In this document: piece after piece, positions 1 to 64,000 of the stretch
Layout of the letters: the number at the start of each line of letters is the position of its first letter
How positions within the stretch are numbered: position 1 is the first letter of the stretch
Source: Sphingomonas jatrophae
GTDB taxonomy: Bacteria > Pseudomonadota > Alphaproteobacteria > Sphingomonadales > Sphingomonadaceae
Assembly: GCF_900113315.1 (NCBI RefSeq)
Contig: NZ_FOZG01000002.1
Coordinates: 248,001-312,000 of the forward strand
DNA: 64,000 bases
Reading direction: 5' to 3'
The notes under the pieces: generated by a model
Seen by the model: only the letters and a program-made list of their open reading frames with translations
The model's database searches: none
Told to the model about the DNA's origin: nothing
Position numbers and translations under genes: made by a program

Positions 1-1797
1 AAGGGTGACTCGCTTGTCACCACGGCCGAGCGCATGTGCCTTGAGGCGGAGAAGCTCGCACCCGGCGTTATTTGCTCCATTCTCACCGTCGATACAGCGG
101 GGCTCATCCATCCGCTTGCCGGGCCCGGCCTGCCTGCTGCCTATTCGGCCGCGCTCGATGGCGTGGCGATCGGCCCGCGTGCCGGATCGTGCGGCAGCGC
201 CGCTTTCCTGCGCACCGACGTCGTCGCGACCGACATCGCGGCCGATCCCAGCTGGGCCGCGTTCAGGCATCTCGCGCTTCCGCTCGGTCTCGTCGCCTGC
301 TGGTCGAGCCCGATCCTCGACGCGCGCGGCGAGCCGGCGGGCACCTTCGCCTTCTACTATCGCGAACAGCGCGGGCCGACCGCGCGCGAGCGGGAGATCG
401 TGGAGCACTGCGTCCATCTCTTCATGATCGCGCTGGAGCGTCACCAGCGGGTGATCGAGCATGAACGGCGGGCCTATACCGACGCCATGACCGGCATGCC
501 GAACAGGGCCGCGTTCAACAAGGCGCTCGAAGCGCTGGACTGCACGACGCCGGGTGACTGGGCGCTGCTGGTGCTCGATCTCGACAACCTCAAGGTCGTC
601 AACGACACGTTCGGCCATCCCACCGGCGATTGCCTGCTGCGCATCGTCGCGCGGCGCATCGCGGACGCGATCGGCTGTGAGCGCGCCTTCCGCATTGGCG
701 GCGACGAGTTCGCGATCATCCTGCAATCTGCGGATTCTCTGCACGATCTTGATCGAACGGCGGAGAAACTCTTCTCCGCGCTCGGCAGCACCGCGGATTG
801 CGGCGGGCAGATCATCGTCCCGCGGGCGACGATCGGCGGCGCGGTTCTGTCGCATGGCGATCGGGTGGCGGAGCGGGTCCGCCAGAATGCAGATTTCGCC
901 TTGTATCACGCCAAGGAGACGGGCCGCGGCGGGTTCGTCCGCTACTGGCCGGGGCTCGGCACCAACATCACGCGCCGGCTGGGCGACATTCGCGACGTCG
1001 ATGCGGCGCTGCGGGAAGACCGGATCGAAGCCTATTACCAGCCGATCGTCCGCCTCGATACGCGCGAGATCGTCGGGCTGGAGGCGCTCTGCCGGATGCG
1101 GCTGGGCGACGAGATCGTCTCCGCCGCCCGCTTCCACGAGGCGACCAAGGACGTCCACGTCGCGACGGCGCTCACCGCACGCATGCTGGCGCTCGTCGCG
1201 GCCGACGTGCGGCGCTGGCTGGAGATGGGCATTCCCTTCCAGCATGTCGGCGTCAACGTCTCGTCCGCCGACATGCATGGCGGCGCGCTGGATCGTGTGC
1301 TGGCGGCCGCGTTCGAGCGGGAGCAGGTGCCGCTCGATCACGTCATCGTCGAGGTGACCGAGGCGGTCTACATGGGCGATGGCGATCCCATCGTGCAGCG
1401 GGCGATCGAGGCGTTGCGCGCGCGCGGCATGCGCGTGGCGCTCGACGATTTCGGCACGGGTTTCGCCTCGCTCACCCACCTGCTGACGGTGCCGGTCGAC
1501 ATCATCAAGATCGACAAGAGCTTCATCGATCGCCTCGCCACGTCGAACGCCAGCAAGGCGATCGTCGACGGCCTCATCCAGATCGCGCGCAAGCTGGATA
1601 TCAAGGTCGTGCCCGAGGGGATCGAGACGGAGGAGCAGGCACGCCTGCTGCAGGCGGCGGGCAGCGTGCTCGGCCAAGGATACCTATTCTCGAAGCCGGT
1701 CGATCGGCAGGCAACCACCGCCCTGCTGCTCGGCCGCGCGCAACGGCTCGGCCGCGCTTCGCCACGGGTGAAGGGCCTCGCACGCGGCGCGGCCTGA
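1..1797 (+). CDS. GAF-GGDEF-EAL c-di-GMP turnover protein (5' partial)
   Basis: The reading frame is already open at base 1, so the N-terminus lies outside the window. A GAF-like sensor segment comes first, then a GGDEF domain with an intact GGDEF motif near residue 233 counted from base 1, then an EAL domain starting at EALCRM near residue 361. The EAL domain keeps the residues expected of an active phosphodiesterase: NVSS, EVTE, DDFGTG, KIDKSF and the late EGIET glutamate. It probably makes or degrades cyclic di-GMP in the cytoplasm in response to a ligand of the GAF domain. Both catalytic motifs look intact, so the net activity cannot be predicted. Confidence 0.93.
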   Translation, partial: KGDSLVTTAERMCLEAEKLAPGVICSILTVDTAGLIHPLAGPGLPAAYSAALDGVAIGPRAGSCGSAAFLRTDVVATDIAADPSWAAFRHLALPLGLVACWSSPILDARGEPAGTFAFYYREQRGPTAREREIVEHCVHLFMIALERHQRVIEHERRAYTDAMTGMPNRAAFNKALEALDCTTPGDWALLVLDLDNLKVVNDTFGHPTGDCLLRIVARRIADAIGCERAFRIGGDEFAIILQSADSLHDLDRTAEKLFSALGSTADCGGQIIVPRATIGGAVLSHGDRVAERVRQNADFALYHAKETGRGGFVRYWPGLGTNITRRLGDIRDVDAALREDRIEAYYQPIVRLDTREIVGLEALCRMRLGDEIVSAARFHEATKDVHVATALTARMLALVAADVRRWLEMGIPFQHVGVNVSSADMHGGALDRVLAAAFEREQVPLDHVIVEVTEAVYMGDGDPIVQRAIEALRARGMRVALDDFGTGFASLTHLLTVPVDIIKIDKSFIDRLATSNASKAIVDGLIQIARKLDIKVVPEGIETEEQARLLQAAGSVLGQGYLFSKPVDRQATTALLLGRAQRLGRASPRVKGLARGAA

Positions 1798-1855
1798 CCG
1801 CGCGGAGCCAAGCGCCCGACCGCACGTTGGTCCCGCAGGTTTGAAGGAGACGACC

Positions 1856-2077
1856 ATGGCCGAGGGCACATCCGGTATCGATCCCGAGATCGTCGAAGAG
1901 GATATCGGCGGCGTCCAGGGCAGCGAGGATGGCGACGAGTCTGATCAGGCAGCGGACCAGGTCGCACAGTCCGCCGCTCCCGGCACCGTTCCGGATGAAC
2001 CCGCGCCTGACGGTGCGGAGATCGAATGGGCGGGTGCGGTCGTGAAGAAGCCGCCGACACCGTCGGGGATGCGCTGA
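1856..2077 (+). CDS. Small acidic hypothetical protein
   Basis: This 73-residue, strongly acidic protein is rich in Glu, Asp and Pro and has no cysteine, membrane segment or known domain. I chose the ATG at 1856 because an AAGGAG ribosome-binding site lies seven bases upstream; an in-frame TTG at 1841 overlaps that site. It follows the GGDEF/EAL gene by 58 bp on the same strand and precedes the SirB1-like gene. Composition suggests a disordered cytoplasmic protein. Function is unknown. Confidence 0.6.
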   Translation: MAEGTSGIDPEIVEEDIGGVQGSEDGDESDQAADQVAQSAAPGTVPDEPAPDGAEIEWAGAVVKKPPTPSGMR

Positions 2078-2122
2078 CATGGGCAACTGGCGCGGCAGCC
2101 GCGCCATCCCCATCTTCGTGCG

Positions 2123-2935
2123 ATGACCGACAGCATCCTTCATCTCGGCCTCCTCGATGAGGAGACGCTGCTGCTTGACGCCGCCGCGCTCGAGCTGGCG
2201 GCGCTCGACCATCCCGACGTCGACATCGCGCCTTATGCCCGCATCCTCGGCGAGATTGCCGAGCGCGTGGCCGAGGTGGGCGACGATGCGCACACCAGCG
2301 CCGAACAGGCCCGCTTGCTCGCCAGCGTACTGGCCGCGGAATATGGCTTCACCGGCGACATCGACAGCTATGACGATCCCGCCAATGCCGACCTTATGCG
2401 CGTGATCGATCGGCGCTGCGGCCTGCCGGTCAGCCTCGCCATCCTCTACGTCGCGGCGGCGCGGCGCGTCGGCTGGTCGGCAGATGCGCTGAACACGCCG
2501 GGCCACGTCCTCGTCCGCGTCGGGGCGGATACGGCGCCGGTGCTGATCGATCCCTTCCATGATGGCCGCCCGGTCGGCCGGGAACGGCTGGCGGCGCTGC
2601 TCGCCTCCGTGGCCGATTCGAACGGCGCGATCGATGCGGCGCATGTCGCCCCCATGTCGAACCGCATGGTGCTGAGCCGGCTGCTGCTCAACCAGGCCTC
2701 GCGCGCGGAGGCGGCGGGCGATGGCGATCGCGCGCGCGAGTTGTTCGAGCGGATGACCGTGTTCGCGCCCGATAATGCGCATGCGTGGTGGCAGCGCGCG
2801 CGGCTCCAGTTGGAGGGCGGCGACACCGCGGCGGCCCGCGCCAGCCTGATCGCGCTGCTCGAGATGACGCGGGAGCCCGAGTTGCGCGCCCGCGTGTCCG
2901 AGATGCTGGCGGAGCTGCCGGCGGCCGGCGGCTAG
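2123..2935 (+). CDS. SirB1-family transglutaminase-like/TPR protein
   Basis: The 270-residue product matches the SirB1 family: a transglutaminase-like N-terminal half followed by a short tetratricopeptide region. Visible family features are the segment around residues 95-130, with the RRCGLPVSLAILY stretch containing the conserved Cys, the following TPGHVLVR with the conserved His, and an IDPF motif. The C-terminal 80 residues are helical and alanine-rich, as expected for TPR repeats. The biochemical role of the family is poorly defined. It lies 45 bp after the small acidic gene and 68 bp before the DUF885 gene, on the same strand. Confidence 0.85.
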   Translation: MTDSILHLGLLDEETLLLDAAALELAALDHPDVDIAPYARILGEIAERVAEVGDDAHTSAEQARLLASVLAAEYGFTGDIDSYDDPANADLMRVIDRRCGLPVSLAILYVAAARRVGWSADALNTPGHVLVRVGADTAPVLIDPFHDGRPVGRERLAALLASVADSNGAIDAAHVAPMSNRMVLSRLLLNQASRAEAAGDGDRARELFERMTVFAPDNAHAWWQRARLQLEGGDTAAARASLIALLEMTREPELRARVSEMLAELPAAGG

Positions 2936-3003
2936 GCGCTTCGACAAGCCGCGCGCAAGTCGTTAATCCGGCTGGCAGATCGTCAGTCAGCCGGAGTTAC
3001 CCC

Positions 3004-4812
3004 ATGCACCGTCGTGAGTTCGTCGCCAGCGCCGCCGCGGCGGCTGTGGCGGGCGCCTTGCCTGCGCGCGCCACCGCCCAGCCGCAGGGTGACGCCGCGT
3101 TCCGCGCGATGCTCGACCGCTTCTTCTATGCCCGGTTGGAGGCGAGCCCCGAACAGGCGACCCGGCTCGGCCTCGATCAGGGGCCGCGCGCGACGCTTAA
3201 GCGGCGGCTGGACGATGTCTCCGCATCGGCCGAGGCGCGCGATCTCGCGCGGGCCAAGGCGGAGTTGGCGGAGCTGCGCCGCGTCTATCCCGCCACCCTG
3301 TCCCCGCCCGCGCGGATCGATCGCGAGGTGGTGCTGTGGCAGCTGGAGCGGCAGGTCGCGGGGGCCGAGCGCTTCCGCTACGGCAGCAGCATGGGCCGGT
3401 TCGCGCCCTATGTGCTCAGCCAGCTGACCGGGCCTTATCGCGACATCCCCGATTTCCTCGATTCGCAGGTGCGCGTGAAGGATGCGGCGGATGCGGACGC
3501 CTATCTCGCCCGCCTGGCCGCCTTCCCCGCCGCCATCGACGCGAGCAGCGCGCGCCAGCGGGAGGATGCGGCCAAAGGCGTGTTCGCGCCCGATTACATC
3601 CTCGATACGACGCTGAAACAGCTGGCCGCCGCACGGGAGAAGCCGGCGGAGCAGACGGTGATGGTGGCCGGCTTCGCCGCCAAGCTCCAGGCGGCGGGCG
3701 TCGCGGGCGATCATGCCGCGCGTGCCAAGGCCATCGTCGAGCAGGCGGTGTTCCCCGCACTCGACCGCCAGCGCGCGCTGGTGACGGAGCTGCGCGCCAA
3801 GGCGGTGCACGATGCCGGCTGCTGGCGCCTGCCCGACGGTGACGCTTATTATGCCGCCGCGGCAGAGGCGGCGACGACGGTGGCGCTGAGCGGCGACGAG
3901 ATCCACCGCATCGGCCTTGAGCAGGTGGCGGCGATCTCCGCCCGCATCGACACGATCCTGAAGGGCCAGGGCATGAGCCAGGGCAGCGTCGGCCAGCGCC
4001 TCGTCGCGCTGAACGAGCGGCCGGATCAGCTCTACCCGAACACCGACGAGGGCCGCGCCGCGCTGCTCGCCCAGCTCAACCGCCAGATTGAGGCGATGAG
4101 CAAGCGCCTGCCCGAAGCCTTTGCCACCCTGCCGGCCGCCCCTGTCGAGGTGCGGCGCGTGCCGCCGACGATCCAGGCCGGCGCGCCCGGCGGCTATTAC
4201 CAGAATGCCTCGCTGGATGGATCGCGCCCGGGCATCTACTTCATCAACCTGCGCGACACGTTCGACCGGCCGAAGTTCGGCCTTGCCACGCTGACGCATC
4301 ATGAGGCGGTGCCCGGCCATCACCTCCAGGTCACGCTGGCGCTGGAGAGCAAGGAGATTCCGCTGATCCGCCGCCGCGGCTTCTTCAGCGGCTATTCCGA
4401 AGGCTGGGCGCTCTATTCGGAGCAGCTGGCCGACGAGATGGGGATGTATGAGGGCGATCCGCTCGGCCAGGCCGGCTACCTCCAGTCGCTGCTGTTCCGC
4501 GCGACCCGGCTGGTGGTGGATTCAGGCATGCACGCCAAGCGCTGGAGCCGCGAGAAGGCGACCGATTATCTGATCGCGACGACGGGGATCGCCCGCGGCC
4601 GCAGCCAGGGCGAGATCGACCGCTACACCGTCTGGCCGGGTCAGGCGTGCAGCTACAAGATCGGCCACACCAAGTGGGTCGAACTGCGCGACGCCGCGGC
4701 GAAGCAGCCGGGCTATGACCTCAAGGCCTTCCACGCCGTGCTGACCAGCGGGGCGATGCCGCTGGCCGTCTTGGAGCGGGTGGTGCGCGAGCGGTGGGGC
4801 ATCAAGGCCTAG
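3004..4812 (+). CDS. DUF885 family protein, putative secreted zinc hydrolase
   Basis: This 602-residue protein starts at the ATG at 3004, which gives a twin-arginine-type leader (MHRREF, then an alanine-rich hydrophobic stretch ending in ARATA). The body matches the DUF885 family, typically about 600 residues. The diagnostic HHEAVPGHH sequence near residue 435 resembles an HExxxGHH metallopeptidase-type zinc site. I infer export through Tat and a periplasmic hydrolase or peptidase role; the substrate is unknown. It ends convergently with the SMR transporter gene, and the two stop codons overlap by four bases. Confidence 0.88.
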   Translation: MHRREFVASAAAAAVAGALPARATAQPQGDAAFRAMLDRFFYARLEASPEQATRLGLDQGPRATLKRRLDDVSASAEARDLARAKAELAELRRVYPATLSPPARIDREVVLWQLERQVAGAERFRYGSSMGRFAPYVLSQLTGPYRDIPDFLDSQVRVKDAADADAYLARLAAFPAAIDASSARQREDAAKGVFAPDYILDTTLKQLAAAREKPAEQTVMVAGFAAKLQAAGVAGDHAARAKAIVEQAVFPALDRQRALVTELRAKAVHDAGCWRLPDGDAYYAAAAEAATTVALSGDEIHRIGLEQVAAISARIDTILKGQGMSQGSVGQRLVALNERPDQLYPNTDEGRAALLAQLNRQIEAMSKRLPEAFATLPAAPVEVRRVPPTIQAGAPGGYYQNASLDGSRPGIYFINLRDTFDRPKFGLATLTHHEAVPGHHLQVTLALESKEIPLIRRRGFFSGYSEGWALYSEQLADEMGMYEGDPLGQAGYLQSLLFRATRLVVDSGMHAKRWSREKATDYLIATTGIARGRSQGEIDRYTVWPGQACSYKIGHTKWVELRDAAAKQPGYDLKAFHAVLTSGAMPLAVLERVVRERWGIKA

Positions 4813-5135
4813 ACGCTGGCCTTTGACAGCGTCGTCATCACCAGCACGCCCGCGACGACCAGCGCCATGCCGAGGAGCGCAGGCGGATCGAGCCGCTGGC
4901 CGGCGAACAGCCAGCCGGCGGCGGCGATCAGGACGATGCCGACGCCCGACCAGATGGCATAGGCGATGCCCGTCGGCACGGTGCGCAGCGTCAGCGACAG
5001 GCACCAGAAAGCGATGCCATAGCCGGCGAGCGCGACGATGATCGGCAACGGGCGGGTGAAGCCGGCCGATGCGCGCAGGCACGACGTGGCGATGACTTCG
5101 CAGAGGATCGCAACCGCAAGCGTTAGGTAAGCCAT
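4809..5135 (-). CDS. SMR-family small multidrug transporter (EmrE/SugE type)
   Basis: The 108-residue product has four predicted membrane helices and the conserved membrane-embedded glutamate in the first helix (LCEVIATSCL, Glu13), the proton/substrate site of EmrE-like dimers. Length and the GIAYAIWSGVG motif in helix 3 are typical. It should act in the inner membrane as a proton-coupled exporter of cationic compounds or guanidinium. Sequence alone does not separate the Qac and Gdx subtypes. Its stop codon overlaps the end of the convergent DUF885 gene. Confidence 0.93.
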   Translation of the reverse strand: MAYLTLAVAILCEVIATSCLRASAGFTRPLPIIVALAGYGIAFWCLSLTLRTVPTGIAYAIWSGVGIVLIAAAGWLFAGQRLDPPALLGMALVVAGVLVMTTLSKASV

Positions 5136-5231
5136 GCGGCGCTGAACGCCTGAATGGACGAAGTGACTACGCGAGGACCGGTCGATGCTGAACCGGGGCC
5201 AGCATGACGAAGAAGGGCGCGCAGGGCCCGC

Positions 5232-5549
5232 TCAGGCTTTGACGACGCCCTCGATCAGCCCCAGCCGCTCCGCCACCTCGTCCATCGGCGTGCCGGGGCG
5301 GATCAGCTGCCACCGGCCGGGGTGGGCGGCATCGACGGCGACGACGGCGTGCTTGGGGCAGATGCCGAGACAATCGACCTCGACCACGCCGACCTGCGCC
5401 TTGCGCTTGCGCCCGCCGCCGACCGCGCGGGCGAGCGCCTTGGCCAGCCGCTCGTCACCGTCCGGGCCGAAGCCGCCCGACTGCTTCTTGGAGCATTTGC
5501 GGCAGACCAGCACGGTCGAGCGCCAGTCGGCGCGGACATGATCCTTCAT
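5232..5549 (-). CDS. Thioredoxin-like [2Fe-2S] ferredoxin
   Basis: The 105-residue product carries the four-cysteine pattern of thioredoxin-fold [2Fe-2S] ferredoxins: Cys16 and Cys19 (VCRKCSK), then Cys60 and Cys64 (DCLGICPKH). The family is known to bind a [2Fe-2S] cluster; its partner here is unknown. The start codon overlaps the stop of the J-domain gene by four bases (5546-5549), so the two are probably translationally coupled. The pairing suggests a role in cluster handling or protein assembly, but that is inference. Confidence 0.85.
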   Translation of the reverse strand: MKDHVRADWRSTVLVCRKCSKKQSGGFGPDGDERLAKALARAVGGGRKRKAQVGVVEVDCLGICPKHAVVAVDAAHPGRWQLIRPGTPMDEVAERLGLIEGVVKA

Positions 5550-6088
5550 CGTGGGCCGGGCGCGGCCTGGCGCCGCTCCTCCGCGCGGCGCAGCACCTCA
5601 TAGGCGGCCTGCACCGCCTGGAAGCGCTCCGCCGCCTTGGCGTCGCCGGGCGCGACATCGGGATGGTTGGCCTTGGCCAGCCGGCGCCACGCCTGCTTCG
5701 CCTCCTCGAACGCCGCATCGGGATCGAGCCCCAGCACGTCCAGCGCGCGCAGTTCGTCGCGCGAACGGGTGCCGTCGCCGGGGCCGCCCCAGGCATAATG
5801 CGATGCGCTGGAATAGCCGTTGGCGGTGCTGCGCTCACCCGCCTCGCGCGCGGCCGCCTCCTCGGCGGAGAGGCCTTCGAAGTAGTTCCAGTTGCGGTTA
5901 TATTCGGCCGCGTGATCGACGCAGAACCACCAGCTTTCCGGGCTGTTGGGCGATTTCGGCGCGCGCCGGTCCCCCGGTGCCTCGCAGCCGTCCCGGTCGC
6001 ACAGCCGCACGCGCGCGGCGCCGCGTTCGCTGCCATAGCCGCGCCAGCGGGGAAAACCCCAGTCGTTGGATCGTGTCGATCGTGCCAT
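5546..6088 (-). CDS. J-domain (DnaJ-like) protein with N-terminal Cys/His cluster
   Basis: The C-terminal third of this 180-residue protein is a J domain with the HPD tripeptide at residues 142-144, which stimulates DnaK ATPase. The N-terminal half contains Cys30, Cys35, Cys56 and His59 (LCDRDGC, then WFCVDH), which could bind zinc. The architecture, with the J domain at the C-terminus after a metal-site-like region, is the one seen in small alphaproteobacterial DnaJ-like proteins. It is the first gene of a two-gene operon with the ferredoxin. The region to its left on the map holds RNase P RNA, transcribed in the same direction. Confidence 0.88.
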   Translation of the reverse strand: MARSTRSNDWGFPRWRGYGSERGAARVRLCDRDGCEAPGDRRAPKSPNSPESWWFCVDHAAEYNRNWNYFEGLSAEEAAAREAGERSTANGYSSASHYAWGGPGDGTRSRDELRALDVLGLDPDAAFEEAKQAWRRLAKANHPDVAPGDAKAAERFQAVQAAYEVLRRAEERRQAAPGPR

Positions 6089-6189
6089 CGCCTCCCATCT
6101 AGGCGCAGCCGCCCCGCCGGAGAATGGCAGGCCCGCATAATTGTTCGATCAGTCTGAATGGCAGCCCGCACGGGCCGCCGGAGTGAAAG

Positions 6190-6579
6190 CGCCAGAGGGC
6201 CTGTAAGCCGGGTTCTGTCCACCGCCCGCCCCATTTTCGGGAGCCCGCGGATGGGCGACCATTCCTCTAAGACGACGCTTGCGCGCCGCCTCAAGCGACC
6301 AACCCGGACGACCGGCGCGAGCCACGCCATGCGCCGTCCCTATTCGGTCTTGCTCCCGGTGGGGTTTGCCGTGCCGGTGCTGTTGCCAGCCCCGCGGTGC
6401 GCTCTTGCCGCACCCTTTCGCCCTTGCCGGACCGAAGACCGGCGGTCTGCTTTCTGTGGCACTGTCCCTGACCCCAAGCGAACCCGGAGCCGCCGGGTGT
6501 TACCCGGCACCGTTGCTCTGCGGAGCCCGGACTTTCCTCCCGTGCGTCACCGCACCGGCGGCCGCCCGGCCCTCTGGCG
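6190..6579 (-). ncRNA. rnpB: RNase P RNA, bacterial class A
   Basis: Read on the minus strand, the region contains the conserved 5' GAGGAAAGTCCGGGCTCC segment (plus-strand 6522-6540) and the conserved 3' GACAGAACCCGGCTTACAGG segment. The ends are set by helix P1: GGCCCTCTGGCG at 6568-6579 pairs perfectly with CGCCAGAGGGCC at 6190-6201. Other conserved stretches, such as the ACAGAAAG-type segment and the GGCGCGCAAG/AGAGGAATGG region, are present. Length of about 390 nt fits. It is the catalytic RNA of tRNA 5' processing. Confidence 0.96.
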
Positions 6580-6625
6580 GGGAATGCGATAGGCGGGCGG
6601 TGCAGGCGTGTCGAGGGACGATGCC

Positions 6626-7351
6626 CTAATAAGTGCGCGGCCCCGACGTGCCGCCGCGCGCCTCCGCCCCCTTGTCACCGCCGGTCAGCAGCGAGAGAAG
6701 GATGGCGCGGGTCTCGCCGCAGATAACGCCGTCGATCCTCTCGGGCCGGTAGCGGCGCTGGAACGCCTTCACCGCCGCATCCTTGTCCGCCACGTCATAG
6801 CCGAAGCGTTCCAGCGCGAGCAGGAAGCCGCCGTCGGACCAGTGCGGGTCGGTCAGATATTTGCGCGGGCGCGGCAGCGCGAGGCGGAGGCGGGCCAGCC
6901 GCTCCCAGTCGAACAGCTCGCCCGGATCCACCTTGCGCGCCGGTGCGATGTCCGAGTGGCCGACGATGTTGCCGCGGGTGATGCGGTGCCGGCCGACGAT
7001 GTCCGCCATGAGCGGGATCAGCGCCGCCATCTGCGCCTCGGGAAAGGGCCGGTAGCCGATATCGTGACCGGGATTGACCAGTTCGATCCCGATGCTGGCG
7101 GAGTTCACGTCCTCGACGCCGCGCCAGTAGCTCTTGCCCGCATGCCAGGCGCGCCGCCCCTCATCGACGAGGCGCAGGATCTGCCCGTCCTCCGAGATGA
7201 GATAATGAGAGGAGACCTTCGCCTCGGCATCGGTCAGCCGGCGGATGGCGGCGGCGGCATCCTGCATGCCGGTATAATGGAGGACGAGGATCGAGACGGG
7301 CAGCTTGCGCTCGTCATGGTTGGGGGACGGCGTTTCGATGAAGTCGATCAT
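6626..7351 (-). CDS. N-acetylmuramoyl-L-alanine amidase (AmiD-like, Amidase_2)
   Basis: The 241-residue product has an Amidase_2 fold with zinc-ligand candidates: the histidine in VLHYTG, the VGHSDIAP motif, and the Asp in KVDPG. A C-terminal region of about 60 residues resembles a peptidoglycan-binding domain (AFQRRYRPERIDGVI). It should cleave the amide bond between muramic acid and L-Ala during wall recycling. No obvious signal peptide is visible, so it may act in the cytoplasm, or the start may lie elsewhere. It lies just upstream of RNase P RNA on the same strand. Confidence 0.9.
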   Translation of the reverse strand: MIDFIETPSPNHDERKLPVSILVLHYTGMQDAAAAIRRLTDAEAKVSSHYLISEDGQILRLVDEGRRAWHAGKSYWRGVEDVNSASIGIELVNPGHDIGYRPFPEAQMAALIPLMADIVGRHRITRGNIVGHSDIAPARKVDPGELFDWERLARLRLALPRPRKYLTDPHWSDGGFLLALERFGYDVADKDAAVKAFQRRYRPERIDGVICGETRAILLSLLTGGDKGAEARGGTSGPRTY

Positions 7352-7409
7352 CCGTCGGCCACACCCTCATGCTCGATCGCGAGCCATGTTCCCGCAGACT
7401 TGCCCTACG

Positions 7410-8231
7410 TCAAGGCTGCGTGCGCCGGTAGAGCCCCCTCGCCGCCGCATCGGAGGCGAAGTGCGTCGTCTGGCCGATCACCGTCTCGCCCGCGCCCAGC
7501 ATCAGCACGCCCTCGCCCGCAAGCGCGCCGGCGAGGCGATCGAAGGCCCGAGTGCGGACGGCGTCGGCGAAATAGAACAGCACGTTGCGGCAGAAGATCG
7601 CATCGAACCGCGCCGGCGCAGGGGCGGGTTCCAGCAGCGAGTGATGGTGGAAGCGGATGCGGCGGCGGAGCGCCGGCACGGCGCGCCAGCCCTCCCCCTC
7701 CTGCTCGAACCAGCGGAGCATCAGCGGTGCCGGCAGGCCGCGCTGGATCTCGAACTGGCTGAAGAGCCCCTCCCGCGCCCGATCGATCGCGGCACGCGAC
7801 ACGTCGGTGGCGACGATATCGACCGACCAGCCGGCGAGGCGCGGCTCGTCCGCCAGCAGCATGGCGAGCGAAAAGGCCTCCTGCCCCGTCGCGCAGCCCG
7901 CGCTCCACAGCCGCAGCCGCCGCTCGGCCGTGCGTGCCTCGATCAGGCCGGGCAGCGCGCGGGTGGCGAACAATGTCCACGCAGCCGGATCGCGGAAGAA
8001 GCTGGTCTCGTTGTTGAGCAGCGCCTCGACCACCGTCTCCGCCAGCGCCGGATCGCGCCCGCTGCCGACCTGCGCGGCAAGCTGCTCCAGCGAGCGCCAG
8101 CCGCGCGCGCGGAGCAGCGGCGCGAGCGCGACGTCGATGCGCCAGCGGCGGCCGGGCGAGATCTGCTGGCCGGTCCGCGCCTCCAGAATGGCGGAAAAGA
8201 CGCGCGTGCTGGCCGGGCTGAGATCGCTCAT
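7410..8231 (-). CDS. cheR: Chemotaxis protein methyltransferase CheR
   Basis: The 273-residue product has the CheR arrangement: a helical N-terminal domain, then an S-adenosylmethionine-binding methyltransferase domain with the LWSAGCATGQEAFSLA glycine motif and the CRNVLFYF motif. It methylates glutamates of chemoreceptors. It is the last gene of the cheA-W-Y-B-R operon, and its start overlaps the stop of cheB by four bases (8228-8231). No receptor gene is adjacent, so its substrate is encoded elsewhere. Confidence 0.95.
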   Translation of the reverse strand: MSDLSPASTRVFSAILEARTGQQISPGRRWRIDVALAPLLRARGWRSLEQLAAQVGSGRDPALAETVVEALLNNETSFFRDPAAWTLFATRALPGLIEARTAERRLRLWSAGCATGQEAFSLAMLLADEPRLAGWSVDIVATDVSRAAIDRAREGLFSQFEIQRGLPAPLMLRWFEQEGEGWRAVPALRRRIRFHHHSLLEPAPAPARFDAIFCRNVLFYFADAVRTRAFDRLAGALAGEGVLMLGAGETVIGQTTHFASDAAARGLYRRTQP

Positions 8232-9277
8232 GCCGCCCCGCTCCCGCGCGCGGCGATGCGGGCGGCAAGCGTCGGCGGCGGTGCGATCGCCGCGGCGAGA
8301 TGCGCGACCGCGCCCGGCATGCCCCAGACGACGGCGGAGGCGGCATCCTGCGCCAGCACCTCGCCGCCGGCCGCGGCCACGGCGTTAGCCCCACTCTGCC
8401 CGTCACGCCCCATGCCGGTCAGGATCACCGCGACGGTGCCCGCGCCGAAGATCGCGGCGGCGGCCTCCAGCATCGGATCGACGGAGGGCAGGTAGCCGCC
8501 AGCCCCACGCCGCCGGTCGAGCTTCACGCGCACCGCACCGCCGCCCCTCTGGAGCCCCAGGTGCGCGTCGCCGGGCGCGACCAACACCGCGCCGGGAGCA
8601 AGCGCCGCGCCATCCTGCGCAACTTCCACCTGCCGCGCGGCAAGATCGCGCAACTGCGCGGCGAAGGCGGGCATGAAGGGCGCGGGCAGATGCTGCGTGA
8701 CAAGGATCGGTGCCGCAAAGCTGGGATCGAGCGCGGCGAGGAAGGTGGCGACCGCGTGCGGGCCACCGGTCGATGCACCGATACACAGGCAGCGCACCGG
8801 ATCGCGCCGGATCGGGCCGCACGCGCGGGCGGGTGACGGCGCCCCGCTTTGTCCGGTCATGCGCCGCAGCCGCTCCTCCAGCCGATCGGCGAAGGCGCCG
8901 GCCAGATCGGTGGCGACGGGCTTCAGCAGCGTATCCGCCGCCCCCAGCGCCAGCGCACGGACGCTGGCCGCGGCGCCCTCCCCGCAGGTCGCGGAGACGA
9001 CCAGCACGCGCGCGCCGCCGCTCCGCTCGATCAGCGCGGGCAAGGCGCTGAGCCCGTCGGTGCCGGGCATGTCGAGATCGAGCAGGATGACGTCCACCGC
9101 CGTCCCGCCATCGAGCAGCGCCAGCGCCTGCGCGACCCCCGCCGCCAGCCCGACCACGGAAAAGCCCGGCCGCGCCTCCAGCATCCGCGCCAGCATGGTC
9201 CGCGCGACCAGCGAGTCGTCGACGATCAGCAGGCGAAGCGGTGCGCCGAGCGGCGCACGCAGGGGAGATGCGGCCAC
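8228..9277 (-). CDS. cheB: Chemotaxis methylesterase/response regulator CheB
   Basis: This 349-residue protein has an N-terminal receiver domain (LLIVDDS, phospho-acceptor Asp in LLDLDMPG) and a C-terminal methylesterase domain with the catalytic serine in GASTGGPHAV, histidine in TQHLP and aspartate in GMGRDGQSG. I chose the GTG at 9277: it lies nine bases after the cheY stop and directly before the receiver domain, while longer reading would run into cheY. CheB removes methyl groups from receptors when phosphorylated by CheA. Confidence 0.93.
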   Translation of the reverse strand: MAASPLRAPLGAPLRLLIVDDSLVARTMLARMLEARPGFSVVGLAAGVAQALALLDGGTAVDVILLDLDMPGTDGLSALPALIERSGGARVLVVSATCGEGAAASVRALALGAADTLLKPVATDLAGAFADRLEERLRRMTGQSGAPSPARACGPIRRDPVRCLCIGASTGGPHAVATFLAALDPSFAAPILVTQHLPAPFMPAFAAQLRDLAARQVEVAQDGAALAPGAVLVAPGDAHLGLQRGGGAVRVKLDRRRGAGGYLPSVDPMLEAAAAIFGAGTVAVILTGMGRDGQSGANAVAAAGGEVLAQDAASAVVWGMPGAVAHLAAAIAPPPTLAARIAARGSGAA

Positions 9278-9285
9278 TGCCCGCC

Positions 9286-9651
9286 TCAGCCGAGACCGAC
9301 GATCTGGAGCTTGCCCGCCAGCGTCTCGCGATCGAACGGCTTCATGACATATTCGTCCGCCCCGGCATCCAGCGCGGCGCGGATATGGGCGTGACCATTC
9401 TCCGTCGTGCAGAACACGATCTTGGGACGTGGCGAGACGCTGCTGAGCCCGAGCGCGCGGAGGAAATCCATCCCGCTCATCACCGGCATGTTCCAGTCGA
9501 GCAGGACGAGATCGGGCGCCTGCGCCGCGCACGCATCCAGCGCCTCGCGGCCATCGGCGGCCTCCTCCACCCGGAAGGCGAGCGATTCGAGGATGTGGCG
9601 GGCGACCTTGCGGATCACCTTGGAATCATCGACGACCAGACAGGTCTTCAT
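9286..9651 (-). CDS. cheY: Single-domain response regulator CheY
   Basis: The 121-residue product is a stand-alone receiver domain with DD at residues 8-9, the phospho-acceptor Asp52 (LLDWNMP), the conserved Thr in FCTTEN and Lys104 in MKPF. It should take phosphate from CheA. The output could be the flagellar motor or another target; the window contains no flagellar genes. It lies between cheW and cheB in the operon. Confidence 0.93.
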   Translation of the reverse strand: MKTCLVVDDSKVIRKVARHILESLAFRVEEAADGREALDACAAQAPDLVLLDWNMPVMSGMDFLRALGLSSVSPRPKIVFCTTENGHAHIRAALDAGADEYVMKPFDRETLAGKLQIVGLG

Positions 9652-9709
9652 CGTGGCGCCCCAGCTTGATCCGGAGCCAACGACCTAGGCCGCCCGCGTC
9701 GCCAAGCGG

Positions 9710-10123
9710 TTAACGCCCGGCGATCAGCGCCGCCGGATTGATACGGAGCGCGAGCGCGCCGCCGACGGGCACCACCGCATCGGCCACGCCTGCCCACGCG
9801 GCCGCGAGCGTGCCCCGCACCGGCTCCGGCGGCCCATCCGCCTCCGCCACGTCGTCCAGCGCATCCACGGTGAGGGCATAGGCCGCCCCCTCCACCTCGA
9901 CCACCACCGCCTCGCGCCGCTCGCTCGGCGGTGCCGGCGGCAGGCCGATCGCGGCGCGGCTGTCGATCACCGTCAGCACGCGGCTGCGCAGCGCCATCAG
10001 GCCGAGCAGGTGCGCAGGGCCGCGCGGCACGGGGGTGAGCGCGTCCAGCTCGATCACCGACTCCACCGCAGCCGCCGGCAAGGCGATGCGCTGGCCGTCG
10101 ATGGCGACGATCAGGTGCAGCAT
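9710..10123 (-). CDS. cheW: Chemotaxis coupling protein CheW
   Basis: The 137-residue product is a CheW domain (IALPAAAVESVIEL, LGLMALRSRVLTVID) that links receptors to CheA. I chose the ATG at 10123, one base after the cheA stop (TGA-C-ATG), which gives the usual CheW N-terminus. A longer frame begins inside cheA. The product is slightly short for the family (about 150 residues). It is followed 58 bp later by cheY. Confidence 0.9.
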   Translation of the reverse strand: MLHLIVAIDGQRIALPAAAVESVIELDALTPVPRGPAHLLGLMALRSRVLTVIDSRAAIGLPPAPPSERREAVVVEVEGAAYALTVDALDDVAEADGPPEPVRGTLAAAWAGVADAVVPVGGALALRINPAALIAGR

Positions 10124-10124
10124 G

Positions 10125-12386
10125 TCAGCGCCCGCCCGTCCGCGCGGCGAGTGCGGCAAGCAGGCCGGCACCGTCATAGCGCCAGACGCTGTCCTCGTGC
10201 CCCTCGGTCGCTTCGTTGGCGGCGCGCAGGCGAACGAGCGCGCCGGGCGCCGCCTGCTGCAACTGCCCCTCGGCGGCGATCACCACGTCGGCATCGCCGG
10301 GCGAAGCACCAGGCGGCGCAAGGCAATAGCCCGCCGCCTCCAGCATCGGCCGCAGCATCATCTCCATCCAGCCGTCCCCCGCATCGGCCAGTAGCACCAG
10401 CGGGCGCTGCTGGGGCGGCGGCAGCGCGGCGGCGGCGATCAGCGCCGGCACATCGACCAGCTCGACCGGGCGGCCATCCAGCACGGCGATCCCGTCACCG
10501 CAGGGCAGTGGCAGCGCGACGATGTCGGCGACGTGGGCGACGGCGAGCGCAAGATGCGCGGTGCCGTCGCTCAGGTGCAGGACGCGCAGGCTGCCCTCGC
10601 CCGGCAGCGCCGCATCGGCGACCAGCGGGATGACGCGCCCGCCATGCGCCAGCCGCAGCCGGCCGCGGATCGTGCGGACGGCATCCGCCGCGACATCCTC
10701 GATCCGCTCGACCAGCGGCAGCGGCACCGCGCGCTCCGCCCCGTCGAGCGCGACGAACAGCAGGGCCGGCATGGTCGCGACCGGCTCGGGCGCGGGATCG
10801 GCGGCAGGCCCGGCCAGGTCCACGGTGGCGATGCCCGCGGCGATGGCGAGGCCGGGTGGGTCGAGTAGCAGCATCGGGCGATTGTCGTCTGGCAGCGTGA
10901 CGCCGGCATACAGGCCGGTCGCCATCACCGCCGGCGCAGCGGGCTTCACCACCAGATCCTCATGATCGAGCACCGTGGCGACGGCGAGGGCAAAGCGCGC
11001 CCCGCCTGCGGGCCGCACCAGCACCAGCAGGGGCGCAGGCCCGGCCTCGAGCGCAAGCAGCCCGGCGAGATCGACCACCGCCTGCCGCACGCCGCGCACC
11101 GTCGCGATGGTGGCACCGCCGACCTGCTCGACCGACACGGCCGGGCCATCGGCGCGGACAATCTCCTCGATGGCGGAGCGGGGCAGCGCGAAACATTGCC
11201 CACCGGCCGAGACGGTGAGCGCGGGAATGATCGTCAGCGTCATCGGCATGCGGAGCGTCAGGCGCACCCCCTCGCCCGGCCGGTTGTCGAGCGCGACGCT
11301 GCCGCCGATCCGCTCCACATTGGCGCGGACGACATCCATGCCGACACCCCGGCCGGAGACTTCGGTCACCGCCTCCGCGGTGGAAAGGCCGGGCCGGAAG
11401 ATCAGCCCGGCGGCGCAGGCGGGCGTCAGCCGCGCCGCCTCGCCCGCATCGACCAGCCCGGCCGCGACCGCTTTGGCCACCAGCCGCGCGGTGTCGATGC
11501 CCGCACCATCGTCGCTCACCTCGATCAGGATCTGGTTGCCCGACTGGCGCGCCGCGAGCGCCAGCGTGCCCGCGGCGGGCTTGCCCCGGGCGATGCGCTC
11601 CGCCGCAGGCTCGATGCCGTGATCGATGGCGTTGCGGACGATATGGGTCAGCGGATCGCGGATCATCTCGATCATCTCGCGATCCAGCTCCACCTCGCCG
11701 CCGTCGATCGAGAGCGTCACCTGGCGGCCAAGCTCGGCGGACAGATCGCGCACCAGCCGCGGCAGCGCGGCGAACAGGCTGTCGACGCGCGCCATGCGCG
11801 TGCGCGTGATCATCTCGCGCAGCTCGCCGATGGTGCAGGTCAGGCGCTCGAGCGCAGCCTCGTCCTCGTCGCGGAAGCGACGAGCGAGTTCGTTGCGGGC
11901 GAGCACCAGGTCGGACACGCCCGCCATCATGCGGTCGAGCAGGTCGACCGACACGCGGATCGACCGCGCCGGCGCGCGCGCGGCCGGCGGCGGTGCGGCG
12001 ACGGGCGCGGGCGCGGGCGCGCGCCGGTCCAGCGCGGCGACGAGGCGGTGATCCTCGGCATCGGGCAGCCCCTCGCCCCGGTCGATCGCATCCACCAGCG
12101 CGCCGATCCGGTCGACGATGCCGAGCACCGCAGTGACGAGCGCCGCATCCGCCGGTCGCCGCCCGTCGCGCACGTCGGCCAGCGCATCCTCCGCCGCATG
12201 CGCCAGCCGGCCGAGCCGCGTCAGGTTCAGGAAGCCGCAACTGCCCTTCACCGTATGGACGAAGCGGAAGATCGCATCGAGCCGCGCGCGGTCCGCCGGA
12301 TCGGCCTCCCACGCGACGATCTCCCCGGCGATCGCCTCCATCGTCTCGCGGGTCTCCGCGATGAAGTCGCCCATCAACTCGTCCAT
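10125..12386 (-). CDS. cheA: Chemotaxis histidine kinase CheA
   Basis: The 753-residue product starts at the ATG at 12386, giving MDELMGDF followed by an HPt domain with phosphorylated His44 (FVHTVKGSCGF). After a proline/alanine-rich linker come the dimerisation helices, the HATPase domain (HIVRNAIDHGIE, SDDGAGID, GRGVGMDVV) and CheW-like sequence at the C-terminus. The C-terminal part is long and seems to contain more than one regulatory segment, but I see no receiver domain. It is the first gene of the operon; the promoter must lie in the 123 bp shared with divergent ku. Confidence 0.93.
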   Translation of the reverse strand: MDELMGDFIAETRETMEAIAGEIVAWEADPADRARLDAIFRFVHTVKGSCGFLNLTRLGRLAHAAEDALADVRDGRRPADAALVTAVLGIVDRIGALVDAIDRGEGLPDAEDHRLVAALDRRAPAPAPVAAPPPAARAPARSIRVSVDLLDRMMAGVSDLVLARNELARRFRDEDEAALERLTCTIGELREMITRTRMARVDSLFAALPRLVRDLSAELGRQVTLSIDGGEVELDREMIEMIRDPLTHIVRNAIDHGIEPAAERIARGKPAAGTLALAARQSGNQILIEVSDDGAGIDTARLVAKAVAAGLVDAGEAARLTPACAAGLIFRPGLSTAEAVTEVSGRGVGMDVVRANVERIGGSVALDNRPGEGVRLTLRMPMTLTIIPALTVSAGGQCFALPRSAIEEIVRADGPAVSVEQVGGATIATVRGVRQAVVDLAGLLALEAGPAPLLVLVRPAGGARFALAVATVLDHEDLVVKPAAPAVMATGLYAGVTLPDDNRPMLLLDPPGLAIAAGIATVDLAGPAADPAPEPVATMPALLFVALDGAERAVPLPLVERIEDVAADAVRTIRGRLRLAHGGRVIPLVADAALPGEGSLRVLHLSDGTAHLALAVAHVADIVALPLPCGDGIAVLDGRPVELVDVPALIAAAALPPPQQRPLVLLADAGDGWMEMMLRPMLEAAGYCLAPPGASPGDADVVIAAEGQLQQAAPGALVRLRAANEATEGHEDSVWRYDGAGLLAALAARTGGR

Positions 12387-12509
12387 GGAACCGGCGCTCG
12401 CATAGGGATGGTTAAGGCAGAGTAACGACCGGCGATGCATCGAGAAAACAAGGGAACCGCAAACGCCTCCCGGCTTTGAATCGCCCTCGCAACGAAGGAC
12501 GGCAAGGCC

Positions 12510-13433
12510 ATGGCGGCGCGGGCATATTGGCAGGGGCAGATCCGGCTGGCGCTGGTTTCCATCCCGGTGGAAATCTACTCCGCGACGAAAAGCGGCGCGC
12601 AGGTGGCGTTCCACCAGATCCACGAGCCATCGGGCAAGCGGATCAAATATGAGAAGGTCGTGCCCGGCATCGGCCCGGTCGACCCTGACGAGATCCTCAA
12701 GGGCTATGAGGTGTCGAAAGGCGATTACGTCCTGCTCGACGAGAAGGAGATCGAAAGCGTCAAGCTGGAGAGCAGGAAGACGCTCGAGCTGACCCAGTTC
12801 GTCGATTATGACGAGATCGATCCGATCTACTACGAGAAGCCCTATTATGTCGTGCCGGCGGACGACCTCGCCGAGGAGGCGTTCATCGTGCTGCGCGAGG
12901 CGCTCCGCAAGGCGCGCAAGATCGGCCTCGGCCAGCTGGCGCTCCGTGGCCGCGAATATGTCGTCAGCCTGAAGCCGTGTGGGCGCGGGCTGGTGCTGGA
13001 AACGCTGCGCTACGCCGACGAGGTGAACAAGGCGTCCAGCTATTTCCGCGAGATCGGTGACGAGAAGCCCGACGCCGACCTGCTCGATCTGGCGACGACG
13101 CTGATCGACAAGAAAGCCGGCAAGTTCGACGCCAGCCAGTTTCACGATCGCTATGTCGATGCGCTGAAGGGCCTGATTGAGCGCAAGCGCAAGGGCAAGA
13201 CGGTGGCGGTGGAGGCGGACGACACTAAGGCGCCGCGCGGCTCCAACGTGATCGACCTGATGGCGGCGCTGAAACGCTCGCTCGACAAGGGTGATACGGC
13301 CGCGAAGGACGAGGCGCCCGCCAAGAAGCCCGCGGCGAAGAAGGCGCCGGCCAAGCCTGCGGCCAAGAAGCCGGCCGCCGCCAAGCCGGCGGCAAAGGCG
13401 CCGGCCAAGGCGCCCGCGCGCAAGCGGGCCTGA
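12510..13433 (+). CDS. ku: Non-homologous end joining protein Ku
   Basis: This 307-residue protein is a bacterial Ku homodimer subunit; residues 1 to about 255 form the core, beginning MAARAYWQGQIRLALVSIPV. The last 50 or so residues are a repeated Lys/Ala/Pro tail (AKKPAAKKAPAKPAAKK type), a known variable extension that contributes to DNA binding. Ku binds double-strand break ends and recruits LigD. The ligD start lies only four bases after the ku stop, so the genes form an operon. The gene diverges from cheA. Confidence 0.97.
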   Translation: MAARAYWQGQIRLALVSIPVEIYSATKSGAQVAFHQIHEPSGKRIKYEKVVPGIGPVDPDEILKGYEVSKGDYVLLDEKEIESVKLESRKTLELTQFVDYDEIDPIYYEKPYYVVPADDLAEEAFIVLREALRKARKIGLGQLALRGREYVVSLKPCGRGLVLETLRYADEVNKASSYFREIGDEKPDADLLDLATTLIDKKAGKFDASQFHDRYVDALKGLIERKRKGKTVAVEADDTKAPRGSNVIDLMAALKRSLDKGDTAAKDEAPAKKPAAKKAPAKPAAKKPAAAKPAAKAPAKAPARKRA

Positions 13434-13437
13434 CGCG

Positions 13438-16011
13438 GTGGCGCGCAAGGCCACGACCCCACCCTCCGCCAGGCCGGACGATCCGCTGGCGCTCTACAAT
13501 GCCAAGCGCGATTTCACCCGCACCGCCGAGCCGAAGGGTGAGCTGGCCGACAGCGCGGGCAACATCTTCATGGTGCAGAAGCATGCCGCCACCCGCCTCC
13601 ACTGGGATTTCCGGCTGGAGCTGGACGGCGTGCTGAAAAGCTGGGCGGTGACGCGTGGGCCCAGCCTCGACCCCGACGACAAGCGGCTGGCGGTCCGCAC
13701 CGAGGATCACCCGCTCGGCTATGCCACGTTCGAGGGGACGATCCCCAAGGGCGATTATGGCGGTGGCACGGTGATGCTGTGGGATCGTGGCACGTGGACG
13801 CCGCATCCCGGCAAGGATCCGCGAAAGACGCTTGAGGAAGGCCACCTCCACTTCACGCTTGAGGGCGAGCGGATGAAGGGCGAGTGGATCATGATCCGCC
13901 TGAAGCCGCGCGGCCGCGAGAAGAACGAGAACTGGCTGCTCCGCAAGGTGGCGGACGACCATGCCGGCGGCGGCGACGATCTGGTGGCCCGCGCGGTGAC
14001 CAGCGTCGCAACGGGCCGCACGATGGAGGAGATTGCGGCGGGCGTCGAGGCGAAGCCCGCGGCCAAGGCGAAAGCATCCGCTGCCCCGCGCGCGCGGAAG
14101 TCCGCAACCGCGGCGAAGACGCCGAGGCCCCGGGGCAAGGCCTCCAACGCGGCGCCGCCCGCCTTCCGCGATGTCCAGCTCGCCACCCTCGTCGATGCGG
14201 TGCCGGCGGGCGCCGGCTGGCTGAACGAGGTCAAGTATGACGGCTATCGCGCGCTCGTCGCGGTCGGCGGCGGCAAGGCGCGGGCGTTCACCCGCACCGG
14301 GCTCGACTGGTCGGACCGGTTCGGCAGCGTCGTCGAGGCGGCCGCGGCGCAGATCCCCGGCACGGCGCTGATCGACGGCGAGATGGTCGTGCTCGACGCC
14401 AATGGCCGCCCTTCCTTCCAGGCGCTCCAGGCGGCGCTCAAGGAGGGCGGCGATCTGCATTATTTCGCCTTCGACCTGCTGGAGCAGGATGGCGAGGATC
14501 TGACCGCCCTCCCCAATATCGAGCGCAAGGGACGGCTCGCCGCGCTACTGGAAGGCGTGCAGCCGCCGCTTCATTATGCCGAGCATATCGAGGGCGGCGG
14601 CGAGAAGCTCTTCGCCTCGCTCTGCGGAGAGGGCTATGAAGGCATCATCGCCAAGCGCGCGGACGCGCCTTATCGCGGGCGGCGCAGTCAGGCATGGCTC
14701 AAGGTCAAATGCCTGCGCCGGCAGGAATTCGTCATCGTCGGCTGGACGCCGAGCGACAAGGGCGCGCGCGGTTTCCGCTCGCTGCTGCTCGGCGTGCACG
14801 AGGACGGGCGCCTGCGTTATGCGGGCAAGGTCGGCACGGGCTTCGACGCGGCCACGCTGGCCGAGCTGTCGGCACGCCTGAAGCGGATCGAGCGCAAGAC
14901 GCCGACGGTCGAGGCGCCGCGCGCGGCCGTTCGCGGCGCGCATTGGGTCAAGCCCGCGCTCGTCGCCGAAATCGCCTTCACCGAGACGACCGGCGACGGC
15001 GTGCTGCGCCACCCGAGCTTCCTGGGCCTGCGTGAGGACAAGCCCGCGGCGGACGTGACGGTGGAAACGCCCGTTGCCGTCACGCCGCCCGCGAAGGGCA
15101 AGGCGAAGGCCAAGGCACCGCCAGCGCCGACCGAGCCGGCCGACAGCTTCGCCGGCATCCGCATCACCAACCCCGATCGCGTCATCTATCCCGAGGCGCG
15201 GATCACCAAGGGGCAGCTCGCCGCTTATTATGCCGCGGTCGCGGAGCCGATGCTGCAATGGGCGGCCAACCGCCCGGTCAGCCTCGTTCGCTGCCCGCAG
15301 GGGCGGGCCAAGCATTGCTTCTTCCAGAAGCATGACGCCGGCAGCTTCGGCGAGCATGTCCACCACGTGCCGGTGCGTGAAAAGGACGGGTCCGAGCAGC
15401 CCTATCTCTATGTCGAGGACGCAGCCGGACTGATCGCCTGCGTGCAGATGGGCGCCATCGAATTTCACGGCTGGGGCGCCTCGGCGGGCGATGTCGAGCG
15501 GCCCGACCGGCTCGTCTTCGATCTCGATCCCGACGAGGGGCTGGATTTCGCCGCAGTGCGGAACGCCGCGGTGATGCTGCGCGATGCGCTGGCCGGCATG
15601 GGCCTCGTCACCTTCCCGATGGTGACCGGGGGCAAGGGCGTCCATGTCGTCGCTCCCCTCGATGCCAGCGTCGCGTGGCCCGAGGTCAAGGATTTCGCCA
15701 GCCGCTTCGCCCGCGCGATGGAGGCGGCGCATCCCGATCGCTTCACCGCCAACATGAAGAAGGTGCAGCGCACCGGCCGCATCTTTCTCGACTGGCTGCG
15801 CAACCAGCGCGGCGCCACCGCCATCCTGCCTTATGCCGCGCGCGCCCGGCCGAACGCCCCCGTCGCCGCGCCGATCACGTGGGACGAGCTGGCCGGCATG
15901 GACGCTGCCGGCCGCTACACCATCGCCGATGCAGCGGAGCTGATCGCGCGCGCCGGCAGCCCGGCGTTGCGCGGCTGGGGCGTGGCCGATCAGGCGCTGC
16001 CGCAGGTCTGA
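13438..16011 (+). CDS. ligD: Multifunctional DNA ligase LigD (PE-LIG-POL)
   Basis: The product is 857 residues from the GTG at 13438, the first in-frame start after ku. Domains in order are a 3'-phosphoesterase module (about residues 15-155; KHAATRLHWDFRLE), a Lys/Ala/Pro linker, an ATP-dependent ligase with nucleotidyl-acceptor Lys266 in KYDGYR, and a C-terminal polymerase/primase module (from about 570) with the metal-binding DLDPDEG. This is the classical three-domain enzyme that trims, fills and seals Ku-bound ends. All catalytic motifs I can check are present. Confidence 0.97.
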   Translation: MARKATTPPSARPDDPLALYNAKRDFTRTAEPKGELADSAGNIFMVQKHAATRLHWDFRLELDGVLKSWAVTRGPSLDPDDKRLAVRTEDHPLGYATFEGTIPKGDYGGGTVMLWDRGTWTPHPGKDPRKTLEEGHLHFTLEGERMKGEWIMIRLKPRGREKNENWLLRKVADDHAGGGDDLVARAVTSVATGRTMEEIAAGVEAKPAAKAKASAAPRARKSATAAKTPRPRGKASNAAPPAFRDVQLATLVDAVPAGAGWLNEVKYDGYRALVAVGGGKARAFTRTGLDWSDRFGSVVEAAAAQIPGTALIDGEMVVLDANGRPSFQALQAALKEGGDLHYFAFDLLEQDGEDLTALPNIERKGRLAALLEGVQPPLHYAEHIEGGGEKLFASLCGEGYEGIIAKRADAPYRGRRSQAWLKVKCLRRQEFVIVGWTPSDKGARGFRSLLLGVHEDGRLRYAGKVGTGFDAATLAELSARLKRIERKTPTVEAPRAAVRGAHWVKPALVAEIAFTETTGDGVLRHPSFLGLREDKPAADVTVETPVAVTPPAKGKAKAKAPPAPTEPADSFAGIRITNPDRVIYPEARITKGQLAAYYAAVAEPMLQWAANRPVSLVRCPQGRAKHCFFQKHDAGSFGEHVHHVPVREKDGSEQPYLYVEDAAGLIACVQMGAIEFHGWGASAGDVERPDRLVFDLDPDEGLDFAAVRNAAVMLRDALAGMGLVTFPMVTGGKGVHVVAPLDASVAWPEVKDFASRFARAMEAAHPDRFTANMKKVQRTGRIFLDWLRNQRGATAILPYAARARPNAPVAAPITWDELAGMDAAGRYTIADAAELIARAGSPALRGWGVADQALPQV

Positions 16012-16079
16012 TCCACAGCTGGTTGTTTTTAGTAACCGATCACGGCAAACTCGCGCCACCTGTCGAGGGAGCCGAGTCG

Positions 16080-16556
16080 ATGTCGAAGATCAGCCCGTGC
16101 CTGTGGTTCGTCGATGATGGCGAAGCGGCGGCGAAGCTCTACGTCTCGCTCTTCCCCGATGCGCGGATCGATCGGGTGCAGCGCGCGCCGGCCGACTTCC
16201 CCGGCGGCAAGGCGGGCGCGGTGCAGCTGATCGAGTTCACGCTGGCGGGGCAGAGCTTCCAGGCGCTGAACGGCTTCTCACCGCCCGAGCCGACGCAGGC
16301 GCTGTCCCTGTCGGTCAATTGCGACGATCAGGCGGAGGTGGACCGCATCTGGGACGGCTTCCTCGCACAGGGCGGTGCGGAGATCGCCTGCGGCTGGATC
16401 AAGGATCCGTGGGGCTATCAGTGGCAGATCGTCCCGCAGAGATTGGCGGAACTGATGGCGCATCCCGACCCGGAGACCGCCCGCCGCGCGATGGAGGCGA
16501 TGATGGGCATGACCCGGATCGACGTCGCCGCGCTGGATCGCGCCGTCGCCCGCTGA
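16080..16556 (+). CDS. VOC-superfamily protein (PhnB-like)
   Basis: The 158-residue product belongs to the VOC/glyoxalase fold family annotated as PhnB-like or 3-demethylubiquinone methyltransferase-like. The signature is the N-terminal CLWFVDDGEAAAKLYVSLFP and the later WGYQWQIVP. The ATG at 16080 follows a GAGGGAGC site. Family members are small metal-dependent or ligand-binding proteins with mostly unknown substrates, so no reaction is claimed. It follows ligD by 68 bp on the same strand. Confidence 0.85.
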   Translation: MSKISPCLWFVDDGEAAAKLYVSLFPDARIDRVQRAPADFPGGKAGAVQLIEFTLAGQSFQALNGFSPPEPTQALSLSVNCDDQAEVDRIWDGFLAQGGAEIACGWIKDPWGYQWQIVPQRLAELMAHPDPETARRAMEAMMGMTRIDVAALDRAVAR

Positions 16557-16597
16557 CCTGCGGCGGAGGACGGCCGCGCCGCCCCCCGCCCCCGGGC

Positions 16598-16849
16598 TTA
16601 CCAGCCGCGCCAGCGACGATCCCAGTTCTGCCACCGGCCGGATCGGCGCGCCTGCGCCAGTTCGCGGCGGCACTCGCGCAGCTCGCGATCGAACTCGCGG
16701 CGCGTTTCGGAGCGGCGCAGCTCGCGCCGGCATTCGCGCTGTTCCTGGCGCACCTCGCGGCGGCGATTGCCATAGCCCGGCTGGGCATCGAGGGCGGCGA
16801 CGGGCAGCGCGACGGCGATCGTGCTGAGCGCGAGAAGAAGCTTGCGCAT
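16598..16849 (-). CDS. Small secreted Arg/Glu-rich protein
   Basis: The 83-residue product starts at the ATG at 16849, preceded by a strong AGGAGG site. A signal peptide (MRKLLLALSTIAVALPVAALDA) is followed by a mature part almost entirely made of Arg, Glu and Gln in charge-alternating stretches, ending in tryptophans. It probably forms a single charged helix in the periplasm. No family is recognised. It lies 155 bp left of tRNA-Pro on the opposite strand. Confidence 0.7.
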   Translation of the reverse strand: MRKLLLALSTIAVALPVAALDAQPGYGNRRREVRQEQRECRRELRRSETRREFDRELRECRRELAQARRSGRWQNWDRRWRGW

Positions 16850-17004
16850 GGACTGGGTTCCTCCTGACCTGGGCACACGCAAACGGCGCGTGCCGGCCGG
16901 GAAACGTCGCCTCATGCGACCGGTTGCTACGATTGTCGCGCGCCAGCCGCGATCTGCCGCAACCGCTTGGCGGCGGACAAGATCGCGGCTAACAGCGTCC
17001 GCGT

Positions 17005-17083
<79 letters not shown>

Positions 17084-17124
17084 ATCCGGAAACCGCGGTT
17101 TTCTGCGGTCTTCCACGGACCTGC

Positions 17125-17154
17125 TGTAGCAGGTTCTGTAGCGAGCGTTGTAGC
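17125..17154 (+). repeat. Three TGTAGC repeats beside attL, probable integrase arm sites
   Basis: TGTAGC occurs at 17125, 17137 and 17149, exactly 12 bp apart, 42 bp inside the island from attL. A matching cluster lies beside attR at 33715-33744. Phased short repeats near attachment sites are typical of arm-type binding sites of tyrosine recombinases. The rest of 17155-17294 shows no gene. Confidence 0.6.
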
Positions 17155-17294
17155 GTGTGAGCAAACTCCAGTGCCTTGCGTGCAGCGGCGCTGTGGAAAG
17201 GGATCTCTTACCTAGGCCATGGTAGTTTCTGTTCGCGGCCCGCTGAACATCATATAACGGTCTTGCAGACGGTGGCGCACGGAGCAGATGGACG

Positions 17295-17945
17295 ATGGTA
17301 GAAGGCACGAGGTTCGCGTGGATCACGAACGACTCGCTGCCCCGCTCGAGTGCGGAGTGGGATCGCGAGATCCTACGTAGCGAGCGATTTGTGGCCGTGC
17401 CATCAGCCGGCGCACTCGCGCCGGGCTGGACGCTTGTCGTGCCGCGTCGGCCTCTTTTGAACCTCTCTGAGACGAACCTTGCCGAGCGCGTGGAACTCGC
17501 CGCCATTGCCATCAAGGTGGCGGACACCCTCTCGAAGACGGGCAAGGAGGTGTTTTGTTTCGAGCATGGTAGTCGGAAGCCAGGAGGGCTCGTCGGGTGC
17601 GGCGTTGACCAAGCGCACCTGCATATCGTTCCACTGCCATTTGACCTGATCGAAGCTGTCACAAGTGCCGCCGACTCAGGGATCGAGTGGGAGGCTCCAG
17701 TAGCCTCCACTACGCCGTTTGATCAGCCGCCAGTTGAGGGAGACTACATACTCCTATGGCGGATGACCGATCACCAGACCATGGTGGGAAAAATGCGTCG
17801 ACCAGAGTCGCAGTGGGTCCGTCGCATCATCGCGAGCGAGCTGGGGATCGGACCTGAATGGAACTACCGGACGCATCCTCAGAGGCACAACGTGCGAGAG
17901 ACGCTAACAATGCTCGGGGAGCTGCGCTTCAACACGACTCGATAG
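17295..17945 (+). CDS. HIT-superfamily-like protein, first gene of island three-gene unit
   Basis: The 216-residue product contains GVDQAHLHIVPLP near residues 104-115, resembling the HIT-family HxHxx active site preceded by a Gly-rich strand (HGSRKPGGLVGCG). HIT proteins hydrolyse or transfer nucleotides through a histidine-AMP/NMP intermediate. The protein is longer than simple HIT hydrolases (about 110-150 residues), with an extra C-terminal region ending near residue 216. The ATG at 17295 sits about 220 bp from attL. Its 3' end overlaps the next gene. The substrate is unknown; nucleotide chemistry is inferred from the motif. Confidence 0.7.
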   Translation: MVEGTRFAWITNDSLPRSSAEWDREILRSERFVAVPSAGALAPGWTLVVPRRPLLNLSETNLAERVELAAIAIKVADTLSKTGKEVFCFEHGSRKPGGLVGCGVDQAHLHIVPLPFDLIEAVTSAADSGIEWEAPVASTTPFDQPPVEGDYILLWRMTDHQTMVGKMRRPESQWVRRIIASELGIGPEWNYRTHPQRHNVRETLTMLGELRFNTTR

Positions 17946-18571
17946 CGTCGGGCAATCAGTCGCCGCGCGAGCGCGAGGACAACAAGCTAGACCATCGTCC
18001 GCTTGGCGGCTGGACCAGCCGTTACGGCGCGCGAGCTTGGTGCCAGATTAGTGCCGAGTTCGTCTACCTTGTTGCCTCACTCCTCGTATGCGCCGGAGGC
18101 CTAATCTGGGTGGCCTACCACGTAGGCCCACCCGCACCTCTCGACAATCGGCCGATCCATCTACTGGGCGTCGACTTTGTATATCCTCGGGATCGCAACT
18201 TCCTCCTGTGGATGTCTGTCGGACTTAGCGGAACCGTGGGCGGCTCGTGTTTCGCCCTGAAGTGGCTCTACCACTCGGTCGCGAAAGGCTTGTGGAACCA
18301 AGATCGCCTCCTTTGGCGTCTAATCGTGCCCGTGCTTTCCGGGACCGTCGCGGTATTCGCCTCCATGCTCGTCGCGTCAGGCCTCCTCTCGCTCATCGAC
18401 ACCAAGTTTTTCTCGAGCTTCTATGGCGCAGTAGGCACGGGATGGCTCATCGGCTACTTTTCAGACAATGTCCTCGCCTCTTTGCAGAAACTCGCTCACA
18501 AGTGGTTCGGGACGGTTGATGAGCCAAAAGGGAGCAGCGGCACAACAGTGACCAGCCGTGAAACCGCGTGA
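17858..18571 (+). CDS. Four-helix membrane protein, second gene of island unit
   Basis: The 237-residue product has a charged cytosolic-looking N-terminal region of about 65 residues and four hydrophobic segments (EFVYLVASLLVCAGGLIWV; FLLWMSVGLSGTVGGSC; LIVPVLSGTVAVFASMLVASG; SFYGAVGTGWLIGYF). No family is recognised. The first ATG gives an 88-bp overlap with the HIT-like gene in another frame; a later start would shorten only the polar N-terminus. Its stop overlaps the next start as GTGA (18568-18571). In a defence context a membrane protein beside nucleotide enzymes could be an effector, but that is inference. Confidence 0.65.
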   Translation: MELPDASSEAQRARDANNARGAALQHDSIASGNQSPREREDNKLDHRPLGGWTSRYGARAWCQISAEFVYLVASLLVCAGGLIWVAYHVGPPAPLDNRPIHLLGVDFVYPRDRNFLLWMSVGLSGTVGGSCFALKWLYHSVAKGLWNQDRLLWRLIVPVLSGTVAVFASMLVASGLLSLIDTKFFSSFYGAVGTGWLIGYFSDNVLASLQKLAHKWFGTVDEPKGSSGTTVTSRETA

Positions 18572-21078
18572 GAATCGGGCCGACAGAAGCTCTAGTCCAC
18601 AACAAGCCGCGGCTGCCCGGCCTGCTGCTACATCCAGGACTGGCCCACGCGCCAGCGAGCACCCAGTTTGACTACTTCACGACTATCTTACATTACGGCA
18701 CCAAGGTAGCCGGACTTCAGATCCTTCCGCCGGCGTGGGTGCCGCCATATGTCGCTCTCCCCGCATGGCTTTCTCAGGAGTGGGCGAATGACCCGGCAGC
18801 GTGGAAATCACGTCTAGATCGTAAAAAGATAAGCCTCGGCGAGGCACTGCGACTCGTTTCTGACAACGGAAGCATTGCAGTTATCGTGCGGTCCAGCGCG
18901 GTCGGTGAAGGACTTGAAGATCGCGGCCTCTACAAGTCACTGCGCCTAGAAGTAGGGGCGTCGGTGGCCGATCTCACAGCGGCCATGGAGACAATCTTCA
19001 GGCACTTCTCGGATCGAGCGCGGCATAGCGGCATGGGCATATGCATCCACCGCTACACTGCGCCTGATCTTTCCGGCCATGTTTCAAACGAGGTGCATCT
19101 AAGCGCCACTCGCAATCAGTGGAAATACTTCATAGAAGAGCCACTCTTCTCTCCAGAGCGTGGATTGAACTCGAAGTTTGCGCAGGCGCCAGACGAGCAG
19201 ATTAATCTAAATCTTGCGTCTCCGCTTAAGGTTGGAGGAGTGCTTCGCAGGGTTTGCCATTGGATTAATGTTCGAGTGGGTGGACGATCCCACCTAGAAT
19301 GGTGCGCGTCCAACGGCAAAGTTTGGATAGTTCAGCTTGATCAGGAGAGTCCTACGTCCGCTGGGGCAAACCCCCATGTGATGCCGTCGCTGCGCCACGC
19401 AGAGGAAAGCACGTCACGTTCCGCTCATGGAGACATTTTTACACTTTATAGAGTTCAAGATGACCCACCTTGGCGAAAGCTGCGGAACATTAGAGACTTC
19501 TGGACGGGCTCAGAGCCGCCCCGACATCAGTTGTTCTTCGCGGGCGGCGATGAGCTTGCGGCATTGCTCGTGCGAGAAGACGGTGCGGCCGCACTCGCAA
19601 GCGAGATTGATCGGCTGACAGGCGGTCGCGCCGTCTTACGAACCGACTGCAAAGACCCGAAGGTGAAGTCCTTTAATCTACCTCGCACCCACACGGTCAA
19701 TGGCGAGACAGCTGCAAGATGGGTCAGCCAGACCCTTTCCGATCTAAGCTCAGGTGGTGTGGCGCAAGACGACATTGCGATCATCGTGCACCGATACATT
19801 CCTGCCCGCGCCGCAGCTTGGTCGTATTACTCCCCAGGGGACGACATCGTGCGGGTTGATTGTCTCTGGGGCCTGCCTGATGGCCTCCAGTTTCTTAGCC
19901 ATGACTCATTCCAGCTTGATGCACGCACCGGGGAGGAGCTTGCAGCCGACGTTCGCTTCAAACCAGACTTCCTTCAGGAGCAAAACGACGGCAGTTGGCG
20001 CTACGTTCAGGTTGCAAGGCAATACGGTCGGGATCGAACGCTGTCGAGGGAAGCGCTACGCTTTATAGCTCTTGAGACAGTATCAATAGCTCGGAAGATC
20101 AAGGACCGAGCGCAAGTCATGTGGTTTTGCGATCTACCAGCCACGCTCGGCCTCGGGCAGCACTTACCTTGGTATCGCTCGCGAGAGTTTGTCGGCTTTG
20201 AAGCCGCCAAGCGCCCGCCTCTCCCTACATGCAGAGTTCGCAACGAGACAGATCTCAACACCGCATCCTTGCGCCAAGACAGATTTATCATATGGGTTGC
20301 ACCTGAAGTTGAGCTAGTACGAGATGATGACCGATTCCTTGATAGGGTTATACTTCTCGCTCAAACTCGCAGCTTACCAGTTGAAGTAGCTGGCTCGGTG
20401 CTGGGCCACGCATATTACCGCCTACGTGCGGCGGGCATCTTAGTTCTCGTGCCTCACCCTAAGTATCCGCGTGTGCGAGGGAGGCATCGACATTACAAAG
20501 TTGTTCGCGACGCGATTCCTCAGAGTATCGCCGCCAAAGGTGAGCGTGTGAGCGCTGCTCGACTCTCTCGAGGCGAAAACAGAGCTGCCCTGATCGGTAA
20601 GCTATTTGAGGAAGGTCTTGAACTCAGCGCTGCCGCAACACTCCCGGAACAGCTGGAGGAGCTTTCCGACGTTCTCGAGGTGGTGCGAGGGCTTGCCTCT
20701 ACCAGCGGCATCGAATGGGAAGATTTGGTCTCCGCAGCTACCGAGAAGCGTCTGAGACGCGGCGGGTTCGAGCACCAAACCGTCCTGCTCGAAACGGCGC
20801 GACCGATGCCGAGCCCGGTGCGCGCCGATAGCGTGGTCAACCAAGAGAGCCAGCCGTTGATTCAGTTGCGAGACCTCGGAGCTGTGCATGTCGAAGGAGG
20901 CAACGCTTCAATCTCCTTCTCCAAGCTTTTATCCAGCAGCGGTCTCGAGGTTGAGCTCACGGTCGAGGGCCGCCCCATTAGCCTAGCGGTTGCTCTTAAA
21001 GGAGCTGGCTTGCGGTTGGTAGCCAGCGGCCCTCAGCGCGCGGAGGATGAGCCAGACTCACAGCTTCCTCTTTTCTAA
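18568..21078 (+). CDS. PEP-synthase-like ATP-grasp protein fused to MazG-like pyrophosphohydrolase
   Basis: This 836-residue protein starts at a GTG overlapping the previous stop. Around residues 104-180 it resembles the PEP synthase/PPDK nucleotide-binding domain (VIVRSSAVGEG, then SGHVSNEVH). A second similar part lies around residues 400-510 (IIVHRYIPARAAAW, CLWGLPDGL). Residues about 643-745 match MazG-like NTP pyrophosphohydrolases: VVRDAIP, then metal motifs ExxE (in EEGLE) and ExxD (in EELSD), then the RGGFE ending. I see no phosphohistidine swivelling domain. Likely activity is ATP-dependent phosphoryl or nucleotidyl chemistry plus NTP hydrolysis. Codon use is visibly more AT-rich than in the flanking chromosome. 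Confidence 0.7.
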   Translation: MRIGPTEALVHNKPRLPGLLLHPGLAHAPASTQFDYFTTILHYGTKVAGLQILPPAWVPPYVALPAWLSQEWANDPAAWKSRLDRKKISLGEALRLVSDNGSIAVIVRSSAVGEGLEDRGLYKSLRLEVGASVADLTAAMETIFRHFSDRARHSGMGICIHRYTAPDLSGHVSNEVHLSATRNQWKYFIEEPLFSPERGLNSKFAQAPDEQINLNLASPLKVGGVLRRVCHWINVRVGGRSHLEWCASNGKVWIVQLDQESPTSAGANPHVMPSLRHAEESTSRSAHGDIFTLYRVQDDPPWRKLRNIRDFWTGSEPPRHQLFFAGGDELAALLVREDGAAALASEIDRLTGGRAVLRTDCKDPKVKSFNLPRTHTVNGETAARWVSQTLSDLSSGGVAQDDIAIIVHRYIPARAAAWSYYSPGDDIVRVDCLWGLPDGLQFLSHDSFQLDARTGEELAADVRFKPDFLQEQNDGSWRYVQVARQYGRDRTLSREALRFIALETVSIARKIKDRAQVMWFCDLPATLGLGQHLPWYRSREFVGFEAAKRPPLPTCRVRNETDLNTASLRQDRFIIWVAPEVELVRDDDRFLDRVILLAQTRSLPVEVAGSVLGHAYYRLRAAGILVLVPHPKYPRVRGRHRHYKVVRDAIPQSIAAKGERVSAARLSRGENRAALIGKLFEEGLELSAAATLPEQLEELSDVLEVVRGLASTSGIEWEDLVSAATEKRLRRGGFEHQTVLLETARPMPSPVRADSVVNQESQPLIQLRDLGAVHVEGGNASISFSKLLSSSGLEVELTVEGRPISLAVALKGAGLRLVASGPQRAEDEPDSQLPLF

Positions 21079-21135
21079 TGGCCTCTGAAGTGGGTAGGAA
21101 AGATTTGGAACGCTGGCGGTCATGCCATCGGCGCG

Positions 21136-21294
21136 CCTATGGATGGCAGGCAGCCGAAAGCCCACGCCTGATCGGCAGCACCCGGGTGGCCTACTCACCC
21201 GTTTTCTAGGACTTCTCTTGACGGTAGGTTGAAGCGGCGTGGATGGCGATCATGTCCCTAGCGAACGGTAGACGCTTGCACGTCCGATTCCGAG
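21136..21294 (+). repeat. Direct repeat copy 1 with resolvase C-terminal remnant
   Basis: This segment aligns along its whole length with 26336-26495, the two copies flanking the helicase gene. On the minus strand the right end encodes KRLGIGRASVYRSL and a stop, the last residues of a serine resolvase, and then RHPRRFNLPSREVLENG, also matched in copy 2. The remnant continues to about 21350 in a shifted frame. The rest of 21079-21550 (470 bp) shows no intact gene. Confidence 0.75.
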
Positions 21295-21550
21295 CCGCTT
21301 GGCCTGTTTGACGAAGCTTGAGCGCGTCCCTGTGAGCATCCCAAGCGTCCGGCTGGGGTGCATCGGCCGCTGCCAAAGGGCTGTTTCGGTCTTTTCCTTC
21401 TACAAAGACCGAGCCATGCTGACGTGGGGCGGCGATCATCAAGTCGATTGCGTTCGCTGGGGGAGGCTGCATGAGCGATGGTGGTGGTGCCGTGAGCGAA
21501 CGGTTCGAGCATTTGATTGATATGGTTAGCACGCTCGAGAACGCAACACG

Positions 21551-24500
21551 ATGACGACGACCGCTACCGCTCCTTCTACTTCATCTGCTGATCCCACCCG
21601 TCGCGCCGTCCAACGCCTTTTTGACGAAACCCGTCGACGGCTGGTCGAGACGGGCACGCGCAACCGGCTGGTGCACGTCAATCGGGCAAACACGCGCGGC
21701 AACGTGGTCAACGTCATCAACGAGCGATCGGACGACGTCTATGCGATCCTGTCCGGCGGTCGCGCCATGCGTTTCCGTGCGCTTGGCCACGATCGGCATG
21801 CGGCTGGCGAAGTTGTCTTGGCCGATGATCACGACGACGCGATTGGTGAAGGGCGCTACACCGACAACCAGCTTGAGACGCGGCTGGGACCCGACGCGCT
21901 TGCCAAAAAGCTGCTGAAGATCGCGCGCGAGGCGAAGACCGCCGAGGAGGAGCAAGGCGTCAACATCCTCTACCTGGCGCTCGGCTTCGCAACATGGTTC
22001 GAGGACAAGACCTCCGATGTCCCTCGCGAAGCCCCCCTGGTCCTGCTCCCGGTCGAGCTCAAACGCAACGAACGCAGCTCCACCTACGAGCTCCGCGTTC
22101 GTGACGAGGAGGTGATGACCAACCTGCCCCTTCAGCAGCGTTGGGCAGACGACTTCGGCATCAAGCTGCCCGAGATCGACGTGGCGGAAGAGAGCTGGCG
22201 ACCATCGGACTACCACCGTGAGGTAGAAACCATCGTTGCCAGTCGGCCGGACTGGCGTATCGATCGGGACGCCATCCAGCTCGGCTTCTTCTCCTTTTCC
22301 AAGCTCCTCATGTATCGAGACCTCGCGCTTGATGCGTGGCCGGAAGACGAGCTTGGTGCACACGAACTGACGCGGGGACTTCTTTACGAGGGTTTTGAGC
22401 CCGAGCGCCCGCTGTTCGGGCCTGACGACCGACTCGACGTTGTTCTCCCGCCCGAAAAGATTTTTCACGTCGTGGACGCGGATGCCAGCCAGGCCAAGGT
22501 GATCGAGGAGGTTCGTGCCGGCCGCAACCTGGTGGTTCAGGGGCCGCCCGGCACTGGCAAGAGCCAGACCATCACCAACATCGTTGCGGCGGCAGCGAAG
22601 GAAGGGCGCACCGTCCTGTTCGTGGCGGAGAAGATGGCCGCGCTATCAGTAGTCCACGACCGGCTGGTAAAGGTCGGCTTGCGCGACCTGATCCTGGAGC
22701 TGCACAGCCGGACCGCGAACAAGAAGGCCGTGTTGGGTGAGCTCGCGCGGACGCTGCTGGCGGGGCAAGCCGTTCCGGGTGTTCCGAGCGCCCCCACGGA
22801 GCTCCGCGAGGCCCGTGATCGGCTGAATGACATAGCCGCGGCGTTGCATCAGCCGATCGGCAAGTCCGGCGAAACAGCATATACTGTGCTCGGCCGCCAG
22901 GCTCGGCTCGTCGGTGCAGGAACGCCCCCGCCGACACTTGATGCGTCCACCCTCGTAACCATGACGCGCGCCGAAGAGGACGTTGCGGTTGCGGCGCTCG
23001 CCCGGTTTGCGGCCCTGATCGAAACGGCGGGCGCACCCGAGCACCACCCTTTTGCAGGCGTGGGCGCGCTCGATCTACAGCCAGTGGCGCTGACCCGATT
23101 GGTGGACGAGCTGCGGCGTGCCGGGCAAGCTGCTGATGAGCTCCGCGCCGCGCTCGACACGCCGATGACCGCGTCCAATGTGGCAGGACCGCGAGCCGCT
23201 GACCAAGTGGAAGCGGTTGCCGATCTGCTTAGTCGGTTGGGAGGGCTTGCGCCTGACGACCGCCCCCTTGCGGAGCGCCTGATCGACAATCGCGATCTTG
23301 CCCGCCTGACCGACGCACTGGACGCGTCGGCGGCCTGGCAGAAAGCCCGCGAGGCAGCGCGGCCCGCCTTCGTCGACGCGGCGTTCTCGACCGAAGTCGG
23401 CCCTTTGCGTGCGCCGCTGGTTGCTGGGGCAAGCTCGTGGTTCGCGCGCTGGGGGTCCGCCTATCGCGGGGCCTCGCGGACGTTGGGTGGGCTGCTGCAC
23501 GCAGCGCTGCCCAAGCTGCCCGAGGAACGGCTGGGCCTTGTTGACCAGCTTTGCGACGTTCAGTCGCAGCGGCGCTCCTGGGCAGATGACGAGGCATTCC
23601 TGGCCTCGTCGCTTGGGGACAGCTGGCGCGGCGAGAGAACCGACTTCGCCCGTGTCGCCACCGTCGCACGCTGGTGCGCCCGGGCGCGTGGCGGTGCGAT
23701 GTCTGTCGCGGGCGACCGGCTCATCGCGCTGGCGTCCGAAACGGCACGCCTCTCGCAGATGGTTGAGGCGTTACGACGTGGCGCGGCGGAGATCACTCTG
23801 CTCGAAGCAGTTTGCCGCACGCTGGCCCTCGCGACAGATCACGCTGCGGCTTCGGCCGAAGCCGACCTTGCTATCCGAGCCGCTCGCTTTTCTGCCATGG
23901 CGGACTCGATCGATCGTTATGGCGAGTGGACCGCTCTATGCCGTGCTCGCGAGGCTATCGAGCGGATCGGCCTTGAGGACTTGGCCGCCCGGCTTGCCGA
24001 TGGCACCTTGGCCGCCTCGGCAGCCGCAGACGAGCTGCGGTTCGCCCGTGCGGAGCGGTTGTGGGACGAGGCGTTGGCCCACAACCCTGTGCTGGCGTCG
24101 TTGCGTGGGCTGGATCGTCACGCGCTAGCGGCCGACTTCACCTGGCTGGAGCGCCGCCGTCTCAAGGAGAACGTCACCACTATTCTCGCCGGCCACCTGG
24201 AGCAGCTGCCACAGGGCGCGCAGGGGGAGATGAAGACGCTGCGTGGCGAGATCGGCAAGAAGCGTGCGCACATGGCATTGCGGCGCCTGTTCAGGGAAGC
24301 GCCGGCAGCGATCCAGCGGATCAAGCCCGTCCTTCTGATGAGCCCGATCTCGGTGGCGCAATATCTCACGCCCGGCACCCTCTCCTTCGACCTTCTCGTG
24401 ATCGACGAGGCGAGCCAGGTTCGCCCGGAGGATGCGCTGGGTGCCATCGCACGCGCGCGCCAGATCGTGGTCGTCGGCGACCAGAAACAGCTTCCGCCAT

Positions 24501-26248
24501 CGTCCTTTTTCGATCGGCTGCTCGCGGACGACAGCGGCGAGGGGGCGACGGACGAGCCGGAGGAAGACGCCGAGGATCTGCTCGGCGGTGCAGCCTCGCT
24601 CGGTGAGCTGGAGAGCATCCTGACGCTGTGTGAGGCGCGTGGCCTGCCCTCCCGCATGCTGAAGTGGCACTATCGGTCTCGCGATCCGTCGCTCATGCGC
24701 GTGTCCAACGCCGAGTTCTACGAGCACGGCCTCGTCCTGCCGCCATCGCCATTAGAGAAAGATCCCGGCTATGGCCTCATCTTCACGCAGGTGAACGGTG
24801 CGTATGACAAGGGCGGGCGCCGCGACAATCGGCGGGAAGGCGAGGCGCTGGTCCGGCGCGTCGCCGAACATGCGCGATTGACGCCGGATCTCTCGCTCGG
24901 GATCGTCACCTTCAGCCATGCGCAGAAGAACACGATTGCCGAGCTCCTCGAACTTGCCCGCCGCTCGGACACAGCGCTTGACCGACTGCTACGTGAGGGC
25001 AGGCAGGAGGACGTATTCGTCAAGAACATCGAAAACGTGCAGGGCGATGAGCGGGACGTGATCCTGATCAGCGTCGGCTATGGCCCGACCGAACCGGGCG
25101 GTCGCATGATCGGTGCGAGCTTCGGTCCGGTCAACGGCGAAGGCGGCGAGCGCCGCCTCAACGTGCTTTTCACCCGTGCGCGGCTCCGCTGTGAGGTGTT
25201 CGCTTCGTTCGATCCGTCGGCCCTCGATGTAAGCCGAGCATCGCGTGAAGGACCGCGCATCCTGAAGCGCTTTCTCGACTACGCCAAATCCGGGCAGATG
25301 GACGAAGCGACAGTCACGGGGATGGCCGCGGACTCGCCCTTCGAGGAAGACGTCGCGGAGGTGATTCGCAGCCTCGGCTACCTCGCTGATCCACAGGTGG
25401 GGTCGGCCGGCTTCCGCATCGACATCGGCGTGCGCCACCCCGATCAGCCGGGCACTTACCTGCTTGCCGTGGAATGCGACGGTGCCGCCTACCACTCCGC
25501 GCTATGGGCACGGGAACGCGATCGGCTTCGCCAGGATGTGCTGGAACACCTCGGATGGCAGTTCCACCGAATATGGAGCACAGACTGGTTCTACGATCGC
25601 CGCAGCCAGATTGAGCGGCTGCGCTCAGCACTGGAGACGGCGCGCGACGCCGCCGGCAAGCCGGTGGCTATCGCGGGCTCGAACGACAGACCGATCGTTG
25701 TTGAGAGTGTGGCGGAGGTAGAGTCGTATGTCCTGCCCGAGCCCGCGGCTCGGGCCATGCCACCTTACGTCCGCGCGCAGCCGAGGGCTACAAGCGCTGC
25801 TGAACCGCATGAGGCTCCACTTGCGACTTTGATCCCGCTGGTGCGGCAAGTCGTAGAGATCGAAGGCCCTGTCCATCTGGAAGAGGTCGCACGACGCATC
25901 GCTGGCGCGTTCGGCAAGAAGAATGCGGGCCGCAGGGTTCTTGCGGCGACGCGCAATGCGCTAAGCGCCGCGCGCCGGACAGATCCCGTGCTACGGCTTG
26001 ATGACGACTTCTGGTTCACAGCTGGGCAAGCAGCCGCCCCGCCCGTGCGCGATCGCTCAGCCGAAACCGGCGCGACCTGTAAGGCGGATATGCTGTCATT
26101 GATCGAGATACGGGCGGCCCTAACCTTGGCGCGCGAGGACAATCCTGGAGGCGACAGCGAAGACCTCGTCAGAAGCGCCGCACGTCTGCTTGGATTCCGC
26201 CGGGTCGGACCTGAGATTGCGGCGCGTCTTCGCGAAGGCCTTAGCTGA
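21551..26248 (+). CDS. DUF4011/SF1 helicase-nuclease-DUF3320 protein, probable phage defence
   Basis: The 1565-residue product has a DUF4011-like N-terminal region (LVETGTRNRLVHVN), an SF1 helicase with Walker A QGPPGTGKSQT near residue 331, Walker B VIDEASQ near 950, GDQKQLPPS near 975 and C-terminal helicase motifs (LNVLFTRARLR). Next comes a Vsr/MTES_1575-type nuclease around residues 1260-1350 (RIDIGV, AVECDGAAYH), then a C-terminal DUF3320 segment. Proteins of this build are found in defence islands, and DUF4011-helicase-Vsr proteins have been reported as antiphage (the Hhe type, from memory). It lies alone between the two resolvase-remnant repeats. Confidence 0.85.
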   Translation: MTTTATAPSTSSADPTRRAVQRLFDETRRRLVETGTRNRLVHVNRANTRGNVVNVINERSDDVYAILSGGRAMRFRALGHDRHAAGEVVLADDHDDAIGEGRYTDNQLETRLGPDALAKKLLKIAREAKTAEEEQGVNILYLALGFATWFEDKTSDVPREAPLVLLPVELKRNERSSTYELRVRDEEVMTNLPLQQRWADDFGIKLPEIDVAEESWRPSDYHREVETIVASRPDWRIDRDAIQLGFFSFSKLLMYRDLALDAWPEDELGAHELTRGLLYEGFEPERPLFGPDDRLDVVLPPEKIFHVVDADASQAKVIEEVRAGRNLVVQGPPGTGKSQTITNIVAAAAKEGRTVLFVAEKMAALSVVHDRLVKVGLRDLILELHSRTANKKAVLGELARTLLAGQAVPGVPSAPTELREARDRLNDIAAALHQPIGKSGETAYTVLGRQARLVGAGTPPPTLDASTLVTMTRAEEDVAVAALARFAALIETAGAPEHHPFAGVGALDLQPVALTRLVDELRRAGQAADELRAALDTPMTASNVAGPRAADQVEAVADLLSRLGGLAPDDRPLAERLIDNRDLARLTDALDASAAWQKAREAARPAFVDAAFSTEVGPLRAPLVAGASSWFARWGSAYRGASRTLGGLLHAALPKLPEERLGLVDQLCDVQSQRRSWADDEAFLASSLGDSWRGERTDFARVATVARWCARARGGAMSVAGDRLIALASETARLSQMVEALRRGAAEITLLEAVCRTLALATDHAAASAEADLAIRAARFSAMADSIDRYGEWTALCRAREAIERIGLEDLAARLADGTLAASAAADELRFARAERLWDEALAHNPVLASLRGLDRHALAADFTWLERRRLKENVTTILAGHLEQLPQGAQGEMKTLRGEIGKKRAHMALRRLFREAPAAIQRIKPVLLMSPISVAQYLTPGTLSFDLLVIDEASQVRPEDALGAIARARQIVVVGDQKQLPPSSFFDRLLADDSGEGATDEPEEDAEDLLGGAASLGELESILTLCEARGLPSRMLKWHYRSRDPSLMRVSNAEFYEHGLVLPPSPLEKDPGYGLIFTQVNGAYDKGGRRDNRREGEALVRRVAEHARLTPDLSLGIVTFSHAQKNTIAELLELARRSDTALDRLLREGRQEDVFVKNIENVQGDERDVILISVGYGPTEPGGRMIGASFGPVNGEGGERRLNVLFTRARLRCEVFASFDPSALDVSRASREGPRILKRFLDYAKSGQMDEATVTGMAADSPFEEDVAEVIRSLGYLADPQVGSAGFRIDIGVRHPDQPGTYLLAVECDGAAYHSALWARERDRLRQDVLEHLGWQFHRIWSTDWFYDRRSQIERLRSALETARDAAGKPVAIAGSNDRPIVVESVAEVESYVLPEPAARAMPPYVRAQPRATSAAEPHEAPLATLIPLVRQVVEIEGPVHLEEVARRIAGAFGKKNAGRRVLAATRNALSAARRTDPVLRLDDDFWFTAGQAAAPPVRDRSAETGATCKADMLSLIEIRAALTLAREDNPGGDSEDLVRSAARLLGFRRVGPEIAARLREGLS

Positions 26249-26335
26249 AAAAGGTATGGAGCCGCCGTCTTCCCACCAGCGCTGGTGAGTCTCGCACGCT
26301 ACCCACCCATGATGCCGCCATGTTTCGTTCCACAC

Positions 26336-26495
26336 GCCTGTGGATGGCGGGCAGCGGGGGAAATATGGCTCATCGGCACCATCCGGGTGATGTGGTCGCC
26401 CGTATTCGAAGACTTCGCTTGACGGCAGGTCGAAGCGGCGTGGATGGCGATCACGTTCCCAGCGCACGATAGACGCTCGCACGTCCGATCCCGAG
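26336..26495 (+). repeat. Direct repeat copy 2 with resolvase C-terminus
   Basis: This is the partner of 21136-21294, with about one change every six to eight bases by eye. It includes the last codons of the resolvase fragment at 26451-26789 and a minus-strand open stretch (RHPRRFDLPSSEVFEYG and onward) that stays open for about 70 codons here but is cut by a stop in copy 1. Copy 2 begins 88 bp after the helicase stop codon. Confidence 0.75.
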
Positions 26496-26789
26496 ATGCT
26501 TGACTATCTCAGTGGCACCCAAGCCCTGCTTCCGGAGCGCCCGAGCCGCATCGATCTCGACCGAAGGTTTGCGACCCTTGTAGACACCAGCGGCCTTGGC
26601 TTTTGCGATTCCCTTCATCTGCCGTTCGCGGCGTAGGGCTGTCTCGAACTCGGCGAACACGCCCAGCATCTGGAGGAAGGCCCTACATGCCGGCGTGGAC
26701 GTATCCACTGGCTGCTCGGTCGCCTTCAGGTATGCTGAGCGGGGCGGATGCGCGATCAGCAGCGACATAGCCGCGCTTGCCGTTTTCAA
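26451..26789 (-). pseudogene. Serine resolvase/invertase, C-terminal fragment
   Basis: The 112-residue frame matches the C-terminal two thirds of small serine recombinases: VDTSTPACRAFLQMLGVFAEFE, then RRERQMKGIAKAKAAGVYKGRKP, then a helix-turn-helix ending IVKHLGIGRASVYRALGT. The catalytic N-terminal domain, with the active-site serine (normally YxRVSxxxQ), is missing and the first 20 residues are unrelated, so it cannot recombine DNA alone. It is a relic of the element that brought the adjacent helicase cassette or was broken by it. Confidence 0.85.
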
Positions 26790-27233
26790 CCATAAAAAGC
26801 TGAAAGTCCATCAACTTAGCACCAACTTCCGTCAACCTTGCCCCGTTTTTGACACCTGGCTCAAAGCCGCAGAACTCCTGAGTTTTCCAGACTCTTCCGT
26901 GTAGGGCAGAAATGTCGCGGAGCGTGCGAGATGATCTCGCGTGCCCTTTCGACCCGTATCTTGACGCTAAAGCTCCGGCCGGCGCTCAGGTTCGCGCCGC
27001 TGCGGCGTTCGCCAGCAAGTCGCCCAGATAGCCCGCAAACAGGGGCTAGGGCATCGCAGCGGGCGCAGGGTCAGGATAGCCCTGCGGTCCTAAGAACATC
27101 TCTGGCGGCTTGTTGCGGCTCGCCACGTTGGCCAGTGGAGTCGCCGAGCGGCATCGACGATCAAAGCGGTTGTCCCCGCCTTCCACAGCCATCCAGCCTT
27201 GCTAGGTTGTTCGTGATATGTTCACAGCGGTGC

Positions 27234-27799
27234 ATGGGAGCGAACAGCCGACCAAAGGCGATTGGCCACTTCGCCTGGCGCGACGCAGACGTTGGCGTGG
27301 AGTGCCTTCGCTGGGGCTTGATCTCCGTCTATTGTGACTTCGAGGTTTTCGCCGGCTTTCGCGAGCGCGGATGGTCGGTAGCAGCTGACGACGCCATCAA
27401 GCGTTTCCGATGTAGCTGCGGGAGCCATGACGTGCGCTTCCATCCCATTGCAATCGGCATGCGGCCCAAGCCAATCCCCTCGGGACCGGAGCCCCTGCGA
27501 CCGATCTACCGAGAAGACGCGCGCAGCCTTCGGCGACGTGGCTCAACGGCATCTCCCGAACAAAGGGCAGTCGACACAGCTCTCGCAACGCTGGAGCACG
27601 CAATCTTAACGGTCGCTACGGTGGTGAGCAGGTCGCTCTCACGTCGGTCAAGGCAGCACTCGATGTGCTGCGGCCGCATTGCTATCGTCAGGAGGATGTC
27701 GACGCCTTCGTGGCCGAGCTGGCGAAGCTCGGACGATTGCATGGTGGCCATGCCGACACAGCGCTGGTCGGGATCAGGCGTCAGCTGGGTGTGAAGTGA
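27234..27799 (+). pseudogene. Possible frameshifted gene remnant
   Basis: In frame from 27234 the sequence reads like protein to about 27530 (FAWRDADVGVECLRWG, RFRCSCGSHDVRFHP). From about 27536 the coding-like signal moves to the next frame (GARNLNGRYGGEQVALTSVKAALDVLRPHCYRQEDVDAF in pieces), ending at a stop at 27799. Two open frames joined end to end suggest one gene with a frameshift, or two relics. No family is recognised. The preceding stretch 26790-27233 shows no supported gene. Confidence 0.3.
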
Positions 27800-27808
27800 T
27801 CCAGTGGC

Positions 27809-27839
27809 TTGACCCTGTAGCTACTACAGGCCTTATCGA
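27809..27839 (+). promoter_or_regulatory. MerR-type metal operator/promoter
   Basis: A -35 box TTGACC (27809-27814) overlaps a perfect dyad CCTGTAG-CTA-CTACAGG (27814-27830) that fills the spacer before a -10-like TTATCG/TATCGA (27833-27839). The 18-19-bp spacer and central dyad are the hallmark of promoters controlled by MerR-family metal regulators (PbrR/CadR/ZntR type). It lies 44 bp before the TonB receptor start, and the merR gene is downstream in the same operon. Confidence 0.85.
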
Positions 27840-27882
27840 CAGCGCCAACGGCAGATGATGTGGCTTGGCATAGGGGTGTGGC

Positions 27883-29853
27883 TTGCAAGCTCGCTGGCAA
27901 AATCGTCTATCAGCTGCCGTGGCCATCGCGCCCGTCGTCGTGGTGCTCGGGCCTGCGGCAGAGGCGCAGAACAGACCTCCCGAAGTTGAAGCCGAGGAGC
28001 CCGAGGAGATTGTCGTTCAGGCGACGCGCAGCGGCCGCCGCGTTCAGGATGAGCCGATCCGCGTTGAGGTGCTGAACCGCGAGGAGATCGAGGAGAAACT
28101 CCTGATGCGCCCCGGCAACATCGCGATGCTGGTGAGCGAGACGCCTGGCCTTCGCGTGCAGACGACCTCGCCGGGTCTGGGCGCCGCGAACGTCCGCGTG
28201 CAGGGGTTGAAGGGGCGCTACACCCAGATCCTTGCGGATGGCCTGCCGCTTTATGGCGGTCAGACGCCGGCGCTCGGCCTGCTCCAGATCGCCCCGACCG
28301 ACCTACGACAGGTGGAGATCATCAAGGGGGCCGCGTCTGCGCTCTACGGTCCCTCGGCGTTGGGCGGCGTCGTGAACCTAGTGTCGCGCCGACCGACGGC
28401 CGAGCCGCAGGGCGAGCTGCTGTTGAACGCGACCAGCCGCGACGGCCAGGACGTGACCGGCTATGCCGCGGCTCCCGTCACGAGTGCCCTCGGCGCATCA
28501 TTGACCGCGGGCCTCAACCGGCAGGATCGCCGCGACATCGACGCCGACGGCTGGGCCAGCCTGCCGGGCTATCGTCGCTGGACACTGCGTCCGCGTCTAT
28601 TCTGGGAAGGGGCGAGCGGGGCCGAAGCGCTGCTGACCGTCGGGGCTCTAGGGGAGCATCGTGCCGGCGGCACGCTGCCGGGACGCACGGTCGCAGATGG
28701 CAGCGCCTTTCCCGAACAGCAGCGCAGCCGGCGCTACGACGCGGGGGTGAACGCCCAGCTTCCCGTCGCCGGCTGGGCGACGCTCCACCTGCGCATGTCT
28801 GGCGTCACCCAATCGCACCGGCGCCGCTTCGGCGACGTCGTCGAGCACGATCGTCACCGGACGCTGCTTACCGAGGTATCACTTGGTGGCGGACAAGGCG
28901 CCACGCGCTGGCTGGCAGGCGCCGCTTACCAGAATGACGCCTATCGCTCGCGCACGTTTCCGGTGTTCGACTATAGCTACCATGTGCCGGCCCTCTTCGC
29001 ACAGGCCGAGCACACCCTGGCGTCGCGCCTCACGCTCGCAGCGAGCGGGCGCGTCGACGACCATAGCGATTATGGCACGCGGTTCAGCCCTCGCCTTTCC
29101 GCACTGTTCAGACCCGGTCCTTGGACCTTGCGCGCATCTCTCGGCCGCGGCTTTCATGCGCCGACTCCGTTCGTGGAAGAGATCGAGGCGGCCGGCCTTT
29201 CGCGGCTGGAGCCCCTACGCGATCTGCGGGCCGAGACCGCTGACAGCGCCAGCATCGATGTCGGCTATGCACGCGGCCCGGTCGAAGGGAACGTAACGCT
29301 GTTCGGATCGGACATCGATCATGCCGTTCAGGTGCAGGACGTGAGCAGCGACCGCGTCGGGCTGGTCAACGCCGCGGGCGTCACCCGCACCCGCGGGGCC
29401 GAGCTTTTGCTGCGCTATCGCTGGCAGGCAGTGACGCTGACCGGCAGCTATGTGCATACCGACGCACGCGAGCCGGACCCGGACAGCGGTGGGCGCCGCG
29501 CGGTGCCGCTGACCCCGCGTGATACGGCCGGATTAACCGCGGTGTGGGAGCGGCACGGCCGCAGCCGCTTCGGCCTCGAAGCCTATTACACCGGCCGCCA
29601 GTCGCTTGAGGACGATCCCTACCGTTCTCGGAGTCGACCTTACTTCCAGCTTGGCGCGATGGGCGAGATCATGCTGGGCCGTGCCAGCCTGTTCCTCAAC
29701 GCGGAGAACCTGCTGAACGTGCGCCAAACCCGCTACGCCCCGCTGCTGCGCCCTCGCCGGGCTCCCGACGGCGCTTGGACGGTAGACGCCTGGGCGCCGC
29801 TGGACGGCTTCACCGTGAACGGCGGTTTGCGGCTGCGGTTCGGCGCTGAGTAG
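27883..29853 (+). CDS. TonB-dependent outer membrane receptor
   Basis: The 656-residue product starts at a TTG at 27883 with AGGGGT upstream. A signal peptide ends at AEA-QN. A plug domain follows (EIVVQATRSGRRVQDEPIRVEVLNRE, IKGAASALYGPSALGGVVNL in pieces), then a 22-strand-type barrel ending with an aromatic-poor terminus (GLRLRFGAE). Such receptors take up chelated metals or other scarce compounds across the outer membrane using TonB. The MerR-type operator upstream and merR gene seven bases downstream suggest metal-dependent expression. The substrate cannot be named. Confidence 0.92.
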   Translation: MQARWQNRLSAAVAIAPVVVVLGPAAEAQNRPPEVEAEEPEEIVVQATRSGRRVQDEPIRVEVLNREEIEEKLLMRPGNIAMLVSETPGLRVQTTSPGLGAANVRVQGLKGRYTQILADGLPLYGGQTPALGLLQIAPTDLRQVEIIKGAASALYGPSALGGVVNLVSRRPTAEPQGELLLNATSRDGQDVTGYAAAPVTSALGASLTAGLNRQDRRDIDADGWASLPGYRRWTLRPRLFWEGASGAEALLTVGALGEHRAGGTLPGRTVADGSAFPEQQRSRRYDAGVNAQLPVAGWATLHLRMSGVTQSHRRRFGDVVEHDRHRTLLTEVSLGGGQGATRWLAGAAYQNDAYRSRTFPVFDYSYHVPALFAQAEHTLASRLTLAASGRVDDHSDYGTRFSPRLSALFRPGPWTLRASLGRGFHAPTPFVEEIEAAGLSRLEPLRDLRAETADSASIDVGYARGPVEGNVTLFGSDIDHAVQVQDVSSDRVGLVNAAGVTRTRGAELLLRYRWQAVTLTGSYVHTDAREPDPDSGGRRAVPLTPRDTAGLTAVWERHGRSRFGLEAYYTGRQSLEDDPYRSRSRPYFQLGAMGEIMLGRASLFLNAENLLNVRQTRYAPLLRPRRAPDGAWTVDAWAPLDGFTVNGGLRLRFGAE

Positions 29854-29860
29854 GAGGCAC

Positions 29861-30262
29861 ATGCTGACGATTGGCGATCTGGCGAAGGCGACCGCCACCA
29901 AGGTCGAGACGATCCGCTACTATGAACGGATCGGGCTGTTGCCCCGCCCGGCACGCACCACGGGCAACTATCGCTCCTATGGCGAGCCTGAGCTAGCCCG
30001 GCTCTCCTTCATCCGCCGCGCCCGCGATCTCGGCTTCTCGCTGGATCAGGTGCGGGCGCTGCTCAGTCTGTCGGATGATCGCGGGCAAGACTGTGCGGCG
30101 ATCGATCAGATCGCTGGCGAGCACCTCCGGGCCGTCGACCAGAAGCTCGCCGACCTTGTAGCGCTGCGCCGCGAGCTGAAAGCCGTGATCGACTCGTGCG
30201 ACGGCGGCACGGTGGCGGAGTGTCGGATGATCGAAGCGCTCGCGCCGTCGGCTGAGGCTTGA
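29861..30262 (+). CDS. MerR-family metal-responsive regulator
   Basis: The 133-residue product has the MerR winged helix-turn-helix (TIGDLAKATATKVETIRYYERIGLL), a dimerisation helix containing Cys (DCAAIDQI), and a C-terminal loop SCDGGTVAEC with two cysteines eight apart, as in CueR; the extra helix cysteine resembles ZntR/MerR. These point to sensing a soft or divalent metal ion. It is co-transcribed with the TonB receptor and probably acts at the operator at 27809-27839. Which metal it binds is open. Confidence 0.92.
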   Translation: MLTIGDLAKATATKVETIRYYERIGLLPRPARTTGNYRSYGEPELARLSFIRRARDLGFSLDQVRALLSLSDDRGQDCAAIDQIAGEHLRAVDQKLADLVALRRELKAVIDSCDGGTVAECRMIEALAPSAEA

Positions 30263-30357
30263 TGATTGGCACTGGGTAAAGTGCGGTGGGAGGCGCGTCC
30301 GCAGGCCGGACACCATCGACCTTCATCGTGCGGTGTCCAGCTGCCGGTTCGATCAGA

Positions 30358-30684
30358 TCAACGCGTTGGATGTTGGCCCTCGATGTCCTCGTCTTCGCCG
30401 GGGCGGCATATTCGATAGCCAACCCCCATGATGTAGCGGCCGATGCCCTCGATACCGCGGTCGCATGCCTCGCGGACAACTAGGCGTAGATGGCCATCGA
30501 GCTTCGAGCAACGCACCTCCTGGATGAGAAGGCCGCGAGATCGAACGCCGCGCCCGCGGCAGTCCTCATCATAGAGGCGCTGCGCTGTCTCCATGGTCCA
30601 GGCGAACATGACGGTGACATCGTTCCCACGCTCCCACGTCGCCCAAAACTTCGTTAACTTGGGCGTGTTGTGCTGATCGCTCAC
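30358..30684 (-). CDS. Hypothetical protein, island gene pair (second)
   Basis: The 108-residue product is unrecognised. It is a soluble protein with several Trp in the first half (FWATWERG, FAWTMETAQRLYDEDCRGRG) and Cys scattered through the sequence without a clear metal-site spacing. Its ATG overlaps the stop of the gene to its right by four bases, so the two are translationally coupled. Codon use looks like a real gene. No function is proposed. Confidence 0.6.
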   Translation of the reverse strand: MSDQHNTPKLTKFWATWERGNDVTVMFAWTMETAQRLYDEDCRGRGVRSRGLLIQEVRCSKLDGHLRLVVREACDRGIEGIGRYIMGVGYRICRPGEDEDIEGQHPTR

Positions 30685-30971
30685 GCCCGATCATCCCCAC
30701 CGAGTGACCAGTCGGCGGGTGCGATTAGCCATCCCGACTGGGGATCGAACGTCCCAATGCCCGCGAGCTCGGCGAGGACAGCCTCACGATGATGGCGGGC
30801 GTGCTGGTTGTCTTCGCCCCAGGTGCGCTCGACGACGCTGATGCGGGCCGGTGTCCGACCGTCATGGCACAAGCACCAGGCCATGAACAGGCTTGCAGCA
30901 TGGGGAATGCCGATAGCGAAGATCGTCGCCAGGTGAGTGCCTTCAGTGTCGGTGACGTCGAACATGAGCAT
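30681..30971 (-). CDS. Hypothetical protein, island gene pair (first)
   Basis: The 96-residue product is unrecognised. It begins MLMFDVTDTEGTHLATIFAIG and contains MAWCLCHDGRTPARISVVERTWGE. A second in-frame ATG lies two codons later. It is followed by the overlapping gene at 30358-30684, and both lie between merR and the Rep-like gene on the minus strand. No signal peptide or membrane helix is evident. Confidence 0.6.
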   Translation of the reverse strand: MLMFDVTDTEGTHLATIFAIGIPHAASLFMAWCLCHDGRTPARISVVERTWGEDNQHARHHREAVLAELAGIGTFDPQSGWLIAPADWSLGGDDRA

Positions 30972-31057
30972 GATCGTAAGAGCCTCGTCGTTGTTGCTGA
31001 CGAGATGATCATGCAGGGTGCGATCGAAGAGTGCGGGCGGCTTCTACCGCTTCAAGA

Positions 31058-31828
31058 TTATCCCTCAGTGACCAAGCCCCAAAAGGCTCTTGCGCCGCCG
31101 GTCATGGTGCGGGACATGGTAAACCGCTTTTCACGTAGCCTTGGGTCTGACCGCCGGGTGAACTTGAAAAGGTAGTCGATGTAGGCGGCCTGGAGCTTTC
31201 TGAACTTCCGACCATGTATCGCCCGAGGCACGGTGCTGTAGCCCTTCAGCCCGTGTCCAGCGGCGCGAGCAGCGGCCAACATGACCTTCTCTTCATCTCC
31301 CGCCTCGAACGTCGCAGCACCCCCATGTATGTGCAAGATGGTCGCGTCTCTCGTCCTTGTGCTCCAGCCCTCAATGACGAAGAACCAATCGAGCCTAGGA
31401 CGGACATGCCGATCGAACTCTCGCCGCAGTCGATCCCGCATCATGACCCGTGGGTCCTTGCCCTCAGCCACCCATCTACGTTCCAGGTCGGGATGGACAT
31501 GCATCGTGAAGGTTTGGAACGACCAGATCTCCAAAGTGAACACAGCCAGTTGGGCCTTCATCCACTGCGACAGGTCGTCCCAGTGCGGCATGGGGTTGCC
31601 GTCGGCCTGTTTCCTGACCGGAAAGGTTGTGAGCTTCGTGCCCTTGGGGTGGTCCAGCTTCCCAGCGTATACTGATAACGGCTCGAGCGGTTCACGGTGG
31701 AGCCCGTGTTGACGCTCCGAGAGATGGATGTGCAGCCGCAGAAGTCTGAGGATTTTACGGTCGCGATGAACCCGACGCGCCTCACGGCCGCGTCGAGCGC
31801 GGATTCCACTTTTTCCTCGTTGATTCAC
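31058..31828 (-). CDS. HUH endonuclease-like replication protein
   Basis: The product has about 256 residues from a GTG at 31828; the true start is uncertain because another frame is also open in the first 80 codons. Three segments match the motif order of rolling-circle Rep proteins: FQTFTMHVHP (motif 1), ILHIHGG (HUH metal site, motif 2) and AYIDYLFKFT (motif 3, with a tyrosine followed by lysine). Such proteins nick DNA at an origin. In an integrative element this could support replication after excision or mobilisation. The assignment rests on motifs only. Confidence 0.5.
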   Translation of the reverse strand: MNQRGKSGIRARRGREARRVHRDRKILRLLRLHIHLSERQHGLHREPLEPLSVYAGKLDHPKGTKLTTFPVRKQADGNPMPHWDDLSQWMKAQLAVFTLEIWSFQTFTMHVHPDLERRWVAEGKDPRVMMRDRLRREFDRHVRPRLDWFFVIEGWSTRTRDATILHIHGGAATFEAGDEEKVMLAAARAAGHGLKGYSTVPRAIHGRKFRKLQAAYIDYLFKFTRRSDPRLREKRFTMSRTMTGGARAFWGLVTEG

Positions 31829-31963
31829 AAGCCATTTCGCTGATGGGGCGCGGCGTCTAGGCCGTTCGCGAACGTCTCGCAAGCTAAGGCGATTATGGCG
31901 GACGAGAGCGCCATCCGCAACGCGCAAGCGATCACTGTCGCTAGCGCGCCGCTTGACTACAAG

Positions 31964-33691
31964 TCACCGACGACTAAGGAGATGCTCAAAATTGACCCCT
32001 TTAAAATGAACCTGCTCCATAACGGGCGCTAGAAACCGGACAGTGCCCTGGCGCACCGCACCGTAGCCCGCCGTTGTGCTTTTCTGATCGTGCCCCAGCG
32101 CAACCGCGATCTGGTCATCAACCAGCCCGACCTCCACCCGGAGCCGGTCTGCCAGTTCATGTCTGAAGCTATGTGCGCCTAAACCATCTGCGCCGGCCTT
32201 GACGCCAATGCGCGTGAGATAGTCGCGCCAGAACGCTGAGGGCTCGGCGCCGATCTGGTGGCGATTGTTCGCGACAAGCTCCGGGAACAAGCGGCAATCG
32301 CCGTCAGCCGCACGCCGGTCCTTCACGAACTCGATGAATCCAGCTTCCACGAGCTTCGCATGCGCCATCGAAGCGCGAGACTGCCCTGCCTTCGTCGTCT
32401 GCCCTTTCTCCGGCGCGTGCTGGATGTCTATGATCCACGCGCCGCTATCGTGCTGCGACACGTCTTCGGTGCGAAGCTGCGCCGCCTCGCCGACGCGCAT
32501 GCCGGTGAAGAGGCAAAGCAAGGGTATCCAGTATCGCCAATCGTTCGCGCGGACTTCGCCGGGGCTGTGCTCCTTGCCGTCGGCCTCGAACCCGGTGAAC
32601 AGAGGCGATGCCAGCACCTTGTTCAGCCTTTCCGTGCCAAGCGGCGGGCGCGGGTTCTTGCCGCGCACCTTATCGTGAAACAGGCCGGTGCACGGGTTCG
32701 ACAAGTCCCACCGTTCCTTGATGAGCCAAGCGAACAGCGGCGATATGGTGGATAGGTGCTTGTTCACCGTTGTGAGCGCCGTGCGGGGCATATCAGCGGC
32801 GCGGGCCTTCGCTGCCGCTTCCCGCATCGACAAGCCCCGCATATCGGCCCTGTCGCGCCATTTTGGCGGTAGCTGGCGCAAGGTGTCGCGGTACTCCCGG
32901 ATGTGCTCCGCCTTGATCGACGCTAGAGCACGATCGGCCCCGACAAACTCGACGAACTGCTCAATAACCTTACGATCTTGCTTGAGCGTGTCCTCGCGCT
33001 TGCGACCCTCGGCGAGGCGCTGTTCGGCATAGCGATCGAACAGGTCTAGCAACGCCTCGCCCGGCTTAGCCTTGTCCTGCTCACGCTGGCGCACGCGGGC
33101 AACCAGCGGGCTTTCGGCGGACGCTTCAAGGTCGCCACGCGCGCGCGCATAGCTTGTTTTCAGCGCTGCCATGCGCGCGGCACTCAGGTCGGTAAGGAAC
33201 TGGCGATAAGCCGAGGTGCCGGGTTCAAGGTCCAGCCCCATGCCGGCGATAATGTCCCTTGCCATCCCCTCAACAAGCGAGTGGTCGCCGGTCGTTGCCA
33301 ACGGTGTGAACGCGTTAAGCGCCGCCTCCGTGCGATGCATGTGCCGGCGCCACCCGCCGGGTTGCTGTCGGCGCATGTCGCTTTGCGCCAGCGCCTCGTC
33401 GTGCGCAAACTCTACGGCCAGCCCCTCCAGCTCCGCTCGGGATGGTGTCCGACGTTCTCTCGAGACCAGAGGCAGCGCGGCGAACGTCTGACCTCGCGCT
33501 GTGGCCCAATCCCGCTTCCACTCGTCCAGCACAGCCAATGCACGATCCGATGCGATGCAACGATCGGTCGTGCCCATGGACATGGTTCGCTCCTTGGGCT
33601 TGCCGGGGGCGTGGAGGGCACGCGGAATGGGCACGCGAAGCTGCCAGATGCCGCGCTTACCGCGCTTAACGAGGTAGGTCGCGAGGGACAT
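31964..33691 (-). CDS. Tyrosine recombinase/integrase of the tRNA-Pro island
   Basis: The 575-residue product starts at the ATG at 33691, giving MSLATYLVKRGKRGIWQLRVPIPRAL, an N-terminal domain common in this integrase group. The C-terminal catalytic domain keeps the Arg in LFTGMRVGEAAQL, the HSFRH box and LGHDQKSTTAGYG, with the nucleophilic tyrosine. It lies 123 bp from attR and reads inward. It should catalyse integration into and excision from the tRNA-Pro 3' end. No excisionase gene is evident. Confidence 0.93.
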   Translation of the reverse strand: MSLATYLVKRGKRGIWQLRVPIPRALHAPGKPKERTMSMGTTDRCIASDRALAVLDEWKRDWATARGQTFAALPLVSRERRTPSRAELEGLAVEFAHDEALAQSDMRRQQPGGWRRHMHRTEAALNAFTPLATTGDHSLVEGMARDIIAGMGLDLEPGTSAYRQFLTDLSAARMAALKTSYARARGDLEASAESPLVARVRQREQDKAKPGEALLDLFDRYAEQRLAEGRKREDTLKQDRKVIEQFVEFVGADRALASIKAEHIREYRDTLRQLPPKWRDRADMRGLSMREAAAKARAADMPRTALTTVNKHLSTISPLFAWLIKERWDLSNPCTGLFHDKVRGKNPRPPLGTERLNKVLASPLFTGFEADGKEHSPGEVRANDWRYWIPLLCLFTGMRVGEAAQLRTEDVSQHDSGAWIIDIQHAPEKGQTTKAGQSRASMAHAKLVEAGFIEFVKDRRAADGDCRLFPELVANNRHQIGAEPSAFWRDYLTRIGVKAGADGLGAHSFRHELADRLRVEVGLVDDQIAVALGHDQKSTTAGYGAVRQGTVRFLAPVMEQVHFKGVNFEHLLSRR

Positions 33692-33714
33692 GGACGGCTT
33701 CTCCGTGCAGATGC

Positions 33715-33744
33715 TGTAGCAACTGATAGCACCGCTGCTGTAGC
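33715..33744 (+). repeat. TAGC repeats beside attR, probable integrase arm sites
   Basis: TGTAGC at 33715 and 33739, with a GATAGC between at 33725, mirror the cluster beside attL; the outer copies are 24 bp apart in both clusters. The segment lies immediately upstream of the integrase start, so integrase binding here could also repress its own promoter. Confidence 0.55.
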
Positions 33745-33814
33745 ATGTGGAGTGAAAAACCGGAGAAAGCCGCGACTCCTGCGGACTCCTTGTCAAGGCT
33801 TACAATTGATTCTC

Positions 33815-33834
33815 ATCCTGTCTCCCCGACCATC
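33815..33834 (+). other. attR of the tRNA-Pro genomic island
   Basis: An exact 20-bp copy of the tRNA-Pro 3' end (ATCCTGTCTCCCCGACCATC) lies six bases beyond the end of the chromosomal gene at 33840-34616. Upstream tRNA sequence is absent here, so this is the distal attachment site, not a tRNA gene. Confidence 0.9.
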
Positions 33835-33839
33835 GGGCC

Positions 33840-34616
33840 TCAGCGCAGCTCCGCCTGGATCTCCTTGCCCAGCGTGATCACCTCGTTGAGGCGCTTCTTC
33901 ATCTCCTTGTCGTCCTTCGGGTTCGTCTGGTTCGCCGCAGGCGCCTTGAACTTGCGGTAGAGCGGGTCGAGCGCCGGCTCGGCCTTTGCCGCGAGCGGCA
34001 TCTGCGTGCCCACGCCGCGGACATACTCCTTCCAGAAGTCCGCCCAATCCTCCGGCTGCTTCACCTTCGCCGCCTCGCTCAGCATCTTGGCGACCAGCGG
34101 CTTCACCTTCTGCAGCGCCTGCTGCTTGAACGCCTCGTTCTTCTTGATCGCGACGCGGATCGCGTTGACCTCTTCCTTCATGAACTCGGCGAAATTGCCG
34201 GGCGCCATGGCATAAGCGAGATCGCGCGCGGCGAGGCTGACGCCGGCAGCCGCAGCGGTGGCGCTCTTCGGGATCAGCTTGTCCTTCGCCCAGCCCTCGG
34301 CCACCTTCTTGGCCTCCGTCTCGACCGCCGCGGCCAGCTTGCGTGCGGGCAGCGCCTTGCTGATCTCGCCGTTGACGACCTTCACATACTCCTTGATGTG
34401 ATCCTCGCCGACGCTCGTCCGCCCCACGCCCTTCATCACCTGGTCGAAGCCGAGCTGATCCCACTTGATCTTGCCCCACGCCGCTTCGAGCGCAATCAGC
34501 AGCTTGCCGATGCCAGTGCCGGCATCACCCGACGTGGCGATCTTGGCGACGAGCCCTTTCTTCTTCTGCCAGTTGGAGTTCTTCAGCTCGTCCGGATACT
34601 TGATCGGCAGCGCCAT
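33840..34616 (-). CDS. Helical hypothetical protein
   Basis: The 258-residue product is unrecognised. It is Lys/Ala/Glu-rich and predicted mostly helical, without signal peptide or membrane segment (MALPIKYPDELKNSNWQKKKGL start). It is the first chromosomal gene right of the island; its stop codon lies six bases from attR, so before integration it was convergent with tRNA-Pro. Integration did not interrupt it. Confidence 0.7.
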   Translation of the reverse strand: MALPIKYPDELKNSNWQKKKGLVAKIATSGDAGTGIGKLLIALEAAWGKIKWDQLGFDQVMKGVGRTSVGEDHIKEYVKVVNGEISKALPARKLAAAVETEAKKVAEGWAKDKLIPKSATAAAAGVSLAARDLAYAMAPGNFAEFMKEEVNAIRVAIKKNEAFKQQALQKVKPLVAKMLSEAAKVKQPEDWADFWKEYVRGVGTQMPLAAKAEPALDPLYRKFKAPAANQTNPKDDKEMKKRLNEVITLGKEIQAELR

Positions 34617-34729
34617 GGCTCGTCTCCCCCCTTCACCGCGACACTATGTCCGGCGAGTCGATGACGGAGATTATGCTCGGCCGCGCCCGGCGCGCCAGTG
34701 ACGGACGTCACCGCTCACGCAAAAGTCTT

Positions 34730-35374
34730 TTACAGCCGGTTGCGCCCGTCCGGCAGGTGCGCGCCGAGCAGCAGCACGCCCTCGTCCGCGTCGGAGACCA
34801 TCACCTTGCCGCCCTGCCCGGTCGCGAGGCGATGGACCAGCCACGCCGCCGCCGCCCGCGGGGTGAGCGCCTGCGGGGCCGTCTGGCCGAGCAAAGCGGT
34901 GCGCAGTTCCGGATCGAGCACCAGCCGCGGCCCCTCCGCGCGGACGACGATCTCGCCGCCTTCCGCGCCGACGTCCAGCCGCCCGCCGCGCACCAGCGCG
35001 TCGGCGCCGATCAGCGCGAGGTTCAGCAGGATCTTGATCGCGCCCTTGCCCATCGACGGATCGCTGACCATCCAGCCGAGCGCCACGCGCTTGTCCTGCC
35101 CGAACAGCCCCTCGATCGCAGCGCGCGCCTCGCGCGTGTCGACCGCATCGCCGAAGCCGCCCGCCGCGCCGAAGGCGAGCCGGAAGAATTTCAGCTTGGC
35201 AGCGGATGCCCGCGCGCTTTCGGCCAGCAGCTCCAGCACGCGCGCGCGCAACTCGGGATCATGCTCGTCGGCGAGCAGCTCGACCCCGTTGTTGATCGCC
35301 CCCACGGGCGACAGGAGATCGTGGCAGAGGCGCGAGCAGAGCAGGCTCGCATAATCCACCGCGTCGTCGGTCAT
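34730..35374 (-). CDS. chpT: ChpT-type histidine phosphotransferase
   Basis: The product is 214 residues from the ATG at 35374. The phospho-accepting histidine is His18 in LCSRLCHDLLSPVGAINNGVELL, the motif of alphaproteobacterial ChpT; the rest resembles a degenerate histidine-kinase ATPase-like domain. In Caulobacter, ChpT passes phosphate from CckA to CtrA and CpdR, so a cell-cycle relay role is expected. It follows the M67 protease gene by 28 bp on the same strand. Confidence 0.88.
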   Translation of the reverse strand: MTDDAVDYASLLCSRLCHDLLSPVGAINNGVELLADEHDPELRARVLELLAESARASAAKLKFFRLAFGAAGGFGDAVDTREARAAIEGLFGQDKRVALGWMVSDPSMGKGAIKILLNLALIGADALVRGGRLDVGAEGGEIVVRAEGPRLVLDPELRTALLGQTAPQALTPRAAAAWLVHRLATGQGGKVMVSDADEGVLLLGAHLPDGRNRL

Positions 35375-35402
35375 GGGGTTTCCTCGCGTGTTCGGCGGTG
35401 CG

Positions 35403-35819
35403 TCATGGCCGCGGATCGTCGGCGTGGCAACCACTTGGGGCCGGCAGTTCGACGAACCCGCCGGGATCGAAGCGAAACAGCCGCACCTCCCGGGCCGCGA
35501 CGATCAGCCACAACTGGCCCGGCTGCGCCGCCGCGGCATCGCGGGCGGAGGGTCTGGCCACGCCGTTCGGGTGCGAATGATAGCAGCCGAGCACCGCCGG
35601 CCCACCGTCTCGCGCTGCGCGATGCGCCGCCAACAGGACGGCCGGGTCGACCTCGAACGCCCGCGCCGGATTGGCCGCGACGTTCGCCGCCGGCAGGATC
35701 GCCGTCACCACCTCCCCCGCGCCCAGCAGCAGCCCGCACACCTCGCGGCCCGGATCTGCTGCGGCGAGAACGCGGATTCGTTCCGCCAGCGTTCTTGAAA
35801 TTTGTCGGACCATTCCCAT
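35403..35819 (-). CDS. M67 (JAMM/MPN) family metallopeptidase
   Basis: The 138-residue product contains the JAMM zinc motif: a glutamate in REVCGLLLG, then HSHPNG, and an aspartate eight residues after the serine (SARDAAAAQ). Bacterial stand-alone JAMM proteins resemble the CysO- or ubiquitin-like-processing enzymes; no partner ubiquitin-like gene is visible here. ATG codons at 35819 and 35813 are both possible. It is upstream of chpT and divergent from rluD by 11 bp. Confidence 0.88.
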   Translation of the reverse strand: MGMVRQISRTLAERIRVLAAADPGREVCGLLLGAGEVVTAILPAANVAANPARAFEVDPAVLLAAHRAARDGGPAVLGCYHSHPNGVARPSARDAAAAQPGQLWLIVAAREVRLFRFDPGGFVELPAPSGCHADDPRP

Positions 35820-35830
35820 CTTCCCAACAC

Positions 35831-36784
35831 ATGGACGCGGGGGTGTCGATCACGAAAGCCTTTGTCTCGCCGGATGCGGCGGGATGGCGGCTGGACCGGG
35901 CGCTGGCGGCCGCGCTGCCGACCTTGTCGCGCGAGCGGCTGAAGGCGCTGATCTCCGCCGGCCACGTCTCCAGCAACGGCAGGCCGTATCGTGATCCCGC
36001 CTGGAAGCTGGACGGTGCGCGCGATTTCGACGTGGCGGTGCCCGCCCCCGCGCCCGCACACAATGTGGCGCAGGAGATCCCGCTCGTCATCGCCTATGAG
36101 GACGAGCATCTGATCGTGGTGGACAAGCCCGCCGGGCTGGTCGTCCACCCCGCCGCCGGCAATGCCGACGGCACGCTGGTGAATGCGCTGCTGCATCACT
36201 GCGCGGGCAGCCTGTCGGGCATCGGCGGGGTCGAGCGGCCGGGCATCGTCCACCGCATCGACAAGGATACGTCGGGGCTGATCGTGGCCGCCAAGACCGA
36301 CCGCGCGCATGAGGGGCTGGCGGCGCAGTTCGCGAAGCACAGCATCGACCGGCGCTACAAGGCGATCGTCGGCGGGCGGCCGCTGCCGCCGGCCGGCACG
36401 GTGGACGCAGCCCTCGCACGGTCCACCGCAAACCGGCAGAAGATGGGCATCGTGCCCGAGGGTCGGGGCAAGCGCGCGGTGACGCATTATGCGACGCTCC
36501 AGCCGCTGTTGGGCGCCACGCTCGTGGAGTGCCGGCTGGAGACGGGGCGGACGCATCAGGTGCGCGTGCACATGGCGTCCCGCGGGCATCCGCTGCTCGG
36601 CGATCCGGCCTATGGCCGCACGCGCGCGGAGCATAGCGCGATCCTCGCGCGTTTGGGGTTCAGGCGGCAGGCGCTGCATGCGGCGCGGCTTGGCTTCGTC
36701 CACCCTGTGACAAGCGAGGCTTTGGCATTCGATAGCGAAATGCCGCCGGACATGCAGGACCTGTTCAGCGCGCTTGCGATATAG
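35831..36784 (+). CDS. rluD: Pseudouridine synthase RluD family
   Basis: The product is 317 residues from the ATG at 35831. The N-terminal S4 RNA-binding domain (WRLDRALAAALPTLSRERLKALI) is followed by the RluA-type catalytic domain with the nucleophilic aspartate in HRIDKDTSGL and the LETGRTHQVRVH motif. It modifies 23S rRNA uridines (helix 69 in E. coli RluD). A longer frame upstream has no support. It ends 64 bp before rpoH. Confidence 0.93.
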   Translation: MDAGVSITKAFVSPDAAGWRLDRALAAALPTLSRERLKALISAGHVSSNGRPYRDPAWKLDGARDFDVAVPAPAPAHNVAQEIPLVIAYEDEHLIVVDKPAGLVVHPAAGNADGTLVNALLHHCAGSLSGIGGVERPGIVHRIDKDTSGLIVAAKTDRAHEGLAAQFAKHSIDRRYKAIVGGRPLPPAGTVDAALARSTANRQKMGIVPEGRGKRAVTHYATLQPLLGATLVECRLETGRTHQVRVHMASRGHPLLGDPAYGRTRAEHSAILARLGFRRQALHAARLGFVHPVTSEALAFDSEMPPDMQDLFSALAI

Positions 36785-36848
36785 ACTGAATTCAAGTGCG
36801 AGGGACGACACGACTCGGGCGCTCGCGGAGGAAGGGAGTTTCACCATC

Positions 36849-37757
36849 ATGGCCAGCGGCAGCAACACGCCCGCCACCATCCCGGCACTCGGCGGCGAGG
36901 CCAGCCTCAACCGCTATCTGTCGGAAATCCGCAAGTTTCCGCTCCTCGCGCCGGAGGAGGAGTATATGCTCGCCAAGCGCTTTCAGGAGCATGGCGATCC
37001 GGACGCGGCGGCGCGCCTCGTCACCTCGCACCTGCGGCTCGTCGCGAAGATCGCGATGGGCTATCGCGGCTATGGCCTGCCCACGTCCGAGCTGATCTCG
37101 GAGGGCAATATCGGCCTGATGCAGGGCGTGAAGAAGTTCGAGCCGGATCGCGGCTTCCGCCTCGCCACCTATGCGATGTGGTGGATCCGCGCCTCGATCC
37201 AGGAATATATCCTGCGGTCGTGGAGCCTCGTGAAGATGGGCACCACCGCGGCGCAGAAGAAGCTGTTCTTCAACCTTCGCCGGATGAAGAGCCAGCTCGA
37301 CGCGTTCGAGGATGGCGACCTTAAGCCCGAGGATCTGACCAAGATCGCCACCGATCTCGGCGTCACCGAGGATGAGGTCACCTCCATGAACCGCCGCATG
37401 GCGATGGGCGGGGATACTTCGCTCAACGTCTCCATGCGCGAGGATGGCGAGGGCCAGTGGCAGGATTGGCTGGTCGACACCGATCCCCTGCAGGATGAGC
37501 GGCTGGCCGAGTCCGAGGAAAAGGACGTGCGCCACAACATGCTCGTCGAGGCGATGGATGCGCTCAACGACCGGGAGAAGCACATCCTGGCCGAGCGGCG
37601 GCTGGCCGAGGACCCCAAGACGCTTGAGGAACTCAGCCAGGTCTATGGCGTCAGCCGCGAGCGGGTCCGCCAGATCGAGGTCCGCGCCTTCGACAAGCTG
37701 CAGAAGGCGATGATGCGCATCGCCGGCGAGAAAAGGCTGCTGCCCTCGCTGACCTGA
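36849..37757 (+). CDS. rpoH: Heat-shock sigma factor RpoH (sigma-32)
   Basis: The product is 302 residues from the ATG at 36849, with GGAAGGGA upstream. Regions 1.2 to 4.2 are complete: LNRYLSEIRKFPLL, the 2.2 core-binding segment, WWIRASIQEYILRSWSLVKMGTTAAQKKLFFNLR (the RpoH box region, in pieces) and a C-terminal helix-turn-helix (TLEELSQVYGVSRERVRQIE). It directs transcription of chaperone and protease genes. A GC-rich hairpin follows at 37766-37794. Confidence 0.97.
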   Translation: MASGSNTPATIPALGGEASLNRYLSEIRKFPLLAPEEEYMLAKRFQEHGDPDAAARLVTSHLRLVAKIAMGYRGYGLPTSELISEGNIGLMQGVKKFEPDRGFRLATYAMWWIRASIQEYILRSWSLVKMGTTAAQKKLFFNLRRMKSQLDAFEDGDLKPEDLTKIATDLGVTEDEVTSMNRRMAMGGDTSLNVSMREDGEGQWQDWLVDTDPLQDERLAESEEKDVRHNMLVEAMDALNDREKHILAERRLAEDPKTLEELSQVYGVSRERVRQIEVRAFDKLQKAMMRIAGEKRLLPSLT

Positions 37758-37765
37758 CGCACGCG

Positions 37766-37794
37766 GCGCGGCGCCGCCCTCCCCGGCGCCGCGC
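37766..37794 (+). terminator. Hairpin downstream of rpoH, possible terminator
   Basis: A perfect 11-bp stem (GCGCGGCGCCG with CGGCGCCGCGC) with a seven-base loop lies nine bases after the rpoH stop. There is no T run after it, so intrinsic termination is uncertain; it may protect the mRNA 3' end. Confidence 0.5.
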
Positions 37795-37849
37795 ACGCAA
37801 CCGGCACGCTCCCACATCCGTTCTGCTCCTCGACCGTGAGGAGCCCGCC

Positions 37850-38146
37850 ATGATCCGTATCGTCGCCGCTGCTGCCGCTTTGTCGCTCTGGCCTGCCGCC
37901 GCCTCCGCACAGGATCCGGTCATGGCGCTCGATCCGACGACGATGGTCGGCCATGCCGGCGTGGTCGCGGCGGGCGAATATGCCAGGCAGCGCTCCGGCG
38001 GATCGTCGCGCGCCGGCGTCTCGGCCGCCGATCGCCGGCAGGTGCGCTCCATCTGCACCAATCTCGGCTGGTACGCCAAACGGCCGCGCGCCACGCCCGA
38101 GAAGATGCGCAAACTCACCGCCATGTGCCGGCAGGCGGGCTATTGA
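37850..38146 (+). CDS. Small secreted hypothetical protein
   Basis: The 98-residue product has a clear signal peptide (MIRIVAAAAALSLWPAAASA-QD) and a short mature part with two cysteines (SICTNLGW and AMCRQAGY) that could form a disulfide in the periplasm. GTGAGGAG precedes the ATG. It is unrecognised and follows rpoH on the same strand after the hairpin. Confidence 0.7.
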   Translation: MIRIVAAAAALSLWPAAASAQDPVMALDPTTMVGHAGVVAAGEYARQRSGGSSRAGVSAADRRQVRSICTNLGWYAKRPRATPEKMRKLTAMCRQAGY

Positions 38147-38551
38147 TCCGCCGCTCACCCGACGTGCCGCGACTTGACAAATAGAACCATATCGGTTATC
38201 GCCTCGCCCGCCTGCCACCAGTGATCGCGGCGGCGGGCAAGGGGCAGCCTTCGGGCACCGACCGGCGCGAAGTCATCCGGCTCAGCCGAAGCTTCGCAGA
38301 CCAACCTCGACACGGACGGCGGAGCGATCCGCGGTCCGGGGTGCGGGCAGTCGCGGGGCATGGTCGCCCTTCCCCGCCGCCATCCCGCATCCGAACGCCG
38401 GCGCCTCATGGCAGGCGCGGCACAACCGCCGAGGCGGGCGGCCCGGACTTCCGTCCGGGCGACCCCCTCCCGGATGCGCGCGACCAGATCGCGCCGGTCG
38501 GCCTCTCATCCCCGTACAGGGCGCAGCGGCGTGCCTGCGCGTCCTACACGC
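38147..38551 (+). other. Gene-free stretch with an orphan promoter-like dyad
   Basis: No convincing gene is visible in these 405 bases; open frames here have no start site or recognisable product. A promoter-like TTGACA-N17-TATCGC at 38174-38202 overlaps an imperfect dyad (GAACCATATCGGTT), the kind of site found at TetR-controlled promoters, but no gene follows it. Confidence 0.4.
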
Positions 38552-39550
38552 TTACGGATTGCCCTTCCCGCCATGCGCGCCGACGACGCCGCCTGTCGTG
38601 AAGCTCGAATCCTCCGACGCCAGCAGCACATAATGCGCCGCCAGTTCCGCCGGCTGACCCGCGCGGCCGAGCGGGGTCTCCTGGCCGAACTCGCCGAGCT
38701 TGCCGGGCAGCTGCCCGCCCGCAACCTGGAGCGGCGTCCAGAACGGCCCCGGCGCCACCATGTTCACGCGGATGCCCTTCTTCACCAGCTGCTTGGCCAG
38801 CCCCTTGGTGAAGATCAGGATCGCGCCCTTGGTGGAGGCGTAATCGAGCAGCTCCTCGCCCGGATCGTAGCTGTTGACCGAGCCGGTGTTGATGATGACC
38901 GAGCCTGCCGGCATCAGCGGGATCGCCGCCTTGCTGATGCGGAACGTGGCGAAGATGTTCGTCTCGAACGTGCGGACGAACTGCTCGTCGGTGATCTGCG
39001 AAATGTCTTCCTTGCTCTGCTGATAGGCGGCGTTGTTGACCAGGATGTCGAGCCCGCCCAGCGCCTTGTGCGCGTCCGTCACCAGCTTCTGGCAGGCGCG
39101 CTCGCTGCGGATGTCGGCGGGCAGCAGCACGGCCTTGCGGCCCGCCTGCTGGATCAGCGCCTTCACCTCCTGCGCATCCGGCTCCTCGCTCGGATAATAG
39201 TTGATCGCCACGTCCGCGCCCTCGCGCGCAAAAGCGATGGCCGCGGCCCGGCCGATGCCGCTGTCGCCGCCGGTCAGCAGCGCCTTGCGCCCGGCCAGCT
39301 TGCCCGATCCCTTGTAGCTCGTCTCGCCGCAGTCGGGCCGCGGCGTCATCTTGAATTGGAGCGCGGGCCAGGGCTGGCGCTGCTCAGGGAACGGCGTCGT
39401 GGTATATTTGGTGCGGGGATCGCGCAGCGTCGCCGCGGGGGCGGCAGCCGCGCCGCCTTGCTGCGCCATGCCGGGGGCGGCGGCGGCGGCCAAGCCCAGC
39501 GCCGCGCCGCCCAGCACGCCGCGCCTCGAAGTGCCCTGTTCGTCGTTCAT
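38552..39550 (-). CDS. SDR-family oxidoreductase with Tat-like leader
   Basis: The 332-residue product begins with a twin-arginine-like leader (TSRRGVLGGAALGLAAAAAPGMA), then a short-chain dehydrogenase domain: TGGDSGIGRA nucleotide motif, NNAA, catalytic Ser in NTGSVNSY, and YASTKGA (Tyr/Lys). It resembles the YghA/GsiB-type dehydrogenases linked to general stress in sphingomonads and other Alphaproteobacteria. Substrate unknown. Export of an NAD(P)-dependent enzyme would be odd, so the leader may be non-functional or serve Tat. Confidence 0.9.
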   Translation of the reverse strand: MNDEQGTSRRGVLGGAALGLAAAAAPGMAQQGGAAAAPAATLRDPRTKYTTTPFPEQRQPWPALQFKMTPRPDCGETSYKGSGKLAGRKALLTGGDSGIGRAAAIAFAREGADVAINYYPSEEPDAQEVKALIQQAGRKAVLLPADIRSERACQKLVTDAHKALGGLDILVNNAAYQQSKEDISQITDEQFVRTFETNIFATFRISKAAIPLMPAGSVIINTGSVNSYDPGEELLDYASTKGAILIFTKGLAKQLVKKGIRVNMVAPGPFWTPLQVAGGQLPGKLGEFGQETPLGRAGQPAELAAHYVLLASEDSSFTTGGVVGAHGGKGNP

Positions 39551-39611
39551 CCGTCACGCTCCTCGCGATCCCGCCCGCTCGATGGGCAGAACCGGCGAGC
39601 GGCTAGGAGGT

Positions 39612-40343
39612 TCAGAAGCGGCGGGAAATGCCCATGTAGAGCTCGATATCGGGGCTGTTGTGATTAAGCCCGGCGACGGCGCCGGCATCGAGCTGGAGAT
39701 CGTCCGACACCCCCCAGGCGAGCGCGCCCGAGCCGAACGTCTGCGTGACATGGCCGCCCGGATCGCGATCCCGCAGCACCGCCGCCTCCACTGCCAGCGT
39801 CACCGCATCGGAAAGCGCGAACTCGATGCCGCCGGCGCTGCCATAGGCTAGGTGCCGGCCGTCGCCATCCTCGTCCACCGCGGCGTCGATCTCGGGCGTG
39901 AGGTCGAGCTTGATCCCCTCCGACAATGCGAAGCTCGCGGCGACGCGCACGCCCCCGCCCCAATCGCCCGCCCCCGCCGGCTGGCGGCCGACCGGCAATG
40001 TCGCGAACGGATTGAGCGCGACGGCGAACCCCTCGCCATCCGCATGAACCAGGCTGGTTTTCAGGCCGACGAACACGTCGCCGACGCGCGCCTGCCCCTC
40101 CTCGATGCCCAGCGGCGTCCAGCCGAGCTGCACCTCGCTCCCGTCGGTCACGCCGACGCGCACCAGCGTGTCGCCCAGCGTCCAGCTGTTCGTGCCGCCA
40201 TCGCGCGTCCAGTCGACCAGCCCCGTCTCGACCGAGACATGGCCGCGATCGACGATGCAGGCCGGCGTATCGAGGCCCGGCCGCTCGGGGCAATAATCGC
40301 GCAGCGAGATCTGGGCGGCGAGCGCCAGCAACGCAATTCCCAT
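39612..40343 (-). CDS. Outer-membrane beta-barrel/transporter-like protein
   Basis: The product is 243 residues from the ATG at 40343: a short N-terminal hydrophobic region, then many alternating strands with a final aromatic residue (YMGISRRF), as in outer-membrane barrels of the 'MetA-pathway of phenol degradation' transporter group. The CPERPGLDTPAC segment near the start could form a disulfide. No partner genes identify a substrate. Confidence 0.7.
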   Translation of the reverse strand: MGIALLALAAQISLRDYCPERPGLDTPACIVDRGHVSVETGLVDWTRDGGTNSWTLGDTLVRVGVTDGSEVQLGWTPLGIEEGQARVGDVFVGLKTSLVHADGEGFAVALNPFATLPVGRQPAGAGDWGGGVRVAASFALSEGIKLDLTPEIDAAVDEDGDGRHLAYGSAGGIEFALSDAVTLAVEAAVLRDRDPGGHVTQTFGSGALAWGVSDDLQLDAGAVAGLNHNSPDIELYMGISRRF

Positions 40344-40390
40344 CGCTTCCCCCTTTTCGCCGCCTTCCCCCTGCGGCACACGCACACGTC

Positions 40391-41113
40391 ATGGCAAAGG
40401 CGAAGGCCCCACGCAAACCGCGCGCCGAGCGCAGCCGCACCTATCGCATCGGCTGGTGGATCGGCCGCGCGATCGTCTGGTTCGTCGCGGCCTCCGTGCT
40501 GTGGGTGCTGGCCTATCGCTTCGTGCCGCCGCCCATCACCGCGACGATGCTGCTCGATCCCGAAGCGGGCAGCCGCTTGTCCAAGGACTGGATGAGTCTC
40601 AGCGTCATGGATCCGGACATGCCGCGCGCGGCGATCGCGGCGGAGGACGGCAATTTCTGCCGCCACCACGGCTTCGATCGGGAGGCGATCGCCAAGGCGA
40701 TCCGCTTCAACGCGCGCGGCGGGCGCATCCGCGGCGGCTCGACGATCAGCCAGCAAACCGCGAAGAACGCCTTCCTGTGGCAGGGCGGCGGTTTCTTCCG
40801 CAAGGGGCTGGAGGCGTGGTTCACCCTGCTGATCGAAGGACTGTGGCCGAAGCGGCGGATCGTCGAGGTCTATCTCAACATCGCGGAGACGGGGCTCGGC
40901 ACCTACGGCGCCAATGCGGGGGCGCAGCGTTACTTCCGGCACGATGCCTCGCGCCTGTCGATCCAGGAGGCGGCGCGCATCGCCGTGGTGCTGCCGCTGC
41001 CCAAGAAGCGCGAGGCGATCTCACCCTCGGGCGCCACCCGCCGCTACGGCAATGCCATCGCCCGGCGCGTGCCGAAGATGCAGCGGGCCGGCTATTATGA
41101 CTGCTTGAAGTGA
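40391..41113 (+). CDS. mtgA: Monofunctional peptidoglycan glycosyltransferase MtgA
   Basis: The 240-residue product has one N-terminal membrane anchor (IGRAIVWFVAASVLWVLAYRF) and a GT51 domain: catalytic glutamate in AAEDGNFCRHHGFD, GGSTISQQTAKN, and KRRIVEVYLNIAE. It polymerises lipid II into glycan strands at the inner membrane's outer face, without a transpeptidase domain. Its last 19 bases overlap the convergent DedA gene. Confidence 0.96.
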   Translation: MAKAKAPRKPRAERSRTYRIGWWIGRAIVWFVAASVLWVLAYRFVPPPITATMLLDPEAGSRLSKDWMSLSVMDPDMPRAAIAAEDGNFCRHHGFDREAIAKAIRFNARGGRIRGGSTISQQTAKNAFLWQGGGFFRKGLEAWFTLLIEGLWPKRRIVEVYLNIAETGLGTYGANAGAQRYFRHDASRLSIQEAARIAVVLPLPKKREAISPSGATRRYGNAIARRVPKMQRAGYYDCLK

Positions 41114-41661
41114 CGGCGTAGCAGCAGCGCGCCGCCACCGATCAGCACCGCGCCGGCGAGGACCGCCAGCGCCAGCGGCGCATGGCCGAACAGCCGCTTG
41201 AGGAACGGCTCGACCAGCGGGCCGAAGCGCCAGCCGAGAAAGGTGAACAGCGCCGCCCAGAGCGCCGCCGACAGCAGGTTGAGCGGCACGAACAGCCGCG
41301 CCGGCACCGCACTGACGCCGAGCGCGACGGGGCCGGCGACGCGGCAGCCATAGATAAAGCGGAAGGCGATGACGAAGGCGAGCGGCCGCGCCTCGATCCA
41401 GCCGAGCACGCGCGCGAAAGCAGGCTTGGCCCGGACGGCCTCGACGAACCGGGTGGAACGCCCGCGACGCCCGCCGAGAAACAGCAGCTGATCGGCGGTG
41501 GCCGAACCGGCGAAGGCGGCGATGCCCACGGCAAGCGGCTGGAACAGCCCCGTCGCGGCCAACACGCCGCCCGTCAGCACCGCCGCCTCGCCCTCCAGCC
41601 CGGCACCGAGTGCGACGGCGGCGACGCCGTATCGCGCTACGAACGCGGCAAGATCGATCAC
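41095..41661 (-). CDS. DedA/SNARE-associated family membrane protein
   Basis: The 188-residue product has about five hydrophobic segments and DedA-family features, including GLEGEAAVLTGG near the N-terminus and RFIYGCRVAGPVALG in the middle. DedA proteins are implicated in lipid-carrier recycling (undecaprenyl phosphate or phospholipid flipping) and membrane homeostasis. Convergent overlap with mtgA, a user of the lipid carrier, is suggestive but may be chance. Confidence 0.88.
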   Translation of the reverse strand: MIDLAAFVARYGVAAVALGAGLEGEAAVLTGGVLAATGLFQPLAVGIAAFAGSATADQLLFLGGRRGRSTRFVEAVRAKPAFARVLGWIEARPLAFVIAFRFIYGCRVAGPVALGVSAVPARLFVPLNLLSAALWAALFTFLGWRFGPLVEPFLKRLFGHAPLALAVLAGAVLIGGGALLLRRHFKQS

Positions 41662-41682
41662 GCGGTCACCCGACGGCCAACC

Positions 41683-41778
41683 CGTTCGTGCTGAGCTTCA
41701 CCCCTCCGTTCGTGCTGAGCTTGTCGAAGCACTGTCCTTCTCACCTCGGAACAGGACAGCCTTTCGACAGGCTCAGGG
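41683..41778. repeat. REP-like intergenic palindromic repeats
   Basis: CGTTCGTGCTGAGCTT occurs at 41683 and again at 41708 (extended by GTCGAAG), and its inverted partner CTTTCGACAGGCTCAGGG ends at 41778. The same family recurs at 43998-44084. Such GAGC(T/C)TGTCGAA repeats are common between genes in sphingomonads and likely form hairpins. Confidence 0.75.
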
Positions 41779-41802
41779 CCAAAAGGTGAGATGCGCTGGC
41801 CC

Positions 41803-42135
41803 TCAGAACGGCATCTTGAAGCCCGGCGGCAGCGGCAGGCCCGCGCTCATCTTGCTCATCTCGGCATTGCCCGCGGCATCCGCCTTGGTGCGCGCGTCGT
41901 TGATCGCCGCGGCGACGAGATCCTCGAGCATCTGCTTCTCCGCGACGTTCAGCAGCGAATCGTCGATCTGCACGCCCAGGATGCGGCCCTTGGCGGTCGC
42001 CTTGATCTTCACCAGCCCGCCGCCGGATGCGCCCTCCACCTCGATCTTGTCGAGCGCGGCCTGCGCATCGCCCATCTGGCGCTGGATCGTCTCGGCGGCT
42101 TCCTGCGCCGCCTTCATCATCTTCTCGAGGTCCAT
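41803..42135 (-). CDS. YbaB/EbfC-family nucleoid-associated protein
   Basis: The 110-residue product matches YbaB/EbfC: MDLEKMMKAAQEAAETIQRQM helix, then the GLVKIKATAKGRI strand region and a helical C-terminus. The protein forms dimers that bind DNA. It follows dnaX by four bases, the conserved dnaX-ybaB(-recR) arrangement; recR is not in the window. Confidence 0.95.
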   Translation of the reverse strand: MDLEKMMKAAQEAAETIQRQMGDAQAALDKIEVEGASGGGLVKIKATAKGRILGVQIDDSLLNVAEKQMLEDLVAAAINDARTKADAAGNAEMSKMSAGLPLPPGFKMPF

Positions 42136-42139
42136 GCGT

Positions 42140-43723
42140 TCAAGCCTTCTTCAGCGTGTAGCCGGTCAGTTCGGCGTCGGGAAAATTCTCGAACGCGGCG
42201 CGGACGACCGGGGAGGCGAGCACCGCCTCGCGCTCTGCCGCCTCCGCCGCGCGTTCCTGCTCCAGCAGGCTCGGCTCCGCCGCGCCGTCGCCTAAGCTCA
42301 CCGTCCAGGCGGTGCCGGTCAGCGTCTTCAGCACCGCGCCGACATCGCGGACGAACTCCGGCTCGATCGGCTTGAGCGGCTTCAGCTCGAGCAGCGGCGG
42401 CGCGTAGCGGATCAGCCCGGTATAATCGTGCAGCCGCTGCGCCAGGTGCGCGCGCTGACCGTTCACCGCCTCCACCAGAGCGGCGAAATCAGCAGGCAAA
42501 CGCTGCTCGGGCGCGGGCGGCGGCGGCGGGGGAGAAGGCAGGCCGGGCGCCGCCGCGGGCGCGGGCGGGCCGCCTTCGATGATGCGACGCGCCAGTTCGC
42601 TCGGATCGGGCAAGGTGGAGGCGTGGACGATGCGGAGCAGCGCCATTTCCGCCGCCTCGTTCGGCAGCGCCGCGGTCTGCACCTCGGCATGGCCCTTCAG
42701 CAGCAGCTGCCAGATGCGGTGGAGCTGCGCGAAGCCGAGCCGGCTGGCCCATTCGGCATAGGCCGCGCGCTCCTCCTCCGACAAGGCTGGATCGTTGCCG
42801 CCGCCCACCTTGGTGCGGGTGACACCGTGCGCCACCTCCAGCAGGCCGCGCAGCAGCCCCGCCGGGTCGACGCCGAGCGCATGCTGCTCGGCCACCGCCG
42901 CCAGCACGCCGGGCGCATCGCCGCCCAGCAGCCGGCCGAACAGCCCGCGCACCGCGCCGCGATCCGACAGGCCGAGCATGTCGCGCACCTGAGCGGCGGT
43001 GACCGCGCCCGATCCGTGCGCGATCGCCTGGTCGAGGATCGACAGCCCGTCACGCGCCGAGCCCTCCGCCGCGCGCGCGATCAGCGCCAGTGCCTCCGGC
43101 TCCGCCTCGACATCCTCGGCGTTGATCACGCGGGCGAAATGCTGGCTGAGCGTCTCTGCCGGAATGCGCCGTAGGTCGAATCGCTGGCAACGCGACAGCA
43201 CCGTCACCGGCACCTTGTTCACCTCGGTCGTGGCGAACAGGAACTTCACGTGCGCCGGCGGCTCCTCCAGCGTCTTCAACAGGCCGTTGAACGCAGCCTT
43301 GGACAGCATGTGGACCTCGTCCACGATGTAGATCTTGAAGCGCGCGGAGACGGCGGCGTAGCGCACCGCCTCGATGATCTCGCGAATGTCGTCGATGCCG
43401 GTGTGGCTGGCGGCGTCCATCTCCACCACGTCGATGTGGCGGCCTTCCGCGATCGCCTTGCACGGCTCGCACACACCGCACGGATCGATCGTCGGGCCGC
43501 CCGTGCCGTCCGGGCCGACGCAGTTCAGCGCCTTGGCGATCAGCCGCGCGGTGGATGTCTTGCCGACACCGCGAACGCCCGTCAGCAGGAAGGCATGCGC
43601 CAGCCGGCCACGGCGGATGGCATTGCCCAGCGTCTGCACCATCGCATCCTGGCCGATCAGCTCGGCAAAGGTCTGCGGGCGATATTTGCGCGCGAGGACG
43701 CGGTAGGGCTGGGAATCGGCCAT
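42140..43723 (-). CDS. dnaX: DNA polymerase III subunit gamma/tau
   Basis: The 527-residue product has the AAA+ clamp-loader ATPase: Walker [13 protein letters not shown], a zinc-binding set ([15 protein letters not shown]), Walker B in [10 protein letters not shown], and sensor [11 protein letters not shown] proline-rich linker near residue 395 precedes the C-terminal domain that contacts the polymerase. At 527 residues it is shorter than E. coli tau (643). It loads the sliding clamp during replication. No slippage run resembling the E. coli gamma site was noticed. Confidence 0.96.
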
Positions 43724-43802
43724 GATCGGGCCCCTAGCTAATGGCTCGCGCGCGCTTCGTCACCGGCTTGCGGCCGACCGCGGCTTGCCCCATATGCGCC
43801 GC

Positions 43803-43892
43803 GGGAGTCGGGCGGACGGCGTCGTCGCCAACCTGGTCAGGTCCGGAAGGAAGCAGCCACAACGATTTCGCGCCGGGTCGTTCCGGCTCCCA
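43803..43892 (+). ncRNA. ffs: Signal recognition particle 4.5S RNA (bacterial small type)
   Basis: The diagnostic apical sequence GGTCAGGTCCGGAAGGAAGCAGCC lies at 43835-43858, flanked by complementary arms (GGGAGTCGG near 43803 with CCGGCTCCC at 43883-43891). The RNA binds Ffh to target membrane proteins. Exact ends are approximate. Confidence 0.93.
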
Positions 43893-43997
43893 CCGGAATG
43901 AGTCGCAGCCGCGCTGCGGCTGCGCCTTTCCGGTGGCCGAGCCTGCGAGAGCAGGCGACGGGATCGCTCGCAGGCAGCATCGCTCCGAACCTCATCC

Positions 43998-44084
43998 CGT
44001 TCGCCCTGAGCCTGTCGAACGGCTGCTTTTCTCCGCGCGCCGAGAAACGCAAAACGATGCTTCGACAAGCTCAGCACGAACGGG
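43998..44084. repeat. REP-like inverted repeat pair
   Basis: CGTTCGCCCTGAGCCTGTCG at 43998 and the inverted TTCGACAAGCTCAGCACGAA at 44061 face each other, about 40 bases apart. They belong to the same family as 41683-41778. No gene is visible between the 4.5S RNA and the ferredoxin gene (43893-44106). Confidence 0.7.
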
Positions 44085-44106
44085 GAGTGACGACGGGATC
44101 GCCCCC

Positions 44107-44439
44107 CTACCGCCCCTGCATATCGTGCGCATCCGTCGGCAACCGCACCGTCAGCCCGTCCAGCGCATCCGTCAGCCAGATCTGGCAGGCCAGGCGCGAG
44201 GTGCGCGTCGCATGCGCGGCAAGGTCGAGCAGGTCCTCCTCCTCCTCGCTGGCAGGCGGCAGGCGCGCGAAATCCTCCGCCGCGACGATGACGTGGCAGG
44301 TGGAACAGGCCATCTGCCCCTCGCACGTGCCCTCCAGCGGCTCACCCGCCGCTTGCGCGACATCCAGCAGGCGCTCGCCCGCGGGCGCGTCCACCTCGCG
44401 CACCTCCTGCCCGTCGGGCGAGACGAAGCGGACCTTCAT
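44107..44439 (-). CDS. Adrenodoxin-type [2Fe-2S] ferredoxin
   Basis: The 110-residue product has the Cys pattern of vertebrate-type ferredoxins, CEGQMACSTC (C-x5-C-x2-C), and a later Cys in RLACQIW. It transfers electrons, classically to iron-sulfur assembly or cytochrome P450 systems. Location directly after two cysteine desulfurase genes, overlapping the second by four bases in the ancestral frame, supports an iron-sulfur assembly role. Confidence 0.93.
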   Translation of the reverse strand: MKVRFVSPDGQEVREVDAPAGERLLDVAQAAGEPLEGTCEGQMACSTCHVIVAAEDFARLPPASEEEEDLLDLAAHATRTSRLACQIWLTDALDGLTVRLPTDAHDMQGR

Positions 44440-45520
44440 GGCCGTGCCCGCTGGCGGTCCGCCGCCTCGGTGATGAGCGTGATCGCGCGGTCAGGTCGTC
44501 CTCCGTGGTATAGCGGCCGAAGCCGAGGCGGATGCTGGATCGGGCCTCCGCATCGCTCAGGCCGATCGCCTTCAGCACATGGCTCGGCCGCCCGGACCCG
44601 CTGGCACAGGCGGAGCCGGCGGAAAAGGCCACCTCTCGCACCTCCGAGATCAGGCGTGCGGCGTCCACCCCCTCGCGGCGAATGTTGAGATTGCCCGGCC
44701 AGCGCGGATCGGCGGCGCCGTTCAGCACCCAGCCGCCCGCCGCCACGGCCGCGCGCGCAATGCCGGCCAGCCGCTCGACATGCGCGCGGTCCGCGTCGAT
44801 CCGCACCGCCGCCGCCGCCGCGCCGAATCCCGCGCACAGCATCGGCGAGAGCGTGCCCGAACGCCCGCCCTCCTGCCCGCCGCCATGCAGCAAAGGTGCC
44901 GGTAGTGCGCCGTCGCACAGCCACAGCGCGCCGATGCCCTTCGGCCCATGGATCTTGTGCGCCGAGATGGCGACCAGATCGCACGCTTTCGGGATCGGCA
45001 CGCGGCCATAGCCCTGCACCGCATCGCACAGCAGCAGCGCGCCCGCGGCATGCGCCAGCTCAGCCAGCCACTCGACTGGCTGGATCACACCGATCTCGTT
45101 ATTGACCAGCATCACCGCGACCAGCGCCACCCCCGGCACGATCGCACCCAGCGCCGCGCCGCGATCCACCAGCCCGTCCGGCCCCACCGGCAGCACGGTG
45201 ACGCGCCGCCCGCCCCATGCCAGCGCCTCCACCGTGTCGAGCACCGCGGCATGTTCGGTCGCGACCGTGACGATGTCGCCCGGCGGCGCGCCCTTGATCG
45301 CCCAGTTGAGCGACTCGGTCGCGCCGCTCGTGAAAACCACGCGCCCGCCCGGCGGCAGCAGCGTCGTCACCCGCTCCCGCGCCGCCTCCACCGCCGCCTT
45401 CGCCTCGCGGCCGGCCCGGTGGGGCGAGTGCGGGTTGCCCGGCTTGTCGAGCCACGGCAGCATCGCCGCCTTCGCCTCGGGCGCGAGCGGCGTCGTCGCC
45501 TGATAGTCGAGGTAGATCAT
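44436..45520 (-). CDS. Cysteine desulfurase (IscS/NifS type), C-terminal frameshift
   Basis: From the ATG at 45520 the frame encodes a class V aminotransferase: MIYLDYQATTPLAPEAK, PLP lysine in ISAHKIHGPKG, catalytic Cys in GSACASGSGRPSHVL. It runs to FGRYTTEDDL, where the expected DRAITLITEAADRQRARP continues in the next frame, as if one G were missing near 44490. Unrepaired, the frame continues to 44342 with unrelated residues. Coordinates give the repaired span, whose TGA overlaps the ferredoxin ATG. The active site lies before the lesion, so activity may persist. It is the second of two coupled desulfurases. Confidence 0.8.
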
Positions 45521-46536
45521 GCCGCCGCGCGCCCCCGCGCCATTCGCGTCCACGCCTCGGCGAAGCACTCCACATCCTCGGGCGCCGTCGTCCAGCCGAA
45601 GCTGACGCGGATCACCTCGCCTGCCGCCTGCTCGTCATAGCCCATCGCGGTCAGCACATGGCTGGCCTTGAGCGTGCCCGACGAGCAGGCGCTGCCCGCC
45701 GACACGGCAAAGCCCGCCAGATCGAAGCGGATCAGCTGCGCGGCCGCCGCCGTCCCCGGCATGCGATAGCTGGCGATGGTGGCGATGCGCGGCGCATCGC
45801 GGCCGATCACCTCGCCCCCCGCCGCCTCGACCGCCGCGTCGAGCTGCGCCCGCAGCGGCGCCACCGCCTCGAACCAGTCGCGCGGCGCCTCCAGCGCCGC
45901 AGCGAAGCCGAGTGCGGCCGGCAGATTCTCGGTACCCGGCCGGTATCCTCGCTCCTGCCCGCCCGTCGGCCGCAGCAGCTCCAGATCGCGCACCAGCAGC
46001 GCGCCGATGCCGGGCGGCCCGCCCAGCTTGTGCGCGGAGACGATTAGCATGTCCGCCTCGGGCAGCGCCAGTCGCCCCGCGCCTTGCGCGCAGTCGGCCA
46101 GCAGCACGCCGCGCCCGTCCAGCGCCTGCACCACGCCCGTCTCGCTATTCACCTGCTGCACTGCCAGCGGCCCTGCCGCCTCCGGCCACATCACTTGCCC
46201 CGCGGCATCGACCGGCAAGCGTCCGGCGGCGTGGCGCAGGATCGCATCATGCTCCACCGCGCTCGCCGCCACGTCACCGCGCCCCGCCAGCGCCAGCGCC
46301 GCCGCCTCGCTCGCCCCGGAGGTGAAGATCAGGTGCCCGTCCCACCCGAGCGCCCCCTTGATCCGCGCACGCGCCTCCTCCAGCGCAGCCCGCGCCGCCC
46401 GCCCCTCGGCGTGCGGGCTCGACGGGTTGGCCCACCGCCGCATCCCATCCGCCATCGCGGCCGCCGCCTCAGGCCGGACGGGCGTCGCGGCGGCGTGATC
46501 GAGATAGATGCGTGCGGCCAAGCCGTTCCTCGTCAT
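45517..46536 (-). CDS. Cysteine desulfurase/NifS-like aminotransferase
   Basis: The 339-residue product is a class V PLP enzyme: IYLDHAAATP, PLP lysine in VSAHKLGGPPG, and catalytic Cys in GSACSSGTLKASHVL. It should release sulfur from cysteine for clusters or thio-modification. It overlaps the next desulfurase as ATGA (45517-45520). The ATG at 46536 is used; a TTG at 46521 preceded by GAGGA would remove five residues. It diverges from the alpha/beta hydrolase gene. Confidence 0.9.
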   Translation of the reverse strand: MTRNGLAARIYLDHAAATPVRPEAAAAMADGMRRWANPSSPHAEGRAARAALEEARARIKGALGWDGHLIFTSGASEAAALALAGRGDVAASAVEHDAILRHAAGRLPVDAAGQVMWPEAAGPLAVQQVNSETGVVQALDGRGVLLADCAQGAGRLALPEADMLIVSAHKLGGPPGIGALLVRDLELLRPTGGQERGYRPGTENLPAALGFAAALEAPRDWFEAVAPLRAQLDAAVEAAGGEVIGRDAPRIATIASYRMPGTAAAAQLIRFDLAGFAVSAGSACSSGTLKASHVLTAMGYDEQAAGEVIRVSFGWTTAPEDVECFAEAWTRMARGRAAA

Positions 46537-46604
46537 GGTGGTGGATAATCAACGCCCCCCCATATAGGAGGCTGCAACACCAACGAACCCCAGAGGCAGC
46601 GACA

Positions 46605-47246
46605 ATGCCCGAAGTCATCTTTCCCGGGCCGGAAGGCCGCCTCGAAGGGCGCTTCCAGCCCGGCCCCCGCCCCCGCGCGCCCGTCGCGATGATCCTCCAC
46701 CCGCACCCGCAGGGCGGGGGCACGATGAACAACCGCATCGTGCAGGCGCTTTACCAGACCTTTGCCAAGCGCGGTTTCGCCACGCTCCGCTTCAACTTCC
46801 GCGGCGTCGGCAAATCGCAGGGCGTGTTCGACAATGGCGTCGGCGAGCTGTCCGATGCGGCGTCCGCGCTCGACTGGGTCCAGTCGATCCACCCCGAGGC
46901 GCAGACGACGTGGATCGCCGGCTTCTCCTTCGGCGCGTGGATCGGGATGCAGCTCCTGATGCGCCGGCCGGAGATCAAGGGCTTCATCTCGATCGCCCCG
47001 CCCGCGAACATGTACGACTTCACCTTCCTCGCGCCCTGCCCCTCCTCGGGCATCATCATCCAGGGCGAGGCGGATGAAGTGGTCACGCCGGGCGCGGTGC
47101 AGAAGCTGGTCGACAAGCTGCGGACCCAGCGCCACATCACGATCCACCACGATACGATCCCGGGCGCGAACCACTTCTTCGAGCACGAGATGCCGCAGCT
47201 GATGGGCAGCGTGGACCGCTATCTGGACATGCGGCTGTCGCAATAA
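46605..47246 (+). CDS. Alpha/beta hydrolase
   Basis: The product is 213 residues from the ATG at 46605. The fold signature is clear: HPHPQGGGTMNN near the oxyanion region, FNFRGVGKSQG, nucleophile serine in AGFSFGAW, a late aspartate region (GEADEVV) and histidine in PGANHFF. Substrate unknown; the subgroup is often annotated as a dienelactone-hydrolase-like protein. It is divergent from the desulfurase operon, with a 68-bp shared upstream region. Confidence 0.93.
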   Translation: MPEVIFPGPEGRLEGRFQPGPRPRAPVAMILHPHPQGGGTMNNRIVQALYQTFAKRGFATLRFNFRGVGKSQGVFDNGVGELSDAASALDWVQSIHPEAQTTWIAGFSFGAWIGMQLLMRRPEIKGFISIAPPANMYDFTFLAPCPSSGIIIQGEADEVVTPGAVQKLVDKLRTQRHITIHHDTIPGANHFFEHEMPQLMGSVDRYLDMRLSQ

Positions 47247-47250
47247 GCTT

Positions 47251-47285
47251 CTTCGTCATGCCGGACTTGGTCCGGCATGACGAAG
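47251..47285. repeat. Perfect 16-bp inverted repeat
   Basis: CTTCGTCATGCCGGAC, loop TTG, then its exact complement. It sits between the hydrolase and LLM oxidoreductase stop codons, so it could end both convergent transcripts. There is no T run; it resembles dispersed intergenic palindromes. Confidence 0.8.
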
Positions 47286-47292
47286 GTGAGGT

Positions 47293-48300
47293 TCAGGCGG
47301 CCGCGCGCGCCTCGCCGACCAGCCCCGCCGCCTCCGCGATCAGCGCCACCGAACGCTTGCGCGCCTCGAAATCATAGGTGTCGCTGACGATCATCAACTC
47401 GTCCACGCCCGTCTCCGCCACCAGCGCGTCCAGCCGCTCGCGCACCGTCGCGACCGAGCCGTAGATGGCACGTTCGAGGAAGCGGCCCGCCTGCGCCTTT
47501 TCCGCCGGCGTCCAGTAGGTCTCGATGTCGTCGATCGGCGGCTGCGTCAGCCCGCGCGTGCCGCGGACGAGATTGACGAAGCTCATCTGCTGCGACGTGG
47601 CCAACCGGCGCGCCTCCGCATCGCTCTCCGCCGCGATCACGTTCACGCCGATCAGCGCATAGGGCTTCGCCAGCGTCGCCGAGGGCTTGAAGTTGCGGCG
47701 ATAGGTGTCGAGCGCGGGCAGCAGCAGATCGGGCGCGAAATGCGAGGCAAAGCCGTAGGGCAGGCCCAGCTCCGCTGCCAGCCGCGCGCCATAGGTGGAC
47801 GAGCCGAGAATCCAGATCGGCACGTTCGTCCCCGCGGCCGGCACTGCCTGGACGCGCCCCTCGGCAGCCTCCGCGGAGAAGAAATATTGCAGCTCCTGCA
47901 CGTCGCGCGGGAAATCGTCGTCCGACTGGAGCGAGCGCCGCAGCGCGCGCATCGTGTAGCCGTCCGTCCCCGGCGCGCGGCCCAGGCCGAGATCGATGCG
48001 GCCGGGGAACAGCGCCGCCAGCGTGCCGAACTGTTCGGCGATGACGATCGGCGCATGGTTCGGCAGCATCACGCCGCCCGCGCCGATGCGGATGGTGCGC
48101 GTGCCCGCGGCGACATGCTGGATGGCGAGCGAGGTCGCCGCGCTGGCGATCCCCGCCATGTTGTGATGCTCGGCCAGCCAGTAGCGGCTGTAGCCGAGCG
48201 CCTCGGCATGGCCGGCCAGCGCCCGCGCCTCGTCCAGCGCCTGTTTCGCGCCGCTGCCTTCGCGGATGCGGGCGAGATCGAGCAGGGACAAGGCAGGCAT
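47293..48300 (-). CDS. LLM-class flavin-dependent oxidoreductase
   Basis: The product is 335 residues from the ATG at 48300, with GGAG eight bases upstream; a GTG three codons earlier is also open. It belongs to the luciferase-like monooxygenase family ([19 protein letters not shown] start, [35 protein letters not shown] in pieces), the YhbW/alkanal monooxygenase-like subgroup. It likely uses reduced FMN. Substrate is unknown. Confidence 0.93.
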
Positions 48301-48392
48301 GAGCGGCACTCCGATGGCTTGTCCCCAAGCTAGGGAGCCGCGCCGGCCGCCGCCACCCGGCTTGCCCCCCGCGTAGAAAAGCTAGGCCGCTC

Positions 48393-50702
48393 TCACATCA
48401 GCTTGTCGAGCGTGATCGGCAGATCGCGGATGCGCTTGCCCGTCGCATTGTAGATGGCGTTCGCCACCGCCGCGGCGACGCCGGTGATGCCGATCTCGCC
48501 GATGCCGCGCGCGCCCAGGGGGCTGTGCGGATCGGGCGCGTCCGTCCAGATCACGTCGATCTCGGGCACGTCCATGTGCACGGGAACATGATATTCGGCG
48601 AGGCTGGGGTTCATGATCCGCCCGCTCCGCTCGTCGAACAACGTCTCCTCGGTCAGCGCGAGGCCGAGGCCCATGATGATCCCGCCGCGGAACTGGCTGG
48701 TCGCCGTCTTGGCATTCAGGATGCGCCCGCAGTCGAACGAGCCGAGGAACCGGCTGACGCGCACCTCGCCCGTCACCGCATTCACCCGCACCTCGGCGAA
48801 TTGCGCGCCGGTCGAGTGCATCGAATATTTCTGGCCCTCGAGCGGCATCGCCCCTTCCGCCTCGACGACCACCTCGTCCCGCTGCGCGCGCGCAAGGATC
48901 GAGGCGTAGCTTTCGTGGCGTGTCGGGTCGGCGATGCTGGCCAGCCCGCCGTCAAACCCCTCCACCTCGTCCACCTTAAGGCCGGCGAGCGGCGAATCGT
49001 TGCCGGCAAGCTTCAGCAGCTCGGTGACGAGCGCCTCGTGTGCGGCGATGATCGCGCCGGCATTGGATGCGGTCTGGTTCGATCCGCCGGCCAGCGTGCC
49101 TTCGGGCAACGTGGTATCGCCATAGTCGAAGCGCACGCGGTCGAGCGGCAGGCCGAGCCTGGCGGCGGCATGCTGCGTCTGCACGGTGGCGGTGCCCATG
49201 CCCATTTCGTGCGTGGCGATGGAGACCACCGCCTGCCCGTCCGCCCCCAGCCGGATGCGCGCGGCGCAGCCGGGGAAGCGCATATAGGGATATGTGGCGG
49301 TGGCGACGCCCATGCCGATCAGCCACTCGCCCTCGCGCCGTGCGCCGGGCTGCGCCGCGCGCTTGTCCCAGCCGAACTTCTCCGCCCCCTTGGCATAGGC
49401 GTCGAGCAGGTGGCGCGAGGAGAAGTCATGCCCGCTGGTGGGATCCTTGGCGGGCTCGATCCGGCGCCTGAGCTCGATCGGGTCGAGCTGCATCGCCTCG
49501 GCTAGCTCATCAAGCGCGGACTCCAGCGCGAAGGTGCCCACGGCTTCGCCGGGCGCGCGCATGAAGGTGTTGGCCAGCATGTCCATGTCCGCCACCTCCT
49601 GCTCGAGATGGATGGCGTCCGCGGCATAGAGGTGGCGCGCCGGGAAGGTGAACTGTTCCGGGCAGTTATTGTGCGTCGTCATCGCGACCACGCCGGTGTG
49701 GATCAGCGCCGCCAGCGTGCCGTCCGCCTTCGCGCCGAGCGCGACGCGCTGCTCGGTCACCGTGCGCCCGCCGATCATGCGGAACACGCCTTCGCGCGAC
49801 AGCACGATGCGCACGGGACGCCCCGCCAGCCGCGATGCCGCCGCGGCAAGGATCTGGTGCCACCACAGACATTTCCCGCCGAAGCCACCGCCGACATAGG
49901 GCGAAGTGACGCGGACCTGCTTCTCGTCGACGCCGAAGATCTGCGCCAGCGTCCAGGCGGTCGCATTGACCAGCTGCGACGCGTCGTGGACGGTCAGCGC
50001 GTCGCCGTCCCAGGCGACGGTGCAGGCGTGCAGCTCGATCGCATTATGGTTGTGCCGCGGCGTGCGATAGACGTGATCGACCGACACGGCGGCGCCTTTC
50101 AGCGCGGCCTCGGCATCGCCGATCTTCAGCTCGGGCGGCTCGCCGAGGATGGTCGGCGGATGGTGCGCATGCGCCTTCGCCACCTCGAAGGAGGTGACGG
50201 CCGGCGCGCCTTCATACGTCACCTCGATCAGCGCGGCGGCATGGTCCGCCTGCTCCTGCGTGTCCGCCAGCACCAGCGCGACCGGCTGGCCGTTCCAGTG
50301 GATCTCGGCGTCCTGCATCACCGGCAGGTCGCTGGGCGCGGCGGCCTTGGGCGCGGTCATCATGATCGGCGGCTTGTTCATGCGCGGCGCGTTGAGGTGC
50401 GTCATCACCAGCGTCACGCCGGGTGCCGCCTCCGCCGCGGCGGTGTCGATGCTGGCGATCCGCCCGCGGGCGATGCGGCTGTAATGAAGCGCGGCATAGA
50501 CCATGCCGGGCAGCGTCACTTCGGCGGCGAAGCGCGCCGCGCCGCGCACCTTGTCCGGCCCGTCGAGGCGGGAGACCGGTGCGCCGAGCAGCCCATGCTT
50601 GGTGCGCAGCGGATCGCCGCCCGCCGTGCCGACCCAACGGTCGGGCACATAGGCGATGGCGGTGCGCATAACGCTCTGCGCGGCATCCTGGATCACGCTC
50701 AT
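48393..50702 (-). CDS. Molybdopterin-binding subunit, xanthine dehydrogenase/PaoC-like
   Basis: The 769-residue product starts at the ATG at 50702, overlapping the FAD-subunit stop by four bases. It is the large catalytic subunit of the xanthine oxidase family: GGGFGGKCLWWH cofactor-binding region, EMGMGTATVQTQHAA, and the active-site glutamate in GARGIGEIGI. It resembles E. coli PaoC/YagR in size and in being encoded after FAD and 2Fe-2S subunits. It oxidises aldehydes or heterocycles by hydroxylation. Confidence 0.93.
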   Translation of the reverse strand: MSVIQDAAQSVMRTAIAYVPDRWVGTAGGDPLRTKHGLLGAPVSRLDGPDKVRGAARFAAEVTLPGMVYAALHYSRIARGRIASIDTAAAEAAPGVTLVMTHLNAPRMNKPPIMMTAPKAAAPSDLPVMQDAEIHWNGQPVALVLADTQEQADHAAALIEVTYEGAPAVTSFEVAKAHAHHPPTILGEPPELKIGDAEAALKGAAVSVDHVYRTPRHNHNAIELHACTVAWDGDALTVHDASQLVNATAWTLAQIFGVDEKQVRVTSPYVGGGFGGKCLWWHQILAAAASRLAGRPVRIVLSREGVFRMIGGRTVTEQRVALGAKADGTLAALIHTGVVAMTTHNNCPEQFTFPARHLYAADAIHLEQEVADMDMLANTFMRAPGEAVGTFALESALDELAEAMQLDPIELRRRIEPAKDPTSGHDFSSRHLLDAYAKGAEKFGWDKRAAQPGARREGEWLIGMGVATATYPYMRFPGCAARIRLGADGQAVVSIATHEMGMGTATVQTQHAAARLGLPLDRVRFDYGDTTLPEGTLAGGSNQTASNAGAIIAAHEALVTELLKLAGNDSPLAGLKVDEVEGFDGGLASIADPTRHESYASILARAQRDEVVVEAEGAMPLEGQKYSMHSTGAQFAEVRVNAVTGEVRVSRFLGSFDCGRILNAKTATSQFRGGIIMGLGLALTEETLFDERSGRIMNPSLAEYHVPVHMDVPEIDVIWTDAPDPHSPLGARGIGEIGITGVAAAVANAIYNATGKRIRDLPITLDKLM

Positions 50703-51678
50703 GCCTGCACCTCCGCCAGTTCGCCCAGCACCGCGACGATCGTGCGGCGGGCAAGCTCGATCTTGAACGCATTGTCCCGCAGGCCGACGGCGGCGCTCAG
50801 CTCCGCCTCCGCGGCTGCACGGAAATTCTCCGCGGTGGCGGGCTTGCCGCGCAACGCCGCCTCGGCCGCCTCCGCACGCCACGGCTTGTGCGCGACGCCG
50901 CCGAGCGCCAGCCGCACGTCGCGCACGATGTTCCCCTCGAGGTCGAGAGCCGCCGCGACGGAAACGAGCGCGAAGGCGTAGCTCGCCCGGTCACGCACCT
51001 TGCGGTAGGTGGAGCGGGCGGCGAAGGGCAGCGCCGGCAGATCGACCGCGACGATCAGCTCGCCCGGGCGCAGCTCCGTCTCCACGTCCGGTCGCGCGCC
51101 CGGCAGCCGGTGCAGCGCAGCCAGCGGCAGCTCGCGCGCCCCCTCCGGCCCGTCCAGCCGCACCGTCGCATCCAGCGCGGCAAGGGCCACGCACATGTCC
51201 GACGGGTGCGTCGCGACGCAGGCGGGCGAGGCGCCGAGGATGGCGTGGATGCGGTTGAACCCGTCGATCGCGTCGCAGCCAGCGCCGGGCGCGCGCTTGT
51301 TGCAGCGCGCGGCATCGTCATAGAAATAGGTGCAGCGGGTGCGCTGAAGGATGTTGCCGCCCACTGTCGCCATGTTGCGGATCTGGCCGCTGGCGCCCGC
51401 CAGGATTGCGCGCGCCAGCACCGGATAGGCCTCGCGCACCTGCGGGTGCGCCGCAAGCGAGGTGTTGCTGGCCGCAGCCCCGATGCGCAGGCCGCCGCCG
51501 TCCAGCGGCTCGATCGCGGTCGACAGGCCGGTCACGTCCACCAGCGTCGCGGGATGCTCGATCGTCTCGCGCATCAGGTCGACCAGATTGGTGCCGCCGC
51601 CCAGATATTTGGCGCCGTCTCCCTGCCCCATGCGGATCGCATCGGCAGGCCCGGTCGCGCGGGCATAGGTGAAGGGGG

Positions 51679-51682
<4 letters not shown>
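50699..51682 (-). CDS. FAD-binding subunit, PaoB-like, with [4Fe-4S] insertion
   Basis: The 327-residue product has the FAD-binding domain of the family (KYLGGGTNLVDLMRE, TVGGNILQRTRC). The segment RCTYFYDDAARCNKRAPGAGC supplies the extra cysteines that bind a [4Fe-4S] cluster in PaoB/YagS and 4-hydroxybenzoyl-CoA reductase-like proteins. It passes electrons from the [2Fe-2S] centres. It overlaps both neighbours by four bases. Confidence 0.93.
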
Positions 51683-52185
<503 letters not shown>

Positions 52186-52362
52186 GGAGCCTCCTTCTCG
52201 GCCGGGGCACGGATCGGCGCCGCCGCAGCCGGATGGGGCCGCGTTACGCCTCGTGCGTTACAGCAGCATGCAGCGTCTCAGCGCCGTCAGCAATATGGCC
52301 GCGGGCAAGATCGTTACGGCTGTGCCCGGGCAAGCCTTGGCCTTCTGCCCGGAGGTGCGGGC

Positions 52363-53145
52363 ATGATCCGCCTATTCCACGTCAGCGACATCCATTTCGG
52401 CGCGGAGGATCGTGAGGCGCTCGACTGGTTCGCCCGCCAGACGCGCGCGGAGCGGCCCGATGCGGTGATCGTCACGGGCGATCTGACGATGCGCGCCCGG
52501 TCGCGCGAATTCGCCGCGGCGGGGGAATGGCTGCGCACGCTGGAGCGGCCGGTGACGGTGGAGGTCGGCAATCACGATCTGCCCTATTTCAATCCGCTCG
52601 CCCGCTTCGCCGCACCCTATCGCCGCTACGAAGCGGTGGAGCGCGCGATTGAGACGCCGCTGGAGATCGAGGGCGTGGCCGTGGTGCCGCTGCGCACGAC
52701 GGCGCGGTTCCAGTGGCGCCTCAACTGGTCCAAGGGCCGCGTCAGCGGCGGCGCGCTCGCCCGCTCGCTGAAGCTGGTCGGCGCGGTTCCGGCGGGGGAT
52801 ATGGTGTTGGTCGCCGCGCACCATCCGCTGATCGAGGCGGGAACGAAGTCGAGCGCGCACACGCACGGCGGCGTCGAGGCGCTGGCCGCGCTGGCCCGGG
52901 CGGGCGTGGCCGCGGTGCTGACGGGCCATGTCCACGATCCGTTCGACATCGCGCACCCGGTGGAGGGCCGCACCATCCGGCTGATCGGCGCCGGCACGCT
53001 CTCGGAACGCGTCCGCCGCAGCCCGCCCTCGTTCAACGAGATCCGGATCGCACACGGCCGGATCGACACCATCGTCCGCCTGCTGGGCGAGCGGGATCGG
53101 CCGCTTCACCCTCGGCCGCTTGGCGGCGCTGCCGGCAAGGGCTAG
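52363..53145 (+). CDS. Metallophosphoesterase
   Basis: The product is 260 residues from the ATG at 52363, preceded by GGAGGT. The calcineurin-like motifs are complete: HVSDIHFG (DxH), VTGDLT (GDxx), VGNHD (GNHD), AAHHPL (H) and TGHVHDP (GHxH), giving a two-metal site. Substrates range from cyclic nucleotides to phosphodiesters; none is indicated here. It is followed eight bases later by a small acidic gene. Confidence 0.95.
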   Translation: MIRLFHVSDIHFGAEDREALDWFARQTRAERPDAVIVTGDLTMRARSREFAAAGEWLRTLERPVTVEVGNHDLPYFNPLARFAAPYRRYEAVERAIETPLEIEGVAVVPLRTTARFQWRLNWSKGRVSGGALARSLKLVGAVPAGDMVLVAAHHPLIEAGTKSSAHTHGGVEALAALARAGVAAVLTGHVHDPFDIAHPVEGRTIRLIGAGTLSERVRRSPPSFNEIRIAHGRIDTIVRLLGERDRPLHPRPLGGAAGKG

Positions 53146-53153
53146 GATCGCGC

Positions 53154-53426
53154 ATGGATTTCGACCAGCTCCTCGTCCGCTTCTTCGGCACGGACGACAT
53201 CTCCACCCTGCCACCGCAGCGCATCGTCGACGGGCTGGAGGCGATCCGCCTCCAGTTCGGCCTGGAAAAGGACGAGGATCGCCGTTTCGCCCTCTGGTGC
53301 CTGATGTACATGCTGGGCGCCGCACCCGACGTGGACGAGGCGTTCGAGGATGAGGAAGATCGCGAGGCGGCGCGCGACTTCATGGACATGGCCGACGCCG
53401 AAATGGCCGAGGACGACGAGGAGTAA
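53154..53426 (+). CDS. Small acidic hypothetical protein
   Basis: The product is 90 residues, starting eight bases after the metallophosphoesterase stop. It contains MDFDQLLVRFFGTDDIS and ends in a run of Asp and Glu (AEMAEDDEE). It is predicted helical and soluble. No family is recognised. Operon position suggests it is made together with the phosphoesterase. Confidence 0.65.
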   Translation: MDFDQLLVRFFGTDDISTLPPQRIVDGLEAIRLQFGLEKDEDRRFALWCLMYMLGAAPDVDEAFEDEEDREAARDFMDMADAEMAEDDEE

Positions 53427-53430
53427 AGCC

Positions 53431-54759
53431 TCAGATCACCACGTCGAAGCGGGCGCCGCCTGAGGCCCCGCTGGCCAGCGTCAGCGTGCCGCCATGCGCC
53501 ACGACCACCTGCCGCGCGAGGCTGAGCCCGACGCCCGTGCCCGCCGGCTTGGTGGTGAAGAAGGGCAGGAAGACGTCGCCGCGCAACGCCTCGGGCACGC
53601 CCGGGCCATTATCCTCCACCTGAATACGGATGCGCCCGCCGCCCGCCGCCTCGACGGTGATTGTCACCTGCGGCGCTGCGGCACTGCCCTGCGCCGCCTC
53701 GCCGCCATTCTTGACGAGGTTGATGATCACCTGCGCCAGCAGGTCGGGATCGGCGGAGAGCATCAGCCGCGGCTGCGCGCTTTCCAGCCGGATCGGCACC
53801 GCGCTGTTCGTCGCCGCCACGCGGACGATCTCCTCCGCCCAGGGCTGCACCTCGAACGATCGCAGGCGCGGCTCCGGCACACGGCTGATCTCGCGGTAGC
53901 TGTCGACGAAATACATGATGCCCTGCGCCCGCCGGGCGAGCGTCTCCACCGCCAGCCGCGCCTCGTCGAGCAGCGGATCGCCATCTTCCGCCACCTCCGC
54001 CATCAGGCCCGCGGCGGTCTGCGCGAGCGAGGTGACCGGCGTCATCGAATTCATGATCTCGTGCGTCAGGACGCGCACCAGATCGCTCTGCGCGGCGAGG
54101 GTCGCGGCGTCGATCTCGCTCTGGATCGGCTCCACGGTGACGACCTTCGTCACCCGCCCCTGCCGCACCGCCTCGGCCACGCGGACGAGCGAGCGGCGCG
54201 GCAGGCCGGCGATAATGACGTCGATCACCCGCGGCGCCGCGCGGGCCGGCAGCCGCAGCGCCTCCCCCAGCCCTGTATCGGCGGCGGCGAAATCGTCGAT
54301 GCGCACGCCGCCGACGCGCGCGAACAGCCGCCGCGCCGCCTTGTTGGCGAGTTCGACAACGCCGTCGCCGTCGACCAGCAGCAGCGCGGTCGGCACCTCC
54401 TCCAGCACCGCGCGGGCAAAGCCCGATTCCGCAGTCAGCGCCGCCCGTTCGGCGCGCAGCCGCCGCATCGCGCCGTCCAGTGCCCCGCCCAGCGCGTCGA
54501 ATCCGCTGCCGCCGCGCGCGCTGAAGCCCTGTGAAAGATCGCCATGGCCGATCGCCTCGACGAAACGGGCGACCTCTCGATTGGTGCGGCCGACATGGCT
54601 CCACAGCCACGCCATCGCCGCGACCAGCGCGGCAGCCGCCAGCAGCCGCGTCGCCGCAAGCCCCGGCGTGGCGACGCTCCACACCAGCGCCGCCGCCGCC
54701 AGCCCGACCGCGACCACGCGCAGCACCAGCCCGGCGAGGAAGCTGCGGTCAAAGACCAT
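53431..54759 (-). CDS. Membrane sensor histidine kinase (NtrY-like)
   Basis: The 442-residue product has two adjacent N-terminal membrane helices (residues 10 to about 50), a PAS-like segment (LLLVDGDGVVELANKAARRLF), a phospho-acceptor His in LTHEIMNSMTPVTSLA, and an HATPase domain with VKNGGEAAQG and DNGPGVP motifs. The HEIMNSMTP box is typical of kinases paired with sigma-54 activators. Its start overlaps the stop of the response-regulator gene by 11 bases, so they form one operon. Confidence 0.93.
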   Translation of the reverse strand: MVFDRSFLAGLVLRVVAVGLAAAALVWSVATPGLAATRLLAAAALVAAMAWLWSHVGRTNREVARFVEAIGHGDLSQGFSARGGSGFDALGGALDGAMRRLRAERAALTAESGFARAVLEEVPTALLLVDGDGVVELANKAARRLFARVGGVRIDDFAAADTGLGEALRLPARAAPRVIDVIIAGLPRRSLVRVAEAVRQGRVTKVVTVEPIQSEIDAATLAAQSDLVRVLTHEIMNSMTPVTSLAQTAAGLMAEVAEDGDPLLDEARLAVETLARRAQGIMYFVDSYREISRVPEPRLRSFEVQPWAEEIVRVAATNSAVPIRLESAQPRLMLSADPDLLAQVIINLVKNGGEAAQGSAAAPQVTITVEAAGGGRIRIQVEDNGPGVPEALRGDVFLPFFTTKPAGTGVGLSLARQVVVAHGGTLTLASGASGGARFDVVI

Positions 54760-56128
54760 GTTTTTCCATGCGCCGGTAAAGCGATCCGCGCGTCAGCCCC
54801 AGTTCGCCCGCGGCGGCGGAGATGTTCCAGGCGTGCTTCTGCAGCGCGCGCGTGATCATCTGCTTCTCCGCCCGCTCGAGATTGAAGTCGACAGGCGGCG
54901 GCTCGGCGACGGTCGCCGCGGGGCGGGCGGCGCGCGGCAGCGGGAAGTCGTCGATGCGGAAGGCATCGCCCTCCGCCAGGATCACCGCGCGCTCGGCCGC
55001 GTGGCGCAGCGCGCGGACGTTGCCCGGCCAGTCATAGCCGACCAGCGCCTCCAGCACCGCCGCCGGCATCTCGCGCGCGGGCTTGCCATATTTGCGGCCG
55101 TACAGGCCGAGAAAATGGTCGAGCAGCAGCGGCACATCCTCGCGCCGCTCACGCAAGGGGGGCAGCGCGATCTCGACCGTGTTCAGCCGGAACAGCAGAT
55201 CCTGCCGGAACGATGCCTCGTCACCCAGCCGCTCGGGCGCGAGATTGGTGGCAGAGACGATCCGCACGTCGATGGCGACGGGCTTGTTCGCGCCGACCGG
55301 CGTCACACAGCGCTGCTCCAGCGCGGTCAGCAGCTTGGGCTGGAGATGGAGCGGGAGATTGCCCACCTCGTCGAGGAACAACGTCCCGCCGTCTGCCGCC
55401 TGCAGCCGGCCGATGCGGTCGCTGCGCGCGTCGGTGAAGGCGCCGCGGACGTGGCCGAACAGCTCGCTGTCGAACAGATTTTCCGCCACCGCGCCGAGAT
55501 CGACCGAAACGAGCACGCCGCCGCTCCGGCGTGAGCGGCGGTGGATCTCGCGCGCGACCAGTTCCTTACCCGTGCCGTTCTCGCCGAGGATCAGGACGTT
55601 GGCGTCGGTCGGCGCGGCGCGCTCGATCAGGCGGTGGACGTGCGCCATGGCCGGGCTGCGGCCGAGCAAGGGCGTCTCGCTCGGGCTCGCCACCGCAGCC
55701 GCCCGACGGCGCTCGGTTCCCGCCTCGCGCCGCGACGCGCGCAGCGCAGCGGCGGTGCGGACGGTGGCGAGCAGCCGCTCGTTAGCCCACGGCTTGGAGA
55801 CGAAGTCGGTCGCGCCGAGCTTCATCGCCTCCACCGCCAGCTTCACGCCGCTATGGGCGGTGATCAGCACGATCACCGCATCGCCGTCCACCTCCAGGAT
55901 GCGCGTCAGCCACTGAAAGCCCTCATGCCCGTCGGTGGCGCCTCGCTCGAAATTGGCGTCGAGCAGGACGACGTCGGGCGGATCGGCGGCAATGGCGGTG
56001 AGCGCCTCGGACGGCGCCGCGAAGGTCAGCACCTCGTCGAACAGCTGCCGCAGCAGCAGCCGCGCGGCGAGCAGGATGTCGGGATCGTCGTCGATCACCA
56101 CGCAGCGCTGAAAGGGTTTGCCCGCCAC
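54749..56128 (-). CDS. Sigma-54-dependent response regulator (NtrC family)
   Basis: The product is 459 residues from the GTG at 56128, with AGGAG upstream. It has a receiver (VVIDDDPD, acceptor Asp in LLDANFE), an AAA+ domain (Walker A GENGTGKE, Walker B LFLDEVG) and a Fis-type helix-turn-helix at the end (HAWNISAAAGELGLTRGSLYRRM). The sigma-54-contacting loop reads GAFTDA rather than GAFTGA. It likely activates the divergent promoter at 56268-56284 from palindromic sites next to its own gene. Confidence 0.94.
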   Translation of the reverse strand: MAGKPFQRCVVIDDDPDILLAARLLLRQLFDEVLTFAAPSEALTAIAADPPDVVLLDANFERGATDGHEGFQWLTRILEVDGDAVIVLITAHSGVKLAVEAMKLGATDFVSKPWANERLLATVRTAAALRASRREAGTERRRAAAVASPSETPLLGRSPAMAHVHRLIERAAPTDANVLILGENGTGKELVAREIHRRSRRSGGVLVSVDLGAVAENLFDSELFGHVRGAFTDARSDRIGRLQAADGGTLFLDEVGNLPLHLQPKLLTALEQRCVTPVGANKPVAIDVRIVSATNLAPERLGDEASFRQDLLFRLNTVEIALPPLRERREDVPLLLDHFLGLYGRKYGKPAREMPAAVLEALVGYDWPGNVRALRHAAERAVILAEGDAFRIDDFPLPRAARPAATVAEPPPVDFNLERAEKQMITRALQKHAWNISAAAGELGLTRGSLYRRMEKHGL

Positions 56129-56191
56129 CCGCACTCCTCCCCGCCGCCGGAATGGCCGCCCCGGCCCCGCCAATCAAGTCGCGTGCCAGAC

Positions 56192-56227
56192 TGTCCGCGG
56201 GCGAACGCCGCTGTCCGGATGCGGACG
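56192..56227 (+). promoter_or_regulatory. Activator-site pair upstream of the sigma-54 promoter
   Basis: TGTCCGGATGCGGACG at 56212-56227 is a TGTCC-N6-GGAC palindrome; a weaker TGTCC-N6-GAACG lies at 56192-56207, 20 bp earlier. Two helical turns separate them, about 55 bp upstream of the -24 box, the expected spot for an enhancer-binding protein dimer pair. Confidence 0.65.
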
Positions 56228-56267
56228 GCGCTGCGGCCGCAAGGCGCGGCGAGGCTGAGGACGCGCC

Positions 56268-56284
56268 TTGGCACGGTCCCTGCA
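56268..56284 (+). promoter_or_regulatory. Sigma-54 (-24/-12) promoter
   Basis: TTGGCACGGTCCCTGCA fits the consensus TTGGCACG-N4-TTGCA with one change in the -12 box, and has GG and GC exactly ten bases apart. Transcription should start near 56295, in front of the UrcA gene and the exporter genes. Confidence 0.88.
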
Positions 56285-56314
56285 AAGCCTCCTGTCGAAC
56301 CAGGAGGTCACGTC

Positions 56315-56542
56315 ATGTCTCCCTTTCTCCGTCTTGCTGTGCTGGCGGCGCTGATCCCGACGATCGCCGTGCCCGCAGCACCGGCCCGCTCCGATCCGCC
56401 GCCCCCCGTGATCGTCTCCTACGCCGATCTCGACCTCTCGACGCCCGCCGGGCGCGCCATGCTGAAGCGCCGCGTCCAGCTCGCCACGGGCGCGCTGTGC
56501 CAGGGCGCGACGCTCCGCGCTGCCGGCTTCCGGCCGTCGTGA
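56315..56542 (+). CDS. UrcA-family secreted protein
   Basis: The product is 75 residues from the ATG at 56315, preceded by CAGGAGG. A signal peptide (MSPFLRLAVLAALIPTIAVPAAPARS) leads to the UrcA-family core VSYADLDLSTPAGRAMLKRRV, ending early with one Cys. The family is small, periplasmic and of unknown function, common in Alphaproteobacteria. It is the first gene after the sigma-54 promoter. Confidence 0.8.
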   Translation: MSPFLRLAVLAALIPTIAVPAAPARSDPPPPVIVSYADLDLSTPAGRAMLKRRVQLATGALCQGATLRAAGFRPS

Positions 56543-56543
56543 A

Positions 56544-56580
56544 TGTCCATGTGCGGACAGTGGATGTCCGGAACCGGACA
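56544..56580 (+). promoter_or_regulatory. Pair of TGTCC-N6-GGACA palindromes before the adaptor gene
   Basis: TGTCCATGTGCGGACA (56544-56559) and TGTCCGGAACCGGACA (56565-56580) are perfect in their arms and 21 bp apart. They lie between the UrcA stop and the adaptor start, inside the transcription unit, and match the upstream sites at 56192-56227. Confidence 0.75.
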
Positions 56581-56595
56581 CCTGAGGAGCAGGCG

Positions 56596-57921
56596 ATGAG
56601 CGTCGTCACGCTCAAGCCGGATGCGCCCGCGGCCGACCGGCCGGCCAGCGGCGGCGGCATGGACCGGGTCGTCGTGCGCAGGGGGCTTGGCCAGCGCGCC
56701 AAGCTGGCGATCGCCGGCGGCGCCCTCGCGCTGGCGCTGCCGCTCGGCTGGTGGGCGATGCCGAGCGGCTCGAGCCAGACGGTCGCCGCGACGCAGCTGA
56801 CCATCGCGCCGGTCCGCCAGGGCGTGTTCGAGGACTTCCTGCCGCTCCGCGCACGCGTCACTCCGCTCGTCACCGTCTTCCTCGATGCGGTGGAGGGCGG
56901 CCGCGTCGAGGAGGTGCTGGTCGAGGACGGCGCGACCGTCGCCAAGGGTCAGCTCCTCGCGCGCCTCTCCAATGCCGAGCTTCAGCTCTCCGTGCTTGCC
57001 CGGCAGACGGAGGTGACGCAGCAGGTCAACTCGATGCGCAGCCAGGAACTGGCGCTGGCGCAGAGCCGCCTTGCCAATGAGCGCGCGGTGATCGAGGCGG
57101 ATCTCGCGCTCACCAAGGCGCAGCGGCAATATGAACGCGAAGCGCCGCTCGCCGCGCGCGGCTTCGTCGCGGGCAAGACCTTCTCCGACACGCGCGACGA
57201 TCTCGCCTATCAGCGCCGCCGCGTCGCGGTGCTGCGGAACGGCCAGGGCACTGAGGAGCGCTTGCAGTCGAGCCAGCTGGCCCAGCTGCGCGCCTCCGCC
57301 GCCTCGCTCGATTCCAGCCTCGCGCTCGCCCGCGCCAATCTCGATTCGCTCAACCTGCGCGCGCCCGTCGCGGGCCAGCTCACCGCTTTCTCCATCCAGG
57401 TCGGCCAGTCGATGAACCGCGGCGAGCGGCTCGGCCAGATCGACAGCCCCGGCCGCAACAAGCTGGTCGCCGGGGTGGACGAATTCTACCTCGGCCGCGT
57501 CCGCCCCGGCCAGGCTGCGACGCTGGAGCATGGCGGCAAGCGCTACCGGCTGAAGATCGCGAAGATCTACCCACAGGTGCGCAACGGCGAGTTCGAGGTG
57601 GACCTGTTCTTCACGGATGGCGAGCCCGCCGGCATCCAGCGCGGGCAGACGCTGGCGGCCAAGCTCACTTTGTCCGATCCCAGCCGCGCGCGGCTGATCC
57701 CCAATGGCGCCTTCTACACCGATACGGGCGGCGCCTGGGTGTTCGTCGTGGCGCCGGATGGGCGGAGCGCAGTGAAGCGCGCGGTGCGCCTCGGCCGCCG
57801 CAATGCCGATGCGATCGAGGTGCTCGACGGGCTCGATCCCGGCGAGCGCGTGATCACCTCTCCCTATACCGGCCTGACCGACAAGGACCGGCTCGACCTC
57901 TCCGCCGATCAAGGAGCCTGA
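56596..57921 (+). CDS. HlyD/MacA-type periplasmic adaptor protein
   Basis: The product is 441 residues from the ATG at 56596. A single membrane anchor (residues about 35-55) is followed by a biotinyl-lipoyl-like segment (EGGRVEEVLVEDGATVAKGQLLARL in pieces), a long coiled-coil hairpin (about residues 130-260) and a beta-barrel/membrane-proximal region. It should bridge the ABC exporter to an outer-membrane channel not found in the window. It is operonic with the ATPase four bases downstream. Confidence 0.92.
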   Translation: MSVVTLKPDAPAADRPASGGGMDRVVVRRGLGQRAKLAIAGGALALALPLGWWAMPSGSSQTVAATQLTIAPVRQGVFEDFLPLRARVTPLVTVFLDAVEGGRVEEVLVEDGATVAKGQLLARLSNAELQLSVLARQTEVTQQVNSMRSQELALAQSRLANERAVIEADLALTKAQRQYEREAPLAARGFVAGKTFSDTRDDLAYQRRRVAVLRNGQGTEERLQSSQLAQLRASAASLDSSLALARANLDSLNLRAPVAGQLTAFSIQVGQSMNRGERLGQIDSPGRNKLVAGVDEFYLGRVRPGQAATLEHGGKRYRLKIAKIYPQVRNGEFEVDLFFTDGEPAGIQRGQTLAAKLTLSDPSRARLIPNGAFYTDTGGAWVFVVAPDGRSAVKRAVRLGRRNADAIEVLDGLDPGERVITSPYTGLTDKDRLDLSADQGA

Positions 57922-57925
57922 CCCG

Positions 57926-58606
57926 ATGCTTTCCCTGCGCAATCTCAGCCGGGCCTATCGCACCGACACGGTGGAGACGACCGCGCTCGACGCGATCGAT
58001 CTCGATATCGCAGATGGCGAGTTCGTCGCGATCATGGGGCCGTCGGGCTGCGGCAAATCGACCCTGCTCAACATCCTCGGCCTGCTCGACAGCCCGACCA
58101 GCGGGTCCTACGATTTCGCCGGCACCGAGGTGGCGGGCCTGCCCGAGGCGAAGCTGTCCGCCATCCGCAAGCGGCACATCGGCTTCATCTTCCAGAGCTT
58201 CAACCTCGTCGACGAACTCAGCGTGCGCGAGAATGTCGAGCTGGCGCTGCTCTATCACGGCATCCCCGCGGCCGAGCGGCGTGCGCGGGTGGACCGGGTC
58301 ATGGACAAGGTCGGCATCGCCCACCGCGCCGCGCACCGCCCCTCGCAGCTGTCGGGCGGGCAGCAGCAGCGCGTCGCCGTCGCCCGCGCGGTGGTCGGCG
58401 AGCCGAAGCTGATCCTGGCGGACGAGCCGACCGGCAACCTCGACACCGCACATGGCGAGGAGGTGATGCGGATGCTCCAGGCGCTGAACGGCGAGGGTGC
58501 GACGATCATCATGGTCACCCACTCGCCCGCGCATGCCGATTACGCCTCGCGCGTCGTCGACATGCTCGACGGCCGCGTGCTGATCGAGCGGCGGCAGGCC
58601 GCCTGA
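57926..58606 (+). CDS. ABC transporter ATP-binding protein (MacB/LolD type)
   Basis: The 226-residue product is a complete ABC ATPase: Walker A GPSGCGKST, Q-loop FIFQSFNLVDEL, signature LSGGQQQRVAVARA, Walker B LILADEPTGNLDT and the H-loop in MVTHSP. The short MacB/LolD form couples to FtsX-type permeases. It lies between the adaptor and the permease. Confidence 0.96.
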   Translation: MLSLRNLSRAYRTDTVETTALDAIDLDIADGEFVAIMGPSGCGKSTLLNILGLLDSPTSGSYDFAGTEVAGLPEAKLSAIRKRHIGFIFQSFNLVDELSVRENVELALLYHGIPAAERRARVDRVMDKVGIAHRAAHRPSQLSGGQQQRVAVARAVVGEPKLILADEPTGNLDTAHGEEVMRMLQALNGEGATIIMVTHSPAHADYASRVVDMLDGRVLIERRQAA

Positions 58607-58619
58607 CGGGAGACGGACG

Positions 58620-61124
58620 ATGTGGCGCAACTACCTGATCGTCGGCATCCGCTCGCTGGCCAAGAACCGCACCTTCGCGCTGATCAACATCCTCGGCCTC
58701 GCCATCGGCATGGCGGCGTGCCTGCTGCTGCTGATCTTCGTCCGCTACGAGCTGAGCTACGATGCGTGGATGCCGGATGCGGAGCGCACCTTCCAGCTTC
58801 AGCAGCATTATACCAAGCCCACCGAAGGCCCGCCCGTGCTGCTGCAGATGAGCAGCTATGCCTCAGGCCCCGCCTTCAAGAAGGAGTTCCCCCAGGTCGA
58901 GAGCTGGGCCTACGCCACCCGCTCCGCCCCGATCCTGCTGCGGAACGGCCAGCCCGAGCCGGTCAAGGATTTCTTCCTGACCGACGCCAACCTGCTCGAC
59001 GTGCTACGCCTGCCGATGGCCAAGGGCAGTCGCGCAGGCGCGCTGTCCCAGCAGAACAGCCTCGTCCTCTCCGAGCGGGAGGCGGCCCGGCTCTTCCCGG
59101 GCGAGGATCCGATCGGCAAGACGCTGACCGTCGTCGCGCGCGGCACCTCGATGGACTTCAAGGTGACGGGCGTATTCCGCGACATCCCCCGCAACTCGCA
59201 CCTGCGCATCGCGGTGATCGCGCGGCTGAACCTGCACAGTTATTTCGCGGAGCAGCCGGACTTCCTGACGCATTGGGGCAACCAGTCGGGCTGGGTCTAT
59301 GCCAGGCTGCGGCCCGGTGCCGATGCGGATGCGATCCGCGCCGGCTTCGCCGCGTTCGAGAAGCGCAACATCCCCGATGAGGATTTCGGCGGCACGCGGA
59401 CCAACCAGGGCGACATCTCTGACTTCGCGCTGGTCAACGTGCGCGACGTGCATCTGGGCGCTGCGCAGCAGGGGCAGATCACGCCGGGCAATGATCGCCG
59501 CTCGATCCTCACCTTTGCGGTGGTCGGCCTGCTGATCCTCGGCATGGCCTGCGTCAATTTCGTCAACCTCTCCACCGCCCGCGCCAGCCAGCGCGCAAGA
59601 GAGGTGGCGCTGCGCAAGGTTCTGGGTGCGGACCGGCGGCAGCTGATCGTCCAGTTCCTCGCCGAATCCACGCTCGTCGCCGCGGTCGCGATGCTGCTCG
59701 CCCTCGCATTGGTCGAGCTGCTGCTGCCGCCCGTCGCCGCCTTTCTCGAGGCGGACATGCGCGTCGCCTGGTTCGGCATTGGCGGCATCGCGCTGCCGGC
59801 GCTGGTGCTGGTGCTGGTGGTCGGCATCGCCGGCGGGCTCTATCCCGCGCTCGTCCTGTCGCGCTTCCAGCCGGCCAGCGTGCTCAAGGCCAACAAGTCG
59901 GCCGCGGACGCGCACGGATCGGGCACGCTGCGCAATGCGCTGGTGATCGGCCAGTTCGCCGTGTCGATCGGCCTGATCATCTGCACCGTCGTGATCTACG
60001 CGCAGACCGTCTATGCGCGCAGCGTCGATCCGGGGTTCCGCCGTGAGGGCATTCTCCAGATCGACGGCATCGGCCGCCGCCAGCTCTACCCGCAGGTCGA
60101 AACGATCATCCGGGAGGTCGGCAAGGTCGCCGGCGTCAGCGCGGTCGGCATCACCTCGATCGGTCTCGCGACCGACAATACGTCCAACATGCTGGTGCAG
60201 CTGCCGAACGTGGCCGAGCCGGCGCAGCTGGGCAATTACACGGTCGATTACGACTTCTTCCCGGCGATGGGCGTCGATCTGGTCGCCGGGCGGCTGCTCG
60301 ACCGCAATCGTCCGCTGGACAGCGCCGAGCGCGCCTTCCCGCCCCAGCCGGAGGCGGAGCGCGCCTTTGCCGCGCGCGGCGTCAATGCGGTGGTGAACGA
60401 GCTGGCCGCCCGCCGGCTCGGCTTCACGCGGCCCGCCGATGCGGTCGGCAAGCAGATCCGCGCTAGCCTAGCCGATCAGGCCTATGGCCTCGTGCCGGTC
60501 ACCATCGTCGGCGTGGTCCGCGATGCGCGTTTCCGCTCGGTTCGCACGCCGCTGGAGCCCACCTTGTTCACCAACCGCACGGTGGGGTCGAACTGGATGA
60601 TCGTGCGCTTCGCCGGCCGCAATCCCGCCGCGGTGCGCGCCGACGTGGAGGCGGCGTGGCGCCGCATCGCGCCGGATGTGCCGTTCGAAGCGCGCTTCTC
60701 CGACGAGATCATGGGCGAGCTCTATGCTGCCGAGGACGCCCGCGCGCGCATCTTCGCCGGCTTCGCGCTGCTGGCGGTGATCGTCGGCTGCCTCGGCCTG
60801 TTCGGTCTCGCCACCTTTACCGCCGAGCGGCGCACCAAGGAGATCGGCATCCGCAAGGTGCTGGGCGCCAGAACGCAGGATATCGTGCGCCTGCTCGTCT
60901 GGCAGTTCAGCCGGCCGGTGCTGGTGGCCAACCTGCTCGCCTGGCCGATCGCCTGGTGGCTGATGCGCGACTGGCTGAACGGCTTCGACGCGCGGATCGC
61001 GCTGGGGCCGGCGCCGTTCGTCGCGGCGGGGCTGCTGGCGCTGCTGATCGCGGTGGCGACGATCGGCGGCCATGCGCTGCGCGTCGCGCGGGCCAACCCG
61101 ATCCACGCGCTGCGCTACGAGTAA
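58620..61124 (+). CDS. FtsX/MacB-type ABC permease, double-module
   Basis: The 834-residue product holds two MacB_PCD periplasmic segments and two FtsX domains with about eight membrane helices in all (AIGMAACLLLLIFV near the start; IGCLGLFGLATF region and final helices). This long fused form, common in Bacteroidetes and sphingomonads, replaces a dimer of shorter permeases. With the adaptor and ATPase it should form a MacAB-like exporter. The substrate is unknown. Confidence 0.92.
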   Translation: MWRNYLIVGIRSLAKNRTFALINILGLAIGMAACLLLLIFVRYELSYDAWMPDAERTFQLQQHYTKPTEGPPVLLQMSSYASGPAFKKEFPQVESWAYATRSAPILLRNGQPEPVKDFFLTDANLLDVLRLPMAKGSRAGALSQQNSLVLSEREAARLFPGEDPIGKTLTVVARGTSMDFKVTGVFRDIPRNSHLRIAVIARLNLHSYFAEQPDFLTHWGNQSGWVYARLRPGADADAIRAGFAAFEKRNIPDEDFGGTRTNQGDISDFALVNVRDVHLGAAQQGQITPGNDRRSILTFAVVGLLILGMACVNFVNLSTARASQRAREVALRKVLGADRRQLIVQFLAESTLVAAVAMLLALALVELLLPPVAAFLEADMRVAWFGIGGIALPALVLVLVVGIAGGLYPALVLSRFQPASVLKANKSAADAHGSGTLRNALVIGQFAVSIGLIICTVVIYAQTVYARSVDPGFRREGILQIDGIGRRQLYPQVETIIREVGKVAGVSAVGITSIGLATDNTSNMLVQLPNVAEPAQLGNYTVDYDFFPAMGVDLVAGRLLDRNRPLDSAERAFPPQPEAERAFAARGVNAVVNELAARRLGFTRPADAVGKQIRASLADQAYGLVPVTIVGVVRDARFRSVRTPLEPTLFTNRTVGSNWMIVRFAGRNPAAVRADVEAAWRRIAPDVPFEARFSDEIMGELYAAEDARARIFAGFALLAVIVGCLGLFGLATFTAERRTKEIGIRKVLGARTQDIVRLLVWQFSRPVLVANLLAWPIAWWLMRDWLNGFDARIALGPAPFVAAGLLALLIAVATIGGHALRVARANPIHALRYE

Positions 61125-61131
61125 GGGGCCG

Positions 61132-61950
61132 CTAGAGCCGCCGCCCGAGCAGGCGCCAGTAGGAGACGGGCATCAGCCGCTCGATCAGGGAGACAAGCTT
61201 GGCGTCCGTGCCGACGAGGACGCGCGCGGCACGGCGCTCAATGCCCTGGACGATGATCTCGCCGGCGCGCTCGGGCGGCATTTTCAGCGCCTTCTCGAAC
61301 CGCGCCTGATGCCGCGCCCGCAACCGCTCCGGTATGCCCTCCGCCATGCGGGCGGATGTGGCGATGCTGGTTTTGACGCCGCCGGGATGGACCAATGTCA
61401 CGCCCACGGTCGATCCCGCGGCGATCAGCTCGTTGCGCAGCGCCTCGGAAAAGCCGCGAACGGCGAACTTGGCGGCGGAGTAAGCCGTCTGCCCCGGCGG
61501 CGCGACAAGCCCGAACAGGCTGGAGAGATTCACCAGCTGCGCCTGCGGCCGGCCTTTCAGCAGCGGCAGAAAGGCGCGGGTCATCCGCACCACGCCCTCG
61601 AAGTTGATCCGCACCAGCCAGTCGAAATCCTCTTCGCTGATCAGCTCGAACGTGCCGCCGAGCGCGACACCGGCATTGTTGACCAGCACATCGATGCCGC
61701 CATGCGCCGCCACGATCTCGGCCGGGAATGCGGCGATGGCGGCGGCATCGGCCACGTCGAGCCGGTGGCGCGTGACGCGCACGCTGTTGCCGATCAGCCG
61801 GGCGGTCTCGTCCAGCCCGGCCTCGTTCACGTCGGCGAGCGCGAGATGGCAGCCGCGTGCAGCCAGCGAGAGAGCGATGGCACGGCCGATGCCGCTCGCG
61901 GCACCGGTGATGACGGCCACCTTGCCTGCCAGATCAAAGCGCCTGCTCAT
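61132..61950 (-). CDS. SDR-family oxidoreductase
   Basis: The product is 272 residues from the ATG at 61950. It has TGAASGIGRAIA, NNAGVALGG, catalytic Ser in NLSSLFG and the YSAAKFA Tyr/Lys pair, as in short-chain dehydrogenases acting on alcohols or ketones. It overlaps the stop of the monooxygenase gene by four bases (61947-61950), so both are translated from one mRNA. Confidence 0.93.
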   Translation of the reverse strand: MSRRFDLAGKVAVITGAASGIGRAIALSLAARGCHLALADVNEAGLDETARLIGNSVRVTRHRLDVADAAAIAAFPAEIVAAHGGIDVLVNNAGVALGGTFELISEEDFDWLVRINFEGVVRMTRAFLPLLKGRPQAQLVNLSSLFGLVAPPGQTAYSAAKFAVRGFSEALRNELIAAGSTVGVTLVHPGGVKTSIATSARMAEGIPERLRARHQARFEKALKMPPERAGEIIVQGIERRAARVLVGTDAKLVSLIERLMPVSYWRLLGRRL

Positions 61951-63455
61951 GCCGCTCGCCCCTTCTGCCTCGCGGTTTCGAACCGCAGCACGCCATCCTG
62001 CAACCGCGCGGTGCGGAAGGCGAGCAGATCGCGCGCATAATTCTGGTGCACGCGCCACGGCGCCTTGCGGCCCTGCCGCGGCAGCATCTCGGCGGCACGC
62101 TCGATATAGCCTGATTGCAGGTCGAGCATCGGCTCGTCACCGCGCACCCCCTGCCCTGCCTCCGCGCGCACCGACACATAGCCGCGCCGCCGCATGCGAT
62201 TGAGCAGGCGGCTGACGAACCGCGCAGTCAGATCGCATTTCAGCGTCCACGAGGCATTGGTGTAGCCGACCGCAAAGGCGAAATTGGGCACGCCCTCCAG
62301 CAGCGCTCCCTTGTAGAGCATCCGATCGCCCGGCTGCACCGCGACGCCGTCGACGGACAGCGTAGCCCCGCCCAGCATCCGCAGCTTCAGCCCCGTCGCG
62401 GTGACAACGAGGTCGGCAGGCAGAGTCGCACCGGAGACGAGGCGAAGCCCGTCGGGCGTGAACCGCTCGACCGTATCGGTGACGATGGCGGCCGCGCCCG
62501 ATTTCAGCGCCTCGAACAGATCGTTGTCGGGCACGAGGCAGAGGCGTTGGTCCCATGGCTGGTAGCGGGGCGTCAGGTGCGCCATGTCGAAATCGGGGCC
62601 GAGGAGTCGCTGCTGATCGCGCGCGATCATCCGCTTGAACTGTGCGGGGAACCGCCGCGCGATCGTGTAGGCAGCGATGCTGGTCGCGATATTCTTCCAG
62701 CGGATCGCCGCATCGGCCACCCGCCTCGGCAACCACTTGCGCAGCGCCCTGCCCCGCCGGTCCATGCCCGGCACCGAGACGATATAGCTGGGCGACCGCT
62801 GGAGCATAGTGACATGCGCCGCGCCCTGCGCGACCAGCGCGGGCACCAGTGTAACCGCGGTGGCGCCCGATCCGATCACCACGATCCGCCGCCGGGCAAC
62901 GTCGAGCCCCTCCGGCCAGAACTGCGGATGGACGACCTGACCGGTGAAGCGGTCCATGCCGGGCCAACGGGGCGCATGTCCCTCCGCATAATCATAATAG
63001 CCCGAGCAGAAGAACAGAAAGCCGCAGGTCAGCCGGCCGGGGCGCCCTTCCACCTCGTAATCGACCGTCCACGCCGCATCCTCGCTCGACCAGTTGGCCG
63101 CAACGACGCGGTGGCGGAAGCGGACGTGCCGATCCAGCCCGTAGTGCTGCGCGGTCTGGCGGATATAGCTGCTGATGTCGCCGCCCGCCGCGATCGCGCG
63201 ATCCTCCCGCCACGGATGAAAGGGGAAGCCGAGCGTGGTCATGTCGGAATCCGAGCGGATGCCCGGATAGCGGAACAGATCCCACGTACCCCCGATCGCC
63301 TCGCGCGCCTCGAAGACGGCGAAGCGCCGGTCGGGGCTTCCCGTCTGGATCCGATAGGCCGCATCGATGCCGGACAGGCCGGCGCCGACGACCAGCACGT
63401 CAAGATGCTCGTCAGCGATCGGAGGTAACGACGGCGCGGCTTGTGGCATGTTCAT
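61947..63455 (-). CDS. Flavin-containing monooxygenase (Baeyer-Villiger type)
   Basis: The product is 502 residues from the ATG at 63455; no clear ribosome site fixes the start. It has two Rossmann motifs (VVGAGLSGIDAAYR and VIGSGATAVTLV) and the Baeyer-Villiger fingerprint FTGQVVHPQFWP (FxGxxxHxxxW). It should oxidise ketones to esters or lactones using NADPH and FAD. Pairing with the SDR suggests an alcohol-ketone-ester pathway. Confidence 0.93.
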   Translation of the reverse strand: MNMPQAAPSLPPIADEHLDVLVVGAGLSGIDAAYRIQTGSPDRRFAVFEAREAIGGTWDLFRYPGIRSDSDMTTLGFPFHPWREDRAIAAGGDISSYIRQTAQHYGLDRHVRFRHRVVAANWSSEDAAWTVDYEVEGRPGRLTCGFLFFCSGYYDYAEGHAPRWPGMDRFTGQVVHPQFWPEGLDVARRRIVVIGSGATAVTLVPALVAQGAAHVTMLQRSPSYIVSVPGMDRRGRALRKWLPRRVADAAIRWKNIATSIAAYTIARRFPAQFKRMIARDQQRLLGPDFDMAHLTPRYQPWDQRLCLVPDNDLFEALKSGAAAIVTDTVERFTPDGLRLVSGATLPADLVVTATGLKLRMLGGATLSVDGVAVQPGDRMLYKGALLEGVPNFAFAVGYTNASWTLKCDLTARFVSRLLNRMRRRGYVSVRAEAGQGVRGDEPMLDLQSGYIERAAEMLPRQGRKAPWRVHQNYARDLLAFRTARLQDGVLRFETARQKGRAA

Positions 63456-63513
63456 CGAGCCACGTGATGCACTGTCGCTGGAGCGCGACACAACAGCCCA
63501 GCCGTGTAGAAAA

Positions 63514-63535
63514 TGGTGCCAGAAGAGGACTCGAA
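63514..63535 (-). other. tRNA-Leu-like 3' fragment, probable attL of a second island
   Basis: On the minus strand the sequence TTCGAGTCCTCTTCTGGCAC plus CA matches the T-loop-to-CCA end of a tRNA, probably tRNA-Leu with one G missing from the acceptor. No upstream tRNA arms match. The P4-type integrase begins 145 bp to the right. Confidence 0.55.
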
Positions 63536-63680
63536 CTGGTTGTTCGCGATTGAACGCTAGCGTTCGCTGTTCGCCGCTCGTTCCGTTTTCTGCATCACGT
63601 ACCCTTTCTGATCCAGTCCGCTAGCATTCGTTGACTTTCGCCAGCAGCCGCGCTTTGGTGAGGGAACAGGCGAGGGGTTA

Positions 63681-64000
63681 ATGGGCAAGCTGACGGTTGC
63701 AGGAGTAAGGAACGCCAAGCCCGGCCGTCACGCCGACGGCGACGGCCTGTACCTGCTCGTCAAGCCGACCGGCGCCCGCTCATGGCTGCTGCGCGTGCAG
63801 GTCGAGAAGCGCCGCCGGGACATAGGGCTTGGCTCTGTCGACCTTACTCCCAAGCCTGACCGCGACAAGGCTATCGACGATATACCCCTGCTCAGTCGCA
63901 AGGTGCTGAGCCTTGCCGAGGCGCGCGACAAGGCAACCCTGCTCCGCAAAGTGGCGATGGCGGGCCGCGATCCGGTCGTCGAGCGCGACAAGGAGCGGCA
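63681..64000 (+). CDS. P4-type tyrosine integrase (3' partial)
   Basis: The frame starts at ATG 63681 and is still open at the window end (about 106 residues). It shows the DUF4102 N-terminal arm-binding domain: MGKLTVAGVRNAKPGRHADGDGLYLLV in pieces, ARSWLLRVQVEKRRRDIGLG, then LSLAEARDKA and GRDPV. Such integrases insert islands at tRNA 3' ends. The catalytic domain lies outside the window. Confidence 0.92.
   Translation, partial: MGKLTVAGVRNAKPGRHADGDGLYLLVKPTGARSWLLRVQVEKRRRDIGLGSVDLTPKPDRDKAIDDIPLLSRKVLSLAEARDKATLLRKVAMAGRDPVVERDKER

Follow-up and report, generated by a model that had tools for sequence, protein, structure and literature searches.

A candidate anti-phage helicase-nuclease gene between two diverged resolvase tails in a mosaic tRNA-Pro island of Sphingomonas jatrophae

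In this study, we analysed a 64,000-nucleotide stretch of the Sphingomonas jatrophae genome (the window) and observed two diverged direct copies of a 168-bp segment, each carrying the end of a small serine resolvase gene, with a probable anti-phage helicase-nuclease gene between them. The arrangement may well be the fossil of an accretion that joined DNA with the defence gene to a resolvase 3' end; we regard this explanation as the best available, with an even chance of being correct. Its main rival is that two independent resolvase remnants came to lie in a mosaic island. The features concerned are the following (window coordinates).

17005..17081, plus strand: tRNA-Pro (TGG), integration target of the outer island (ARAGORN)
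17064..17083, plus strand: left att repeat of the outer island, ATCCTGTCTCCCCGACCATC, a 20-bp exact match to 33815-33834 (E 1.6e-5)
21134..21301, minus strand: left copy of the 168-bp repeat; a resolvase ends in it (last 16-17 codons with the stop, about 21250-21301), and a 3' non-coding flank follows
21551..26248, plus strand: gene of a 1565-aa DUF4011 / SF1 helicase / Vsr-like REase (MTES_1575) / DUF3320 protein (Pfam, PADLOC)
26335..26502, minus strand: right copy of the 168-bp repeat (local alignment, ungapped comparison)
about 26454..26723, minus strand: small serine resolvase fragment (Pfam Resolvase 98-144 of 145, plus HTH_7)
31964..33796, minus strand: tyrosine integrase (DUF6538 and Phage_integrase), adjoining the right att repeat (Pfam, ORF list)
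33815..33834, plus strand: right att repeat of the outer island, a 20-bp exact match to 17064-17083

The two copies of the direct repeat align without gaps (132/168 identical, 78.6%, 36 mismatches), lie 5201 apart in the same orientation, and were given the same bounds by two alignment scorings. Their local alignment score is 162 (the maximum over 200 shuffles was 42), and the pair is by far the strongest repeat in the window (blastn E about 2e-34). The repeat is real and far above chance. A sequence-only reading of this DNA had proposed two diverged copies, with coordinates within 2 bases (left) and 7 bases (right) of those found here, and had correctly recognised a resolvase C-terminus in each: on the reverse strand, the left copy encodes KRLGIGRASVYRSLGT and the right copy KHLGIGRASVYRALGT, both followed by a stop codon. 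It had described the segments as resolvase remnants. The tails are indeed present, but most of the repeat (about 115 of 168 bp) is the non-coding 3' flank that follows the last 16-17 resolvase codons in each copy, and the resolvase is incomplete on both sides. The longest identical run between the copies (22 bp, 21231-21252) begins at the stop codon. Identity along the flank is uneven, from 10/21 to 14/21 in its middle to 19/21 at its well-kept outer end. In the coding tail, seven of nine mismatches fall at third codon positions; the two tails thus diverged when their genes were still working, and the copies do not stem from a recent duplication. No inverted-repeat core of at least 8 bp was found in either copy.

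The right copy runs on in frame into a truncated resolvase body that lacks the N-terminal two thirds of the catalytic domain (Pfam). To function, a serine resolvase needs its whole catalytic domain, in which the nucleophilic serine lies close to the N-terminus, and here only profile positions 98-144 of 145 remain. The right-hand resolvase is inactive. DNA similarity of this fragment to plasmid resolvases ends at about 26730. It is of a plasmid-borne kind, with matches in 491 plasmid records, and its best relatives are plasmid-borne recombinase family proteins in Methylobacterium, Azospirillum, Skermanella, Paracoccus and Sphingomonas. For the left copy, a resolvase profile was built from 13 database resolvases and the window's own fragment. 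The last 21 residues match it and nothing upstream does in any frame; the homology stops abruptly at about 21301-21303, and database resolvase DNA ceases to match at about 21303. Several other interpretations were rejected. An extension of the left resolvase under a frameshift ('...PDAWDAHRDALKLRQTGQ') had no profile support and weak tblastn matches only. A 120-aa antisense ORF through the right copy, which would make the repeat coding sequence, had neither a notable Pfam match nor a convincing plasmid match, and the mismatches in the flank have no codon phase. The repeat end CGCCTRTGGATGGCRGGCAGC as a transposon terminus had no inverted partner in the window at 0-2 mismatches, and its scattered 2-mismatch matches in the genome were only somewhat commoner than those of a reversed-pattern control.

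The enclosed gene is intact and is the only recognisable gene within 21302-26334. Its domains are as the sequence-only reading had named them: DUF4011, AAA_11/AAA_12 (SF1), the MTES_1575 Vsr-like REase and DUF3320 (Pfam). The helicase motifs checked, including Walker A and Walker B, are intact (GPPGTGKSQT 331, DLLVIDEASQ 947, GDQKQLPPS 976, LNVLFTRAR 1203), as is the nuclease motif D...VECDG (DIGV 1291 / VECDG 1307). PADLOC assigns the protein to PDC-S37, a phage-defence candidate (E 0, 1748.9 bits), by a match of near full length (residues 19-1563 of 1565 on profile positions 5-1529 of 1550). PDC-S37 was not found by name in the literature searched, so we infer the antiviral function. Judged by family membership, the product probably acts on its own, as an ATP-driven helicase that has a Vsr-like nuclease fused to it and attacks invading DNA. 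A DUF4011 gene forms the right core flank of the defence hotspot cDHS1 in Pseudomonas aeruginosa (PMC10250203). A second, distant DUF4011 helicase-nuclease gene is present elsewhere in the S. jatrophae genome (G000:C4:504941-508393, L166; about 1842 aa, 33% identity).

The bracketed gene lies in an outer island of about 16.8 kb (17064-33834), in which the end of the tRNA-Pro gene is repeated beside the DUF6538 tyrosine integrase. The proposal of an island within an island thus stands for the layout, and is not supported where it made the inner part a resolvase-linked element. Other cargo includes a TonB-dependent receptor (Pfam) and a MerR-like regulator (sequence inspection). Left of the repeat the island also carries a run of three genes (17295-21078). 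Their products are a HIT-domain protein, a protein of 237 aa that has no Pfam match, and an 836-aa near-orphan with weak resemblance to PPDK_N (N-terminal) and to PRA-PH/MazG-like proteins (C-terminal); possibly, this run is an unknown defence or nucleotide-signalling operon. Further right in the window, about 90 bp are repeated in inverted orientation with 75% identity (41698-41782 and 44000-44090).

It had been suggested that the defence gene was carried by, or inserted through, a resolvase-linked element, and that recombination between the copies could delete the gene. The searches did not bear this out. The non-coding part of the repeat has two copies only in this genome, and in 398 genomes of the family nothing was found beyond the coding tail and short pieces at chance level. 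Likewise, plasmids held no copy beyond the coding tail and phages no credible one, a search with an exact 22-mer found none in viral contigs and genome contigs, and the non-coding repeat had no further copy in any of the collections searched. No unit with matching junctions occurred at other sites or in other genomes of these collections, and none of them contained a one-repeat deletion product. No congener was among the genomes searched; the collections contain no relative with the repeat, and therefore neither a filled nor an empty site came to light. The neighbouring gene 18568-21078, sought as a marker of the empty site, is essentially an orphan (one weak match in 99 genomes), and a search with the tRNA-Pro flank matched only the tRNA itself in relatives. 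Loss of the defence gene by homologous recombination through the repeats today is unlikely because of their 21% divergence, mismatch repair and the 22-bp longest identical run, which is no longer than efficient RecA recombination usually requires. The absence of conserved junctions in other genomes had been named as one sign against the proposal, together with the repeats being parts of two unrelated resolvases; the first is what we found, and the second is not, the tails being homologous through the non-coding flank. Nothing shows that the resolvase moves or deletes the defence gene, and for the most part this is an ordinary mosaic island.

How, then, did the gene come to lie between two resolvase tails? 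In the explanation we prefer, the incoming DNA would have carried the defence gene together with its own diverged copy of the resolvase tail. Recombination inside the shared segment, by either site-specific or homologous strand exchange, would have linked it to the island where the 3' end of a resident resolvase gene lay. The resident gene would thereby have gained the incoming tail as its new end, and its own tail would have been displaced beyond the insert, to 21134-21301. At some point the N-terminus of the resolvase would have been lost, giving the present fossil arrangement. In a variant, a plasmid with a related resolvase would have formed a homologous cointegrate, and an extra deletion would be needed to remove the second resolvase. 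An insert that brought just the tail fits because the left end of the resolvase homology is sharp: the left copy is exactly the tail, and outside resolvases cease to match at the same point. Joining at a resolvase 3' end is further supported by the ungapped homology through the non-coding flank, by the layout, in which the resolvase body and one tail copy are followed by the insert and then by the displaced tail copy, and by the third-position bias, which points to two lineages that diverged as working genes before they met. The plasmid-borne kind of the resolvase also speaks for it, as does the finding that DUF4011 genes lie at unrelated sites elsewhere with the gene alone in common. Against it count the lack of any recombinase within 21302-26334 (ORF list, Pfam), the absence of an empty site, a one-repeat product or further repeat copies in the collections searched, and the lack of an inverted-repeat core. 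The repeat is also unlike most true att cores, which do not reach 168 bp and hardly differ from each other.

The possibility that has to be weighed most carefully is that related resolvase-bearing plasmids or elements accreted at different times and that decay or deletion left only their tails, so that the bracketing is incidental. Both copies are truncated and 21% diverged, G+C varies along the island from 0.56 to 0.69, and Pfam identified no recognisable gene from the resolvase fragment rightward to 27883, all of which favours this reading. The absence of bracketing repeats from the close homologues of the defence gene (62-68% identity; Novosphingobium L065, G033 and G026, Burkholderiales L066-L068) points the same way. 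However, the homology is exactly in register across coding tail and non-coding flank. Moreover, neither this genome nor the 398 family genomes has another copy of this resolvase type with this flank, and it would be a coincidence if two had arrived independently at places 5.2 kb from each other and with one orientation. We therefore hold this account to be plausible, short of an even chance.

The view that a resolvase-linked mobile element carries the defence gene and ends in the repeats is disfavoured and appears improbable. Direct repeats on both sides with a resolvase fragment beside one of them would suit it, as would the intact-looking small resolvases about 0.2 kb downstream of a DUF4011 gene at L149 (G439:C27, 4867-11502) and about 1.8 kb from that of L065. 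However, no transposase is present and the resolvase is inactive; the usual role of such small resolvases is to resolve plasmid multimers or cointegrates, not to transpose. The repeat was not found elsewhere, and DNA similarity among the close homologues is confined to the gene, with no common flanks and with unrelated sites in the other genomes. The stretch around L149 holds 29 other direct-repeat alignments. In G033 and G026 the homologue adjoins type I restriction genes, and at L091 (G026, 3896-9146) a DUF4011 homologue lacks its C-terminal end and has an IS3-type transposase directly behind it. A segmental duplication of one resolvase tail within the genome, followed by divergence, would account for two copies in a single genome, but is very improbable, as the third-position bias of the coding mismatches (7/9) is unexpected for a dead duplicated tail.

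A survey of 50 DUF4011 loci (the window and 49 others) bears on several of these explanations. Serine recombinases of two types were searched for within each locus stretch, and lay near the DUF4011 gene in 6/50 loci, the window included, which speaks against the gene being carried by a resolvase-linked element. A direct repeat of at least 60 bp spans the gene in four loci (window, L093, L070 and L161), and only in the window and L093 does it consist of recombinase tails; the remaining 48 of the 49 other loci are not so bracketed, which counts against the explanation we prefer. At L093 (G110:C6), a distant DUF4011 protein (1607 aa) is encoded on the minus strand. A full 564-aa large serine recombinase (about 1136-2830, plus strand) lies upstream in locus order, and its 3' part recurs beyond the DUF4011 gene in a copy of 85% identity (10484-11387, plus strand). 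The geometry mirrors that of the window: recombinase and defence gene are convergent and a displaced tail is on the far side. The recombinase is unrelated to that of the window (large versus small serine recombinase), and L093 is thus an independent case of like geometry, which supports joining at a recombinase 3' end. This parallel was found after looking and was not predicted. A third, short copy of the recombinase 3' end lies in between (5219-5394); with three direct copies, one of them full-length, the stretch 1136-11409 looks like serial accretion. It is tempting to speculate that serine-recombinase 3' ends are recurrent att-like docking sites for single defence-gene cassettes, each arrival leaving a tail copy, with the window and L093 as two cases, but we consider this improbable: two cases in 50, in neighbourhoods rich in mobile elements, do not establish a rule.

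In summary, a defence gene is embedded in a mosaic island together with what may be traces of the joining event. If docking at recombinase tails is true, it would offer a simple route for the growth of defence islands; the evidence as it stands is a fossil in one genome and one distant parallel.

Compared with known systems, the outer island is an ordinary tRNA-anchored tyrosine-integrase island, with 20-bp att repeats, a terminal integrase and a duplicated tRNA 3' end. The 1565-aa protein shares its length and domain order with the single-gene PADLOC candidate PDC-S37, and no difference was found. It resembles the Hhe defence protein (PADLOC, 643 bits) in the helicase and nuclease region, whereas the Hhe model is longer (1911 positions) and its best stretch covers only residues 789-1350 of 1565. 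REases of the MTES_1575 type are Vsr-like, with a winged helix overlapping DUF3320 (PMC3710099); both regions also occur in the 1565-aa protein, for which Pfam reported no HEPN or transglutaminase domain, in contrast to that description. From elements that insert at a gene 3' end and supply a replacement 3' end, the present case differs in that the insert holds no integrase, the repeat is long and diverged, and the target is a resolvase gene. The geometry of gene body, replacement tail, insert and displaced tail is nevertheless alike, and here too the direct repeat is the 3' end of the target gene, with the replacement tail in frame.
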